Positions 1-64,000 of a DNA stretch of 64,000 bases are shown here, piece after piece (positions within the stretch are counted from its first letter, which is position 1; every line of letters begins with the position of its first letter). Made by a program: the position numbers and the translations under genes. The stretch is from positions 186,001 through 250,000 of the forward strand of contig CAJFCV020000001.1 of assembly GCA_904066235.2 (NCBI GenBank), written 5' to 3'. The notes beneath the pieces were generated by a model. That model made no database searches. It was given only the letters and a program-made list of their open reading frames with translations, and was not told where the DNA came from. Source of the stretch: Bursaphelenchus xylophilus. Its lineage: Eukaryota; Nematoda; Chromadorea; Rhabditida; Aphelenchoididae.

Positions 1-540
1 AATCCCTTATATTATATGAGATTTTGTCGACCGCGTCGTCCGTTTTTTGAATGTCGTAGGTGGCACGACAATGGGGAGAGCTACTATTATACTACGCCGT
101 TTCAAAAGTGCGTAGAATTTTTGTCGCAAGTTCTCAAATTTCTTTTTCTTTAAAAAAACTAAGAAGTATGACATTTAAAAAAATTTAAATTTTGCAAACT
201 AATTTGTCCCCAGAAAATAAGGAAACCTATCCATGTCTCACGTCACACATACCACAAAACTGATCGCCTTCTTCGCCAAAAATTGCCTTTTATAAGGCCG
301 ACCTGGCCGTAAACTTACCAATTATGACATCAAAAAGAAAAAAGGACACAATAAAATTCAAAAAAAACTTGCCCTTTTAGCGAGGCAGACAAATAAACAA
401 ATTCTTTCCGATAACTGTAGTCTGTTAAAGTGCATTCGGTGATAACGTACATGTGGTTGTTTACGGAAGCAAATGGAATTTGCGAAGATTTTCAGAAAAT
501 TGGGCGCAGCTCGGAAAAAATGGTCGGGTACGCCATCACC
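1..540. other. AT-rich stretch without a supported gene
   Basis: I see no splice-supported exon, RNA gene or repeat boundary here. The sequence is AT-rich with poly-T and poly-A runs. A GGGCGCAGCTCG motif near 503-514 is the same short motif found beside many elements later in the window. Confidence 0.5.
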
Positions 541-960
541 TTTTTTGAGGTATTTTACATGTACTCACATCAATAATATCTAGATAAAAGTTAGGGATCT
601 TTGTTTCTGGCCCCAAATTTTGGTCTTTTATATGTTACAATAACTCAGGGTAAAGAAAAATATCGTTAGTAATAGCTAAAATTTGAAAAAGTAGTCATAC
701 AGAAAGTCTTCTCCAAGCCTCCCCGAGTCTTCGCTGTCCGTCCACCGAGCATCCAGCGACTTTACTAGGCCTTGCGGGCACTTCCTACTACCTTTTTCTG
801 GGTGTCTACCTGCCCTACACATTTCGCAAGTCTCCGTTGAGCCTGAGTCTTCACCAAGTCTCGGCCAAGCCTTCGCCGAGCATCCAGCGACTTTACTAGG
901 TCTCCTAGGCACTTCCTGCAACCTGTTCCGCGTATCCACCTGCCCTACGCCCCGCATCAA
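541..960. repeat. Dispersed repeat copy, related to 23185-23258 and 42301-42560
   Basis: The stretch after about 550 (ACATGTACTCACATCAATAA, then CTCAGGGTAAAG, then CCGAGCATCCAGCGACTT) recurs at 42301-42500. The bases just before it (TTTTGAGGTAT) recur at 23241-23251. This copy therefore shows the uninterrupted form of the site into which the mariner-like element at 23259-42300 inserted. Two imperfect tandem units of about 130 bases, each containing CATCCAGCGACTTTACTAGG, lie at about 717-950. The 94-codon minus-strand frame here is a by-product of that repeat. Confidence 0.7.
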
Positions 961-1395
961 TCAAATTACTTACCAACGCATTGCCTTTTTAAAATTAATC
1001 AAAAAATTCCCGAGATCCGTTTTCAGACTATTAAAAATTGCCCCAAGACCAATTTTACAGATTCAGCAAGGGTGGAACCACGTTTAACAAGGTTTTCAAC
1101 TTCAAGATGATAGTGTTGCTTCACACGACTTCTTAATTGTGTTTTTAAGGATGTCGGTTACGTTTATTTTGAGTTTTTGTTCAAAAAATTACTACAAACA
1201 CTAATATTATACATTAGGACTTAATAGATTTTCCTAGTAAAATTACTTATTATTAGCCATTTTTCAGTACTTCCGTGCTTTATTTTTATAAAATTACGCT
1301 TACTGTGAGAAAAATATAAACCCCCTTCTTGGCTTTGCGTTTTAATTTTATTGGCAACCCAACTTTTCGCTTTGAAATTCAGAATTTTAATTTTG

Positions 1396-1525
1396 CCGGG
1401 CCGGCCCGGGCCGAAAGTTGCGGCCCGGCCCGCGGGCCGGAACAGGTCGGCCCGGCCCGGCCCGTTTCAATTTTGCTTTGGCCCGGCCCGGCCCGGCCCG
1501 AACACCGGCCCGGGCCGGCAGCCAT
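1396..1525. repeat. GGGCCGGGCC low-complexity tract
   Basis: A run of CGGCCCGGCCCG-type repeats in otherwise AT-rich DNA. It opens long frames on both strands that encode only Gly-Pro-Ala-Arg low-complexity peptide, so I do not call a gene. Similar tracts sit inside the long inverted-repeat elements at 7395-7520, 10600-10740, 11795-11935 and 21415-21555, so this is probably a remnant of that family. Confidence 0.7.
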
Positions 1526-2980
1526 GTCTAGCTGCGCCCTAGCATTTTCAGCCAACTTCTGGGCAGACCCGGTCCTAGAGCCGTATCTATTTGCACCCTG
1601 GTTCTTGTTCACCGAAATGCACTTTGCGAACACAAGAGATCATTTCAGCGGCTTTCGGGGTCGAGATGATAAAAGGTTATGTACGGTAACGAGATGATAA
1701 AAAGTCGATAACAAGGGTGAAATGAACTTCTGATGCTTGAAATGACATTGTAAACAATGAATAACATAAGGAATTAAAAGTAAAAATTACATGTTTTGGA
1801 ATGAGCGTACAAAATTTAGAGAGCGGTCAACAGCATAGCGACCCAAAGTTTCACTGTGCAATGTGCAATAGGCTTTTTTTTTGAGCTGCCGTTTGCACTA
1901 TGGCTGTTTCTGCACATTGCATGTCGCACGTCAAACTGAGATAAGCTAAAACAGTCCGGTGAATTGATTGGCAATTTGCCAAAAAAGACGCGAAAAAACG
2001 TTTTGTCGGGGAAGAAATGGGAAATTTTTGGGGCGAGAGAGTACGTTTTTGCGCGTCTTTTCTCTGTCTTCTCTGCGAAATAAGACGAATTGTAAAAAAC
2101 CGATAGCGAAGAGTCTATTCCGGTCACCGGACTTCTCAGTGTGACGTGCGTCGTCACTCCAGCGACTTTACGGACGGACTAGTCTCACTTCGTCGAGAAA
2201 ACAATGACCACAATGTCGCTGTGCCAACTGCGTCACTAAAATGAAAGGCAATTTGATTCTGGCGCCACCGCATTTTCTCGTCGGTGATGTGACGCGGCAG
2301 AGTGCTCATTATTTCCCCGACAGACTGAAATATGGCAAAAACTAAAACAAGACTTTTTGACCAGCTTAGTAAAAGCAAAGAAACTTCAGCAACCCCTCGT
2401 TATCACCCGTTTGAAACATTGCAAGCGTTGGAAAACAACGGGTCAGCTGTACCGCGCTTATCGTTTTATACGCTCAACCTTATCACCGTGTACTGTGTAC
2501 GAAGCAGCAACTACGATCATATGCCCGAACGAATATTTTTGCAGCCGTTATCAGAGAACACCCGAACGTTCCGCGGATTGACGGCCGCCGCTACCGCAAA
2601 GGGAACGATGGACCGAACGTTTCGGCGCCATGGGGAAATAAAATTTGAGAAAACGTTGTAAATAGCTTGTTTTGTGACCGGAATATTGCAAGGAAATCCG
2701 AGTCGACGCTCTTTCATGTGAGTCTTTTCATTTACGACCGTCTTTGCAAGGCTTTGCAAAAGAGTTTTTTTTTGGTAGGCAACTTTTTCAAAGTTTGGTA
2801 GGCAACTTTTTCAAAGTTTGTATTCGAACAGTTTGTTGTGAAGCCGAGAAAATAAAGTTATTTCGATCAATTTACTCAACAAAAATTATGCGAAAGTTTC
2901 CGGCCAGCGGCCGATGCGCTAACGGAAAGTTTGCCAAAAATCATAGGGCGCTGATCATAGGGGGCCTCGCGTCTTAGGCG
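1526..2980. other. No confident gene; one weak frame
   Basis: The only notable frame is a 109-codon plus-strand one at 2332-2661, beginning near MAKTKTRLFDQLSKSKE. It has no recognisable domain, no signal peptide and no flanking exon that I can join to it. A short direct repeat (GGTAGGCAACTTTTTCAAAG, twice) lies at 2776-2820. I see nothing else that supports coding. Confidence 0.35.
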
Positions 2981-3139
2981 CAGCTCGAAAACAAGTTAAA
3001 AGTTGGCTCGGGCAAGCTGCGAAAGCTTCTTTTCCGAGCTGCGCCCTACCATTTTCAGCAAACTTTCAATTAGCGTATTTGGCCCCAGCCCAAAAAACAT
3101 TTCTCCAGAGCTGCGCCCGAGCCTTGTCTTCATGCCTGC

Positions 3140-3850
3140 CTTTTTTCTCCTCTGGATTGGGTACGGAAAGGTCCGCTGCGGAAAAGTCCGCAAAAAAAGG
3201 ATAGAGGAGGGCGGGGGGGAAGGGTGGGGGGAGGTTTTCGATGGCCCTGATTTCGAAAATCATACCAATTTTTATCTGAATTTTACAATTTTGCGTAACA
3301 ATTTTCAAAATCAGCACCACCCCTAAATCCATTACTCAAAAAAAATCTAATTAACACTACTGCTTAAGCAAAATTGTAAAATTAACAGGGGAAGTACCCC
3401 AAGTGCGACTCTCAGATTTTGATGAAACTTGGCACAAGTTTCATGCCTATTTCAACTGTAAAGGATAATATTCCTACAAAAAATCAAAATTTTCCGCACG
3501 AAACTGCCAAAGTTATGGCCAAAAAGCGTTTTTCTCTCTGACCGCTCTCCACGTAAGGCGTACTCTCTTCGCGGAAAAAAATGGTTCAATATCTCGGTGG
3601 CGCTTGCAAAGCGCGAGCTAAAACTTTCAGGAATTGATATTTGGATGATGGCCGACGTTTGTGCAAAATTTAAAGAAAATCTGAGCGTCGCACTTGGGGT
3701 ACTTCCTGTAAGAAAAAATGGATATGATATTCGAAATCAGCCCCATCGAAAACCTCCCCCTCCACCCGCCCTCCTCTTTTCTTTTTTTAGCGGACCTTTC
3801 CGCAGCGGACCTTTTCGTCCTTCGTGCTACTCCCTGAGGTCCGAATTCAA
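3140..3850. repeat. Inverted-repeat element with GGTCCGC arms, split by a smaller element
   Basis: The left arm (GTCCGCTGCGG, then a G-rich run, then TTTTCGATGG...CGAAAATC) is mirrored by the right arm (GATATTCGAAATCAGC, a C-rich run, then AGCGGACCTTTCCGC) at about 3726-3812. The centre is occupied by the 325-base element at 3389-3713. The same arms flank the larger element at about 47990-49420. Confidence 0.6.
3389..3713. mobile_element. Miniature inverted-repeat element, GGGGAAGTACCCCAAG family
   Basis: It starts with AGGGGAAGTACCCCAAGTGC and ends with the reverse complement of that sequence. The homology continues inward through CTCAGATTTTGATGAAACTTG on both sides. It carries no transposase. 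Related copies lie at about 5048-5800 (with further ends inside), 43250-43695 and, degraded, 50220-50690. The class is unknown; it is presumably moved by a DNA transposase encoded elsewhere. Confidence 0.7.
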
Positions 3851-3990
3851 CAAAGAAAACTTGCCAAATCTTTCGATTTCCACTAAAAACATTCAAATGC
3901 AGGGCGCAGGCCGCAATAAAATATTCCACAAATCACAATAAATATAAATAAATTATTTATTTCACACCAGAAGACCGATAAAAAAATTAC

Positions 3991-4783
3991 CTAACTGTCA
4001 TATGGATTAGGAAGAGTATCAAGTTTGCGTAGTTCATAAGCGTTCGAAGCACAAACCATGACTTCATAGTTGTCCCAGCAATTGGACATGCATCCTTCCT
4101 GGGTGGCGGGAGGGTCATGTGAATGCGGGCAATTTTCACATGCGGTGTTGAGGATGTCGACCATAACCGGGTCTTCCTTCAGCTTCTAGAAATTTTTTAA
4201 ATAACTGTTAGAACATGGCAACGAACTTTTTTGGATGAAAACTTGGTTTTAATTTCACAGAAACTGTTTAGTCCAAGCGCTTATATACTTGACGCAATCG
4301 CATTGACTTTTCATTTTTTGATGAGGTCCTTACACTGACAGGCATTAACTGAGGGTAGTTTTTCCTCAAAAAACACTTTTTTTCCGCTCGAAACTGCAAA
4401 GATATGGGCAAAAGTGTCTTTCTCTATGGCCACCCTCCGCTTTTCGCGTGCTCTCTCGGTCGCAAAAAGAAAACATTACCCCCAAATTCGCCCTCAAAAT
4501 TCATCCCCATCCAAAATTCCCCGCTGAAAACAATCTCCTAGTCAAAGCTCGGGCGCAGCTGAGGGAAAAAACATTTTCGGAAACCAAAACCAGGAAGTCA
4601 ATAAAGTGTCTTAAAAAACAATGTTAAAAAACTTACTTCACATTTTTCCTTGTTAAATGGCGGTTTTTTGTCAAACTTCTTCTCCTGCGCGAGACGGAGA
4701 TGACGCATGTGTGCGCGCATTGCGCCATCCACACCAGCAGCCGCGAAGATGACCAAGAACAGAGCGATCAGCCTCAAGTCCAT
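3991..4783 (-). CDS. Secreted CHH/ITP-like six-cysteine peptide
   Basis: This is a two-exon gene: exon 1 is 4783-4637 and exon 2 is 4185-3991, giving 113 residues. The start is set by a clear signal peptide (MDLRLIALFLVIFAAAGVDG). Exon 1 ends at a GTAAGT donor after ...KEKCE, and exon 2 follows a TTTCTAG acceptor in phase 0. The six cysteines are spaced C-x16-C-x2-C-x12-C-x3-C-x8-C. This is close to the spacing of the crustacean hyperglycemic hormone / ion transport peptide superfamily, and the CMSNCWDN segment resembles its conserved fourth-fifth cysteine block. It should be secreted and disulfide-bonded; a hormone-like role is inference. Most other family members in this window share the intron just after the first cysteine. 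Confidence 0.8.
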
Positions 4784-5047
4784 TGCGAGAACGATGGGGG
4801 AGGACGGCCGACGAAGAGACGAAACGCCAACGAGGAACAGCGAGTGAACACCGAGCTCCAGAAGCAAAAATTGTAAAATGGCTTCCGCAGAGCACCCTTT
4901 TATAGTGGTTTTGGCTGCGAAAACTCACGGTTTATGCAAACTTGTGGTAAAATTGAGGTCATTTTGAAAAAGGCCAAAAAAAGCAAAAGACGCAACCGGC
5001 GTGGGCGTTTTATACAATGATAAGTTGGCTGGCTTAGGTTAGGCCGA

Positions 5048-5800
5048 CAGGGGAAGTACCCCGAGCGCGACGCTCAGATTTTGATGAAACTTGTCGCAAA
5101 TTTATAATATTTTTTTCTAAAATACATGTATGTGAGAATCCTAGTCCTTGAACATTGTATAGAGAACCGGGATTTTTAAATCGAAAGTCGGCGAAAATGC
5201 ACCATATTTTGGCGAGTTTCGGCGCAAAAAGTTTCAGGCCTACTTCTACCCTAGAGCATAATATGTATATTTACACAGTAAAGTTCGTTTTTCTTGCCCT
5301 AACAAGGGAAGTACCCCTTGTTCATTTATGGCATCCGCAAAAAAATTATTTTTCTCAAGCTGCGCCCGAACTTCGGCTTTCAATTTAGTTTCTAACGAGG
5401 GAAGTACCCCAAGTCGGGCATGAACTAAATATCAATTTCTAAAAGTTCTAGCTCGCGCTTTGCAAGCGCCACCGAAATATTGAACCATCTTTGCCGCCGA
5501 GAGAGTACGCTAAACGTGGAGAGTGGTCAGAGCGAAAAACACTTTTTGGCCGTAACTTTGCTAGTTTCGCGCGAAAAAAATTATTTTTTGTATAAACATT
5601 ACCCTTTACGGTAGAAATATGTATCTTTCGTGCCGAAATTCGGCAAAAAATGTCAAATTTTCGCCGACTTTTGATCTAATAATCTCGGCTGTTTCTGCAA
5701 AGCGCAAGCTATTATATGATTCTGGCATATATATTTTTTAAATATTCTAAATTTGTGCCAAGTTTCATCAAAATCTGAGCGCCGCACTTGAGGCACTTCC
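5048..5800. repeat. Nested copies of the GGGGAAGTACCCC element
   Basis: The outer ends are CAGGGGAAGTACCCCGAGCG near 5048 and a mirrored GCGCCGCACTTGAGGCACTTCC near 5780. Further internal ends (CAAGGGAAGTACCCCTTG near 5304, GAGGGAAGTACCCCAAG near 5397) show that this is a composite of at least two copies. There is no coding potential beyond short frames. Confidence 0.6.
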
Positions 5801-5916
5801 CGTTAGTTTAAGGGACAGGAGCTTCGATTAACATTTGTGCTAGGGCCAAGGCAGCTTAGGTTATTATATATAATACTACTCTTCGATGCACTCAAATTCT
5901 CAAATTCCAGACTTAC

Positions 5917-6054
5917 CAGGCATTTCCGAGTGTATTTGAACAATCTGCAATGCAGATGACACAACCTAGGACGGAATGCTGCATCAGCGGGAGTGAAGAT
6001 GAACGTGAACAGAGCGGTCAACTTCAAGTCTATTGAAAGAACGATGAGGAACAA
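5917..6054 (-). pseudogene. Orphan signal-peptide exon of a CHH/ITP-like gene
   Basis: The minus strand reads a family-type first exon (IDLKLTALFTFIFTPADA, then three cysteines) that ends in a GTAAGT donor at 5916. The codon aligned with the usual start of this family is ATA at 6033 instead of ATG. An in-frame ATG 21 bases upstream (6054) could still initiate. I find no matching second exon downstream, because that space is filled by the nested element at 5048-5800. I infer a dead or dying paralogue. Confidence 0.6.
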
Positions 6055-6355
6055 TATTCAACGGAGAGCCAAAGGGCCGACGAGCAACGGAATGACCACC
6101 GAATTAAAGGGGTAAAAATGGTAAATGACCTTTGGGAACCTACGCTTTATAATGTTTTGAGGTCTCATGGCTTCTGGTTTTAGGCAAATTCGTGGGAAAT
6201 CCGGAAAATTTTGGGAAAACCGAAAATTTAAAAAAAAAAGTTCGGGCGCAAGTTGGAAAAAAAACTCCTGTTTTAATAGAAGTGCTCAAATTTTTATACA
6301 AAAACCAATTTCAAAATATTTATTCCACGTAACCATTGACACATCAAATAAGCAC

Positions 6356-6523
6356 GATTACGGCGGCTCGCCGTAATAGAGCTTGTTGCATCTGTATGCG
6401 GTGCCGCTGGCGTAGCAGCCGAATCTGCACTTCTTCATGTAGTCCTTGTCGTCCGTATACCACCGCGAATGGCATTGGCGGCAGCGAAGCTCGGCCTTCC
6501 ACCGATCTGTTGCGTCTTCGCCA
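6356..6523 (-). pseudogene. Second exon of a CHH/ITP-like gene, cut off by a transposon
   Basis: The minus strand encodes about 55 residues, starting near GEDATDRWKAEL and ending ...YYGEPP-stop. It has the last five cysteines in the family pattern C-x2-C-x14-C-x3-C-x8-C (CRFGCYAS block). Directly upstream is a polypyrimidine run, but the acceptor position reads CAT where CAG is expected. Homology to the long inverted-repeat element starts about 25 bases further out. No first exon lies nearby. The closest first exon on the same strand without a partner is at 42682-42816, beyond the whole transposon block. Confidence 0.65.
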
Positions 6524-6548
6524 TGAAAAAAAAAATTTGAGCTTTTGT

Positions 6549-8072
6549 TTAAAACACGATTTCTGAGTGAGTGTAGCAGCCCTTGACATAGAAAAATTCG
6601 ATCTCGGGTTTTTAGCTTCAATGTAACCGTACCCGTCCTAAAAAGCTTGTGGCGAAACATTTTTGCCCATTTCGGCCGTTAACACAGTTATTTTTACAAT
6701 TTATTAGTTATACAGTAATCCCCCATAAATCTGTAACGAACTCACAGAAATTCATGGAATTGTGAGTACTTATGTTTTCGCACTCGTAGATTTCAAAAAA
6801 AGTGGTTTTGACTCATTCGGATTACTGTAACATACCAAACTGCTGGTTCGGCCGCATAAAATCGGCCATAAAAAGTTTGTTTCTGAAAACCCGCAGCTGA
6901 ATTTTACATATGTTAATCAGCATAAAATTCTGATATATAAACGTTAAAAAAAAGTGCAAAAAGTGGTGCGGCATTTTTCATGGTGTAGTGGTTTTTGGTC
7001 AGAACTAGTAATCTGACGTCCCGGGTTCGAATCCGCCTGGATGCAAATACCACAAATTAGACGCAAATTACCTTTAATGTAGTCTTGAGGTCTGTATGAG
7101 GGAGACTGAGTAATTTTAGACCTACATGATATCTCTATTTAAGGTAAAAATGGATTTTATATAATTTTTGGAAGATGAATACGTGAAAAATAAAACGTCT
7201 TCAAATCGTTTGAAATTGATAACAGATATTCTAGGGATAATTATAAGGAACTTTTCTGTTGGCTTTTTTTGATAGGTTACTGTGTCATGGATTACTGTAA
7301 CATAAAATCCCAATTTAATTTTTCATATACCACAGAGCGCAGAGGCATCGGACTAGCACTTTTATCATAGGAATGGTTGAGAACAGACATGGCAGGGGGG
7401 CCGGGCTTTGGAAATTTTGAAAAGGGCCGGGCCGGGCCCAACGTTTCGGGGGCCGGGCCGTGGGGCCTGGGGTTGGTTTTTCGGGCCGGGCCGTGGGGCC
7501 TGAAAAAATTTGGGCCCGGCCCCTTCAAAAAAAAATTTTTTAATTTTTTGTCTTGAAACGAAAAATTGGGGTGCCAATTTTTTTGGCATTCTGTTTTGAG
7601 CAAGAAATTTTTTATTTTTGGCAGTAAAAGCGGTTTGTAAGACAGGAAAACCTCATTTACTATTTAGAACCTTACTGGCAATGACAAAATACATCGAAAA
7701 AGTTTTTAAAAGTTAACTTTTAGTCAAGTTTGAATAGTGTTTCACTATTTTTCGACTAATTTTGCCTAAAATATTTTTTTCATTACAAATCCCCGACATT
7801 CCATTGGCTTAAACCTGTATGTTCATAAGGATATTGGTATGTTCTTTGTTATAAATGGGCAACCGGCTCAATTTATGACCAATAATGATGAATAATTCGA
7901 GAATTTTTATCCAGATGTCATGAATAATATAATTTACCTTCTCAAATGCTATACATTGGTTTTTCCTGGAGTCTGGCGATGGATTTGACAATCAAATGGC
8001 CTGTCTGATGTTTTCAATTTACTTTCACGACCTTCTTATCTGTGATTCAATTTTCCATCTTCCAAAAAATCA
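6549..8072. mobile_element. Partial copy of the long inverted-repeat element
   Basis: From AAACACGATTTCTGAG (6549) onward it matches the left arm of the element at 9551-12976. It includes the CATGTACTTATG-like palindromic zone, the tRNA-like segment at 6971-7044, and a GGGCCGGGCC tract at 7395-7520. The piece at 7800-8072 matches the spacer side (reverse of about 11480-11760). It breaks off at 8072, where the short LTR-type element begins. No long coding frame is supported. Confidence 0.75.
6971..7044 (+). repeat. tRNA-like segment inside the inverted-repeat element (copy 1)
   Basis: It has an A-box-like TGGTGTAGTGG and a perfect-looking B box (GGTTCGAATCC) at normal spacing, with ends that can pair as GCAT/ATGC. 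The T stem is mismatched (CCGGG against CCGCC) and the anticodon arm is irregular. I read it as a tRNA-derived promoter relic and not a working tRNA. Identical or nearly identical copies are at 10015-10088 (+), 12439-12512 (-) and 22059-22132 (-). Confidence 0.6.
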
Positions 8073-9550
8073 TTAGAACTATTTGGGGTAGTTCGTGAGG
8101 ATAAGGACCCGAGGATCTCCTAGAAATGGCTCGCCAAACACGTCCGAGTGATAAGTTTATCCAAACCAAACGATACAACTGGGGAAAATACCAAAACAAG
8201 AATAAACAAGTCAACAATAAAACCCCAAGACCAACTGTATCAACTGATAATACTCGGGCTAACGCTCTCGCGCGTCCTTCTTCTGTCCTCCTTCTGGCCG
8301 TCTCCAACCTCTGACCTCCTGTCCTATACCTCCATCTATCCGTTATCCAATGTGCTCTGAATTCCTCCTTCTTCGTGTATCCTATTGTAGTTGCTGCAGA
8401 ATGCCAATAAGTGTTTCCGTGGTGAGACCATTTCCGGGTATCCATGCGGGTTGCTCTTGATGTTCCACTGGCTCCAAGAGTGTTGACGGGCTCCAAATGT
8501 GTTTGAACTCGTGGTTGCTTGTCAAGGTGCTGGTCTAGGTCCTACTTGCCACCCTTCTTTGAGATACGGTCCCCGTATCTGAAAAATAAAAAATAAAATT
8601 GAGTTCTTAAAACCTAAAATTAACTAAATATCTCAATTTTCTAAAAAGCTCAAATAAAAACCCTAAAATAATGTTTCTGTTCCCTAAGTCACCTAAGTCC
8701 ACCCCACTACTCTACTAAACGACGTCCCGGCGTTTCAGAATTTGCCATCGAGGTCTGCGAGTAAAGTCAATGTAAACAATATTTGACTTGGGTAGGAAAA
8801 AAACAAGTAAACAGAGTATTTACGAACCAAAAATAGAAATACCTTTAAAATAATACAAGATACTACAATAAAATAAGGTAATTCCATAATTAGATAGCGG
8901 TTCACGATCAAATTCGCCGTAAAAATTAGCATAATTCCCAAATTTTTAAATTTTGCGCCCTTTCCTTTGATTTTCTGGTAAGATAAGGTGATATTCGTCT
9001 TAGAGTTTGAGTGTAAAGTGTTTGCATTCCTTTTTTCTTCACCGGAGTTCATGATTTTTCCGTTTGAGAAATTTTTGTTGTAACCAAAATCATCCAATAA
9101 TCCTTTAAATTTGCATCCTTTGCCTTCAATTCGCGAGTAATTTGATAATTCGGCCGGGTTTCTTTGATCCAATAAGTCATTCGAACCTTGATTTTGTTGA
9201 AGAAATTTAAATTTACAACCTTTTGCGGGAAGAAACGAGTTCGAGAAGCCATTTTCGTATTTAAATTTATCGAAATTCTGAATATTCCGAATATATTTCC
9301 GAATTCAAGAAAGAAATAGGTAAAAAATCACCTCAAAATCCAACGGAAAGATCGCGTCCAACGTCGCCGAAGATTGTGGAGTGCCGGTGGTCGCCAATTA
9401 GAACTATTTGAGGGATAGTTCGTGAGGATAAGGACCCGAGGATCTCCTAGAAATGGCTCGCCAAACACGTCCGAGTGATAAGTTTATCCAAACCAAACGA
9501 TACAACTGGGGAAAATACCAAAACAAGAATAAACAAGTCAACAATAAAAC
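8073..9550 (-). mobile_element. Short LTR-type element (TRIM-like)
   Basis: A direct repeat of about 150 bases (TTAGAACTATTTG...AACAATAAAAC) occurs at 8073-8222 and 9399-9550. Read on the minus strand, the right copy is followed at once by TGGCGACCACCGG. This resembles the TGGCGACC primer-binding start used by several LTR elements. The interior is only about 1.2 kb, with short frames (one around 9252-8735 with repeated KGCKFK-type motifs) and no polymerase domain. I infer a non-autonomous or internally deleted element. The right flank (9551) is not the continuation of the left flank, so no target duplication can be shown. Confidence 0.5.
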
Positions 9551-10014
9551 ATAACTTCTTTAGATCAAAAAATCGTGTTTTAAAAAACACGATTTCTGAG
9601 TCAGTGAAGCAGCCGCCAGTTAGGCCGTGACATAGAAAAATTCGATCTCGGGTATTTTGCTTCAATGTAACCGTACCCGTCCTAAAAAGCTTGTGGCAAA
9701 ACATTTTTGCCCATTTCGGCCGTTGACACAGTTATTTTTACAATTTATTAGTTATACAGTAATCCCCCATAAATCTGTAACGAACTCACAGAAATTCATG
9801 GAATTGTGAGTACTTATGTTTTCGCACTCGTAGATTTCAAAAAAAGTGGTTTTGACTCATTCGGATTACTGTAACATACCAAACTGCTGGTTTGGCCGCA
9901 TAAAATCGGCCATAAAAAGTTTGTTTCTGAAAACCCGCAGCTGAATTTTACATATGTTAATCAGCATAAAATTCTGATATATAAACGTTAAAAAAAAGTG
10001 CAAAAAGTGGTGCG

Positions 10015-10088
10015 GCATTTTTCATGGTGTAGTGGTTTTTGGGCAGAACTAGTAATCTGACGTCCCGGGTTCGAATCCGCCTGGATGC
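10015..10088 (+). repeat. tRNA-like segment (copy 2)
   Basis: Same A-box and B-box arrangement as the copy at 6971, within the left arm. Confidence 0.6.
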
Positions 10089-12438
10089 AAATTCCACAAA
10101 TTAGACGCAAATTACCTTTAATGTAGTCTTGAGGTCTGTATGAGGGAGACTGAGTAATTTTAGACCTACATGATATCTCTATTTAAGGTAAAAATGGATT
10201 TTATATAATTTTAGAAGATGAATACGTGAAAAATAAAACGTCTTCAAAACGTTTGAAATTAACAACACAGATTCTAGGAATAATTATAAGAAACTTTTCT
10301 GTTAGATTTTTTTGATAGGTTACTGTATCGTGGATTACTGTAACATAAAACTTTTTTTTCTTAACTGTTGTTTTCTTCTAAATTCTTCTATGAAATTTTG
10401 ATTTTTTTGGTTAGCTTCTTTGAACGGTTGAAATCATGGATGAAACATATTTAAAATAAAATTCCATCTCTTTTCCAGTGTGTATTCGTATCATCGTCGA
10501 TTGGTGAAATTGCCAGATCTTTCTCAGGTCTTTCGAATCCTACGGCCATGAAAAAATTTTAGTGTGCCAACCAACTCGTTCTCAACCAGACATGGCAAAA
10601 GGGGCCGGGCCGGGGGACCCCCGGGCCCCAGGCCCGGCCCCCGAAAAGTTGGGCCCGGCCGGGCCCTTTTCAAAATTTTCAAAGCCCGGCCCGGCCCGGC
10701 CCTGAAAGGTCCTAAAGCCCGGCCCGGCCCGGCCCTTTTTTCATTACTCTAAATTTTGCATTTTAATTGCTATTTTTTTGTTTTAAGATGTTACCACGAA
10801 GTTTTCGGTGTCTTACTTGATACAAACGGCCAGCGGTTTTGGCAATATTTTGGCATAGTGTTTCCGGCCATATTTGACCCCTTAGGGCAAAAACTAACGT
10901 CATAACTTGGCTCGCAGTACTCGAATTAGTCCAAATACTTTTTTAAAATCAAAAATCGGTCAACTTATGCCTGAGATATGGTTTCCAAAATGTGCCCAGT
11001 AGTTACTATAAGGATGAAAAACCGATTTTGAAGGTTCAAAAAAGGAGTTTTTGGAAAATATAATCTTCAATAACTCTGGTAGCGGTCGATGGATTTGGAT
11101 GAAACTTGGCGAAATTATAATTCACGGCATGGAAATTCTCTGTGCAATTTTTTTAAATTTTCCGTTCATCATACCATGAGTTACCGTAGTAGATGGATTA
11201 CTGTAGAAAAATCAAAATTTTAATTTTTAGTGGGAAATGTCCAGCAGTCCTTGGGGAATGAGAATATGTGCGACTTAGAACTATTTCTGAAGCTTGATAT
11301 TGATTTTTTGACGATTTTCTGAGTTTTCCCCGATATTATCCATGATGATTTCGTCCGAGCTAGGACGAATTGAGCGGCGTAAAAAGTGTTGACATGTTGA
11401 AAATGTAATAAGAATATGAGAAACACAAGAAGATTGACAATTTAAAAATAATATTCATGTTTTTTACACGTTTTTGAGATTTTTGATGATTTTTTGGAAG
11501 ATGGGAAATTGAATCACTGGTAAGAAGGTCGTGAAAGTAAATTGAAAACATCAGACAGGCCATTTGATTGTCAAATCCATCGCCAGACTCCAGGAAAAAA
11601 CCAATGTATAGCATTTGAGAAGGTAAATTATATTATTCATGACATCTGGATAAAAATTCTCGAATTACTCATCATTATTGGTCCTATATCGAAACCGCTG
11701 GCCGTTTGTATCAAGTAAGACACCGAAAACTTCGTGGTAACATCTTAAAACAAAAAAATAGCAATTAAAATGCAAAATTTAGAGTAATGAAAAAAGGGCC
11801 GGGCCGGGCTTTAGGACCTTTCAGGGCCGGGCCGGGCCGGGCTTTGAAAATTTTGAAAAGGGCCCGGCCGGGCCCAACTTTTCGGGGGCCGGGCCTGGGG
11901 CCCGGGGGTCCCCCGGCCCGGCCCCTTTTGCCATGTCTGGTTGAGAACGAGTTGGTTGGCACACTAAAATTTTTTCATGGCCGTAGGATTCGAAAGACCT
12001 GAGAAAGATCTGGCAATTTCACCAATCGACGATGATACGAATACACACTGGAAAAGAGATGGAATTTTATTTTAAATATGTTTCATCCATGATTTCAACC
12101 GTTCAAAGAAGCTAACCAAAAAAAATCAAAATTTCATAGAAGAATTTAGAAGAAAACAACAGTTAAGAAAAAAAAGTTTTATGTTACAGTAATCCACGAT
12201 ACAGTAACCTATCAAAAAAATCTAACAGAAAAGTTTCTTATAATTATTCCTAGAATCTGTGTTGTTAATTTCAAACGTTTTGAAGACGTTTTATTTTTCA
12301 CGTATTCATCTTCTAAAATTATATAAAATCCATTTTTACCTTAAATAGAGATATCATGTAGGTCTAAAATTACTCAGTCTCCCTCATACAGACCTCAAGA
12401 CTACATTAAAGGTAATTTGCGTCTAATTTGTGGTATTT

Positions 12439-12512
12439 GCATCCAGGCGGATTCGAACCCGGGACGTCAGATTACTAGTTCTGCCCAAAAACCACTACAC
12501 CATGAAAAATGC
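12439..12512 (-). repeat. tRNA-like segment (copy 3)
   Basis: Mirror copy of 10015-10088 within the right arm. The B box reads as GGATTCGAACCC on the plus strand. Confidence 0.6.
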
Positions 12513-13198
12513 CGCACCACTTTTTGCACTTTTTTTTAACGTTTATATATCAGAATTTTATGCTGATTAACATATGTAAAATTCAGCTGCGGGTTTTCAG
12601 AAACAAACTTTTTATGGCCGATTTTATGCGGCCGAACCAGCAGTTTGGTATGTTACAGTAATCCGAATGAGTCAAAACCACTTTTTTTGAAATCTACGAG
12701 TGCGAAAACATAAGTACTCACAATTCCATGAATTTCTGTGAGTTCGTTACAGATTTATGGGGGATTACTGTATAACTAATAAATTGTAAAAATAACTGTG
12801 TCAACGGCCGAAATGGGCAAAAATGTTTTGCCACAAGCTTTTTAGGACGGGTACGGTTACATTGAAGCAAAATACCCGAGATCGAATTTTTCTATGTCAC
12901 GGCCTAACTGGCGGCTGCTTCACTGACTCAGAAATCGTGTTTTTTAAAACACGATTTTTTGATCTAAAGAAGTTATCGTCGATTTTTATCGACCGGATTA
13001 CAGTATGACCATGTTACAGTAATCTGACGGTAAAAATGCTACGATTTTCAGATTCCAGGGTGTCAAAAACCCCTGTATGCCAGGTTTGATCTCTGTGGTC
13101 GGATCACATCGGCCTCCAGAGGCTTTGAAGTGTAAAAACGTATTTTGTAAAAAAATATGCCTTCCGGGCAAAATTGGGCAAAAATATTTTTAGCTTTT

Positions 13199-13724
13199 TA
13201 TTGCGCCCCGTGCAATAAGTCAGTAAAGTCTAGTGGTGAAAGAATAGTCCAAAAAGGTTATACACAGTAGTTTATTTGAATAGAACGAGCGTATACAATT
13301 CCAGAGTAGAGGAATATATCTTACTTCAGTTTTCGTAGGCGACTCTTCCCAAGGTGCTTCACTTTTCCTAGGCGACTCCTCTTTTAGATGGCTCGGGCCG
13401 GGTTTATATACCGGTGGGGTTAGTGTGATGTAAACATTATTTCATAACAATTTCGAAATTTAGACAAATATGTCGTGACATAATTCGTTTCTAGAATGCG
13501 ATAGATTTGTTTCGCAATAATTTCTGCGTTATAAAAAAGCGAAGAGAGTTATTTTCGCGTTTCGCGAAAAGAAGAGAAAAATGAAGAGACTTTTTAGTAA
13601 ACAATTGCGAGAGAAATGAAGAGTAAAGAACGCTCACAATTTTTCCCTTTACAAACAAGAGGAAAGATAAAAATAATATAGTTGCAAAAACTTTTTACAA
13701 TTCTTTGCGAGTCGAGTCGCAACA
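13199..13724 (-). repeat. BEL/Pao 3' LTR
   Basis: On the minus strand the LTR runs from TGTTGCGACTCG (13724) to ...GGGGCGCAATAA (13199), about 526 bases. It is matched by the 5' LTR at 19912-20437, with no difference that I could see. It holds a TATATAAACC box on the minus strand near 13401-13410. The purine-rich GGGCCGGGAG immediately before its start (13725-13734) fits a polypurine tract. Confidence 0.88.
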
Positions 13725-13733
13725 CTCCCGGCC

Positions 13734-16700
13734 CTAAGGAAGAAGAGATTCCGTCAAACCTGGTCGTGTCTGATCCTCGGTCCGAAATGGTCTTCGAATG
13801 TGTAATTGAGGACTTCCATGCACTGAGAACGTCACCATTTCCATGGCCTGTGGCTGTGCCGGAGGTGGGTTTTGCGGTTGTGGTTGCCGTTGCTTGTAGT
13901 AACCCAAGATTGCGTAGACAGTTCCATATGTTTGGAGTACACACGAGATTGTCACCCATACAAACCATACCATCTTTGCATAGTACCATATTGTCCAAAG
14001 TAATCCCCAACTGTCGAGAATTTCCGACCTTAAATCATGGTGCTCGAGCACGCTTTGGTCTTGGACCAATATTTCTGACTCCGTACTAACAGCTTTCTCC
14101 ATTTCTTCCAAGATCTCTTCTTGGAACACGTTGCTTTTGTGGAGTATGATGTCTTTGAAGATGTATTGTTGGTCCAGAAAATGCCATTGGTCCTTTTCTT
14201 CAAGTTTCACTTGCTTAGCTTGTTCTTTAATTGGCGTTGTCTTTCCCGTCATCCTGTTGTACTCGTAGACTTGGCCGTCGATGATTACATTCATTGTAGG
14301 TCCACAATTTTCTTCTTTTGCAGTTTCCTTTGAACGGTGGAGAATTTGCGTGTGACGATTTAGGAACAATGTTGTGTTGTATTGGTTGATCCTGATGGGT
14401 ATTACGCATTCGTCGGGACTGGGTTTGAATTGGTACTCCTTCTTGTTCAGACTGTGGCACATCTCAACTTCAACGATATCGTCGCTCAAACGGTTGGCTA
14501 CAATGTTCGTCCGGTTCAGCAGTCTCTGCATAGTAACAGTCGGATTGATGGATATGATTTCTCGAATCCTCGTTGAATGTTCACGCAGCATGGCACACAT
14601 CGCTCTTGCCAGATGTCGCATTTGCTTGAGGGTGTAGTATTCGGCAAACTGCAAATCCGACGATTCCTCATCGGATACATCCAAATTTGCTTGTCGTGAC
14701 CATCTTGGCTTCATTTTAGCGAGGAAATTGTCAATGGTTTCCTCGTCGTATCCTTTTGCCATCATGTCCTCCTTGGTTGCTCCCCTTAGCAACTCCATTA
14801 AACCAAACATCTGTGAAGGATTTCCAGATCCTTTTCCAGTTGTAGTTGTACGAGTTGTCTTCGTTGTCGTTGTACGTGTTGTTTTCGTTGGTGCTGTCGT
14901 TGTAGTTCTTCGCGGAGGTTCTGTACGTATTGGGGTTGTCCGTGTAGTCGTCGGTCGACTCGTTGGCCGAAGTGTAGTTGTTGGCATTGTTGGTAGATCC
15001 TTTGGCTGGATAAACGGCGCCGGCGTTGGTAAGTCAGGAGTCTCGTCTTGAATTCCACGAATTTTGATTGGGGGACCGATACGAATTCCAAGTCCTTGAT
15101 CTGTTGGGATTATTGTTTGATTGCAATCCAATTTCGAAATGGTAGTGTTGAATGTGACCATGGCGTGCAGATCTTCGATCACAGCAGACTTATCGGTGAC
15201 CACGCCAACTCCTTGATAAGCCTTTACAAATTCACACCTTTGCGTTTGGTTGACTTTCCACACGAATATTTCGTTTTCCTTGGTACGGCATATTCCAGCG
15301 GAATAAGTGCAGCTAGATAGGTCTCCCATTGCCGACGTTGCTGATGGGCTCCCGTAGTGGGCGAATACTTTTGTTTCCAGCAGGAGGCAGTTTCTCTTGA
15401 CATCCACTTTTTCTCCATTTAAGAAGGTCATGATTCTGTTTGGTGGGTCGATGCTAACTTTGTTGTGAGTCCGGTAAATCGACTTCCCTTTTACTTTTTC
15501 TTCTCGAACCTCTGGGACGCCGTTCAACAGCGTCTGTTGCCTTACGGTCATTGCCTCCAAGCGGCATACATAGGCCGGAGAATGAAATTCGATTGTGTTT
15601 CTTTTGTAGAGTTCTATCCGTCTTGGCTTCCCAACGTCGCTGTTGACGGACAAGTCGTAATCACAACTGGCCACATCTGGCATCCTCCATAGAACTCGGG
15701 TCTTCCCGAGACACAACTTGGGCTGATTCGTTTGACCATTGACGCCTCCAATGACCAATGTTATCAACATTAATAGAGGGGTGTAGTCGATTAATTTGTT
15801 TCGCCTTGGACGTCCACATCTAGCCGGAACAGGTTGTTTTTGCTCTCTCTCCAGGTCCTCCTTCGTCTTGTAGTCCAATTCTTCTCCTTCAACTTCTCCT
15901 CCTATTTCTAATGGATGTAATAAATTGACTGCTCGGATTGCAGTCTTCCGATTAGGCAGGATGATCTCGCAGTTTCTCGTGATCCCATCTTTGGATTTGA
16001 TTGCTCTTTTGATCCGGGCCATTTTCCATTCTCCTCTCGGTTGTTCTGGCTCTTCCAGGATCACAAGTTCTCCTGGTTTCGGAATGAGAGTTTGCTTCTC
16101 TTGATAGTTTCCACGATCGGCCAATGTGTCCAGGTATTCCTTTCTCCATCGTGCCCAAAACTTGTCAAGCCTTTCATTGAACTTGTCGTAAAGTTGTCGT
16201 AGCTCATTGATTTTGTATGCCTTTATCACGAAGTCTGGATCGCTTGATTCGTTCGCTGTATCACCATTTTCATCGTACCTGGTTCCGTTTGGTCGTAAGA
16301 AGTCCACTGGTCGCAGTGCTTGAAAACTGTCGTTGTCGTCGTATAACGGAAGCAGAGGACGATTGTTAAGAGTTCCTTCGATTGCGATGACAAGGGTTTC
16401 CAGTTCTTTGTATGTAGGTCGTGATCGTCCCAGGGTACGTTTGATTCCTTCTTTTAGACTTCTGTTCAATCTCTCATAGGTCGCTCCGCGCCATGGAGCG
16501 TTAGGTGTGGTGTGCGTCCATGTGATGTTTTGAAGGTGTCCATATTTTTCCAAAAACATTTTTCGTCCAGCGACAAAGTAGGTGGCGTTGTCGCTTAGGA
16601 TATATCGCGGAACTCCTCTACGAGCGCAAAATTTGGTCATCGCATTAAGAATGTCTTCTGTCTTAATGGAGTCCGTAAGCTCCAAATGTACTGACCTGGT

Positions 16701-19700
16701 ACGAAGACAGGTCAGTAACAGTACGTATGCTGGTCCATCCTTTGTTCGTAATGGTCCACAGATGTCCAGTCCCGTTGATTCGAATGGTGTTCCGGTAGTT
16801 GTTCTACTTGTTGGTAGTGGAGGAAATATTGGAGTTTCGTAAGGACGAGTGTTGTAGATGCGACATCGGATGCACCTCTTAACCATTGTTTTGACATACC
16901 TGTAAGAGACGTAGAAATTTTCTCTTATTAGTGATGTTACGGCCAACGCCGATTGGTGATGGTTATTTTCGTGATGGTATTGAACGATCTTTTGGGCTAA
17001 CGGACTCTCCACAGGTAGCCAGATGGGGTTCTTTGCATTTTCCGTTCGTTCTGCATTCGCCAGTCTGGTGTCCACTCGCCACGTGCCAATGTCATCCTTG
17101 TAGAGACGTCGTCTCGTTTGAATTTTTGGGGTGGGGGGATAGATTTCTTGCTCGGCTCTGACGAGCCGCCTTCCCGCCTCTTGAGGAGTTTCTGGTATTG
17201 GCGTACGACTTGGGCGGCATTTGTTGATGAAGCAGATGATATGTTTGGTCACATTGATCAGCTTTTTCCAATTCATGTCTTTTGTGATGAGACTGGCTGG
17301 TTCGTCGGATTTCGCGGTAGCTGTTGTCGTCGTCTCGGTGGGAATGCCTGTGAGGTTTGGGACAACCATTGTTGAAGGCCATTCCGTGATGTCCTGTAGT
17401 AGAAATTCTGGTCCTTTCCACCATAATTCGTTGTGCATAAGCTCAGTTACTTTTGCTCCGCGACTTGCAATGTCAGCGGGATTGAGTTTTCCATCGATAA
17501 AGCGAAATTCCATCTCCTTTCTGTAGCTTTGAAGTTCGCGTACTCTGTTTCTGACATAGATGGTTTGATCGTCTTCATATAATAGCTGTTGAATGGCCAC
17601 TTGACTGTCTGAGTAGATGATGACGTTCTTGATTTGCGGTAGTCCCTTCATGAGAAATTTGGCCACTTTTGCTGCTGAACTTTCCAGTTTCCATAGATAT
17701 TGTAATTGGTGATCCAAGTTTTCATTGTCTCCAGTGATTGCTGGTTTTGTCCATGTTGTAATTCGTTCAGGTTGTGGTTGATGAAGTATGATGGTTCCCA
17801 AATCGGTCTCAAACTGTTTCAGATTTGGGCCGATGCAGGTACTGTCGGTCAATAATTGGAACATGTAGTCCGATCCAATTAATAAATCTGGTGTCACAGT
17901 GCGAAGTTTATGCGATCCATCAGGTTGACGTTCGGCGTACCCAACTTTTCCGACCAGTGTTTCCGTAGCGAATAGAGTCACTGGTAACGTATGATTCACC
18001 GTCGCTTCCACTACGTCCACTTTCTTCCTTTGGTTCATTCCCGCAAGTCCTTTGATGTACAGTTCCTTCGTTCCTTTGTTTTCCAGGCCAAGTTTTTGAG
18101 CTGCTTCTTTCCTGATATAGCTCTTTTCCGAACCGCTGTCGAGAAATGCCATCAGTTCCAGTTGTTCTCCACTGTCTTCATTCGTTAATCTAATCGGCAC
18201 TACAGGTAGTGTCGGCTTTTCTTCCTTCAGAGATGGCGCAGTATTGAATGCGCAGTTCACCGCTGTCTCTTGACGTTCTTCGTCCTGGCAAGTGGTGGTG
18301 AACGTCTTAACATTTTTGATTGGTGTGAAGTTGGGGTTCTTGGGATTATTGAACCATGGTCGAGGCTGTTGCTGTGTTGCCATCGGGATACTTCCAGGTT
18401 TCTGGCCGGTTCCTCGATCTTGCTGAAATTGACGAGCTGGAGTTGGTTGTCGATTTCCATCGCAAATGAGTTGGTTATGGCTTCCATTGCACTTTCTACA
18501 AGTTTTTCCGCAGTTGTGTGCTTTTTCGAATGGCTGTAGGCAGCGGTAACATCGATGAAGTTCTCGGATTTTATCGCGCCGCTCCTTGACTGTGGGACAG
18601 GTGTGGCATTGATAAGAACGATGCGATGACGAATTGCAGAACAGGCATGGTAACAATTTTGCCTTTGGAGGATCCGCGGATTGAATAGTATATGATCGAA
18701 CAGGGAAGGGGTTCTCCTTTCGCGTCTTGGTCATTTCTTCTTCTTCCTTGATCATGTCGAATAGCTCATTGGTAGCAATGTCGTTGTTCCACTCTGAAGT
18801 TATTCGTTTTCGGTCGTGAAGTTTGTATACGAGGTATTTTGGTATTCTTGACTCTATAAGGTACCAGTATTGGTCTTCTCCGATGGATCGTTTGTATTGT
18901 TTCAATTGATTACGAAGTTGGTCCATTTCGAGCAGGTATGCCTTGGTGTGATGTATTGATGTTCCTTTCGGTGTCAACGTGTTCAGTCGTTGAATAAGTT
19001 GATTTACAATGACTCTGTCATCTCCAAACCTTTTTTCTAATGTCTCCATGACAATAGAATAATTTTCATCTATGATTTGGTACCCTTGTACCATTTTCTT
19101 TGCGTCTCCTTCCAGAAGTCCAATGAGATAATTGAGTTTGTCGACATCATTCAAGTCGTTCCGTCGGTGGATCGTTCCACGGAACCGCTGTATGAACTGT
19201 GGCCATGCAGTTGGTTCACCGTTGAAAGTTGGTAGTGATAGCGCCGGGAGTTTCACGTTAGTGATTGGGATTGCCACCGAGGTTTGAGTCGCTGTCAGGT
19301 TTGCGGTGCTCGCATTGTTTTCCATGTTGAATTTCAATTCCATTTCTGCTAGCCGAGCTCTGGCTAGCTGTTTCTGTGCACGTAGTAAACTCTCCTCGGC
19401 TTCCTCCGGGAGAGTAAGCATCTTCGTTTTTTCGTGAAAAACATCCATTATCTTCTTCTCCAGTTCATATTGCTCCAGGCTGGCCCGATCTAATATGGCC
19501 TTCCATTGCTCGATGTAACTGTTAACTCTTTCCAGTGTTTTGGTAAGGCTCTGTGTGGGGCCTTCAAGGTCAATGATATATTCCTTCGTTTTGAGAAGTC
19601 TTGATCGGGTTTCTCCAGTAACCACATCGAAGTCGCCGATTGAGTCGCATGTAGCCTTATGTTTTTTCAACGTACCGAGTGCTGGTCCAAGCAGTCGTCG

Positions 19701-19754
19701 CAAGTGGCTCGAGAGGCTTTGAGTTTTTTCTTCAACCATTTCCTTAGGGTCCAT
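13734..19754 (-). CDS. BEL/Pao retrotransposon polyprotein (Gag-PR-deltaRT-RH-INT-Env-like)
   Basis: A single open frame of 2006 codons. Gag occupies about residues 1-450 and ends in CCHC-type knuckles (CLFCNSSSHRSYQC and later CRKC...C). The aspartic protease motif is FLDSGSEKSY near 538. After LLIGSDY (about 628) and LWKLES (about 680) the frame passes straight to the end of an RNase H-type region (IIYSDSQVAIQQL near 715). The reverse transcriptase fingers/palm, and any YxDD motif, are absent. Integrase follows with an HHCC zinc site and D,D,E residues in GLDICGP (about 998), LSDNATY (about 1055) and ATYERLNR (about 1095). From about 1325 a hydrophobic LLMLITLVIGGVNG opens an Env-like ectodomain with many cysteines, a Thr/Arg-rich stretch and a membrane segment near 1918-1950. 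The Env class is unassigned. The element cannot make its own RT from this copy. Confidence 0.9.
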   Translation of the reverse strand: MDPKEMVEEKTQSLSSHLRRLLGPALGTLKKHKATCDSIGDFDVVTGETRSRLLKTKEYIIDLEGPTQSLTKTLERVNSYIEQWKAILDRASLEQYELEKKIMDVFHEKTKMLTLPEEAEESLLRAQKQLARARLAEMELKFNMENNASTANLTATQTSVAIPITNVKLPALSLPTFNGEPTAWPQFIQRFRGTIHRRNDLNDVDKLNYLIGLLEGDAKKMVQGYQIIDENYSIVMETLEKRFGDDRVIVNQLIQRLNTLTPKGTSIHHTKAYLLEMDQLRNQLKQYKRSIGEDQYWYLIESRIPKYLVYKLHDRKRITSEWNNDIATNELFDMIKEEEEMTKTRKENPFPVRSYTIQSADPPKAKLLPCLFCNSSSHRSYQCHTCPTVKERRDKIRELHRCYRCLQPFEKAHNCGKTCRKCNGSHNQLICDGNRQPTPARQFQQDRGTGQKPGSIPMATQQQPRPWFNNPKNPNFTPIKNVKTFTTTCQDEERQETAVNCAFNTAPSLKEEKPTLPVVPIRLTNEDSGEQLELMAFLDSGSEKSYIRKEAAQKLGLENKGTKELYIKGLAGMNQRKKVDVVEATVNHTLPVTLFATETLVGKVGYAERQPDGSHKLRTVTPDLLIGSDYMFQLLTDSTCIGPNLKQFETDLGTIILHQPQPERITTWTKPAITGDNENLDHQLQYLWKLESSAAKVAKFLMKGLPQIKNVIIYSDSQVAIQQLLYEDDQTIYVRNRVRELQSYRKEMEFRFIDGKLNPADIASRGAKVTELMHNELWWKGPEFLLQDITEWPSTMVVPNLTGIPTETTTTATAKSDEPASLITKDMNWKKLINVTKHIICFINKCRPSRTPIPETPQEAGRRLVRAEQEIYPPTPKIQTRRRLYKDDIGTWRVDTRLANAERTENAKNPIWLPVESPLAQKIVQYHHENNHHQSALAVTSLIRENFYVSYRYVKTMVKRCIRCRIYNTRPYETPIFPPLPTSRTTTGTPFESTGLDICGPLRTKDGPAYVLLLTCLRTRSVHLELTDSIKTEDILNAMTKFCARRGVPRYILSDNATYFVAGRKMFLEKYGHLQNITWTHTTPNAPWRGATYERLNRSLKEGIKRTLGRSRPTYKELETLVIAIEGTLNNRPLLPLYDDNDSFQALRPVDFLRPNGTRYDENGDTANESSDPDFVIKAYKINELRQLYDKFNERLDKFWARWRKEYLDTLADRGNYQEKQTLIPKPGELVILEEPEQPRGEWKMARIKRAIKSKDGITRNCEIILPNRKTAIRAVNLLHPLEIGGEVEGEELDYKTKEDLEREQKQPVPARCGRPRRNKLIDYTPLLMLITLVIGGVNGQTNQPKLCLGKTRVLWRMPDVASCDYDLSVNSDVGKPRRIELYKRNTIEFHSPAYVCRLEAMTVRQQTLLNGVPEVREEKVKGKSIYRTHNKVSIDPPNRIMTFLNGEKVDVKRNCLLLETKVFAHYGSPSATSAMGDLSSCTYSAGICRTKENEIFVWKVNQTQRCEFVKAYQGVGVVTDKSAVIEDLHAMVTFNTTISKLDCNQTIIPTDQGLGIRIGPPIKIRGIQDETPDLPTPAPFIQPKDLPTMPTTTLRPTSRPTTTRTTPIRTEPPRRTTTTAPTKTTRTTTTKTTRTTTTGKGSGNPSQMFGLMELLRGATKEDMMAKGYDEETIDNFLAKMKPRWSRQANLDVSDEESSDLQFAEYYTLKQMRHLARAMCAMLREHSTRIREIISINPTVTMQRLLNRTNIVANRLSDDIVEVEMCHSLNKKEYQFKPSPDECVIPIRINQYNTTLFLNRHTQILHRSKETAKEENCGPTMNVIIDGQVYEYNRMTGKTTPIKEQAKQVKLEEKDQWHFLDQQYIFKDIILHKSNVFQEEILEEMEKAVSTESEILVQDQSVLEHHDLRSEILDSWGLLWTIWYYAKMVWFVWVTISCVLQTYGTVYAILGYYKQRQPQPQNPPPAQPQAMEMVTFSVHGSPQLHIRRPFRTEDQTRPGLTESLLP

Positions 19755-19886
19755 CGTTTTCCAAGTGTGAGTTGATGTGTTTGTTGCAGTGGCTTAGGTT
19801 TTCCAGTTGTAGCTCCAAGGCAGGGAGCAGTTCGATTTGCAAGATGCAGTAGCAGTAGTAGTACAGTAATACAGTTCACAGTTAAG

Positions 19887-19906
19887 GCTCACCGGCTGAG
19901 CCCCCA
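19887..19906 (-). other. Probable primer-binding site of the BEL element
   Basis: The minus strand reads TGGGGGCTCAGCCGGTGAGC, about eight bases after the end of the 5' LTR. The first nine bases match the start of classical tRNA-Pro primer sites. The remainder differs, so the primer tRNA is uncertain. Confidence 0.55.
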
Positions 19907-19911
19907 AATCT

Positions 19912-20437
19912 TATTGCGCCCCGTGCAATAAGTCAGTAAAGTCTAGTGGTGAAAGAATAGTCCAAAAAGGTTATACACAGTAGTTTATTTGAATAGAACG
20001 AGCGTATACAATTCCAGAGTAGAGGAATATATCTTACTTCAGTTTTCGTAGGCGACTCTTCCCAAGGTGCTTCACTTTTCCTAGGCGACTCCTCTTTTAG
20101 ATGGCTCGGGCCGGGTTTATATACCGGTGGGGTTAGTGTGATGTAAACATTATTTCATAACAATTTCGAAATTTAGACAAATATGTCGTGACATAATTCG
20201 TTTCTAGAATGCGATAGATTTGTTTCGCAATAATTTCTGCGTTATAAAAAAGCGAAGAGAGTTATTTTCGCGTTTCGCGAAAAGAAGAGAAAAATGAAGA
20301 GACTTTTTAGTAAACAATTGCGAGAGAAATGAAGAGTAAAGAACGCTCACAATTTTTCCCTTTACAAACAAGAGGAAAGATAAAAATAATATAGTTGCAA
20401 AAACTTTTTACAATTCTTTGCGAGTCGAGTCGCAACA
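19912..20437 (-). repeat. BEL/Pao 5' LTR, also reads as 3' LTR of a truncated second copy
   Basis: Same sequence as 13199-13724 at a constant offset of 6713 bases. On its left is the primer-binding region of the intact element. On its right is not host DNA but another copy of the element's 3' internal end (20438-21015). The LTR is therefore shared by two tandem BEL units. Confidence 0.85.
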
Positions 20438-21015
20438 CTCCCGGCCCTAAGGAAGAAGAGATTCCGTCAAACCTGGTCGTGTCTGATCCTCGGTCCGAAA
20501 TGGTCTTCGAATGTGTAATTGAGGACTTCCATGCACTGAGAACGTCACCATTTCCATGGCCTGTGGCTGTGCCGGAGGTGGGTTTTGCGGTTGTGGTTGC
20601 CGTTGCTTGTAGTAACCCAAGATTGCGTAGACAGTTCCATATGTTTGGAGTACACACGAGATTGTCACCCATACAAACCATACCATCTTTGCATAGTACC
20701 ATATTGTCCAAAGTAATCCCCAACTGTCGAGAATTTCCGACCTTAAATCATGGTGCTCGAGCACGCTTTGGTCTTGGACCAATATTTCTGACTCCGTACT
20801 AACAGCTTTCTCCATTTCTTCCAAGATCTCTTCTTGGAACACGTTGCTTTTGTGGAGTATGATGTCTTTGAAGATGTATTGTTGGTCCAGAAAATGCCAT
20901 TGGTCCTTTTCTTCAAGTTTCACTTGCTTAGCTTGTTCTTTAATTGGCGTTGTCTTTCCCGTCATCCTGTTGTACTCGTAGACTTGGCCGTCGATGATTA
21001 CATTCATTGTAGGTC
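20438..21015 (-). pseudogene. Truncated 3' end of a second BEL polyprotein
   Basis: It repeats 13725-14302 and keeps 186 codons of the Env-like C-terminus, from an internal Met (MNVIIDGQVYEYNR) to the stop. The copy stops abruptly at 21015 within GTAGGTC and joins directly to the inverted-repeat element at 21017. It has no start region and is a fragment. Confidence 0.85.
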
Positions 21016-21016
21016 A

Positions 21017-22818
21017 TTGAAAATGTAATAAGAATATGAGAAACACAAGAAGATTGACAATTTAAAAATAATATTCATGTTTTTTACACGTTTTTGAGAT
21101 TTTTGATGATTTTTTGGAAGATGGGAAATTGAATCACTGGTAAGAAGGTCGTGAAAGTAAATTGAAAACATCAGACAGGCCATTTGATTGTCAAATCCAT
21201 CGCCAGACTCCAGGAAAAAACCAATGTATAGCATTTGAGAAGGTAAATTATATTATTCATGACATCTGGATAAAAATTCTCGAATTACTCATCATTATTG
21301 GTCCTATATCGAAACCGCTGGCCGTTTGTATCAAGTAAGACACCGAAAACTTCGTGGTAACATCTTAAAACAAAAAAATAGCAATTAAAATGCAAAATTT
21401 AGAGTAATGAAAAAAGGGCCGGGCCGGGCTTTAGGACCTTTCAGGGCCGGGCCGGGCCGGGCTTTGAAAATTTTGAAAAGGGCCCGGCCGGGCCCAACTT
21501 TTCGGGGGCCGGGCCTGGGGCCCGGGGGTCCCCCGGCCCGGCCCCTTTTGCCATGTCTGGTTGAGAACGAGTTGGTTGGCACACTAAAATTTTTTCATGG
21601 CCGTAGGATTCGAAAGACCTGAGAAAGATCTGGCAATTTCACCAATCGACGATGATACGAATACACACTGGAAAAGAGATGGAATTTTATTTTAAATATG
21701 TTTCATCCATGATTTCAACCGTTCAAAGAAGCTAACCAAAAAAAATCAAAATTTCATAGAAGAATTTAGAAGAAAACAACAGTTAAGAAAAAAAAGTTTT
21801 ATGTTACAGTAATCCACGATACAGTAACCTATCAAAAAAATCTAACAGAAAAGTTTCTTATAATTATTCCTAGAATCTGTGTTGTTAATTTCAAACGTTT
21901 TGAAGACGTTTTATTTTTCACGTATTCATCTTCTAAAATTATATAAAATCCATTTTTACCTTAAATAGAGATATCATGTAGGTCTAAAATTACTCAGTCT
22001 CCCTCATACAGACCTCAAGACTACATTAAAGGTAATTTGCGTCTAATTTGTGGTATTTGCATCCAGGCGGATTCGAACCCGGGACGTCAGATTACTAGTT
22101 CTGCCCAAAAACCACTACACCATGAAAAATGCCGCACCACTTTTTGCACTTTTTTTTAACGTTTATATATCAGAATTTTATGCTGATTAACATATGTAAA
22201 ATTCAGCTGCGGGTTTTCAGAAACAAACTTTTTATGGCCGATTTTATGCGGCCGAACCAGCAGTTTGGTATGTTACAGTAATCCGAATGAGTCAAAACCA
22301 CTTTTTTTGAAATCTACGAGTGCGAAAACATAAGTACTCACAATTCCATGAATTTCTGTGAGTTCGTTACAGATTTATGGGGGATTACTGTATAACTAAT
22401 AAATTGTAAAAATAACTGTGTCAACGGCCGAAATGGGCAAAAATGTTTTGCCACAAGCTTTTTAGGTCGGGTACGGTTACATTGAAGCAAAATACCCGAG
22501 ATCGAATTTTTCTATGTCACGGCCTAACTGGCGGCTGCTTCACTGACTCAGAAATCGTGTTTTTTAAAACACGATTTTTTGATCTAAAGAAGTTATCGTC
22601 GATTTTTATCGACCGGATTACAGTATGACCATGTTACAGTAATCTGACGGTAAAAATGCTACGATTTTCAGATTCCAGGGTGTCAAAAACCCCTGTATGC
22701 CAGGTTTGATCTCTGTGGTCGGATCACATCGGCCTCCAGAGGCTTTGAAGTGTAAAAACGTATTTTGTAAAAAAATATGCCTTCCGGGCAAAATTGGGCA
22801 AAAATATTTTTAGCTTTT
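21017..22818. repeat. 1.8 kb direct duplicate of 11397-13198
   Basis: Offset 9620 bases throughout. The only difference I noticed is TTTAGGACGGG at 12841 versus TTTAGGTCGGG at 22461. It contains the right arm of the inverted-repeat element with GC tract and tRNA-like segment. At 22819 it continues into sequence that looks like the original, uninterrupted right flank of the BEL insertion site (TAGCTTTTCTTCC). Confidence 0.9.
22059..22132 (-). repeat. tRNA-like segment (copy 4)
   Basis: Duplicate of 12439-12512 carried in the 1.8 kb repeat. Confidence 0.6.
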
Positions 22819-23258
22819 CTTCCACAAGTGCTACCGACTATTTTAAGCCAAAAATCTCAAAATCGATTTTTTCCTAAGACCGGGCCCCACTACTGGCTGA
22901 CGCAGTGACTCAAAAATCGTGTTTTAAACAGGGTCAAAAGTTGACAAAAATGTGGCCTTTTTTTGCTAAATTTTGAAAAAAAAAAGTTTCCTACTTTTTT
23001 CCAATGTAGAGTGTAATGCTTCCAAAAAAATTTATTTTTTCTTCGTGAAGTCCTTTCCTGCGCACTCGGGTTCGACTAGGTTGCATTATGATTACGCCCC
23101 GCTATGACTTTTTGTGTCAGCGACAATTCGGCTCAACGAAACCATGGATCATGTCGGTTCGTCGTTTAATGCATGGGGGAGGCTAGGAGAAGGCTTAGTT
23201 AGTGGAAATAATAAGATTTATCGGGTCCTAGAATACACCTATTTTGAGGTATCTTATA
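22819..23258. other. Repeat-derived flank without genes
   Basis: It begins as the tail of the inverted-repeat element (another GTGTTTTAAACA piece near 22919). At about 23185-23258 it becomes the left half of the dispersed repeat also seen in reverse at 47950-48030. No gene is seen. Confidence 0.5.
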
Positions 23259-23513
23259 CAGGGTGTTTCAAGAAATTCCCCGGAAAGTAATCGTCGATTT
23301 CTCGGCGCTCAGTCAAGATATGCAAAAAAATTTTTTTGCATATTAAAGAAGAATATGGGCGGTTTTTTGCCTATGAAAATCATTTTCTCCGCCAACGCGG
23401 AAAGCAGTGAATTCGGCGGAGACTTTTGGGCACTTTTTTGGTCATCACACCCATCTTAAACGCTTATTTGTGGTTTCTGATGGTTGAAATGAGGATTTTT
23501 GCCAATGTATGTG

Positions 23514-24461
23514 AGTAGTAATAAGAGGTAGTTTCTGGCACTAAATTTTGCATCCACTGGAAAAGGGGGGAGGAGCCGGCGCGGGGTGCCGTAAATGAGA
23601 GAGTGTGGGATTGGAGGAGAGTGGGGAGAGAGGTGAGGGAATTTTTATGGTATGGTAGTACTGTAAAGATGAGAGAGTGTGGGATTGGAGGAGAGTGGGG
23701 AGAGAGGTCAGGGGAATTTTGCGGTCAAATTTCAAAAAAGATGAGAGGGTGTCGTAATTGAAAGGACGCGATGAAATTGCGGTAAAAAATGAAAAAGATG
23801 AGAGAGTGTGGGATTGGAGGAGAGTGGGGAGAGAGGTCAGGGGAATTTTGCGGTCAAATTTCAAAAAAGATGAGAGGGTGTCGTAATTGAAAGGACGCGA
23901 TGAAATTGTGGTAAAAAATGAAAAAGATGAGAGAGTGTGGGATTGGAGGAGAGTGGGGAGAGAGGTCAGGGAATTTTGCGGTCAAATTTCAAAAAAGATG
24001 AGAGGGTGTCGTAATTGAAAGGACGCGATGAAATTGTGGTAAAAATGAAAAAGGGGAGAGAGTGTGGGATTGGAGGAGAGTGGGGAGAGAGGTCAGGGGG
24101 ATTTTGCGGTAAAAAAAAAATTGAAAAAGGGTGAGAAAGTGGGGAAAGGAGGAGGATTGCGGGTTGTTGCGCAACCTAGAGGTTGCGGGAGGGCAAGAGG
24201 TTGCGGGGTGTTGCGCAACCGAGATGTTATGAATGTTGCGCAACCTAGAGGTTGCGGTAGGTTAAAGAGTTTATGATTTATGTCTGTGATTTTTTTCCGG
24301 AAAAAGCGGAAGGATCAAGAGTAAGTCTGGTCCATCAATAAAGGTTGATGACCCTTCAATAAACTTTTCGACTCAATGATGATGAAATAATTTTTACCCT
24401 TTTCAAAAGGATTAAGAATCCAATAACTTTTATTCGTTTATTCAAAAAAAAAATCTTTTAA
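23514..24461. repeat. Polinton left terminal inverted repeat
   Basis: It mirrors 40790-41710. Its outer half is a tandem array of about 130-base units (GATGAGAGAGTGTGGGATTG, GAGAGAGGTCAGGG, TTTTGCGGTCAAATTTC, GGACGCGATGAAATTG) with about three and a half copies. The inner half has several GTTGCGCAAC palindromes (24167-24260), then unique sequence down to AATAAACGAATAAAAG in mirror orientation. Confidence 0.93.
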
Positions 24462-24823
24462 ATATTTGTATAAAAAATAAGATCAGATTGAGGGACTTCA
24501 GTGTGACGTTTGGTAACAGGTGTTAAATAAATTTGAATTTCATCTCCGTCAAAGAGACATCTAGTGTCGCTCTCACATCCATCATCTTTATCGTACAGCG
24601 AAAAGAACCACAGCTTCTCACCGCATTTGCTTTGAACAGGTTTCAGACGACAAATCTTACGCCCACGGAATTTCATGTAAAAATTCTAAAAAAAAAAAAC
24701 ATAAAATATATGATATTAAAAACTTACACTAAAATTTATTAACTTCAAAGTATTGATATCGACCCCATCAATGGACACGGCGTATGTCTTCCGGATATAT
24801 TCGTTAAGGGTAATCGAAATCAT
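24458..24823 (-). CDS. Polinton small protein of unknown function
   Basis: Two exons, 24823-24728 and 24685-24458, give 107 residues. The intron is 42 bases (GTAAGTTTTTAATATC...TTTTTTAG), phase 0. The protein begins MISITLNEYIRKTYAVSIDG. It contains a cysteine pair region (CGEKLWFF...CESDTRC) and ends ...DLIFYTNI. The stop codon lies at the inner edge of the terminal repeat. I do not recognise the family. It is divergently transcribed from the gene at 24913, across a short hairpin. Confidence 0.7.
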
Positions 24824-24860
24824 GAGGGCGGAGCTAGAAAAAGATTGGGGCTAAACTCCA

Positions 24861-24908
24861 CGAGGCGAAAATAAGCAAATGACCTCATTTGCTTATTTTG
24901 TCTCCTCG
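24861..24908. promoter_or_regulatory. Hairpin between two divergent Polinton genes
   Basis: The arm CGAGGCGAAAATAAGCAAAT (24861-24880) is mirrored by ATTTGCTTATTTTGTCTCCTCG (about 24887-24908), with a 15-base perfect core and a very short loop. It sits between the starts at 24823 (minus) and 24913 (plus). A bidirectional promoter or protein-binding site is inference. Confidence 0.6.
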
Positions 24909-24912
24909 CGAT

Positions 24913-25753
24913 ATGGCTGCGCCTATTATGACGGAGGAAGAGAGGACGCGCGCCTCTTTTCTGATCAACCCAATGATGGATACGACAACATCCAAAACTG
25001 TAGTCGTCCAGGTCCTCAAGACCTTCAACAGCGAGGAGTCCAGGACAATTTGTGCAACTGATTGCTTTAACAATCACATCACTTTAGAATGGCCGTTCCC
25101 TGATTTTAATATGGGAGGTGAGGCAATATATCCGGGCACACTTCTGAAGCTGGATAATACAGAGGTCCAGAAAAATTTGGCCGAAAAGGTAATTTTTGTT
25201 GATGACACTACTGTTGTAAAACATCTTGGAGGAACCACAAAGAGAAGCGAGTTTTATGAAATGTGCCAAAAAGCACGTCAAGAAGATAAGTAAGTTACGA
25301 TTTGTATAATACAAGATTTTTAGGAATACGGAGACGGTTATCATTCTGAGAATTTGGAAGAACAACAGACCTGCTGACGGAGGTCCGGATATGGTAATAA
25401 ATGGAGCTGACATGTTCAAAAGACCGATTGTAATATATGTAAATGCACATAATAACGTCTCAAAGTTCTCGCCTCTACGAGAAGGACATGTTTATGATCT
25501 TAAAAATGTGGAGAAATTTCCTCATAATGCCGACGATGTGCATCACAAAATAACTCCGAATTCTATGATCACGGTTCTGGGAATCAAAAATTTCTCTCGT
25601 CAATTGAACTGCCAATGTATAAATGGCGAATGGAAGATGACTGAAGTCGTCTTTCCCCATTACGTAAATAAACTCCCGGACTACGATGAGAAAAACAAGG
25701 AAAATGTCACACCGAAAAGAGCGAAAATGCCTCTGAAGCAGAGAAAACTTTAA
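24913..25753 (+). CDS. Polinton protein of unknown function, 268 residues
   Basis: Exons 24913-25289 and 25324-25753 are joined across a 34-base intron (GTAAGTTACG...TTTTTAG) so that the split Lys codon is restored. I chose the ATG at 24913; an in-frame TTG upstream is not needed. The protein starts [20 protein letters not shown] and has alternating hydrophobic segments suggesting a beta-rich fold ([25 protein letters not shown]). It ends in a basic tail ([14 protein letters not shown]) that could be a nuclear localisation or DNA-binding extension. A single-stranded-DNA-binding role would fit a replicating element, but no motif proves it. Confidence 0.75.
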
Positions 25754-25821
25754 TTGTCATATATATATATATTTTTTTAAGGAATCGTGCTATAAATAAA
25801 CATACTTTTGTAAATTTGGAA

Positions 25822-26853
25822 TTATAGCTGAACCCAAGAATTTTTTGATGAGGGAAATCCAATCCATTTGACAAACCCTTCTTTAATGCCCTTACGCAAT
25901 CGTGTTTTGAGAATCTTTTCGATTCGATATTCAGTATCTTCAGAAGTCAGCGAAAGTTCTTCGGTGTAAAATCGGCCCTCAATCGGTTCGCCTTCCGAGT
26001 CAACAAGTTCAAAAGTAATGGGGTTAGTTCTATTAATTTTTGTAATCTTGAAAATTTCATCTGTAAAGGTAGTCCAGTAGCCCTTATCAAAGTCCCCGGC
26101 CTGCCGTGAAATCCTGACCCAATCCCCCACCTTGAACTTGGGCTCTTTGGCTTTTGGGGAATCAGATTGATAAATTTTTTTCCAAATTTCGAACCAGTTT
26201 GAGCTATTAATATCCTTAGGTTTCAAGCCTGTGCTCCTACACACAGTATTGTTGATGGCGTTAATAAACTTGTCCAGCACACCAATCCAATTCAAAGTGT
26301 TTTGTGCGGAAAAGTATTTGTATAAACGAGATTTTAAAGTTCTAATTCCTCTCTCTGCAACTGCTGCTTTGATCTCCGCGTTTTCTCCATGGCGAAGCTC
26401 CAAGTTTTTTGAATCCAAAAAGTTTTTGACATCTTTGGCAACAAACTCTTTGCCCTTATCCGTAAAAATCACCTGGGGGATTTGCGGCATTTTTCTGAAC
26501 ATACATTCGAATGCTTTGAGCATATCCGAAGACTTTTTGGAGAGAACAGGACAAGCAAAGAACCTGCGCGACATTACGTCAACCCCCAATAAACAATATT
26601 TGTAGCCCTTGTTGTATTTTGAAAGAGCCTGAAAGTCCGCCAAATCCATTTGCACATCCGTCATGAACCCTGAGGGGATAGTCTTCAAACGATTGAATCT
26701 TCGACGTCTCGGTTTATGGAGACTATACGAAAAATCACGTGCCAAGATCCGCCGAACATCTTCGTATTTTAGCTTCTTTGTTTTTGCCAAACGAGAAGGC
26801 CCTGTGTATGCAGAGGGATCGTCTAGATCACGAAAGCTTTTTAAAATGCTCAT
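25822..26853 (-). CDS. INT: Polinton retroviral-type integrase with chromodomain
   Basis: 343 residues, intronless. The catalytic core of the rve fold has D70 in QMDLADF, D132 in IFTDKGKEF and E167 in AVAERGIRTLK, that is a D,D-35-E arrangement. It is followed by the basic WVRISRQAG segment typical of the C-terminal domain. The last 40 residues (YRIEKIL...GFVKWIGFPSSKNSW) form a chromodomain, as in other Polinton integrases. It should insert the element, making the 6-base target duplication seen at the ends. The N-terminal zinc site is not evident. The start codon lies 54 bases from the divergent gene at 26907. Confidence 0.93.
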   Translation of the reverse strand: MSILKSFRDLDDPSAYTGPSRLAKTKKLKYEDVRRILARDFSYSLHKPRRRRFNRLKTIPSGFMTDVQMDLADFQALSKYNKGYKYCLLGVDVMSRRFFACPVLSKKSSDMLKAFECMFRKMPQIPQVIFTDKGKEFVAKDVKNFLDSKNLELRHGENAEIKAAVAERGIRTLKSRLYKYFSAQNTLNWIGVLDKFINAINNTVCRSTGLKPKDINSSNWFEIWKKIYQSDSPKAKEPKFKVGDWVRISRQAGDFDKGYWTTFTDEIFKITKINRTNPITFELVDSEGEPIEGRFYTEELSLTSEDTEYRIEKILKTRLRKGIKEGFVKWIGFPSSKNSWVQL

Positions 26854-26864
26854 GATCTGTGCAC

Positions 26865-26876
26865 AGTATATAAATG
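26865..26876 (+). promoter_or_regulatory. TATA-like box AGTATATAAATG
   Basis: It lies about 37 bases ahead of the ATG at 26907. The same AGTATAAA-type core sits at similar distance ahead of other Polinton genes. Confidence 0.55.
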
Positions 26877-26906
26877 TTTCTTTTTTATAGTAGAAAAAAT
26901 ATTATC

Positions 26907-27277
26907 ATGGAGTTGTTTAACTGTACCTCAACATCAGAAAGTTCAATCGGTAACTATTTTTCATATTCTGCTTCGTACGAGACAAAGAAACCCCGGAATG
27001 CAACTGTTCGAAATATTGAAAGGCTTGTAAAAGAACTTGTAGACAGATACTCAAAAGGTTGGAGACTAACTTGAATTATCATATTGTTATAGGTTTCAAT
27101 TACATTACTATGCACATTTCTGGGGAGATGGATCTCGATGAGTTTAAGGTGGAGGCATTGCCATTAAAAGATTTCAAGCCTTCAGATGTTATTAGAGCCT
27201 TTTGTCATGCTTACAGCTGTACGAGAACTTTCACGAATACTCCCTTTAACTTGCAATTATTATTTATTAAACAATAA
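26907..27277 (+). CDS. Polinton small protein of unknown function
   Basis: Exons 26907-27057 and 27093-27277 give about 111 residues. The 35-base intron (GTTGGAGACT...TTATAG) splits a Gly codon. The product starts MELFNCTSTSESSIGNYFSY and has a basic helix-like stretch (NATVRNIERLVKELVDRYSK), then an acidic segment. No domain is recognised. It is preceded by a TATA-like box and is convergent with the large minus-strand gene that ends at 27280. Confidence 0.65.
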
Positions 27278-27279
27278 AT

Positions 27280-28773
27280 TTAAAAAACCGCCAGAGGTTT
27301 GAAACATAAAGTTAAACAAGTAATGCCATAATCAAAAGGGCATAAACGTCCATCTAGAGTTCTAATTTGAACATGTAATACAGAGATCTCCCTTGCTCTA
27401 ACAGGTATCATTAACGGTTGATCGTAAATCTGTTCCACAACATCCCCCGGTTTGCCTTTTACTGTAACCATACGAAGCATAGGTGTTTGAAAACTGCCGA
27501 CAATAACCTGTTCAACTAAATCGTCAACGTATACGGCTAGGTTCTTGATGCCACCACTGAGATCAGGAGAGAATGGAGCGACAGTTTCGTTTACAATTTC
27601 CCCATAATCCGAAAACCCTAGAGTGTACTTTAATTGGGGTGAGAACTCAATCTTCCCCACTACTTCATGATTAACATGTGTTTTCACACGCTGAATTTTC
27701 TTGTCGTATAATATTGCGAAATCGGAAGATCTTAAAGGTCTCAGGTTATACATTGCTTTGATTGGCTCTTTCACCGTTTTATGAGGGCGGTTCAATTCAT
27801 AGACGGGGACCTTCAAAGGTTCAGTCTCAATACGTCTCGTGCCAACCAGGGCAAGGGGGCGTGACATTCTGGGATACTCAACATCCATAAAACCAATCGC
27901 AGGATTGTGCGTAGGCAGATGGTCGGTCGAAACCGGGGAGAAGGAGGTCGCGCCGCTTTTGTTCTTGGCAGATTGGGAGTTGTTGTTATTCGGGGCCTTT
28001 TTTTCATTTTCGAGAGATAAATTGCCTTTTTGTATATTATTGGAAAGGTGTGATGACGAGGCCTTTGAGGATGCAGAGGGAGCGGTATGTTGTGCCCCTG
28101 TTAGTGTTGTTGTAGATGGAGTAGCTATGCTAGTAGTAATTGGATTGCTAAGAGTAGACGGTTGTAAAACAGGCGGATTAGAAGGAGGCAAAGGGCTAGG
28201 TTGAGCAGCACCATGAGGAAATGTAGTACTTTTAGCAGTATCTCTAGTAGTATTTCGAATACCCCCCGGATTATTTCTAGTACCAACATCAGCAATATTA
28301 GTATTAGAAACGTTTGGAAGAGAAACATTTTGTACCGCGGCTTTTGTCAAAGGGATTGGATTTCCCTCATCAGTCTTCACAGACTTCTTTAATGCGACAT
28401 CCATCTTTTTACCCTTTTTTAAAACCTTTGGCTCTTCCGGAGCATTTCTTTTACGACGCCCCTCTCCCTTCTCAAGCTCTTCTTGAACCACCGAATTCAA
28501 ATATGTCACCAAACTCTCAATTGTATTAAAACTCCCTTTAGGGATGTGTATTCTCAAGATTGCGTAAGCAGTTGTAAGATCGATATATTGCCCATCCAAG
28601 GTCCCGATAGAAGCCCATGAATGAGGATAGACAATGCTCTGTAAACCACATAAATAGGGGGCGTCAAATGTCAAGGGTTTAGGCAACACGATTTTGAAAT
28701 CAGCAGGGGTATTTTTCCCAAAGGTGTTACTAGGATCGTTGCTGGGAAGCACAATAAAAAATGACGAACGCAT
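27280..28773 (-). CDS. Polinton virion-type protein with LPSN...YPHSW N-terminal domain
   Basis: 497 residues from MRSSFFIVLPSNDPSNTFGK; an ATG three codons earlier (28782) is equally possible. The N-terminal pattern, LPSN then F.I.LP.PL and a YPHSW motif, recalls a domain I associate with Polinton-like elements of many animals and suspect is a minor capsid, penton or fibre component. I cannot prove which. Residues about 115-370 are low-complexity, rich in Ser/Thr/Pro/Asn, with KK/KR clusters (GRRKRNAPEEPKVLKKGKK). A second folded domain covers the last 130 residues. The gene is divergent from the TFIIB-like gene at 28816. Confidence 0.8.
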   Translation of the reverse strand: MRSSFFIVLPSNDPSNTFGKNTPADFKIVLPKPLTFDAPYLCGLQSIVYPHSWASIGTLDGQYIDLTTAYAILRIHIPKGSFNTIESLVTYLNSVVQEELEKGEGRRKRNAPEEPKVLKKGKKMDVALKKSVKTDEGNPIPLTKAAVQNVSLPNVSNTNIADVGTRNNPGGIRNTTRDTAKSTTFPHGAAQPSPLPPSNPPVLQPSTLSNPITTSIATPSTTTLTGAQHTAPSASSKASSSHLSNNIQKGNLSLENEKKAPNNNNSQSAKNKSGATSFSPVSTDHLPTHNPAIGFMDVEYPRMSRPLALVGTRRIETEPLKVPVYELNRPHKTVKEPIKAMYNLRPLRSSDFAILYDKKIQRVKTHVNHEVVGKIEFSPQLKYTLGFSDYGEIVNETVAPFSPDLSGGIKNLAVYVDDLVEQVIVGSFQTPMLRMVTVKGKPGDVVEQIYDQPLMIPVRAREISVLHVQIRTLDGRLCPFDYGITCLTLCFKPLAVF

Positions 28774-28815
28774 ATCTAACATACAAATCACTAACCGTTT
28801 TGTTTTTATAGTGAC

Positions 28816-29608
28816 ATGGAGCGTTTGACGTGCCCCTTTCATACAGAGGCGGAGTTGATAGAAGATTTTAGATGTGGAGATCTGATTTGCCCAGAGTGTG
28901 GCGTCGTTGTCGGCGAACGGATCTTTGACGTCTTAAATGATGTGCCTTTTTATACCACAACACCTACATCAAAAATGTCTGAAGAGAATACAAAAATATT
29001 ACAAGAGATGACCAGTAAAGGACATCTGCCCTCAAGCATTGAAAAGGATGTTTCAATCCTATTTGACAGAATCAAAGACTATGTAAAAAACACTAGTGAC
29101 AAACATGTTTTAGCCACTTGCTTGTACATAACATGTCGTAAAAATGGGGTTCCACGGAGTTTCAAAGGTTATCAATGACCCAAGCGTTTCATTTTTCCCT
29201 TTTTAGAAATCTCAGAATTGTCGGCGGTTAACATAAAGAAGATCTATAAATGTTTCAAACAGATCCCCGGAAATATTGCCAATGCAAACAAACCGATTGG
29301 AGTCGAGGAATATGCAAGCAGATTTTGCGCTTATCTAGGGCTCTCCTATAAAAGACATGCTCAACTAGTAAAAATGGTTCATACAGTTCAAAATAAAAGT
29401 GTGCTGACGGGGTAACATATATCAATCTAAAAAATAAAAAATGTTCAGAAATCCTCTTCTTTCAACTATCGCTGCAACTTTATACTACATGTGCAGAGAA
29501 GAATACACACTAATGGACATTTACAGGGCAACAGATGTGAGCAAGAATACACTTCGTAAACTACAGAAACAGATTGAAAAAGTCTTCGAGGAAGAAAAAT
29601 CCGACTGA
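28816..29608 (+). CDS. TFIIB-like transcription initiation factor in the Polinton
   Basis: Exons 28816-29167, 29207-29411 and 29449-29608 give 238 residues; introns are 39 and 37 bases. The N-terminus is a TFIIB zinc ribbon with C6, H9, C25 and C28 (CPFHTEAELIEDFRCGDLIC, then PECGVVVGERIFD), the same C-x2-H/C...C-x2-C plan and flanking residues as cellular TFIIB. It is followed by cyclin-type repeats, with the linker equivalent NGVPRSFKEISELSAVNIKK and a second repeat around SRFCAYLGLS and LLSTIAATLYYMCREE. It should bridge promoter DNA, TBP and RNA polymerase II. It is shorter than cellular TFIIB (over 300 residues), with a reduced ribbon-cyclin linker and a clipped C-terminus. Capture from a host gene is inference. 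Confidence 0.93.
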
Positions 29609-29756
29609 CCCCCTTTTATCGTTAAATGTTCCCCTTATCCTTACACCTATTTACAATGTTTTGATTCCCTCTTATTATCATATATTTTTCGTGAACTGTT
29701 GGCGTGTTATTATCGTACCTTTCTTAATTCAATTAATAAAGAAAAAAATTTTTTAG

Positions 29757-32700
29757 ATGACTAACGAAATAGAACAACCACCTTCCAAGAGAAGGCGTCT
29801 TACACCCCTGAGGGACTTATCGAATATAAGAGACCCGGCCGTCGATTATCATAGATCGGCTCCCAATTTTCGCCAATGCTCGGAAACCATTATGGAAGAG
29901 CAGACAAACTCCAATCATCCACCTTCCAAGAGAAGGCGTCTTACACCCCTGAGGGACTTATCGAATATAAGAGACCCGGCCGTCGATTATCATAGATCGG
30001 CTCCCAATTTTCGCCAATGCTCGGAAACCATTATGGAAGAGCAGACAAACTCCAATCATGAAGAATCAATAAAAATGACAACCCAAGAACAAAATAATAC
30101 ATTGTCCCTTGAAGACATTCTCAGGCCCGACTTTAAGGTCTTAGGGCCCGCAGAACTCATGCAGTACATGCAGCTACTCGAAAGGTATCTCTTGTTTTTT
30201 TCTCTGATTCATTTTTTAGTGATGATCTCTCAAACATCCCATCGAGTTCTTCACATAATCCCCGCGAAATGATGATGCAAAAACTTTTGGAAGATCTCGA
30301 CTTTTACAAGGAATTCTCAGAAAAATTTTCCTCGTCAAGATCATCTAGAGAAATATTGGTTTCTGATCCGTGCTTTGACATGGCAAGGTTTTTAGGAGGC
30401 ACAGATACCCTCCCTGAATTTGACGATTTTTTCAGACCTCTCCCTCAAAAAGGTCGGGGGTAAGTGCAATAATCGTATAAAAAAGTCAAAAAATTTTATT
30501 ATAGAATACAATTCTTCCGTGTCGGAGCCTCTCGAGTTAAAACGTCAGAGAGATTTAAATGCTACTCAAGAGAACAAAAGTACCATATACACATTAGTGA
30601 AAACATGAGTGATTTTGAAAAACGTTTCAATCAGCTTGTAGAACAATCAGTCAACGAGTGCCTCAGAGAAGGTAAACACTTTAAAAAAAAAATCAAATTT
30701 AATTTCTAGTTGAAAGAGGAGGATCAGAAAGGGCCATGTATGTAGGTGTGAGAGTATCGTCCGATAACTTAACGAGACCTCTAAATCATTTCTCCAAAAG
30801 AAATGTTTTCGATCCTAAACATCTTTACACAAAATTATTCAAAATTGCACAGTCATCCAAAACTCCAAGCTTGTTGGGGAAACCCTTTGTACTCAACATA
30901 ACAGTTCTATATGGCAGAATCGGTGGCGCTCCCCCGACACGACAGACAACTAGATCCTTTTTGGAGACAAGTACAGGCATTTTCCATGTTAACACTCAGA
31001 AGAATGATTGTCTTCCTGTATCCATAAACATCTCTAGGCTTGCAACTACCAAGGATCTTCCGGGCCATAAAAAATCTGAACGAAAATTGTACAAGGCTCG
31101 AAAATTTACAAAACCAACAGAATGTGCTGAACTAAAAGAAGCATACAAACATTTTAAGGCTGCAAGTTTAACAGGAAAGGAAAGCATCGAGTTCACGGTT
31201 GGCCTCTGGGAAGCTTTCATGGACCAAAAATACCCAGAAGCCGCTCCACATAAAATTATAGTTTTTGATCGGAGATCTTTTGAGCACGGATGGAGTTACC
31301 CGAAACTGGAGAAGGATGAGATTTTGGATGTAAAAACTCCAATTATGCTTTATTACCACGACAATCACTACGACTCCATATGGAGTCCCACTGCTTTCTT
31401 CGGAGTCAGATCTTTCTCCAATTTATGTTTCAGTTGTCGGAAATTGATGAGAGAATCAATCGATCATACAGCTAGATGCCAGAAAAAATGCACCAAGTGT
31501 TGTCGTATAGGAAACGACTTTCCTTGTAAGGATGATGGCTTTGAAAAGAAGTGCGCCGCATGTACAAAAAAGTTTTTAAACAAGGATTGCTATGAACACC
31601 ATCTGAAGAAAAACATTTGCTCTTATTACAAAAAATGTGACAAATGTGATCAGGCATATTCAAAAAAGAATGGGCATTTATGTGGATTAAGTTTTTGCGT
31701 GTCATGCCGAGGCTTTCACGAAGTCGGGAGTGAGTGTTACGTCAACCCCATACCTGTGCCTAAAAAACCTGTCAACTACAACTTGTGTGCCTTTGACTTT
31801 GAAACTACCACCACTCCTTTGAACGATAACTCGAACAGAAGTCAACACTCTGTAAATTTCGCATCAATTCACAAGGCCTGTACAACTTGTATGGCAAACG
31901 GTAAATGGAGAGACGAAGAGACTCCATGTGAAAAATGTGGAGAGCATCTAAAGACGTTTAGTATTCCTCATGGTGACTCCGAAAATGTTGTCAAAGACGT
32001 ATGGGAGTATCTAAAAAGTTGCGCAAAAAAGATACCAGTCCTCGCAATAGCACATTTCGGAGGCAAATTCGATTGTCATTTGCTCATGAAAGAAATAAAC
32101 AAAGACAAGAGTAGGTCATTGCAACAAATTCAAATATTTTTTTCAGCCATCTCCAAGATCGATATGATCTTGACAGGGGCCAAATATTACACAATTAATG
32201 TCGCTGGAACTGCTGGAGCTTTCACAGAGGTCAAATTTACAGACTCTTTTAATTACCTCCAAATGCCTCTCGGATCGATGCCAAAGGCTTTGGGTCTTGA
32301 AGTTGATTCCAAGGGGACATTCCCCCATCTCTTTAACACTCCTGCTCACTATCAAGCTGACCTCCCTCATCATCCGGATATTCAATATTATTGTCCAGAC
32401 AGTTTGAATGCGAACAAAAGACAAGAGTTGCTTGACTTTTACGAAGAAAATCGGGATAAACCTTTCAACTTCAAACAACAGTTGTACGATTATGGAATTC
32501 AAGACACCAGAATCCTGCTGCATGCCTTAGTAAAGTTTAGAAGTATGATTCAAGAGCATTGTCCTACGGACGATGTATTATACTACTGTCCAACCCTTGC
32601 TTCTTCATGTCTGAGAATCTGGCGAATGTTAGACCTGGAGGAAAGGACCGTCATCAGAACTCCTACTATTGGGTTTGGAGATTTTATACAACAATCAAAA

Positions 32701-34620
32701 GTGGCATTACTTTTCTTCAGATGGCTGAGAGACAAAAAGGACATGAAAGATCTCCAATTTAGGGATAATGGGGAAAAAAGGTTAGAACAAAAACAAAAAT
32801 AATAAAAAATTTTTATAGAGTTGAGATTGTCATCGACGGAAAGGTCCACAAAATCTCGATAGATGGGTTCTTGGAAAGGCAGAATGAGAAACCTTTGGCA
32901 TTGGAGCTAAATGGTTGCTATTATCACGGGTGCAAAGATTGTTGTAAAGATCTCGGAGACCGTTTGCCCTCTGGAATATCTGTAAAAGAAGGGTTACTAA
33001 AAACAGAAAAAAGAGTAAAAGCTCTCGAAGATTTGGGATTTGAAGTCCTTGTTTATAAGGAATGTGAGATTAGGAAAATGTTACAAGAGGACGACGAAAT
33101 GTCTGCTTATTTTGAGCAGAGATTCTTTTCGGCGGGTTCTATCAGACTCCGAGATGCCTTCCATGGTGGACGAACTGCTACGCAATGTCTCAAATTTAAC
33201 GCTAATGAAAGGAAAGGAATAGGATACACAGACATTCAGAGTCTTTACCCTTATATCATGGCGACCTATGCAATGCCCATAGGGATACCTACACCCTTAT
33301 ACATTCAAAATTATGATGTGAATTGGGAATCTGAAGCAGACATTGAGCATGATGGGTTGTATAAAGTTGTTGTTCTTCCTCCTCAGAATCTCGCGCTTCC
33401 TGTCCTCCCGATTACCTGTAACAAAAAGTTAATCTACCCTCTATGTTATTCATGTGCTCAGGAGAATCAAGGAGCCAGCTACAACAAAAACTTGGTATGC
33501 GAACATGGAGAGGAAGAGAGGTCCTTTTTGACAACTACAACATCAGTTGAACTTAAAAATGCCCTCAGGAAGGGATACAAAGTCAAGAAAATATTCGAAA
33601 TTTTGAAATTTAATGAAATGTCGGACGCCCTATTCAAACCCTATGTATATAGGTTTTTAAAAACCAAGCTTGAGGCTTCGGGAAAACCTTATGATGACGA
33701 GGCAAAAAATCAACAATTCAAGGAGGAAATTAAGCGAAGATATGGGTTTGAAATTGACGAGGGCAAATGGTCTAAAAATCCTGCTCTCCGAACAATCTCC
33801 AAGTTGTATCTCAATAGTTTATGGGGAAAATTGAGTATGAGAACGGATCTTCCCAAGGTAACGAATGAGCACATTTTTTGTAATCTGATTTTTAGACTGT
33901 GGTATGTTCCACTGCCACCGAGTTCTACAAGATACTCAACAACTCCACCAATGTGATCAAAAGTGTTGATTTGGTGGAGGATGATAAAATATACATTAGC
34001 TTCAAGACCTCTGAAGAATTCACAACCCCGCTGGAGTTTTCAAATCTGTTGATCCCTACATGGATCACGGCCCAAGCCCGGACCTATCTCTACTCGTTCT
34101 TTGAACAGGTGGAGAGTAAAGGCGAAAAAATTCTGTATTATGATACAGGTAGGTGTGCATGCAAAACAACAACAATCTTTCAGATAGTCTGATCTTCACC
34201 TTTGATAAGGCTTCGGGTGAGTATCCTCTGAAGACTGGAGACTACCTTGGAGATATGGAGTTGGAGAAGAAAGGGAAGGATATCCTCGAGTTTCTTGGAC
34301 TTGGTGCCAAGCAATATGCCTTAAAATATAGGGACGTTGTGACTGGGGAGTTGGAATATGATCTGAAACTCCGCGGAATAAGTTTAAACGGAAAAACATG
34401 TTCGATCATTAACTATGACTCCTTTTCTGGTCTGGTTGACCGAGTTATTTTGGATGGATATCAAGAATCTTTAACAGCTGTCTACGACGAGATTCGCGCC
34501 ATTAAGAACGTTGGAGTTTTCACTACAAATGATAAACAAAAAGTTTATCAAGGTGTTTGTGATAAGGGATATATTGCTAATGACGACGTCACTATTCTTC
34601 CATTCGGTTATGTACAATGA
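29757..34620 (+). CDS. POLB: Protein-primed family B DNA polymerase (pPolB) of the Polinton
   Basis: Eight exons join in frame: 29757-30184, 30220-30459, 30505-30671, 30710-32110, 32147-32780, 32819-33857, 33896-34148, 34184-34620; 1532 residues. Exonuclease motifs: CAFDFETTT (about 641), AHFGGKFDCHLL (about 728), YGIQDTRIL (about 860). Polymerase motifs: DIQSLYPYIM (about 1097), KLYLNSLWGKL (about 1284) and YYDTDS (about 1387), the last assembled across the final intron. A cysteine-rich segment precedes the exonuclease (about 515-620). The 32111-32146 intron is 36 bases and open, so it could be missed. Exon 1 has two exact 47-residue repeats with a KRRR cluster. Exons 1-3 could belong to a separate small gene; splice phases favour one gene. 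It replicates the element from its ends. Confidence 0.9.
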
Positions 34621-34650
34621 TTATTTATTTATTACTTTTTTTATATAATA

Positions 34651-34901
34651 TTATAAATCATACATTTCTTCTTGTAAATAAATTATTGTTATCAAATGAC
34701 GTGAAGATCCATTATTGTAAAATACATACATGGCCCAAGATTCGTTTGGGACTATTTGGACTGAGAGGAATGGCCCCGAGGGCGTCGGATACACGGTAGT
34801 ACTTGAAATAAACAAAAAGTTTTAAAAGATACTTACGTTTTCTGACCCAGATCAGTGGGGATACCAATAAAAGACGAACCACCCTCCTCAGAAGAAGACA
34901 T
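34651..34901 (-). CDS. Polinton small protein, 71 residues
   Basis: Exons 34901-34837 and 34801-34651, with a 35-base GTAAGT...TTTCAAG intron, phase 2. It starts MSSSEEGGSSFIGIPTDLGQ and ends ...YLQEEMYDL. It has no signal peptide or membrane segment and I do not recognise the family. It lies convergent to the polymerase gene, downstream of the protease on the same strand, and an AGTATAAAAG box lies upstream at 34948-34957. Confidence 0.6.
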
Positions 34902-34951
34902 GACGTTTTTTTTTAGACGTTAAATGTCTTTTCTAACCAGAACTATCACTT

Positions 34952-35512
34952 TTATACTCCCCATTTTCCCTCGAGGCGTCTAATCACATTCCTCAGTTGT
35001 TTCTCACTAATATGGGAGAGTGTACCATAAATTGATGTATCCGAAAAACCTCTATTTTTGAGGATCAAATATGCAATACAGTAATGCCCGCAGGCTGATG
35101 AAAACAAGGATTGGACAGGCTTTTGCCAGTAATTTGTATTTGGAAATTTACTTGTAATTTCGTGTGGTGGCGGATCTCCAAAACTGTCGAAATAGAACAC
35201 TCTTTTTTGAGAATCACCGTACAAAGCGACCCAATGTGAACCTGGCTCATAGCTCTTATCGAGATTGTATATGACACTAAACGGGTACTTGGGGGAAGAC
35301 TGACTTGGTCTATCGAAAGCACGTCTAAGAAGCTCGAAGCTAGCGAGGGCGTCAGCTTGATTATTCTTCGGATTTCGTTTTCGTCCATTTATAAGTCCGT
35401 GCACAATAAAATATACAAACAAAACAATAGTGTAAATTATGCTTACAGCACAAAAAATGAGTTCGTTGTAACGATTGCAAGAGTCGGGAAGTTCAGGAAC
35501 TGAAACATCCAT
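34952..35512 (-). CDS. PRO: Adenain-like cysteine protease of the Polinton, with N-terminal membrane segment
   Basis: 186 residues. The catalytic triad is H93 (GSHWVALY), D109 (YFDSFG) and C141 (SSACGHYC), the order and spacing of the adenovirus maturation protease / Ulp1 fold. Residues about 19-40 (IFCAVSIIYTIVLFVYFIVH) form a transmembrane helix followed by GRKRN, so the enzyme may be membrane-tethered; I do not know this as a general feature of the family. Its ATG follows directly on the stop codon of the upstream gene with no spacer. A minus-strand AGTATAAAAG box lies 36 bases before the start (35541-35550). It probably processes virion precursors. Confidence 0.92.
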   Translation of the reverse strand: MDVSVPELPDSCNRYNELIFCAVSIIYTIVLFVYFIVHGLINGRKRNPKNNQADALASFELLRRAFDRPSQSSPKYPFSVIYNLDKSYEPGSHWVALYGDSQKRVFYFDSFGDPPPHEITSKFPNTNYWQKPVQSLFSSACGHYCIAYLILKNRGFSDTSIYGTLSHISEKQLRNVIRRLEGKWGV

Positions 35513-36445
35513 TTAATGCCTTTTCAAAACTTTCGGTGTGCTTTTATACTTCCACGAAAGAACCTTGAATCTGTAGTGTCTTCTTTTCAATAAAACTCCT
35601 CGGGCTACTTGCTTTCTCTCCCTCTTTGTCCGTCCGCTCATAAGTTGATGAATCATATCCTTTGTACCTTCATTCTTGTACATTTTATTTAGAAAATCGA
35701 TGGGAACGGTGTCAGCACCAACAACAGGATTCTTGGCCCACTGTTTGAGAAGAGCTTCAGCATTAAAAGTCGTTGCTTTTCCTTTTTTATCTTTTAAGAA
35801 TCCCTTTTCTGATATCCCAAACGTATCTGGGGCCCGTCGGAGTTTCCCTTTTAAAGAATTTGCAATTTCTAAGGCTTTGGAAGGAGTGATTGGAGGAAGG
35901 GCTTTCCAACCCGTAAAGGGTTGGCGTTCACTTTTTGGAGTCGTATTTTTTGGGGTTCTACGGCTGACAGGTGTAAAAAATTCATGGCCTTCTTCGTTTT
36001 CGGGGTCAGGGGATTGTTCTGATTCGAGGTCGGGGATTTGTTCTGAATTGGGCTCATGTTCTTCTTCCCAGTTCTCAGAATGTTTTGGGACAAACCGACG
36101 TTTTATTTTAACCCTCGGAGTTTTCCCAGCAGTTCTCTGAACTTCCTTATAAATTTTGGCAAACAGTTCCTCGTATGCTCCATCATCATCTACTTTTGAG
36201 ATTGATTTTCCCGTTTTGGCCCCTGTCGATCCATCTTCAAAAGTAACCTTAACAGGTTTATTATCCATCTCTCTTTTTCTGCGAAGATAATCAGGCATTT
36301 GTTGATTATATTTCAAATACTTTGTGCCCACATTGCCTTTTTGATGCAAGGTCTTGTTGACATTTGATTGAGAAAAATCTTCAGAGGTTGTTGTGTTTAG
36401 AATATTATTGTAAAAATCCTCTGGCACTAGGAAAAATTTTTTCAT
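35513..36445 (-). CDS. Polinton basic protein, probable virion component
   Basis: 310 residues starting MKKFFLVPEDFYNNILNTTT. It is highly basic, with an acidic, repetitive middle (SEQIPDLESEQSPDPENEEG) and a strongly basic C-terminus (RTKRERKQVARGVLLKRRHY). Start and upstream stop overlap as ATGA (36445-36442), and its stop abuts the protease ATG. Charge, length and position next to protease and ATPase suggest a capsid-associated or DNA-condensing protein, but I recognise no domain. Confidence 0.75.
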   Translation of the reverse strand: MKKFFLVPEDFYNNILNTTTSEDFSQSNVNKTLHQKGNVGTKYLKYNQQMPDYLRRKREMDNKPVKVTFEDGSTGAKTGKSISKVDDDGAYEELFAKIYKEVQRTAGKTPRVKIKRRFVPKHSENWEEEHEPNSEQIPDLESEQSPDPENEEGHEFFTPVSRRTPKNTTPKSERQPFTGWKALPPITPSKALEIANSLKGKLRRAPDTFGISEKGFLKDKKGKATTFNAEALLKQWAKNPVVGADTVPIDFLNKMYKNEGTKDMIHQLMSGRTKRERKQVARGVLLKRRHYRFKVLSWKYKSTPKVLKRH

Positions 36446-36768
36446 TTTAGGAATAATCTCGACGCTTCAAGTAGTGCAGGAATAATTAAGGCAGCAAATG
36501 GAAGACCGGCTCCTTTCTGAAGATGTTTAAGCCCCGAGGCGGTAGACCTTTTTCGACTCAATTCGCGAATAAAGGTAGCGTATGGCAACAACTTTTTCCT
36601 TTGGTGGGGAGTTAAATGGATGTTCCCTTGAACAAGATTATAACAGATCTCCACAATTGCTTGGACTTGTTCTGGAGAGCAAGAACTTAAAAACAATTTT
36701 CGACTTTCAGGACTCTTGAACGACGCCAATTTTTTTAGAAACAAGACATGCTTTTGAATAAGCTTCAT
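36442..36768 (-). CDS. Polinton conserved small protein, 108 residues
   Basis: It begins MKLIQKHVLFLKKLASFKSP and ends with a Gly-rich hydrophobic segment (GAGLPFAALIIPALLEASRLFL). The pattern (helical N-terminus, AIVEICYNLVQGNIHL, basic middle, hydrophobic tail) resembles a short protein I associate with animal Polinton-like elements, function unknown. A minus-strand AGTATAAATAG box lies at 36796-36806. Its TGA overlaps the next ATG. Confidence 0.75.
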   Translation of the reverse strand: MKLIQKHVLFLKKLASFKSPESRKLFLSSCSPEQVQAIVEICYNLVQGNIHLTPHQRKKLLPYATFIRELSRKRSTASGLKHLQKGAGLPFAALIIPALLEASRLFLK

Positions 36769-36799
36769 AAACTAGATTTTTGGTTGTTCTCTTTGCTAT

Positions 36800-37429
36800 T
36801 TATACTTTGTACACCACCATGGAGTCTGTCGAAAAAATGTTTGTACGTAGTCTCAAATCAACAGGTGTCTTTGGATGTAGATCGATTAAAAGATAGCCGA
36901 ATTGTTCCTTTGTTGCATCACGATATGCTTCCATAAATCCCTTTTTACCGGGGAAAATTTGTGAGCCTAGTGTTCGTACTTGAAGTTCAGCGTTCGGAGC
37001 TCTCATTAAAATGATATATTGGGAATTTATGCGTGGAACACGGAGTTTTGGTTCGAAAATTGATTGACTCAATGTAATCACACCCAAGTTTTGATGATGC
37101 GCCTTCTTTGTGTAAAGCTCTGTGAGGTACTGAGGGTCTATCGATGTAATCAGGTCGTCCAACACAAGGAGCAAAGGTTTTTTTGAATTTTTTATTAGCT
37201 CATCATCCGGGAGTCCTGAAACAACTTTAATTCCCTGTTTTGCTAGATGTGTAACATGTTCTCCAAACTCTCCATAACAATAAACCACATCCTTTGGCGG
37301 GGGATCAAAAATTTTACGCGCATTTTCTATAATTTGGAGCATTAAGGACGTCTTTCCGCTGCCTGAAGAACCTCCTAATAAAAGACCAGATGGTAGGTGA
37401 AGTTTCAACTCCGTAGCAGAGAAAGCCAT
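36800..37429 (-). CDS. ATP: FtsK/HerA-type (A32-like) genome-packaging ATPase
   Basis: 209 residues, intronless. Walker A is GGSSGSGKT (19-27) after a beta strand, and Walker B is LLLVLDD (86-92). A later SQSIF segment fits the sensor position of the viral packaging family. It should pump the linear element DNA into a preformed capsid. The start at 37429 lies 38 bases from a minus-strand AGTATTTAAG box that may also serve the divergent gene at 37504. Confidence 0.93.
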   Translation of the reverse strand: MAFSATELKLHLPSGLLLGGSSGSGKTSLMLQIIENARKIFDPPPKDVVYCYGEFGEHVTHLAKQGIKVVSGLPDDELIKNSKKPLLLVLDDLITSIDPQYLTELYTKKAHHQNLGVITLSQSIFEPKLRVPRINSQYIILMRAPNAELQVRTLGSQIFPGKKGFMEAYRDATKEQFGYLLIDLHPKTPVDLRLRTNIFSTDSMVVYKV

Positions 37430-37460
37430 TGTTTAGCCCGAAATACAAAAATTTTTCTGT

Positions 37461-37470
37461 CTTAAATACT
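37461..37470. promoter_or_regulatory. Shared TATA-like box CTTAAATACT
   Basis: It lies about 38-43 bases from both divergent starts (37429 minus, 37504 plus) and reads as AGTATTTAAG in reverse, a variant of the Polinton AGTATAAA core. Confidence 0.45.
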
Positions 37471-37503
37471 TTTTCTGCTCCGTCTAACGCTCGTTTCTTC
37501 AAA

Positions 37504-37901
37504 ATGTCTCTGAGAATTCAAGATTTCTTGAGGACCAATTGTACGTGTCCCAACAACTTTGACTGTTATCGTCCTTTTGGGTAATTTTTTGCATTAATGA
37601 TTTTTTAAAATGTCCTTTTTAAGGTATCTGGAACCCCTTATATGCTTGGATTCTAATTATAATGTTGGAAAGACGCTCGATGAAAATTGTTTCTTGAACT
37701 TCTCCATCAAATTCTGGCCCTTGGCTAGCTTAATCCTTGGAATAGTTGCTTTCTTCTTCACTGTAAGATCAAATTCAATATATCATTTTATACCGATTTT
37801 AGCTTCTAATCCTCATTTGCTCAGGATTAATTGGGGTCCGTGTGAACAAATGTTGTCAATGTCGTAGCAAGGTCATTGAGGAGATCGATATCAACGAATA
37901 A
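37504..37901 (+). CDS. Polinton small membrane protein with cysteine-rich N-terminus
   Basis: Three exons, 37504-37580, 37624-37762 and 37803-37901, give 104 residues; introns are 43 and 40 bases. The N-terminal half has six cysteines (TCPNNFDCYRPFG, later ICLD and ENCF). It is followed by a long hydrophobic helix completed only after splicing (LASLILGIVAFFF then LLILICSGLIG) and a CCQC-containing tail. If the second intron is ignored, the frame still runs to a stop but loses the second half of the membrane helix, which supports the spliced model. It could be a virion membrane or entry-related protein; I recognise no family. Confidence 0.7.
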
Positions 37902-38035
37902 AACATTGTGGGTTTTTAAAAAAATATTGTTGTGTCCAAAACAAAATGTTAATCATCAATAAAAATTTTTGTAATCACTAGACTTTTGATTCTGGTTTTG
38001 TCATAGATCTTACAGTTGAGGTGCAAGCAGATAAA

Positions 38036-38047
38036 AGTATAAATACG
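38036..38047 (+). promoter_or_regulatory. TATA-like box AGTATAAATACG
   Basis: About 38 bases ahead of the ATG at 38076. Confidence 0.55.
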
Positions 38048-38075
38048 TATGTTTTGACTTATTTGGACACTAGAT

Positions 38076-38537
38076 ATGGTTCTTGTACCCTTTGACTCTT
38101 CGAAAATAGTCGACTTTTCGCCTCAGGGCAAGACTCAATACGGTAGAAGTTTTCAATATGGTTCTGGATTTTCTTCATCTCCCTTTTATGCGGGAAAAAT
38201 GTTTCATCGCGGGATGGGAAGAATACACAGAGGGCATGGCTTAGGATCAGTTCTTGGTAATGTGTGGCGTTATTTTGCTCCTGTCTTGAAAGCTGCGGGG
38301 CAGAGTTTGGGAAAAGAAGCCTTGGAAACGGGGAGTCGTATTCTCGGAGATATGGCTCAACCACAGAGTGAAGATTTGAAGACCATAATGGTTCGCAACA
38401 CCTCACAAGGAGCTCGGAATTTGTTGCGCAAGGCTTCAAATAAATATTTGCATAAAGGGGAGGGAAGGAAACGAAAGGCATCAGGGCGCAAAGGAATGAT
38501 AAAGAAGAAAAGGACCGATGTGTTTGGCATGTACTAA
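38076..38537 (+). CDS. Polinton basic virion-type protein, 153 residues
   Basis: It starts MVLVPFDSSKIVDFSPQGKT. A Gly/His/Arg-rich region leads to an amphipathic segment (WRYFAPVLKAAGQSLGKEAL, then ETGSRILGD) and a strongly basic tail (GEGRKRKASGRKGMIKKKRT). The segment resembles short Polinton proteins compared in the literature with adenovirus core/cement proteins. It lies directly ahead of the capsid gene with its own TATA-like box. Assignment to a specific virion role is inference. Confidence 0.78.
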   Translation: MVLVPFDSSKIVDFSPQGKTQYGRSFQYGSGFSSSPFYAGKMFHRGMGRIHRGHGLGSVLGNVWRYFAPVLKAAGQSLGKEALETGSRILGDMAQPQSEDLKTIMVRNTSQGARNLLRKASNKYLHKGEGRKRKASGRKGMIKKKRTDVFGMY

Positions 38538-38539
38538 AC

Positions 38540-38551
38540 AGTATATAAAGG
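38540..38551 (+). promoter_or_regulatory. TATA-like box AGTATATAAAGG
   Basis: About 39 bases ahead of the capsid gene start at 38582. The best match to a canonical TATA box in the element. Confidence 0.6.
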
Positions 38552-38581
38552 AACATTAGGCCTTACTGCTTCATTATTAAC

Positions 38582-39898
38582 ATGTCGTTTAAGAAGATTG
38601 ATGCTCGAAGTGAAGAGAGTGTTTCGTCATCTCTCGATGTTTTCAATGTCCCCGAAACAAATATATCAGCGTCTCATTCCCAATTTAGTGAATATTTAAC
38701 CCTAAACCCAATTTCTGAAACTCCTTACCAATTTAAAGTAATGCCTGGAAGCTCTTTTGTTGATTTGACAAAAACTTTTCTTATGACATCGATGAAAATG
38801 CAAAAATCATCAGATAATGGTCAAACTTGGATAAATATTGAAGCCAATGATAAGGTCGCTCCTATCCAAGGCATTGGGGCAACCTTTATTCAAAATATGA
38901 GACTACTAATAAACGGCCAGGAGGTTTACCATTCAAATTCTTTACAAAGCTGGAGAACCTACTTTGACCTTTTGCTTAATTTCCCCTCAACTGCCAGTCA
39001 AACTTATCTCTCCTCTCTGGGATGGTATGATAGTGTAAAATTTAACGATGAAACGGACTCGGGGTTCCAAAAGCGCCGCGCAATGTTTGTGGGAGGACAG
39101 GAAGCGCACTTTGTAACAAGGCTTTTCTGCGAGCTCGCAAATGTTCCAAAATTAATGCTTAATCACACGGATCTTGTGTTGGAGATTACGCCTGCAAAGA
39201 ATTTGTTTTGTATTGAGAGTAATGTGACAAATCAAGCAACGCAGTTCCGTCTTACCATAACCTCCTGTAAATTATATGTGAAAACTGTGGATTTAAACGA
39301 TGGTGTGGGAATGGGATTTGCCAATACTTTAATTAAAAATCCCGCAATCTATCCAATCAGGAAAACGGATTTGAAATCCTTTTTCATTTCTCAAGGCAGA
39401 CAAGAATATGTTACAACCTTAAGTACAGACCAGGTCCCTCGGAGGGTTGTTTTTGGTTTAACAAATCACCCTGATGTCCAAGACTCTTCGAAAAAGTCTC
39501 CCTTTAATTTTGTACACAGTGACCTAAGATCCGTTACTCTCTCTGCTAATGGTCAACAATTCCCTTGCATCCCTTATGAAATGGATTTTACAAAAGATAA
39601 TTTTATTAGGGCCTATCATGATTTTAATGAGGCTTTGGGTTTCGCATTTACCGATTATTCATGCACTATCGATAGGGAAATGTACAAAAAGGGTTTTACG
39701 ATCTTTGTCTTGAATATGACAACAACCTTAGAAGATGACAACTGCATGGACTTGATCAGAAACGGACCTGTTTCGTTAAGACTTGCTTTTAACACTCCCG
39801 TCGGGGAATCAGGTCTTAGCCTGATTGCTATGATCGAATATGACGCCACAATGCTTGTCGATAATAACCGAAACGTTCAAATGTCCTACAGCGTATAA
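38582..39898 (+). CDS. MCP: Major capsid protein, double-jelly-roll type
   Basis: 438 residues, intronless. The order of short motifs resembles Polinton capsid proteins: SQFSEYLTLNPIS, then YQFKVMPGSSFVDLTKTFL, a Gly/Ile-rich strand (APIQGIGATFIQNMRLLING), and SLQSWRTYFDLLLNFPSTAS before a GWYDSV turn. The second half has alternating beta-strand-like blocks ending in LIAMIEYDATMLVDNNRNVQ. No signal or membrane segment. It should form the hexon-like shell of an icosahedral particle, implying that this element can make virions. The assignment rests on motif order; a structure prediction would settle it. Confidence 0.85.
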   Translation: MSFKKIDARSEESVSSSLDVFNVPETNISASHSQFSEYLTLNPISETPYQFKVMPGSSFVDLTKTFLMTSMKMQKSSDNGQTWINIEANDKVAPIQGIGATFIQNMRLLINGQEVYHSNSLQSWRTYFDLLLNFPSTASQTYLSSLGWYDSVKFNDETDSGFQKRRAMFVGGQEAHFVTRLFCELANVPKLMLNHTDLVLEITPAKNLFCIESNVTNQATQFRLTITSCKLYVKTVDLNDGVGMGFANTLIKNPAIYPIRKTDLKSFFISQGRQEYVTTLSTDQVPRRVVFGLTNHPDVQDSSKKSPFNFVHSDLRSVTLSANGQQFPCIPYEMDFTKDNFIRAYHDFNEALGFAFTDYSCTIDREMYKKGFTIFVLNMTTTLEDDNCMDLIRNGPVSLRLAFNTPVGESGLSLIAMIEYDATMLVDNNRNVQMSYSV

Positions 39899-40116
39899 AA
39901 AATAGAAAATGTTAGTTTGAAAATCCCTCGGAATTGGCAACAAAACTTTTTTATGGCATTGTGTCTTTTTACCGCAAAAAAAAAATACAAAGAAAAAAAT
40001 GTCGAGAAATAAAAAATGTTTTTTTTTTTTTGTTGTCGCGATTCATTCGGTTATCTTATAATTGTATTATTTTTCAGTGAAACATACTCTGGTCGACACC
40101 GGATACTGAGCGCTTC

Positions 40117-40439
40117 ATGAGTACCCGTATGGTATGCTGTTTTCGACATTTTTATTCTGTTTTCAGATCAAGTTCAAGGGGGATTTAAATGGCTCCTGTG
40201 GTATTTCGGGTCCTTGTGAAGAAGATGAAGACTGTATGTCTTTTGCCCAAAGACCGAATTTGGCGATAACATGTTTGCCGAAAAATTTTGAAGGATTGGA
40301 TACGCTGGTTTCGAAGAATAACAATTTGGTGATCGTAATCTGGGTGCTGCTAGCTGTTATCGTGATCCTCATCCTTTTCAATTTTTACATTTTTTATCGA
40401 AGAAGGGGAAGTCATAAGAGACTCTCCGAGGATATCTGA
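40117..40439 (+). CDS. Polinton small single-pass membrane protein
   Basis: Exons 40117-40131 and 40167-40439 give 95 residues; the 35-base intron is GTATGCTG...TTTTCAG, phase 0. The ectodomain has four cysteines (GSCGISGPCEEDEDCMSF and ITCLPK). A 20-residue membrane helix (LVIVIWVLLAVIVILILFNF) and a short basic tail (YRRRGSHKRLSEDI) follow. I could not connect an upstream signal-peptide exon without meeting a stop, so the true start is uncertain. Second cysteine-rich membrane protein of the element; a surface role is inference. Confidence 0.6.
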
Positions 40440-40789
40440 AAATGCATATCTATCTCTCTTTTTTCATTTGTTATGGATAAAAATTTTATATGAATTGATC
40501 TCGGTTATTTCTTCGTTGAATCTGTTGGAACTTTACGCAACATTTAATCTTGACGGTTTTTTTTTTGAATAAACGAATAAATGGGAGGGTTTTAGCATTC
40601 CGTGGAAAGATTGCGATGCACGTCAAGATTTTGCGCTCAAAGGGTTATCTTTCAACACATAAGTTGGCGTTCTGTTCCCTCTTATGAAAGTGTCCAAAAA
40701 TCACTCTTAATGAAGGTTTCTTTGGAAGGGGTCAGACGAAAGGCGAAATATTGCGTAAAATGAAGAGACTTTCCGTCTTGTTCCAGACT
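40440..40789. other. Polinton intergenic stretch before the right terminal repeat
   Basis: No supported gene. AATAAACGAATAAATGGGAG near 40567 is a direct partial copy of the inner end of the terminal repeat (TTTGAATAAACGAATAAAAG at 40801), so the repeat boundary itself has been duplicated locally. Confidence 0.5.
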
Positions 40790-41710
40790 TTAAAAGATTT
40801 TTTGAATAAACGAATAAAAGTTATTGGATTCTTAATCCTTTTGAAAAGGGTAAAAAGTATTTCATCATCATTGAGTCGAAAAGTTTATTGAAGGGTCATC
40901 AACCTTTATTGATGTACCAGACTTACTCTTGATCCTTCCGCTTTTCCGGAAAAAATCACAAACATAAATCGCAACCTCTAGGTTGCGCAACATTCATAAC
41001 AGGTTGCGCAACACCCCGCAACCTCTTGCCCTCCCGCAACCTCTAGGTTGCGCAACAACCCTCAATCCTCCTCTTTTCCCCACTTTCTCACCCTTTTTCA
41101 ATTTTTTACCGCAAATTCCCCCTGACCTCTCTCCCCACTCTCCTCCAATCCCACACTCTCTCACCTTTTTCATTTTTTTTTTACCACAATTTCATCGCGT
41201 CCTTTCAATTACGACACCCTCTCATCTTTTTTGAAATTTGACCGCAAAATTCCCCTGACCTCTCTCCCCACTCTCCTCCAATCCCACACTCTCTCATCTT
41301 TTTCATTTTTTACCGCAATTTCATCGCGTCCTTTCAATTACGACACCCGCGCATCTTTTTTGAAATTTGACCGCAAAATTCCCCTGACCTCTCTCCCCAC
41401 TCTCCTCCAATCCCACACTCTCTCATCTTTTTCATTTTTTACCGCAATTTCATCGCGTCCTTTCAATTACGACACCCGCGCATCTTTTTTGAAATTTGAC
41501 CGCAAAATTCCCCTGACCTCTCTCCCCACTCTCCTCCAATCCCTCACTCTCTCACCTTTACAGTACTACCATACCATAAAAATTCCCTCACCTCTCTCCC
41601 CACTCTCCTCCAATCCCACACTCTCTCATTTACGGCACCCCGCGCCGGCTCCTCCCCCCTTTTCCAGTGGATGCAAAATTTAGTGCCAGAAACTACCTCT
41701 TATTACTACT
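40790..41710. repeat. Polinton right terminal inverted repeat
   Basis: Mirror of 23514-24461 with a few differences, for example one fewer GTTGCGCAAC unit spacing and ACACCCGCGCATC in place of ACACCCTCTCATC. It ends CTTATTACTACT, followed by the target duplicate TATGTG. Confidence 0.93.
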
Positions 41711-42300
41711 TATGTGTTTATCAAGCGTTCGGCGAAGATATGGCAGCTGCTCGCCGTATCTTAATTCAGCTATGGACAAGAAATGGCCCAACACAATTCT
41801 TACGGTCTGGCAAGCATTCTCTGCAGGTGTCGTAAACCCTCAAAAATTTTGTCGCCAAGCCTTGTTAGACGTTTAGCCATCGAGAAACGACATGGTTCAC
41901 TGGAAAACAACAAAATATTTTTTGTTCAAATTTCCTTTTGCCTTGCTGTTTCAAAAATCCGCACGGTGCGCTCCGACTTTATCAACGTTGCAGCGACTCC
42001 ACCGTGCAGTCGCAAAATCGGATCGCATAGCCGGCCATCTGAAGCATTGTGCAAAAAATTTGAAGACTTTCTGGATGCTTCAGTGTCGCAATAAAGCATT
42101 AAAAATTCGTGTGATGACCAAAAAAGCGCCCTAAGGTCTCCGCCGAATACATTGCTTTCCGCGTTGGCGGAGAAAATGATTTTCATAGGCAAAAAACCGC
42201 CCATATTCTTCTCTATTATGCAAAAGAATTTTTTTGGATATCTTGACTGAGCGCAGAGAAATCGACGATTACTTTCCGGGGAATTTCTTGAAACACCCTG

Positions 42301-42640
42301 TACATGTACTCGCATCAATAATATCTAGAGAAAAGTTAAGGATCTTCGCTTTTTGCCGCAAATTTTGGTCTTTTATATATGATAAAATAACTCAGGGTAA
42401 AGAGAGCTAACGTCAGTAATAACTAAAGTTAGAAAAAGTGGACATATTGCAAGTCTTCGCCAAGTCTCCGCCGGGCCTCCGCCGACCATCCAACGACTTC
42501 ACCGGGCCTCGAAGCACTAACTACAACCATTTTTTGGCTATCCAACTGCCATACTTGTATCAATCCATTTTGTGTTGTTCCGTCGACCCGAAAATTCGGG
42601 GCGCAGAAAATTTGTATTCAACATGATAACTTGGTATTTG
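42301..42640. repeat. Right half of the dispersed repeat interrupted by the mariner-like element
   Basis: It continues the sequence seen at 551-950 (ACATGTACTCGCATCAATAA, CTCAGGGTAAAGAGAGC, CGACCATCCAACGACTT). No gene. Confidence 0.7.
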
Positions 42641-42681
42641 ACAAATTATTCAAAGACTAGGTCTTGAAAATCCACGGTTAC

Positions 42682-42816
42682 CTTCGTACAGTCGGCCAAA
42701 TCAACATCAATGACCACATTTGTGAGTCGATGACGACGCAATTGCTGATGGATTGCGGAATCGGTGCCGGCAGCCATGAGGATGACCAGGAACAGAGCAA
42801 TCGGCTTCATAGCCAT
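42682..42816 (-). pseudogene. Signal-peptide exon of a CHH/ITP-like gene without a nearby second exon
   Basis: 45 codons, starting MAMKPIALFLVILMAAGTDS and ending ...DLADCTK at a GTAACC donor (42681), phase 0, like other first exons of the family with the first cysteine near the end. No second exon lies within the next few hundred bases on the minus strand; the dispersed repeat begins almost at once. A matching orphan second exon in the same orientation lies at 6356-6523. Confidence 0.6.
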
Positions 42817-43249
42817 GTAGAAGTCGATGAGGGACCGTAGCGAACAACGGAGATAAACCGCCGATGTGGAAGAGCAACGAATGACGAGGAGCGAAGGGCG
42901 GAAAAGGTGAACGGCACTTGGAATGCGCCTTTTTATGGCATTCTTTGGCCTCAAATCTGTTTTTAGGCAAATTTGTGCGAAAAGCGGATCAAAAATTGGG
43001 AAATTCTGAGTAATTATATTTATAATATTTTCTGGGAGCAAGGACAATTTACTAATACACATCAAAACACAATCTTCAAAAACACACCCGTGCGGGCCGA
43101 TTTCCGATCTGCAAAGTTTAGCGAACATTTTGCATGGCGAAAGCGAAGAGCGCAGGTCAGGGAAGAAAGTGGAAATTTCATTTATGCCATCCTGAAAAAA
43201 ATTATTTTTCCCAAGCTGCGCCCCAACTTCGGCTTTGAGCTTAGTTTTA

Positions 43250-43695
43250 CAAGGGAAGTGCCCCAAGTGCAAACGCTCAGATTTTCTTTAAATTTGGCAC
43301 ACACGTTGGTCATGAACTAATTATCAATTCCTGAAAGCTTTAGCACGCGCTTCGCAAGAGTCGCCGAGATATTCAACGATCTTTGCCGCCGAGAGAGCAT
43401 GCTGACCGCGGAGAGCGGTCAGAGAGAAAAACTCTTTTTGATAATAACTTTGCTAGCCTCGTGTGGAAAAAATTTATTTTTTGTGAAAAACATTATGGCA
43501 GAAATAGGCATGAAACTTTTCGTGCCAAAATTCCGCAAAAAATGTCAAATTTTCGCCAACTTTAGATCTAAAAATTTTGGTTGTTTCTGCGAAGCGCGAG
43601 CTTGGATTCTCGCACATATCTGAGAAAAAATTATTCTAAATTTGTGCAAGTTTCATCAAAATCTGAGCGTCCCACTTGGGGTACTTCCCTTGTCA
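43250..43695. mobile_element. Copy of the GGGGAAGTACCCC inverted-repeat element
   Basis: Left end ACAAGGGAAGTGCCCCAAG, right end CTTGGGGTACTTCCCTTG, with the CTCAGATTTT interior mirrored. No coding. Confidence 0.65.
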
Positions 43696-44112
43696 GCAAG
43701 CCTTGGAGTTCTGAGACCTGAAATTTTCCTTGGAAAGCTTCTAGCGTTCCACTGAAATTTCCAAATTTGCGTCTTAATTTTTTCCTTTTATTCGGCAGCC
43801 GGCAAAAAAAGCTTTTTTACCAAAAAATAAAAAAAGTTGAGTGTGTGCCAGAATACTGCAGAATGGGGCCAGTTTGCGATTTCAGGTTGGATGGAAATGG
43901 TTGGGCTTCGCCCCGTTCGACCCGCAAAATTTTCAGCGTATTTTCAGACCGGACATTGGAATTGCCACTCCAGATCAAGGCTCGGGCGTAGCGTGGAAAA
44001 ATCCCCTGTGACGCAAGCAAACAACAAAACCATTAAAAAACGACAACCAACAAAAATACAGATAAAATTTATTCGGGATACGACCTTCATTGGTTATTTT
44101 TCATCAAGTTGA

Positions 44113-44863
44113 TTATTTGTCATCAAGTTGATGGTTTTCCCTAAGATTGTTGAAGCAGACGGTGACGTCGTCATTGTCGAAGCAGTTCTGCACACAACGG
44201 TGGAAGAATTCAATGTCATCCCTGAAGAACAGGCCGCAGTTAAAGCAGGCCCTCAACATGTACATGTGGTCTTCCTCGTGACCTTCCAGCTTTCCCTAAA
44301 GTACGAAAAACTTTACAAAGAAAAGTAAAAGTTGGTTTTTAGCCTAATTAACTTTTCAATGTATAAAATGTCCTCCGCAAGTCGCGTCCCTTCATTTTCT
44401 CAAAAGTTTTCTTTTTTAGGAAAACTTCCGCAGACTGGCCACCACTCAAAAAAAATCAAAAGACTCGGGGAAATGACAGGGGGTGCGATCTGCAGAAGAC
44501 ATTTTATACAATGAAAAGTTTCCTGGCTTAGTTCAGGCTTAGCCTAAGCTTAGATTAGGGTTGGGGCTCAGGCTTGTATTTTTAACTGGGCGCAGCTCGC
44601 ATAGACTTTTCCTGATAATGGCCAATCAACAAAGTATGTAATAACTAGTATATTTTTTTTGCAAGCTGCGCCCGACAATGACAAAAATTATGACTTGAAC
44701 GCAGCTTGCCAAACATTTCCCGGAATTTCCCCCAACTTACATGACAGTCCTTGGGATCCACATCCTCCATTTGAAACTGCTTCAGCTTCAACGCCTTGTT
44801 GGGTTTGGCCACAGCAACGGCCAGACAGAGGGCCAGGAACAGAGCGATCAACTTGAAATCCAT
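44113..44863 (-). CDS. Secreted CHH/ITP-like six-cysteine peptide
   Basis: Exon 1 44863-44741 and exon 2 44295-44113 give 101 residues. The signal peptide is MDFKLIALFLALCLAVAVA. The donor GTAAGT follows ...DVDPKDCH; the acceptor TTTAG precedes GKLEGHEEDHMYML, phase 0. Mature cysteines are spaced C-x17-C-x2-C-x13-C-x3-C-x8-C (CVQNCFDN block), fitting the CHH/ITP superfamily within one or two residues. The tail is acidic (NHQLDDK). It is secreted; target tissue and function are unknown. Confidence 0.82.
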
Positions 44864-45180
44864 AGCGGGGGAACAGGGGAACACGCTTGACGAGCAAACG
44901 AACTCGCGGGCAGACAAAAACACAACTGATCGGGCGGCTAAAAGTTTGGCTAAAAATGAGAATCGACCTTTGATTTATTCAAATTTTTTGATTTCAAAAT
45001 TTTGAAAACTTTGGAAAAAAATTAAAATCATTTCCACAATCATGACAGCCACTCGACTTTTTTCTGGTCGATTCCGGATTTTTTTTTCTTTTTTTTTAGC
45101 TGCGCCCGAGCCTTTTTTCATTGCATAATATGTATTTTCGCACTCTTTTAAACAAAAACAATTTATTTATTGAATATTCT

Positions 45181-46020
45181 TCAACCTTTCACGGGAGATA
45201 ATTCTTTCAGACGGCGTTGCACGTGTGCCACACATCTGGCCCGGTTCTCGTTCTCGTGACAACTGGACTTGCATCCGGCCGCAAAATCGGGCTCGTCGGG
45301 GAAGAATGCGGCACAGGCGTCGCAAATGCCGTCCATTTGGGCACTTATTTTCGGGTCGCGCAATTTTGCCTGAAACAAAAAATTTTTGGGAAAAGTTAGG
45401 AACAATTTTAATTTCAGAAACCAAAAATAAATTTTCTTAACAAATTTGGAAAAAAATTTTCCGAGGTGCGCCCATGTTTGGCTGCAGAGAGCAGAAAGAT
45501 CAGAGCACTCCAAAACGTGGGCCAAATTTCAAGGCTTACTCTTTAGGTCGGCCAGAAAAAGGAATTCCTTGAAAGTTCTAGCGCAGCGCGAAAAAAATTT
45601 TCTGTGATAGGCCAGAACATTTTTATTGTGCGAAAAACTTGAACACATCAATTCTTTAACTTAAGATTCAACTATATAAAAACCAATCCCAAGTAAAGGC
45701 TCGGCGCAGGTTTGAAAAAATATACCTCCTTTACAGACCGGAAGCCGATTTCTGTCTAAAAGTTGACTGGAAAGTTCATCTTCCTAACAGTAGTCAGCCT
45801 GGGAAATATCGAGAATAAAAGAAACAATAAACCGTCAACGGCCCGTTTTTTTTGATCTGCGCCCGGCAATTACGAATTTTTCGACCAAATATGATCCAGA
45901 CCGGGTAACAAAACAAAAATCGCCTCTTTAGAACCAGCTCACGTCACATTGATCAGGACCCGCTTCAACGCCGATGGCCAAGAAGATGACCAAGACCAGA
46001 GACATCAACTTGAAACCCAT
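45181..46020 (-). CDS. Secreted CHH/ITP-like six-cysteine peptide
   Basis: Exon 1 46020-45943 encodes a signal peptide (MGFKLMSLVLVIFLAIGVEA) and GPDQCD before a GTGAGC donor. Exon 2 45369-45181 follows a TTTCAG acceptor, starts AKLRDPKISAQMDG and ends ...ELSPVKG; 88 residues in all. Joining in phase 0 gives C-x16-C-x2-C-x13-C-x3-C-x8-C (CKSSCHEN block). The intron is 573 bases, longer than others in the family, and holds repeat-like AT-rich DNA. The exon pairing is an inference from phase, spacing and order. Confidence 0.75.
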
Positions 46021-46200
46021 CGCAGGGAACGGGGAGAGATTTTATGACCACCGAACTAACTCGAAGAAACACGAAAAACGACTGGTCGGAGGGGTAGTCT
46101 CCGTGATGAAAATGATTTCCCAATTTTTACTCAAATTTTTGGAAGTTGAAAGAGCCGAGGGGTCTCAAGAACATAAAATTTATGGAGGGAAAATAATACA

Positions 46201-47075
46201 GGGTGGGGCATCTTTGTGGCCCGATTTGAATTGGCTATAACTTCTTTAGTTTTTGGCCAAATTTTAAAATTCTTTTTTCCCTGAATTGTCAGCCAACCCC
46301 ATTTTGTTTGATACCAAATATGTTATACATAGTAAGTGCATATCTACAGTTATTGGATTTATTCTTGGAGTTCATTTTTTCGGTCGTTTTTCGGTTGTTT
46401 TTTGGTCTTTCCCGGTGTGTCCGAAAATGGAGTAGGGTGTGGAAGAAAAATACGGTGGAATTTCCCCTCCCGAAAATCGACGATGAGAATAAGAACAAAA
46501 AGTGAAGATCAACCTCCAGAGTTCGTCGAATGGTCCTTGCTGAAGGCATTCCCTCGGTTCTGGCCAAGCTTCGTGTACGATATGCGGGTTTTTTCGGAAT
46601 TTTGACAAAACTTCTTAAAATTTCAGCTCCGTTCGAACTCATGTTTCCTGCTTTTTTTGTTTCCTGTTAACGCTGCCAGTCTCAAGGAACTTATACCACG
46701 AACGTCGAATTGTCTTGCGATCTGGAGGTTAGGCATTACGTCCGTATTTCATGCGGTATCCCCGTTTGAAAATTTATTGCCGAACCGTACTTGCTATACC
46801 AAACCACAGACCAAGCTTTTTCTTCCGCACCGGACTCCATTTTCGGACACACCGGGAAAGACCGAAAAAACAACCGAAAAACGACCAAAAAAATGAACTC
46901 CAAGAATAAATTCAATAACTGTAGATGACACTTACCTATGTATAACGTATTTGGTATCAAACAAAATGGGGTTGGCTGACGATTCAGGGAAAAAAAGAAT
47001 TTTAAAATTTGGCCAAAAACTAAAGAAGTTATAGCCAATTCAAATCGGGCCACAAAGATGCCCCACCCTGTATAT
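46201..47075. mobile_element. Mariner-like inverted-repeat element, CAGGGTGGGGC ends
   Basis: The ends CAGGGTGGGGCATCTTTGTG and its mirror are part of inverted repeats of more than 200 bases (through GATACCAAATATG). TA flanks both sides. About 875 bases long. The centre carries broken frames; one minus-strand piece reads ARTIRRTLE, reminiscent of the second helix-turn-helix of Tc1/mariner transposases. Non-autonomous or decayed. Confidence 0.75.
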
Positions 47076-47194
47076 TCCTAGCTCACTCAAAAAAAAATAT
47101 TTTTTCCAAGCTGCGCCCGATCTGAGCCAATCAACCTTCATTGTACAAAATGTTCTCTGCAGGGGCCAATGCGCTATCTGAAAGTTTGCTGAAA

Positions 47195-47345
47195 ATCATA
47201 GGGCGCAGCTCGGAAAACTGGCATGGGCGCAGCTCGCATCTCGGGCGCAGGTCGGAAAACTGGCACGGGCGCAGCTCGCATCTCGGGGGCAGCTCGGAAA
47301 ACAAGCTTTCGCAGCTCGGCGGAGCTAGGTTTCGGCGTGAAAATA
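47195..47345. repeat. Tandem array of GGGCGCAGCTCG units
   Basis: About two and a half units of roughly 60 bases (GGGCGCAGCTCGCATCTCGG and GGTCGGAAAACTGGCA). It opens frames on all strands, which I regard as spurious. The GGGCGCAGCTCG motif alone occurs at many sites in the window, often beside element ends. Confidence 0.65.
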
Positions 47346-47989
47346 GGAGTACTAAGCAACAGAACAACACCACTAACGCCTAAAGACCAAATTTTTACCT
47401 TGTACTACATAGTACCAGACAGTACTAAACAGTACCAATTATTTAAAACGTGTTTTTGAGGAGTACCAAGCATCAAAACAACACCATTAACGCCAAAAGC
47501 CACATTTTCATCTCGTACTGTATAGTACCAGATAGTACTATAAAGAGGAAAGCTAACATGATTTTCGAAATCAGCACCCTCGAAAACCCCTAAATCCAGA
47601 ATTTTTGGAAAAATTCCAAAAAATTACTTTATAACACTACTGCTTAAGGAAAACTAGTAAAGTTCAGAAAAAATGAACCCGATATTCGAAATCAGCAACC
47701 TTGAAAACCCCTAAATCGAGTATTTTTAGAAAAAAATCGAAAAATTACTTTTTAATACTACTACAATCAGAAAAAAAAATAACAAAATTTTTGAGATTAA
47801 TAACAATAAATCCAGTCAGATGGTTCAGATGGCAGGTCTAAGCCTCATCTTTGATTTTTCCCCGGTTCCGGAAGTGTCACTGTTCCGCCATTCCGGAAGT
47901 GTCACTATTCCGCCATTCCGGAAGTGTCCAAATTCCGGAAATGTCGTGGTGCCATCCTAGGACCCGACCAATCTTATTATTTCTACTTA

Positions 47990-49420
47990 CTAAGCCTTCT
48001 CCTAGCCTCCCACATGCATAGAATGACGGACCGTATCTTCCTTTCCTCAAGGCGATTGAGTACGGAAAGGTCCGCTGTACGGAAACGTCCGCTGCGGAAA
48101 GGTCCGCTAAAAAAAGGAAAAGAAGAGGGTGGGAAAAAAAGGATTTTTTGTGAAAATTGTAAAAAATTGAAATGTTTTCGCTTCGGGACTGGAAACAAAA
48201 GGATTTTTTGTGAAAATTGAATAAAATTTGAAATGTTTTCGCTTCGGGGCATGAAACAAAAGGATTTTTTGTGAAATTTGAATAAAATTTGAAATGTTTT
48301 CGCTTCGGGACATGAAACAAAAGGATTTTTTGTGAAATTTGAGTAAAATTTGAAGTGTTTTCGCTTCGGGACTTGGAAAAAAGGATTTTTTGTGAAATTT
48401 GAATAAAATTAGAAATTTTTTCGAGCTGACTGAGTATGAACTGACTGAATATGAAAACTGGGTTTCTGTTACTTTACTACCTTTAGGGATTCTTTTTGAA
48501 ATTTTTTCGACTTATAACACTTTTAGACGTTAATGGTGTTGTTTTGGTGCCTAGTACTGCTTAAAAAACACATTTTTAACACTTGGTACTAAATAGTACC
48601 AGGTAGTACTATTTAGTACGAGGTGCAAATTTGGCCGTAAGGCGGTAATGGCGTTGGTTTGGTGCCTAGTAGAACCCAAAAACACGTTTTATCACTTGGT
48701 ACTATATAGTACCAACTGGTACTGTTTAGTGAGAAGTGAAAATTTGGCCGTAAGGCAGTAATGATGATGGTTTGGTGCTTAGTAGAGCCCAAAAACACGT
48801 GGTACTATAGAGTACCAGGTAGTACTATATAGTACCAGGTGGTACCATTGGTTTTAGACAAAATTTTAGTGCTGGCGGCACCACAGTTAATATTCAGTCA
48901 GACACCCTTTTTCTACTCCCGATGCGAAAAGATTTCAAAATTTTGTTGAATTTTTCAAACAATTCTTTTTTTTCTCAGTCCCGAAGCGAAAACATTTCAA
49001 ATTTTTTTCAAATTTCACCAAAAATTCTTTTTTTGATGTCCCGAAGCGAAAACATTTCAAATTTATTCAAATTTCACAAAAAATCCTTTTTTTCAAGTCT
49101 CGAAGCGAAAACATTTCAAAAAAAATTTTTTTCGAGACTAGTCACACCTAAAAATCAAAACACCAAGTACAATATAACTTACGCCTAAATCCATTACTCA
49201 AAAAAATTTTTTTTAAAATTACTAGTTAACACTACTGCATAAGCAAAATTGTAAAATTCAAAAAAAAATGGATACGATATTCGAAATCTGCGCCTTCGAA
49301 AACCTCCCCCTCCCCGCCCTCCTCTTTTTTTTTAGCGGACCTTTCCGCACAGCGGACCTTTCCGCGCAGCGGACCTTTCCGCACAGCGGACCTTTCCGTC
49401 CTTCGTGCCTCAAGGCTGTT
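47990..49420. mobile_element. Inverted-repeat element with internal tandem arrays
   Basis: The outer arms (GGTCCGCTGCGGAAAGGTCC near 48078 and AGCGGACCTTTCCGC repeats near 49336-49405) are mirrored. Inside lie five tandem units of about 57 bases (AAATGTTTTCGCTTCGGGAC) at 48170-48380 and the reverse array at 48960-49120. The centre is full of TAGTACC/GGTACTA palindromes (48590-48845). The central part is shared with the element in the kinase intron at 59440-60560. No transposase was found. Confidence 0.65.
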
Positions 49421-49472
49421 GATTTTTTCGGGCTGTGCAGGAATTTTGCCCCAATTTTTTCTTTGATTTCAG

Positions 49473-50850
49473 CGTGCCCTGTCGAGAGTGTGGTACGCCA
49501 AGTACTTTGAACGCATGTGCGATTTTTGCTCGGAGGTATTCGGCAAAAAAGAGGATCCAGATTTCAAAAGAGGATGCGCACAGGACTGCTGGAATAACCC
49601 GTATATCCTGGCTTGTTTCAAGCGGTACAACGAACAGTATCGTATCGTGACCAAGCTGAACGACAAGTCCAAACCGGAGAACTGTCTGGTAGGTTGCTTT
49701 TTCTTTTTTTTTTCTCTTTTTTCTAGGGAAGGGGCTTTTCTTGGTTCCGAAAGGCTTTTTTCCGAGCTGCGCCCAAGGTTTGGGCGGGAATTCTTTCGTT
49801 GCAGCAGAACTCTCCCCTTTTCTGAATTCTCCCCCAATCTGAACTCTCCCCTTTTTTCAACTCTCCTCCTTTCGAACTCTCCCCCTTCTTGAACACTCCC
49901 CCTCATTTTTCAAATTGAAAAAACAAGGTGTGACATGTTATACGATGGAAATTTTTTTCAAATTGAGAAAAATTAGGTGTGACATCTTATACGATGGAAT
50001 TTTTTTTTCACGTTGAAAAAATAAGGTGTGACATCTTATACGGCGAAAGCTTTTTTTTGCAATTTGAAAAAAAATCTATCGTATAAAATGTCCCTCGTTT
50101 TTTTCAATTTTCAACATGGGCGAGTGTTCAAAAAGGGGGAGAGTTCGGATTTTTTTGGTGAAAATCAAAAAAAGGGGAGAGTTCAGGCTCAACCGAATTT
50201 TTTATTGTACTTACAAGAGAATGAAGGGGAATTCCCCTCGGTGCGATCCTCTGATTTTCTTTTAATTTTTCGCACACGCCAGGCATTTGCCAGGTATAAA
50301 TTCCTGAAAGTTTTAGCTCGCGCTTTGCACGGAGAGCCGAGATATTCAACGATGTTTGCGGCCGAGAGAGCATGCGAAATGTGGAGGACGGTCGGAGAAA
50401 AATTAGTTTTTGGCCATAAATTTGCCAGTTTTGTTCGGAAATTTTTCATTTTTTGTAGGCATGTTACACTCCGCCTTAGAAATAGTCATGCAACTTTTTG
50501 TCCCAAAGTCTGCAAAAAAAATCGCATGGTTGCCAACTTTTGACCTAAAAATCTCGCTTGTTTCTGCAGAGCGCGAGCTAGGAGTCTAGCATACGTCTTG
50601 GAAAAAATTGTTTTAAATTTGGGCCGTCTTTTTTACTAAAGGATTATTTTAGATTCAACGTCCCGCCGAGTGGGAACTTCATGTCGTCATTGACAGAATT
50701 TGCGCCGTATGTCATCAAATGTTCAGCGATACGTTGAAGAACCTGCACTTTGATTGTCGAAAGAATTGCTACACCAGTCCGGATTTCTACAAGTGTCTTT
50801 CGGTTTTCCACAACGAAGATTCCGCTAAGATTCCGTTTCCGAACAAATAA
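49473..50850 (+). CDS. Two-domain CHH/ITP-like secreted protein, first exon not found
   Basis: Two exons, 49473-49688 and 50653-50850, each encode most of one domain. The first reads RALSRVWYAKYFERM then C-x2-C-x15-C-x3-C-x8-C (CAQDCWNN block) and ends ...PENCL. The second begins IQRPAEWELHVVIDRI and gives C-x2-C-x14-C-x3-C-x8-C (CRKNCYTS block), using the Cys of ENCL as its first cysteine. This makes two CHH/ITP-type domains in series. The signal-peptide exon with the very first cysteine should lie upstream on the plus strand but is not visible before the repeat element ending at 49420. Boundaries: CAG acceptors and a GTAGG donor. Confidence 0.75.
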
Positions 50851-50963
50851 ATATTTGAATAAATACCCGTCGGCTTTTTTTCTGAATCAAGGAAAAATAA
50901 ATTCAGTCTCTAATACTCTCTAATATCACATTAAATTTCAACTCGGGCGCAAGCCGCGCTTTT

Positions 50964-51005
50964 ATGTTTTCTGTCCATCGTATAAAATGGACCCGCAGTC
51001 TGCAG
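50964..51005 (+). other. Possible first exon of the mut-7-like gene
   Basis: An ATG at 50964 reads MFSVHRIKWTRSLQ to a GTGAGA donor at 51006, phase 0, compatible with the exon at 51310. A start inside that exon (51325) is equally possible. The link is tentative. Confidence 0.3.
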
Positions 51006-51309
51006 GTGAGATTTTGGTGTTCGCGGATGTCGGATGTGGAAAACTTACGATCCAGATGGTCCGAAAGCTTCTTTGCGACCTATTTTGGCAATTTCCTTGT
51101 ATTTCATCGACAAAAAATTGTCTTTAACTTGCCTTCTTATTACTTCGTATATTGCAACTCGAAAAATGATCGATGTTTTCTCTCCGAGGATTGATCCCGA
51201 ATCTCGGAGTTTTTTCCTACGCAAGATGGCGTATTTGCTCTCAACATTGCGCATTGTGGCTCGCTAAATTCGAGTTGATTGTTATTTTTTTCAAAAATAA
51301 TATTTTCAG

Positions 51310-54300
51310 ACCACTGTGGACGTGATGAATTCGTCCGCGGACCTCGTGGACGCCCACGAAGACACTCGCTTTTCGACCCTGGAGGAAGCTTTCGAGTCTT
51401 CGATCTGTTTCCCACCCAACGCCAATCGTAAAATTGTCAATTTCCGGCGAATTATCTGGGAAAACTGCCAGTCCAGCCATGATTTCCGCGAGAAGAACGA
51501 GGCTCACGAAAAGATGTTTGAAAACATCTTCAATGCTAAGGAAAACGATGTCTTGCAGCTGTACCTCATGTTTATGGACTTTGTTATTTGGATCAACAAA
51601 CTGTACGACTCGGAATTTGTGCAGAAAAAGGACTACAACGACTTCAATTTGATGTGCAACACATGTATAGACGCCTTTTGCGCGACGGTCGATAAATTCG
51701 ACGAAAAGGAGATGGAAAAAGCCACAGAGGAGCTTTGTACAATCCGGCCCTTGGTAAGTTAGGTTTCTTTTGTTTCTTTGTCGCTTTAGATATCCATGCG
51801 ACATTGCGCATCCACCTATACCTAAATCAATGTATGGAAAAATCTTGACGTGAAAATTATAAAAACGTTTGTGATGAGCTTTTTTACCCTGCTCTTCTTG
51901 TTTCTCAACCATTTTTGTATTATCTCCCGTTCTTTTTTGTTTCAAAATCGATCAGTTCATTCTTCTGGGGCCTAAAATAATATAACTTGGAGGGTTTGAT
52001 CTATGAACCTTCAATTTTTTTCAGGACCGCTTTCTCTATTGCATTTGCCGCTCAAAATGGTATCGACTATACACATTAGCCTTTAATTTTAGCGCCTTCA
52101 ATGATGCGTTTAACCGATATTTGGGAGTAAGTATCACTTTCATCGCAAATGTAAATCTAGGCGCTGAAAACCTTCTACAAACGCGGAAAAGACTCGTTGA
52201 GATGGATTATCGAGATGAAATTCTTCTCCAATCATCATCCTGAAAGAGTAGGTTTTTATTTTCGTTTTCTGTGTTTAGATGTGCCCATCTCATGGATAAT
52301 GTAATTTCTCTGTGGGTTTGATATTCTGGCGGGGAGGAATGAAGTAAGATGGTGTGTTGTGCTTTTTTGCGCTGAAATATGCGAATGGATCTCGAGTTGA
52401 CTACCCTGCTTTTGTTGGTTTAGATTTCAAATGGGGTGGACAAGACAAAAATTATTTTCATGGGTTTCATCTTTAGTTGATTACTCTGGCATTGATCGAG
52501 AACATGTTGCCAAACCTATTGCCTCATTACGAAGAGAAAAAGAAAGATATGAAGGTGAAGTTCGAACTCGAACAAATGGTTCTTTTCCTGGACCGCGCGT
52601 TGGTGAGCGCTCGGAATCGTAGATGCTATCTTCGGCCGAATTTCGACGTGGGGTTTGACAAAATGTCTACCGATTGTGCGGAACGTCTCCTGCAAACGGT
52701 CCGTGAGTCCACTTTGACCAGAACCGTGTTCTTGCTTCGGAAAATGTTCGATTTACCCGACGAGTACTGCAAATTTTCGACGTTCGTTCGGCACCTCACC
52801 GCGTTCTTCACTGCGGTCCGCGACTACCGCATCTCCAGCGCGAAGGCCGAAAACGAGGAAGAGGGTGAGTTTGCCTTCGATATTTTCCAACAAAGGGTCC
52901 ACCACCACTTCAAAGACAACTACTACATGAGATACGCCGGCCTGGTCTACATCATGGACGAATCGGTTTCGGAGGCCCTGTTCTTCGCTTATTACAACGA
53001 CATCCCGAGAAGCGATTGGCCGCTGAAATTGAAGAGAGCGGAGACCGAAGAAAAGCGAAATAAAATCTTGCCATTAATCGATGAATAGTGGGTTTGGGGA
53101 TTGAAATAACTTTGTTTATTACTGAAAGTATTTGAAAGTTCGGGGATCGAAATTGGGGAAGTTGACAACTGGGGAAAGTCATACTTGGGGAAAATTAAAA
53201 ATATTATTTTTTGCATGCGATTTTCGAACTCAGGATAATCGATGGTGTTGATTTGACCTGATCCAGTGGCAAACAACGTACCATTTTGCATCCGGGAATT
53301 ACAGTGAGGGACCGGATCCAATGGCAAAAAACGTCTGATTTTGCATCCCGGAAGGGACCAAAATGTCTCCAAACCCTTCCCTTCTCTAAGCTAAAAACCC
53401 CGCTTTGAAGAGCCCGCCTTGAAGGAAACGCTTTTCAAAGCGGAGTTTTTAGCTTAGAGAAGGGAAGGGTTTGGAGTCATTTTGGTCCCTTCCGGGATGC
53501 AAAAGGAGACGTTTTTTGCCATTGGATCAGGTCCCTCACTGTATCAAAAATGTGGCAAAATGCTTCCCTGTCCAAGTGAAAAAACCGTTTTGAAGGGCCC
53601 TTTCGCTCACAAAAAGAGCGGGCGCGCTTGAAATCGGAGTTTTTTCACTTGGAGAGGGAAGCATTTTGCCACATTTTTGATACTTCCCGGATGCAAAATG
53701 GTACGTTTTTTGCCACTGTATCAGGTCCCCCACCGTAGTACTGTAAAATAGTAACTTTTCGAATTTTTGTCACAAAAAAATTTGGGGGTTTTCGATGGTG
53801 CCAATTTGTTTTCCCAATGTCTTTTTCCCCAATTATATTGTTTTAGTGACCGACGGATTTTCACGGAATGCGAATCCGTGAAGAATGGCTTTACCATCGA
53901 TAATGGACACAAAGTTTTGCTCGTCGACTCCGAAGAGCGTCTCAGTCTTTTGAACCAATTTTGCTTGAAGTCGAAGGAAATCGGATTCGATGCGGAGTGG
54001 GATCAGAGTTATTCGGCCGAAATGGGAGTGTAGGTTTATCGGGGAAGGCAATTTTTTAGTCGAGGGGGAATTTTTACCGTTTGAGGAATTAATCGTGCCA
54101 TGGGTAATATAAAATTTTATTTTTTCTCTTCAGCTTAGGGCTCATCCAGCTCTCCTCGAAAGCGCAGACAATGCTCGTGGATATCGAAGCCTTCCGAAGA
54201 GCCAAGTTTTCGAAAGAAAGATGGCAGGGTTTGTTCAAGACCATCTTTGGAGGCCAGAAACGAATTTTCGGATTCGCATACGAAAGCGATTTGAAGACGA

Positions 54301-56015
54301 TTGTTCACAACTTCCCGTGCATCGAGGAGATCATCAATGACTGCATGGGGAACTTGGTCTGCCTCAGAAACGCGATGATTGCGATCAGCAGCAACAGGAC
54401 CGCGGTTGATGCGATTTTCAATGGTAATTTGACTTTTTTTTGATTTTGTTGCGTTTTTAGGTGAGATAAATAGATGGGAAGCGTCAAATAGTTGATCCTC
54501 TGTGAGTGTGAACTTTATGCACGGGTATTTTTTGGACGAAATCGTTTTAGGATAAAAAAATCGGATTTTTGCACTGTGCGACAAAAAAATTTTTTTGAAT
54601 TGCCCAAAATATGGGTAGATCCGTCTGATGATGTAATTTATGGCGCAATGGTTTCAGGAGTGGTCCCAGAGCGCCAGAATCTTCAATCTTTATCCGTCGA
54701 TTTACTGGGATGGAAAATGGAAAAAATGGAACAAGCCAGTGTTTGGACCGAACGCCCCCTCCGCAAGAGACAACTAGTATATGCGGCGAAGGACTCTCTG
54801 GCCTGTCTTCTTATTGGTCAACTCTTCAAAGAGAAATTGGAGTGGGTTTTGCACAATGTTGATATTATTTTAGACAACAACTCGAAGCATGTCATATTTG
54901 ATAAAAAGTTTCAGTTTTAAGGGATTTTTTTGAAGTTTGTAGTTTCAGAGGGATAGTAGATGATGTCGATGAGCTTTTCCCACCGTTGAGAGTGATTTTC
55001 AACCCGGAAAAGGTGAAGGAATCGAGGATTGAGGGCATCAAGAAGTATGATGCTTTGCTGGCCGAAAATAAAACCCAATCCGGAAAGAAAACGAAGTCCA
55101 ATCATTTCACCAAGAAGGAACTGGTCGATCTTGTCGAGGTAAGCGACATTTCATTTTGTTTTTGAGTTTTTAGACCATCAACGCCGATCTGAAGTCTCGA
55201 TTCCCCGCGGAAGAGTTCATCAAGCCGGATGGTCTGCGATTATGCGCCGACCCGATGTGCACTCAAGTCTCGTTGCTGCTGAGAAGGTGCGGGATCAGCG
55301 TCATGACCGAGGAGACGGACAAAAATTACATGCGAGTGCACGCCGACCCGACCGTAAAGGTCTTAACCACCGGCAAATTGGTTGCAAAGTACCCTCCGGC
55401 CCAAGTCATCGACCTCCCCGCATCCGTCGCCACCCTCGACAAGCAGCTGGCGACCTTTTTGGAGACCCAAAAGGTAGTGATTGACACGAAAAAAATGGTC
55501 CCAAGATGCTGCAAATGCAACGCAAGGGACCTGCTGTTTGTCCCAACACCCGTGATGAGGTACCTGCATTGCGCATACGCCATCGCCAACGCGCACAAAA
55601 TGACCCATTGCTCGTATTCGACGGAAGATTTGAGTGAATATAAGACACAGTGCAAGGCAATGCAGCCTCGGAGCAAAATTGGAATCGGCATGTGCATATT
55701 CGGAGGCAAAACAACGGTTTATATGGGACAAAATGGAATGATCGATATGAAGTGGGTTTATAGCTAATTTTTTACCTTATTTTGACATTCAGGAGACTAG
55801 GCATTACCAAAACGGAAAGGGGACGCCCAATAAACCCGATCCAATCCTCCGCGAACAGTCTTGGCGCCCCAACCAAAGCCGTCTACGTCCTGATCTCATT
55901 GGCCGTCCATCTCAACCTCAAGGAGTTGGAAATCCCCGCTGGAACCTTCCACGCAATCTGCACTCACTGCGGAAAAGAAAACGTCGAAGCGGTCATTCAT
56001 GCTGGGAATTACTGA
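51310..56015 (+). CDS. mut-7: MUT-7/EXD3-like 3'-5' exonuclease
   Basis: Exons 51310-51753, 52025-52126, 52161-52247, 52477-53087, 53847-54029, 54134-54423, 54658-54907, 54949-55138, 55174-55751 and 55793-56015 join in frame to 985 residues. A helical N-terminal half (to about 450) ends near ALFFAYYNDIPRSDWPL. The DEDDy exonuclease has GFDAEWD (about 460), GFAYESDL (about 522) and VYAAKDS (about 613). A Mut7-C domain (about 741 onward) has CADPMCTQVSLLLRRCG, a CCKCNARDLL zinc-ribbon-like part and a closing CTHCGK. This order matches nematode MUT-7, an exonuclease of the mutator complex that supports small-RNA silencing of transposons; C. elegans MUT-7 is about 900 residues. The start lies at or before 51325. 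The 33-base stretch 52068-52100 may be a further in-frame intron. Confidence 0.85.
53250..53738. mobile_element. Miniature element inserted inside another copy of the same family
   Basis: The outer copy starts GACCTGATCCAGTGGCAAAC near 53255 and ends ...CTGTATCAGGTCCCCCAC near 53735. At GGGAATTA/TATCAAAAATG it is split by an inner copy (about 53304-53541) with ends CAGTGAGGGACC...GGTCCCTCACTG flanked by TA. The whole lies in the mut-7 intron 53088-53846. Confidence 0.8.
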
Positions 56016-56403
56016 AAATTTTTGGATTTTTGGTTATTTTTTGTTGTTATTGTTGATTTTTATGGTTATTTGGCATGTAAATTGATTGTTGTTTGAGAGT
56101 TTGGAAGGCCTAGAAAACGTTGTTTGATCGGGAACGTATTTTTTATAGATTTGAATGGTTTTGTTTTCGTCTGCACCGTGCGGAAGAAACAATTTTTTTT
56201 GCACAGTGCGAAGAAGTTTTAATTGAAGAGGACTCGTAAAAAGACGAGAAAAGGAGCGAAATTTCGATTCCAATTTTGAAATCGAGAAATTTGAATAACA
56301 AAGGTCGATTCTCATTTTCAAGCAGCTCTTTGGTCGTTTGATCAGTTGTGTTTTGTCTGCCCTCGAGTTCGGTGGTCGTCAAATCTCTCCCTTCTTGCCC
56401 GCT

Positions 56404-56840
56404 ATGGATTTCAAGTTGATCGCTCTGTTTTTGGCCATCTGTTTCGCCGGCGCTGTGGCCATAGAAATAAAACTTCCGGAGCCGGAGCCAATCGAACTTC
56501 AAGAGGAGTGCAAGGTAGGATATGGACTTTATTTAGAGTTTTTCAGGATTTTTGATGAGCTTCTTGATTGTAAGGTTTAATTCAAGATTTGTTTTTCGAA
56601 ATTTTTATTTGTAAAATTGTGGTTTTTAGCATTTTTTTTGTTTCCTTCTCCATTTTTTCCTTTTAGGACAAGTTTGAAGAGCAAAGAGTCCACGAGCTCT
56701 TGGAACGCACGTGCGTCTCCTGTGCCCAACTCTTCAAGGAGGAAGACGATTTCCACGCCAACTGTCGCGCCAATTGCTACAAAAACAGCCACATGACTAA
56801 GTGCATCCTTGCTGCTGATCCCGCCAAATACCGTCAGTAG
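56404..56840 (+). CDS. Secreted CHH/ITP-like six-cysteine peptide
   Basis: Exons 56404-56514 and 56667-56840 give 94 residues. The signal peptide is MDFKLIALFLAICFAGAVA. The GTAGGA donor follows ...LQEECK and the TTTTAG acceptor precedes DKFEEQRVHELLERT, phase 0. Cysteines: C-x16-C-x2-C-x13-C-x3-C-x8-C with CRANCYKN, the block closest to the CR.NCY.N signature of classic CHH/ITP peptides. This is the cleanest member of the family in the window and shows no defect. It lies 0.4 kb after mut-7 on the same strand. Confidence 0.85.
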
Positions 56841-57440
56841 ATAACGCGTCAATTAGATTACCATATGCATTATTTTTTATTTGAAGTACAAAAATAAACC
56901 GATTTATTTGGTATTTGAAAGTTGATTTGGCATTTCATCAACGGATTCGAACAGATTTTGAGTTTTTGTGTTTCAGCTGGCGAGTTACTGTAGCATCCCA
57001 GATATTTTTACAGTCTTTTTGAGGGTGAACAGGTGGGAATACATAGTGTTTAGAAAGATATAAGGATGACCCATCTACGCATTATGGACCGTGCCGAATT
57101 TTTTTTTGTTTCTCAAGGCGCGGGCTGATATTTTGAGTAATTGATTTGTGATTTATAGAGGTTGTTTGTGAGAAAAAGGAGAAAAGATCTAAACGCCTAA
57201 TCTTGAGCAGTTTCGTATTACTTGACCGCTTGAAGTCTTGGGCATAAACTATAAAACAGTTTGCAAGAAACTGAAAAAAACTGTTTTAACTTCTGACGTC
57301 ATCAAAGAGTAATTTGAACCGGTTTTCGCTGAGCACGCTCAATTCTTGACCAAGTGGAATGTTAAAAGGAAGGCCATTGCTTTAAATGTCACTTATTATT
57401 TAAACCCGCTTTCTGATTGTTTCTCATTTTGTAGCTAAAG
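56841..57440. other. Intergenic
   Basis: AATAAA polyadenylation-type signals follow the peptide gene (56892). I see no gene or transposon boundary in the remainder. Confidence 0.5.
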
Positions 57441-58066
57441 ATGACTAAATTAATAGTTTTGGTGGTTTTGTCTGTTCTGCTTTGTGGATATGAGGGTGTC
57501 CTCCATGGAATTGAATAGTAAGTTTGAAATAAAACTTGGCTCTGAAAAGATTAGGAAATAACTTGTAATTAGAACCATTAGTATTCAAGGTTTTTATTGA
57601 GATGTTACGTAAAGTAAGGAGGAACGGATAGACGAAAAAATTTTGGTTATACATACTTTGAAAGTTATGGCCAGCCGAGTTTTTTCTCTGTCCATCTATG
57701 CAAACTTAGGTGATCTTTCGTGTGTGTAATACCTCAGCTATGACTATTTAGAAACTGGGAACTAAAATTTTCTGGGCTTGATATGCGACCTATAAGGAAG
57801 AGCTCTTCAAATTTTCAACAAAATCGAAGCGCCTCTAGATATCCCGCTCGAGATATCGGTTTCCCCTAAAATTCATTTTTTAAAATAAATTTGACCATAT
57901 TTCCTTCAGCATGACTGTTCCTCACTTTATCGAGCTTCTTCAACACGCTGAATATCTTGACCGGCCACTTGGGCTGCCCGAAACAGAGCATTCTCAAGTC
58001 AATCCGGCGATAAGAGTGGATCCAAATTCTCGACAAGTCCTCACCGAGCTTCATACTCTACATTGA
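57441..58066 (+). CDS. Small secreted peptide precursor, unknown family
   Basis: Exons 57441-57517 and 57910-58066 give 77 residues. The signal peptide is MTKLIVLVVLSVLLCGYEGV. The split Tyr codon is restored across a GTAAGT...TTCAG intron of 392 bases. The mature part has no cysteines (MTVPHFIELLQHAEYLDRPL near its start) and no obvious dibasic cleavage sites, so it is not a clear neuropeptide precursor. Only the frame, signal and splice sites support it. Confidence 0.6.
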
Positions 58067-58238
58067 TTCCGAAATCCACAGTGTTGGTACATATTATGCA
58101 GTTTAGCTAATAAAGTAGCATTTTGGTAAAATTTGAGCTTCGAATATAAAAGCCACGGCTATCCCTCTTTTCTGTCTTTTTTCATTTTTACCGAACTCTG
58201 TGGCGCGGTCTGTTCAGCTCGAACAGCGAAGAGCACAG

Positions 58239-61200
58239 ATGGATCTCACGGCGATTGGTGCACTGGTCAGTTTTTTGACACGAGAATAACTACAGTGAGG
58301 GACCTGATCCAGTAGCAAAAAACGTACCATTTTGCATCCGGGAAGTATCAAAAATGTGGCGAAAAGCTTCCCTCTCCAAGTGAAAAAACTTCGTTTTGAA
58401 GGGTGCGCTTTTGAAATCGGAGTTTTTTCACTTGGAGAGGGAGGTATTTTGCTACATTTTGTGATACTTCCTGGATGCAAAATGATAAGTTTTTTGCCAC
58501 TGTATCAGGTCCCCACTGTAGTATTATTTTTTCTTGCACTTCGAAAAATATTTTTCCAAGCTGCCTAACCTTGATTTAAATTTTGAATAAGGGTTTTGGG
58601 GTTTTAGCAGATTTTTTCGGGAGCAGCTCGATTTTTTTTGAGTATGTCCAGAGAAGTAATTTGTATTTTCAGTTGTGGCTCAAATATGAGTACGGCTTGG
58701 GTTTAAACAATTTTGACGACGAGGAACTCACACCTCTAAAGTAAGTTTAATCAAAAAAGATTGGAAAATTATGCTTGCGAAACTGTCATTTTTTTTGCAT
58801 TAATTTTTCCCATGCTGTTGCTTTCCTTCCGGTACAGATTGAAATATTTTAGACATCCCAGACGTGCTTCAGCTGATGACGAGGAACTGGAGTCGTCATT
58901 TGATCTGCTGGTTTGCATTGGCGTCGTTGTTGGGGTCATGATATGTTTTATCAACATTTTTATCATCGCGATGCGGTGGTTTTGTGTATGTTTCAAGAAA
59001 AATTTTGAATGCACTGCAATAAAAATTTTTCGGGTTTGCAGAGTGAAAAATGTTTTTTACCGCACTATGCAACCAAAAGTCTGGCTTACTTTTGCACGGT
59101 GCAGTCAGATTCTTATTTTATTTCGGGCTGATGGCTATTTGATCCAAATTTTTGGATCCTCATAGGCGTTCTACTGCACTTTTTTGATTAAATTTTGTTC
59201 TAGCGATATAAAAAGAAGCAATTTGGAAGAGAAGTGGAGCAAAGGGCCATCCGAGAAATGGAGGTCATGTACGGTTTGATGGGGAAAAGGAAGGCGGCCC
59301 GGAGCACTGTCGAGGAGCGGGTTGATGCGTACGTCAACGGGCTAAATTTTTTTTTTTATTTTATTTTATTTTTTTTTTTTTTTTTGATATTTTTTAGCTA
59401 GAATTTTTTTTATTTTTTTGTATAAAAAATTTGATTTGGGGAGGGTATGTTACCCCGAGAATAGGTTACCCACCGGATAGGTTACCCCAAAAAACACATA
59501 ACTCGGAGGATAGGTTACCTCACCGGATAGGTTACCCCATGGATAGGTTACCCCACCGGATAGGTTACTCCACGGATAGGTTACCTCTTACCAAAAAACG
59601 AAAAAAGTTTTTTTTTTTGAAATGTTTTCGCTTCGGGAGTTTAAAAAGAAGGATTTTTTTGTGAAAATTGAAAAAAAAATTTAAATGTTTTCGCTTCGGG
59701 AGTTTAATAAGAAGGATTTTTTGTGAAAATTGAATAAAATTTGAAATGTTTTTGCTTCGGGACTTGGAAAAAAAGGATTTTTCGTGGAATTTGGATAAAA
59801 TTTGAAATGTTTTCGCTTCGGGACTTGGAAAAAAAAGGTTTTTTTGTGAAATTTGAATAAAATTTGAAATTTTTTCGAGCTGACTGAGTATGAACTGACT
59901 GAATATGAAAACTGGGTTTCTGTTACTTTACTACCTTTAGGGATTCTTTTTGAAATTTGTTCGACTTATAACACTTTTAGACGTTAATGGTGTTGTTTTG
60001 GTGCCTAGTACTGCTTAAAAAACACATTTTTAACACTTGGTACTAAATAGTACTACCTGGTACTATTTAGTACGAGGTGCAAATTTGGCCGTAAGGCCAA
60101 ATTGTGCTGGCGGCACCACAGTTAATATTCAGTCAGACACCCTTTTTCTACTCCCGATGCGAAAAGATTTCAAAATTTTGATGAATTTTCCAAAAAATTC
60201 TTTTTTCCCCAGTCCCGAAGCGAAAACATTTGAAAATTTTTTCAAATTTCACAAAAAACCCTTTTTTCCAAGTCCCGAAGCGAAAACATTTCAAAATTTT
60301 TTCAAATTTCACAAAAAATCCTTTTTTTCCAAGTCCCGAAGCGAAAACATTTCAAAATTTTTTCAAATTTCACAAAAAATCCTTTTTTTCCAAGTCCCGA
60401 AGCGAAAACATTTCAAAAAAAATTTTTTTTTTTCAGGTAACCTATCCTCGGGGTAACCTATCCTCCGAGGTTACCTATCCGAAACTTGGGGTAACCTATC
60501 CGGTGGGGTAACCTATCCGCTGGGGTAACCTATTTGTTAGGGGTAACCTATCCTCCGAGAACGAAAAAATTTTCGTCAATTTTAGGAAAGTTCTCGTCGA
60601 TACTGAGCTGGACGACCTGTCGATTGAGTCCGTGACGCCGGAGAACTCTGTTTGGGAGGAGAAATTTCAGATCCGAGTGCCCAAAACCCTCAAAAAGAAG
60701 GACAATCCACCGGCGATCGTGGATCCCGACGAAGAACTCTTGGGCGCGGAGGGGGAGCGCAAGAAGGGCGGAGAGGATGCTGATAAGAGGAAGGAGAAAA
60801 GGGACGGGACAGATGCATTCGAAAGGATGTGGGGATTGGAGGTAGCGGATTCGAAGGAAACGGCTTCGAAAGAAAGGGATTCACAGATAAAGCCTTCGAA
60901 AGAAAAGGATTCAAAGGACACGGCTTCGAAGGAAACGGATTCAAAGGAAACGGCTTCGAAATTAAAGGATTCGAAAACTGATTCCAAGCAGAAACCGGCC
61001 GAAAAGAAGAAGAAATCGCACGAAAAGCGCAAAAAACGCCGAAGGAAGAGGGGAAACCCGATGATTTACAAAATGGTGGACCGAATGGGCGATGGATCGT
61101 TCGGAGTTTTGTACCGCTTCAAGTGCAAGGACACCAAATTTGCCGTGAAGTTTGTGCCAACCGCCGATCCCAAGGCAATGAGGAAAGCCAGAACTGTGTA

Positions 61201-62487
61201 TGCCAACTTCAAAAGGATCCATTGCCGAGAAAAAAGGTAGGGTTTTGAGTGGTTTTGCGTTGATTGCACGCATGCGCGAATGTTCAGAGAGCTGATCATG
61301 CACTTTGTCGATATTGGCCGCACTTTGGACACAACCTACTTGATCATGCCGTGCCTTGGAAGAAGCATGGACACGAAGAAGATTGAAGGAATGGAACTCA
61401 AGAAAAAATTCATCCTCATCTACCATTACCTTCGCCCGATTGCTCAGCTCCAATCCGTCGAGATTGCTCATTTGAATGTGAAGCCGAAAAATTATTTGAA
61501 TCGGCCGGGAACTCCTCATGTAAGTTTTGAAATTTGAGCTGTCTTCACTGGTTTTTTTTGGAGTATTTACCGTAAAAAAATTAAGGAAATAAACTGTTTA
61601 ATGATTTTTTTCCAATTTTTTTTCTTCCCTCAAAATTTGTGAGTATAAAAAATACAGTGACGGACCTGATCCAGTGGCATAAAACGTACCATTTTGCATC
61701 CGGGAAGTATCAAAAAATGTGGAAAAATACCTCCCTCTCCAAGTGAAAAAACTCCGTTTTGAAGGGCGCGCTTTTGGAATCGGAGATTTTTCACTTGGAG
61801 AGGGAGGCGTTTTGCTACATTTTTTGATACTTCCCGAATGCAAAATGATACGTTTTTGCCACTGGATCAGGTCCGTCACTGTATTTTTTTTAGCTCGTCC
61901 TCACCGACCTGGGATTGGCTCGCCGCTACGGCTACCGCCGAAAGACCGTTCTGGGAGCGCCGGCCTACCTCTCGATCCCCGCCCATCGCTGCGAGCCGGT
62001 CAGCATGGTGGATGACATGCAGTCGTGGTTCATAATTTGCACAGAACTCCTGGAATACCCACTGCCGTGGAGCGACGTCGCCGATACCGGAGAGCACGGC
62101 TACAGGAAGACGCTGGAGATTAAGGAACGAACCCTGAGTTTGATGAGCCGGTCCCCGAAGCATGGCGCGTTTTTGACCGATTTGAGGAAGGAGATCTGGG
62201 ACAAGGGAGCCAGAGACACCATTAATATGGAGAGAGTCGCTGCTCTAGTGGAGGATGTGAGTTTGTCGATTTTTTTTGATTTTTGAATTTTTTGACGGAA
62301 AATGGGAAAATTTGAGAAAATTGAATTTGCAAGAAATTGATTTTTTTTTTGAGATTTTTCTGATTTTTTTTCGAAAAAATTGGAAAATAAAATTTTTTTT
62401 GGCTTTCCAAAATGATTTTTTTTAAATTCGTCCTGATTTCAGCTCCAAACCATTTACCAGTTCCGCTCCACCGATGCATGGGAATAG
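58239..62487 (+). CDS. Membrane-anchored CK1-like protein kinase with altered catalytic loop
   Basis: Eight exons join in frame to 547 residues: 58239-58265, 58673-58740, 58853-58985, 59204-59328, 60586-61236, 61288-61519, 61894-62256, 62443-62487. Residues about 49-74 (LLVCIGVVVGVMICFINIFI) form a membrane helix. A linker (about 200-260) repeats SKETASKE/DSKDTASKE-type units, then a KKKK/KRRRKR cluster. The kinase domain has a glycine loop (MGDGSFGVLY, about 286) and FAVKFV Lys (about 304). Where HRD is expected it reads HLNVKPKN (about 397), so the catalytic Asp is Asn; the DFG site is TDLGLA (about 417). The SWFIICTELLEYPLPW segment fits nematode CK1/TTBK kinases. A pseudokinase is likely. 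The first exon (MDLTAIGAL, GTCAGT donor) is the weakest part. Confidence 0.78.
58291..58520. mobile_element. Miniature inverted-repeat element CAGTGAGGGACC family
   Basis: Ends ACAGTGAGGGACCTGATCCA and its mirror, each continuing into CATCCGGGAAGTATCAAAA. It is inside the first kinase intron and shows the uninterrupted GGGAAGTATCAAAA site that is split at 53300. Confidence 0.8.
59440..60562. mobile_element. Inverted-repeat element with GATAGGTTACCCC arrays in a kinase intron
   Basis: The left arm is a run of ATAGGTTACCCCACCGG-type units (59443-59590), then AAATGTTTTCGCTTCGGGA units (59617-59860). The right arm mirrors both (60200-60415, then GGGGTAACCTATCC units to 60555). The centre (59878-60170) matches 48420-48620 and 48865-48950 of the element at 47990-49420. 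No transposase. Confidence 0.75.
61654..61882. mobile_element. Miniature inverted-repeat element CAGTGAGGGACC family
   Basis: ACAGTGACGGACCTGATCCA at the left and its mirror at the right, TA at both flanks, within the kinase intron 61520-61893. Confidence 0.8.
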
Positions 62488-63270
62488 AAAAGTCCGCTCT
62501 TCACTCAAGCATATAAAATTTTTTGTTGATTGTCTTGTACTGCATGTTCTTGAAAATAAATAAAATATTCAATTTGAAGTTAATCGTTTTATTTTTTTAT
62601 TTTTTTTTTGAGGCAAGACATTTCAAAGCCGACCCTACGAAACCTCGAATGTTTCCACGTCGAGTCTCGCGGGCGGAATTCGACTTTTTTTCCATCAACA
62701 TGCAAATCCAAAGGTTAGAATCGCATGGAATCGTCAACAAGCCCTCTTGACTTCTCTATTACTACCGCTTTTGGGCCGACTTTTGGATGTGATGTGATTG
62801 CATTTACTTTGGAACACTTTTCCACTTGAACTTCCACCAAAATTTGATTGTATTTTTGCGGAAAACTATGGCGAAGATTACGGTAAACCGACGGAGTTTT
62901 GTGGTTTTGGTAGTAGGTAGGTGTATATCCCGACCTTACCGAAGTTGTGATCTTCATTTTGCATTTTTTTTATTCCAATTTCAAAGTTTTTGACCGCACT
63001 GTGCGAGAAACATTTTTTTTATTTTTTGCACAGTGCAGTCTAGCTTTTGGGGAAAAAAGTTGAGTGCACTGTGCAAAAAATATTCCACAGCGCACTGTGC
63101 AAAATCACAAACTAAAAATTTCTCGCACATTGCAAAATTTTTGCAAAAATATTTTCTCCGCACAGTGCAATCCAAATTTTAAGAAAAAAATCGACTGCAC
63201 TGTGCAAAAAAAATTTTTTGAAGGCCATCACACAACTTTTTTACCACAAAAAAATTAATATTTTTTGATT
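62488..63270. other. Intergenic stretch with GCACTGTGC palindromes
   Basis: A polyadenylation-type AATAAA follows the kinase gene (62557). No gene is supported at 62600-62960. At about 62996-63210 the palindrome GCACTGTGC (or GCACAGTGC) recurs about six times at 30-60 base spacing, with poly-T/poly-A between. Confidence 0.55.
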
Positions 63271-63274
63271 CCAG

Positions 63275-64000
63275 CACTGGCAACCTTCCTAACATGGACA
63301 ACATTTACTATTCTCTCCCCGAACAAAAGTATTTTCTCTTCGAAAGGGAGTTTTTTCATTCCCCCGGAGGGCTTGATGCCCGGCTTCGGAATTAGTGGCG
63401 AACGAGGGCTGGAGAAGTCCGCGGAGGTCGTTGATAAGCCATTGGAAGCCGAGGTTCGAAAGGAAAAGGAGGATTTGGGGGAAGGATCCAGGGAAATCGG
63501 GCATTTGGATGGGATCGTCAAGGTAAAAATGAAATTCATTTGGTAAATAATCGGGATTTTTTGATCGAACTTTATCTCAAAAAATTTGTGGGGCTTTTTT
63601 GACGAAATTTCACCAAAAAATCTCAATCGTTTCTGCGAATTGTGTGCGAAAAATCCGTTTAAAATCGGATTTTAAGTTCTCAAAAAAAAAAAAAAAAAAA
63701 AAAAAAATCAGGACTCTCGCGTCGTGGCTGAAGGTCAAAATGAAGACGACACAAACAGAGAACAACCCGCAAATGCCCAAAAAAGGCCTACAAACGATGC
63801 CAACGACAACAACAACGATCAAAATCAGCCCTTCGAAGTTGCGAAGCCGATTGCCCCGCCAGACCTGGAAGAGAAAAAGAATGAGCCGAAGCCGGCCGAA
63901 ACTGTAAAGAATCGTGGCGTTGAGGACCCGAATAACCCGCTGATTCCCGACGCCCTCGACTCCGAAGAGCACGACATTGCGAATCCCGAGGAGGACAGCA
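63275..64000 (+). CDS. Partial gene for an acidic, Asn/Pro-rich protein, running off the edge
   Basis: Exon 63275-63522 and exon 63712 to the window end are joined by a GTAAAA...TCAG intron, phase 0. The first exon reads ...LATFLTWTTFTILSPNKSIF then an acidic/Lys-rich stretch (EAEVRKEKEDLGEGSREIGH). The second is rich in Asn, Asp, Glu and Pro (NDANDNNNDQNQPFEVAKPI). No domain is recognised and both ends are missing; the upstream exon was not found. A competing frame in the first exon (MDNIYYSLPEQKYFLFERE) stops after about 33 residues. Confidence 0.5.

Follow-up and report, generated by a model that had tools for sequence, protein, structure and literature searches.

Polintons are regarded as a bridge between transposons, virophages and large DNA viruses, and Widen et al. 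are said to have described, in 2023, nematode Mavericks that carry the host cargo genes wosp and krma. A survey of transposable elements lists Maverick, in the part of the text available, among the superfamilies widespread in plant-parasitic nematodes (PMC11118728). For CpV-BQ1, which also has TBP, the available part of PMC12085832 proposes that a TFIIB redirects host Pol II, and megavirus has TBP and RNA polymerase subunits besides its TFIIB (PMC11464507, likewise available in part). Thaumarchaeal integrative-conjugative elements have a TFIIB of their own, mostly located immediately upstream of a ParB-like gene and likely in one operon with it, according to the accessible portion of PMC6563490. 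Within the available parts of PMC12638062, PMC11464507, PMC6563490, PMC11003980, PMC6401483 and PMC12085832, TFIIB is mentioned only in giant viruses or archaeal elements, and the available part of PMC6211774 makes no mention of it. The literature searched contained no report of a Polinton-borne TFIIB, with Widen 2023 and Jeong 2023 lying outside its coverage and a prior mention in them being possible, and no paper in it brought Bursaphelenchus xylophilus and Polintons together.

Here we describe an 18.2-kb Polinton of B. xylophilus, located in a stretch of 64,000 nucleotides (the window), that carries a gene for a TFIIB-family protein; both the identity of the protein and its carriage by the Polinton are well supported. 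The locus resembles the nematode Mavericks bearing wosp and krma in joining a Polinton core to host-derived cargo, but here the cargo is a general transcription factor (PMC10680173, compared in its available part). With CpV-BQ1 and megavirus it has in common a TFIIB on the viral side; however, NCLDV genomes are far larger, the Polinton gene has introns, and whereas both viruses have TBP, none was found in a Pfam scan of 10 frames of the element. The thaumarchaeal elements provide a close functional analogue, being mobile elements with a TFIIB, but they are archaeal, have a partition gene as the neighbour and are unrelated to this one. A trimmed, host-derived TFIIB in an animal Polinton would mean that such a factor can be acquired by a small element as well, its source being recorded in the introns. 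The sequence-only reading knew of no description of TFIIB as standard Polinton cargo, and that it is not fits the diverged loci of the B. xylophilus genome, the protein and viral-contig matches listed and the literature searched.

The gene occupies 28816-29608 on the plus strand and consists of three exons encoding 238 aa, arranged as follows:

28803..28811, plus strand: splice-acceptor-like TTTTTATAG, 4 nt 5' of the ATG of the TFIIB-like gene; possible trans-splice site
28816..29167, plus strand: exon 1, with the zinc ribbon, a short linker and the first half of cyclin repeat 1
29168..29206, plus strand: intron 1, 39 nt, phase 1, at the codon and phase of a host TFIIB intron
29207..29411, plus strand: exon 2, with the remainder of cyclin repeat 1 and the beginning of repeat 2
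29412..29448, plus strand: intron 2, 37 nt, phase 2, at the codon and phase of a host TFIIB intron
29449..29608, plus strand: exon 3, with the remainder of cyclin repeat 2 and, in it, the recognition-helix region

The sequence-only reading had given the same outer coordinates, which are right provided that the two short introns, unstated there, are removed. Both introns have GT..AG ends and the stop codon lies at 29606-29608; alternative splice choices also keep the frame open, and the model adopted is the one continuous with TFIIB. The same reading had assigned the product to the TFIIB family on the basis of a zinc ribbon with ligands C6, H9, C25 and C28 and two cyclin segments, and had called for a search with the corresponding profiles. 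The ligands are those it named, and the spliced protein matched PF00382 with 70.6 bits in two stretches and PF08271 with 32.2 bits, both above the curated cut-offs. Exon 1 alone matched PF08271 (33.8 bits vs. a cut-off of 29) and PF00382 (25.5 vs. 23.6), exon 2 alone had no Pfam match, and exon 3 alone reached 14.3 bits for PF00382, below the cut-off. Among solved structures the best match was human TFIIB (E 2.1e-30), and the match to TFIIIB70 (Brf1) was far weaker (E 0.0024); the protein is thus closer to TFIIB than to the Pol III factor Brf.

Like the cellular TFIIBs of human, C. elegans and B. xylophilus, the protein has the same zinc ligands (C15, H18, C34 and C37 in human) and two cyclin repeats, and with the B. 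xylophilus protein it further shares two intron positions. Unlike them, it has 238 rather than 305 aa, lacks about 50 residues of the B-reader/B-linker together with the C-terminal tail, and is changed in BRE-contact residues. The distance from the fourth zinc ligand to the Cys of the first cyclin repeat is 74 residues, the shortest among the matches listed, in which it was measurable for 234 of 235 proteins (the TFIIB-like one included), with a median of 124 and a next shortest value of 91. This comparison covered at least 234 distinct proteins, taken from 3 of 3, the best 120 of 855 and the best 120 of 1921 matches, and the 234 listed are all TFIIBs of full spacing as far as measured. Human TFIIB residues 85-120, as well as several between 49 and 81, are without a partner in the Polinton protein. 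Of the human residues V283, G153, R154 and R286, which we take to be BRE contacts, V283 and G153 are replaced by N and R154 by T, and R286 is kept. In TFIIBs, the zinc ribbon is the surface that docks on Pol II, and the cyclin repeats form the one that faces TBP-DNA. The B-reader/B-linker lies near the active centre and clamp of Pol II and has been connected with the choice of start site and with the melting of DNA (PMC4361453 and PMC12917281, in their available parts). Since most of this region, which characterises a canonical Pol II TFIIB, is absent, we refer to the protein as TFIIB-like rather than as TFIIB.

The gene lies well inside the Polinton, the features of which are listed below, with the capsid assignments of 38076..38537 and 38582..39898 following the usual Polinton gene order:

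23508..23513, unstranded: left target-site duplication TATGTG
23514..41710, unstranded: Polinton carrying the TFIIB-like gene, 18.2 kb; ends common to other genomic copies, both beginning AGTAGTAATAAGAGG
23514..24462, unstranded: left terminal inverted repeat, containing tandem repeats of 129 bp; 94.5% to the right repeat over 955 columns
25822..26853, minus strand: integrase; rve PF00665 42.4 bits, over the cut-off; chromo-like tail below the cut-off
27280..28782, minus strand: PY-type gene, presumably penton/minor capsid; no Pfam match; 42-46% to its relative in the diverged element
29757..30272, plus strand: orf171, the second cassette gene, with two exact 141-bp (47-aa) tandem repeats
30736..34620, plus strand: family B DNA polymerase (PolB) of viral/organellar type, in three reading-frame pieces
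34952..35512, minus strand: adenovirus-type cysteine protease (weak); PF00770 17.3 bits, below the cut-off of 21.3
35513..36445, minus strand: 310-aa gene, also in the diverged element
36800..37429, minus strand: P-loop ATPase, probably the packaging ATPase; weak AAA matches only; 50% to the diverged element
38076..38537, plus strand: probable minor capsid protein, by gene order
38582..39898, plus strand: probable major capsid protein, by gene order
40789..41710, unstranded: right terminal inverted repeat
41711..41716, unstranded: right target-site duplication TATGTG

The terminal repeats of about 950 bp, which the sequence-only reading had placed around the gene, are real and are flanked by a 6-bp target duplication; an outer inverted-repeat pair (23257-23470/42089-42302) lies beyond the element ends, 23514 and 41710, as fixed by the other copies and the TATGTG duplication. 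The PY start was chosen at 28782 in an open frame beginning at 28842. PF03175 matched PolB pieces one and two with 55.8 and 93.7 bits, the third piece (34153-34620) being outside the scan, and the candidate for the double-jelly-roll major capsid protein gave no match in Pfam, NCBIfam or PHROG. In the diverged element, the beginning of PolB is free of frame breaks as far as seen, and the three pieces in the window may reflect introns or lesions. Elsewhere in the window, at 13734-19754, a 2006-aa open frame looks by eye like a BEL/Pao-type retroelement polyprotein.

Seven genomic copies, distributed over three contigs, carry the capsid gene at ~100% identity together with the TFIIB-like gene. 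Matching 6-bp target duplications were found in six of the seven (the left end of the seventh, at C1:2.75 Mb, was not found in the stretch examined), from which we conclude that the TFIIB-like gene transposed as part of the element. Over 1,100 nt, four of the six other copies are identical to the window and one has a single mismatch, and the copy at C1:3.53 Mb has 7 mismatches and one gap. The start of the orf171 repeat unit occurs 2, 3, 4, 2, 3, 2 and 2 times across the seven copies. The recurrence of the gene inside the same element at seven places of the assembly also bears out its contiguity with the Polinton, on which the sequence-only reading had depended. That an ordinary host TFIIB paralogue, or an assembly error, lies beside the Polinton by chance has nothing in its favour beyond family membership. 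To the extent that the assembly is reliable, this has been refuted by the seven places, which are spread over three contigs and each have the same capsid gene in their vicinity, the duplications at six of them and the separate host TFIIB locus at C5:4540120; we accord it virtually no credence.

Six further, diverged loci, with 34-57% identity by piece, came out of the search with the capsid gene; several of them are split or contain stops. When compared exon by exon in a protein search with E up to 10, best candidates only, none of the six gave a TFIIB match; the same TFIIB search of the genome yielded the seven element copies, the host TFIIB, a probable Brf1 and an orphan fragment at C5:2175523. 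The diverged element at C2:1.28-1.30 Mb, which is the one of the six examined, has homologous genes in the same order; however, the interval between the start codons of PY and PolB is 51 nt there vs. 1.95 kb in the window, where it contains the TFIIB-like gene and orf171. These two genes therefore constitute a cassette that is present in one family and absent from the C2 relative. As one genome contains both the family that has the gene and a relative that lacks it, the two can be compared directly.

In the 78.25-Mb, 8-contig genome, the PF08271 loci besides the element copies are the host TFIIB gene (C5:4540120) and a second locus at C2:5239432, which by eye is probably Brf1. Host B. xylophilus TFIIB, the spliced model of which agrees in every residue with a known protein of this species, has 305 aa and four introns, and both introns of the element gene coincide with two of the four: a phase 1 intron between RTFK and E in the host corresponds to the one between SFK and E in the element, and a phase 2 intron between VAG and R to the one between LTG and N, each at the same codon and in the same phase. 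By simple counting, with three host introns within the aligned ~714 nt, we infer a probability of about 1e-5 for two matches out of two by chance. The intron matches therefore favour capture of a genomic TFIIB gene over capture of an mRNA or of an intron-less viral gene. The closest TFIIB among the 234 matches listed is 38% identical over 199 aligned positions, followed by one at 37%, which indicates that the capture is old or the gene fast-evolving.

The sequence-only reading had called for a phylogeny with nematode and viral TFIIBs. In a tree of 40 proteins, which included nematode and other cellular TFIIBs but none that were viral (NCLDV among them) or archaeal, the Polinton protein and the nematodes fall on one side of a branch with support of 98/97. 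The branch of the element protein is 6.18 changes per column long, and constrained placements were not rejected for nematodes without the Polinton protein (p 0.31), nor for the Polinton protein with Bursaphelenchus (p 0.23), with tylench/aphelench nematodes (p 0.30) or with fungi (p 0.40); given the long branch and the alternatives that it allows, we do not name a donor from the tree. We consider it very improbable that a giant virus (NCLDV) or some other mobile element, and not a host genome, was the source of the gene. NCLDVs do commonly carry TFIIB (PMC12638062 and PMC6401483, in their available parts), and a tree built without NCLDV TFIIBs that tolerates a placement with fungi is an unsafe guide; but two introns at host TFIIB codons and phases, the position on the nematode side of a 98/97 branch, even with so long an element branch, and the lack of any relative among the 129 pattern matches listed from viral contigs all argue against such a source.

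The TFIIB-like frame is unbroken at ~36% identity to cellular TFIIBs, whereas none of 1000 simulated neutral decays of the host TFIIB coding sequence to 36% identity remained stop-free (mean 7.7 stops), which argues that the gene has probably been maintained by selection over the long term. Between two copies, the TFIIB-like gene has 4 changing and 1 silent differences vs. 8 and 11 in the other pieces (integrase, PY, PolB pieces and protease, with orf171, 1:0, outside both sides; Fisher p 0.32), and five differences in the gene are too few to decide on short-term constraint.

Six gene starts of the element are preceded by TATA-type boxes:

26884..26889, minus strand: TATA box of the integrase
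28805..28810, minus strand: TATA box of the PY gene, just upstream of the ATG of the TFIIB-like gene
35543..35548, minus strand: TATA box of the protease
37462..37468, minus strand: TATA-like TATTTAA of the ATPase
38038..38043, plus strand: TATA box of the minor capsid gene
38542..38549, plus strand: TATA box of the major capsid gene

These boxes are located 28-40 nt 5' of the start codons and occur at 6 of 10 starts vs. 0.77 expected from resampled upstream DNA (p 0.0005). The search pattern, in which TATTTAA was permitted, and the distance limits were chosen with the window's element already in view; the relative provides a fresh test. With the same pattern and window, no box was found before the TFIIB-like gene, orf171, PolB or the 310-aa gene; splice-acceptor-like stretches precede the TFIIB-like gene (the TTTTTATAG listed above), orf171 (TTTTTTAG) and PolB (TTTCTAG), and in the diverged relative TTTTCAG stands directly at the ATG of PolB. 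In the relative, TATA boxes are present at 6 of 8 starts, the capsid box at -59 being the farthest out. Presence of TATA as a mark of dependence on the TFIIB-like protein was rejected on this ground. Since the relative has TATA boxes and no TFIIB gene, host TFIIB must be capable of acting on them in that element, and the TFIIB-like gene did not create them. From the arrangement of motifs in the window (26867-38549) and the relative, there look to be two promoter classes, one of replication-side genes and the other of structural and integration genes, and an early/late promoter division in animal Polintons is possible. A occupies the second position preceding the TATA box in 6 of 6 cases in the window's element vs. 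1 of 6 in the relative; noticed post hoc, this would fit a changed BRE preference, and we attach little weight to it.

Our best reading, which we put forward tentatively and which could well prove wrong, is that the protein is an element-encoded initiation factor that works with host TBP and Pol II and serves the element's own promoters. A Polinton lineage would have captured a TFIIB gene from a host genome, most simply that of a nematode, and retained it at the head of a cluster TFIIB-orf171-PolB. The protein may then be made early, together with PolB, and may join host TBP and host Pol II, which would be recruited to the element's promoters, the likeliest targets being the TATA-type ones of the structural and integration genes; the element would thereby become independent of host TFIIB or outcompete it. 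Consistent with this are TFIIB-family domains that rank well above Brf, carriage at seven places with duplications at six of seven, introns that both match host TFIIB introns, the frame unbroken at ~36% identity where 0 of 1000 neutral decays were, TATA-type boxes at 6 of 10 starts vs. 0.77, and a position with the divergent PY promoter on one side and PolB on the other, where the relative has 51 nt; other viruses, too, carry a TFIIB thought to redirect host Pol II (PMC12085832, available part). However, the protein lacks most of the B-reader/B-linker, with its role in selecting start sites and in melting DNA (PMC4361453 and PMC12917281, as far as available), such promoters need no TFIIB-like factor if 6 of 8 starts of the relative have TATA, the 10 frames scanned include no TBP, and 4:1 vs. 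8:11 changing:silent differences (p 0.32) lend no support to recent constraint. With most of the B-reader/B-linker lost and TATA promoters present in the TFIIB-less relative as well, we regard redirection of host Pol II to element promoters, as proposed by the sequence-only reading, as no more than possible. A more specific two-step programme, in which the TFIIB-like gene, orf171 and PolB (acceptor-like, no TATA) would be expressed first, and the B-reader-less, BRE-altered factor would then re-tune host Pol II towards the TATA promoters that precede integrase, PY, protease, ATPase and capsid genes, is conceivable, though we would sooner expect it to fail than to hold.

The missing B-reader/B-linker speaks instead for a competitor or host-shutoff protein that would occupy TBP and/or Pol II, initiate poorly, lower host transcription and so favour the element, and both the preserved folds for docking and DNA binding and the gene's place ahead of PolB would suit this role as well as that of an initiation factor. 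The spacing of 74 residues (vs. a median of 124 and a next value of 91 among the 234 measurable matches listed), the retained zinc ribbon and cyclin repeats, and a TFIIB-less relative that manages with the same kind of TATA promoters are all in line with such a protein. It is the principal alternative and a serious one, yet we think it rather unlikely, given that other TFIIB-like factors work with a divergent reader, as does poxvirus VITF-3 with its B-reader-like element (PMC12917281, available part), and that nothing here points to host inhibition. Less probable still is that the gene is cargo without benefit to the element, like wosp and krma, possibly with a selfish or host-directed role: nematode Mavericks do carry host-derived cargo (PMC10680173, in its available part), the six diverged capsid loci had no TFIIB match, and the ratio between two copies is 4:1, but 0 of 1000 neutral decays were stop-free at such divergence, the gene stands at the head of the PolB cluster, and all seven family copies have it. 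The locus offers a natural test of TFIIB function without the B-reader/B-linker, and of a possible early/late division of Polinton promoters.

Several copies have individual features. For those at C1:2751283 and C5:1544817, only the first 69 integrase residues were matched, at 68% identity and with internal stops, and the integrase region is probably damaged. The protease of the C1:3.53 Mb copy has another frame length than that in the window, matches in two frames and looks interrupted, and at the left end of this copy the first bases of the element occur 5 times at 110-bp steps, a terminal tandem expansion. The orphan fragment at C5:2175523-2175663 is 88% identical over 103 bp to exon 1 of the TFIIB-like gene, and the 9.9 kb around it contain no match to 10 element proteins or to other element DNA; it is either what is left of an older copy or a fragment that was captured, and we treat it as a relic. 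C6 contains 15 instances of an SL1-like leader that has one mismatch, mostly at ~911-base steps, which fits a nematode.
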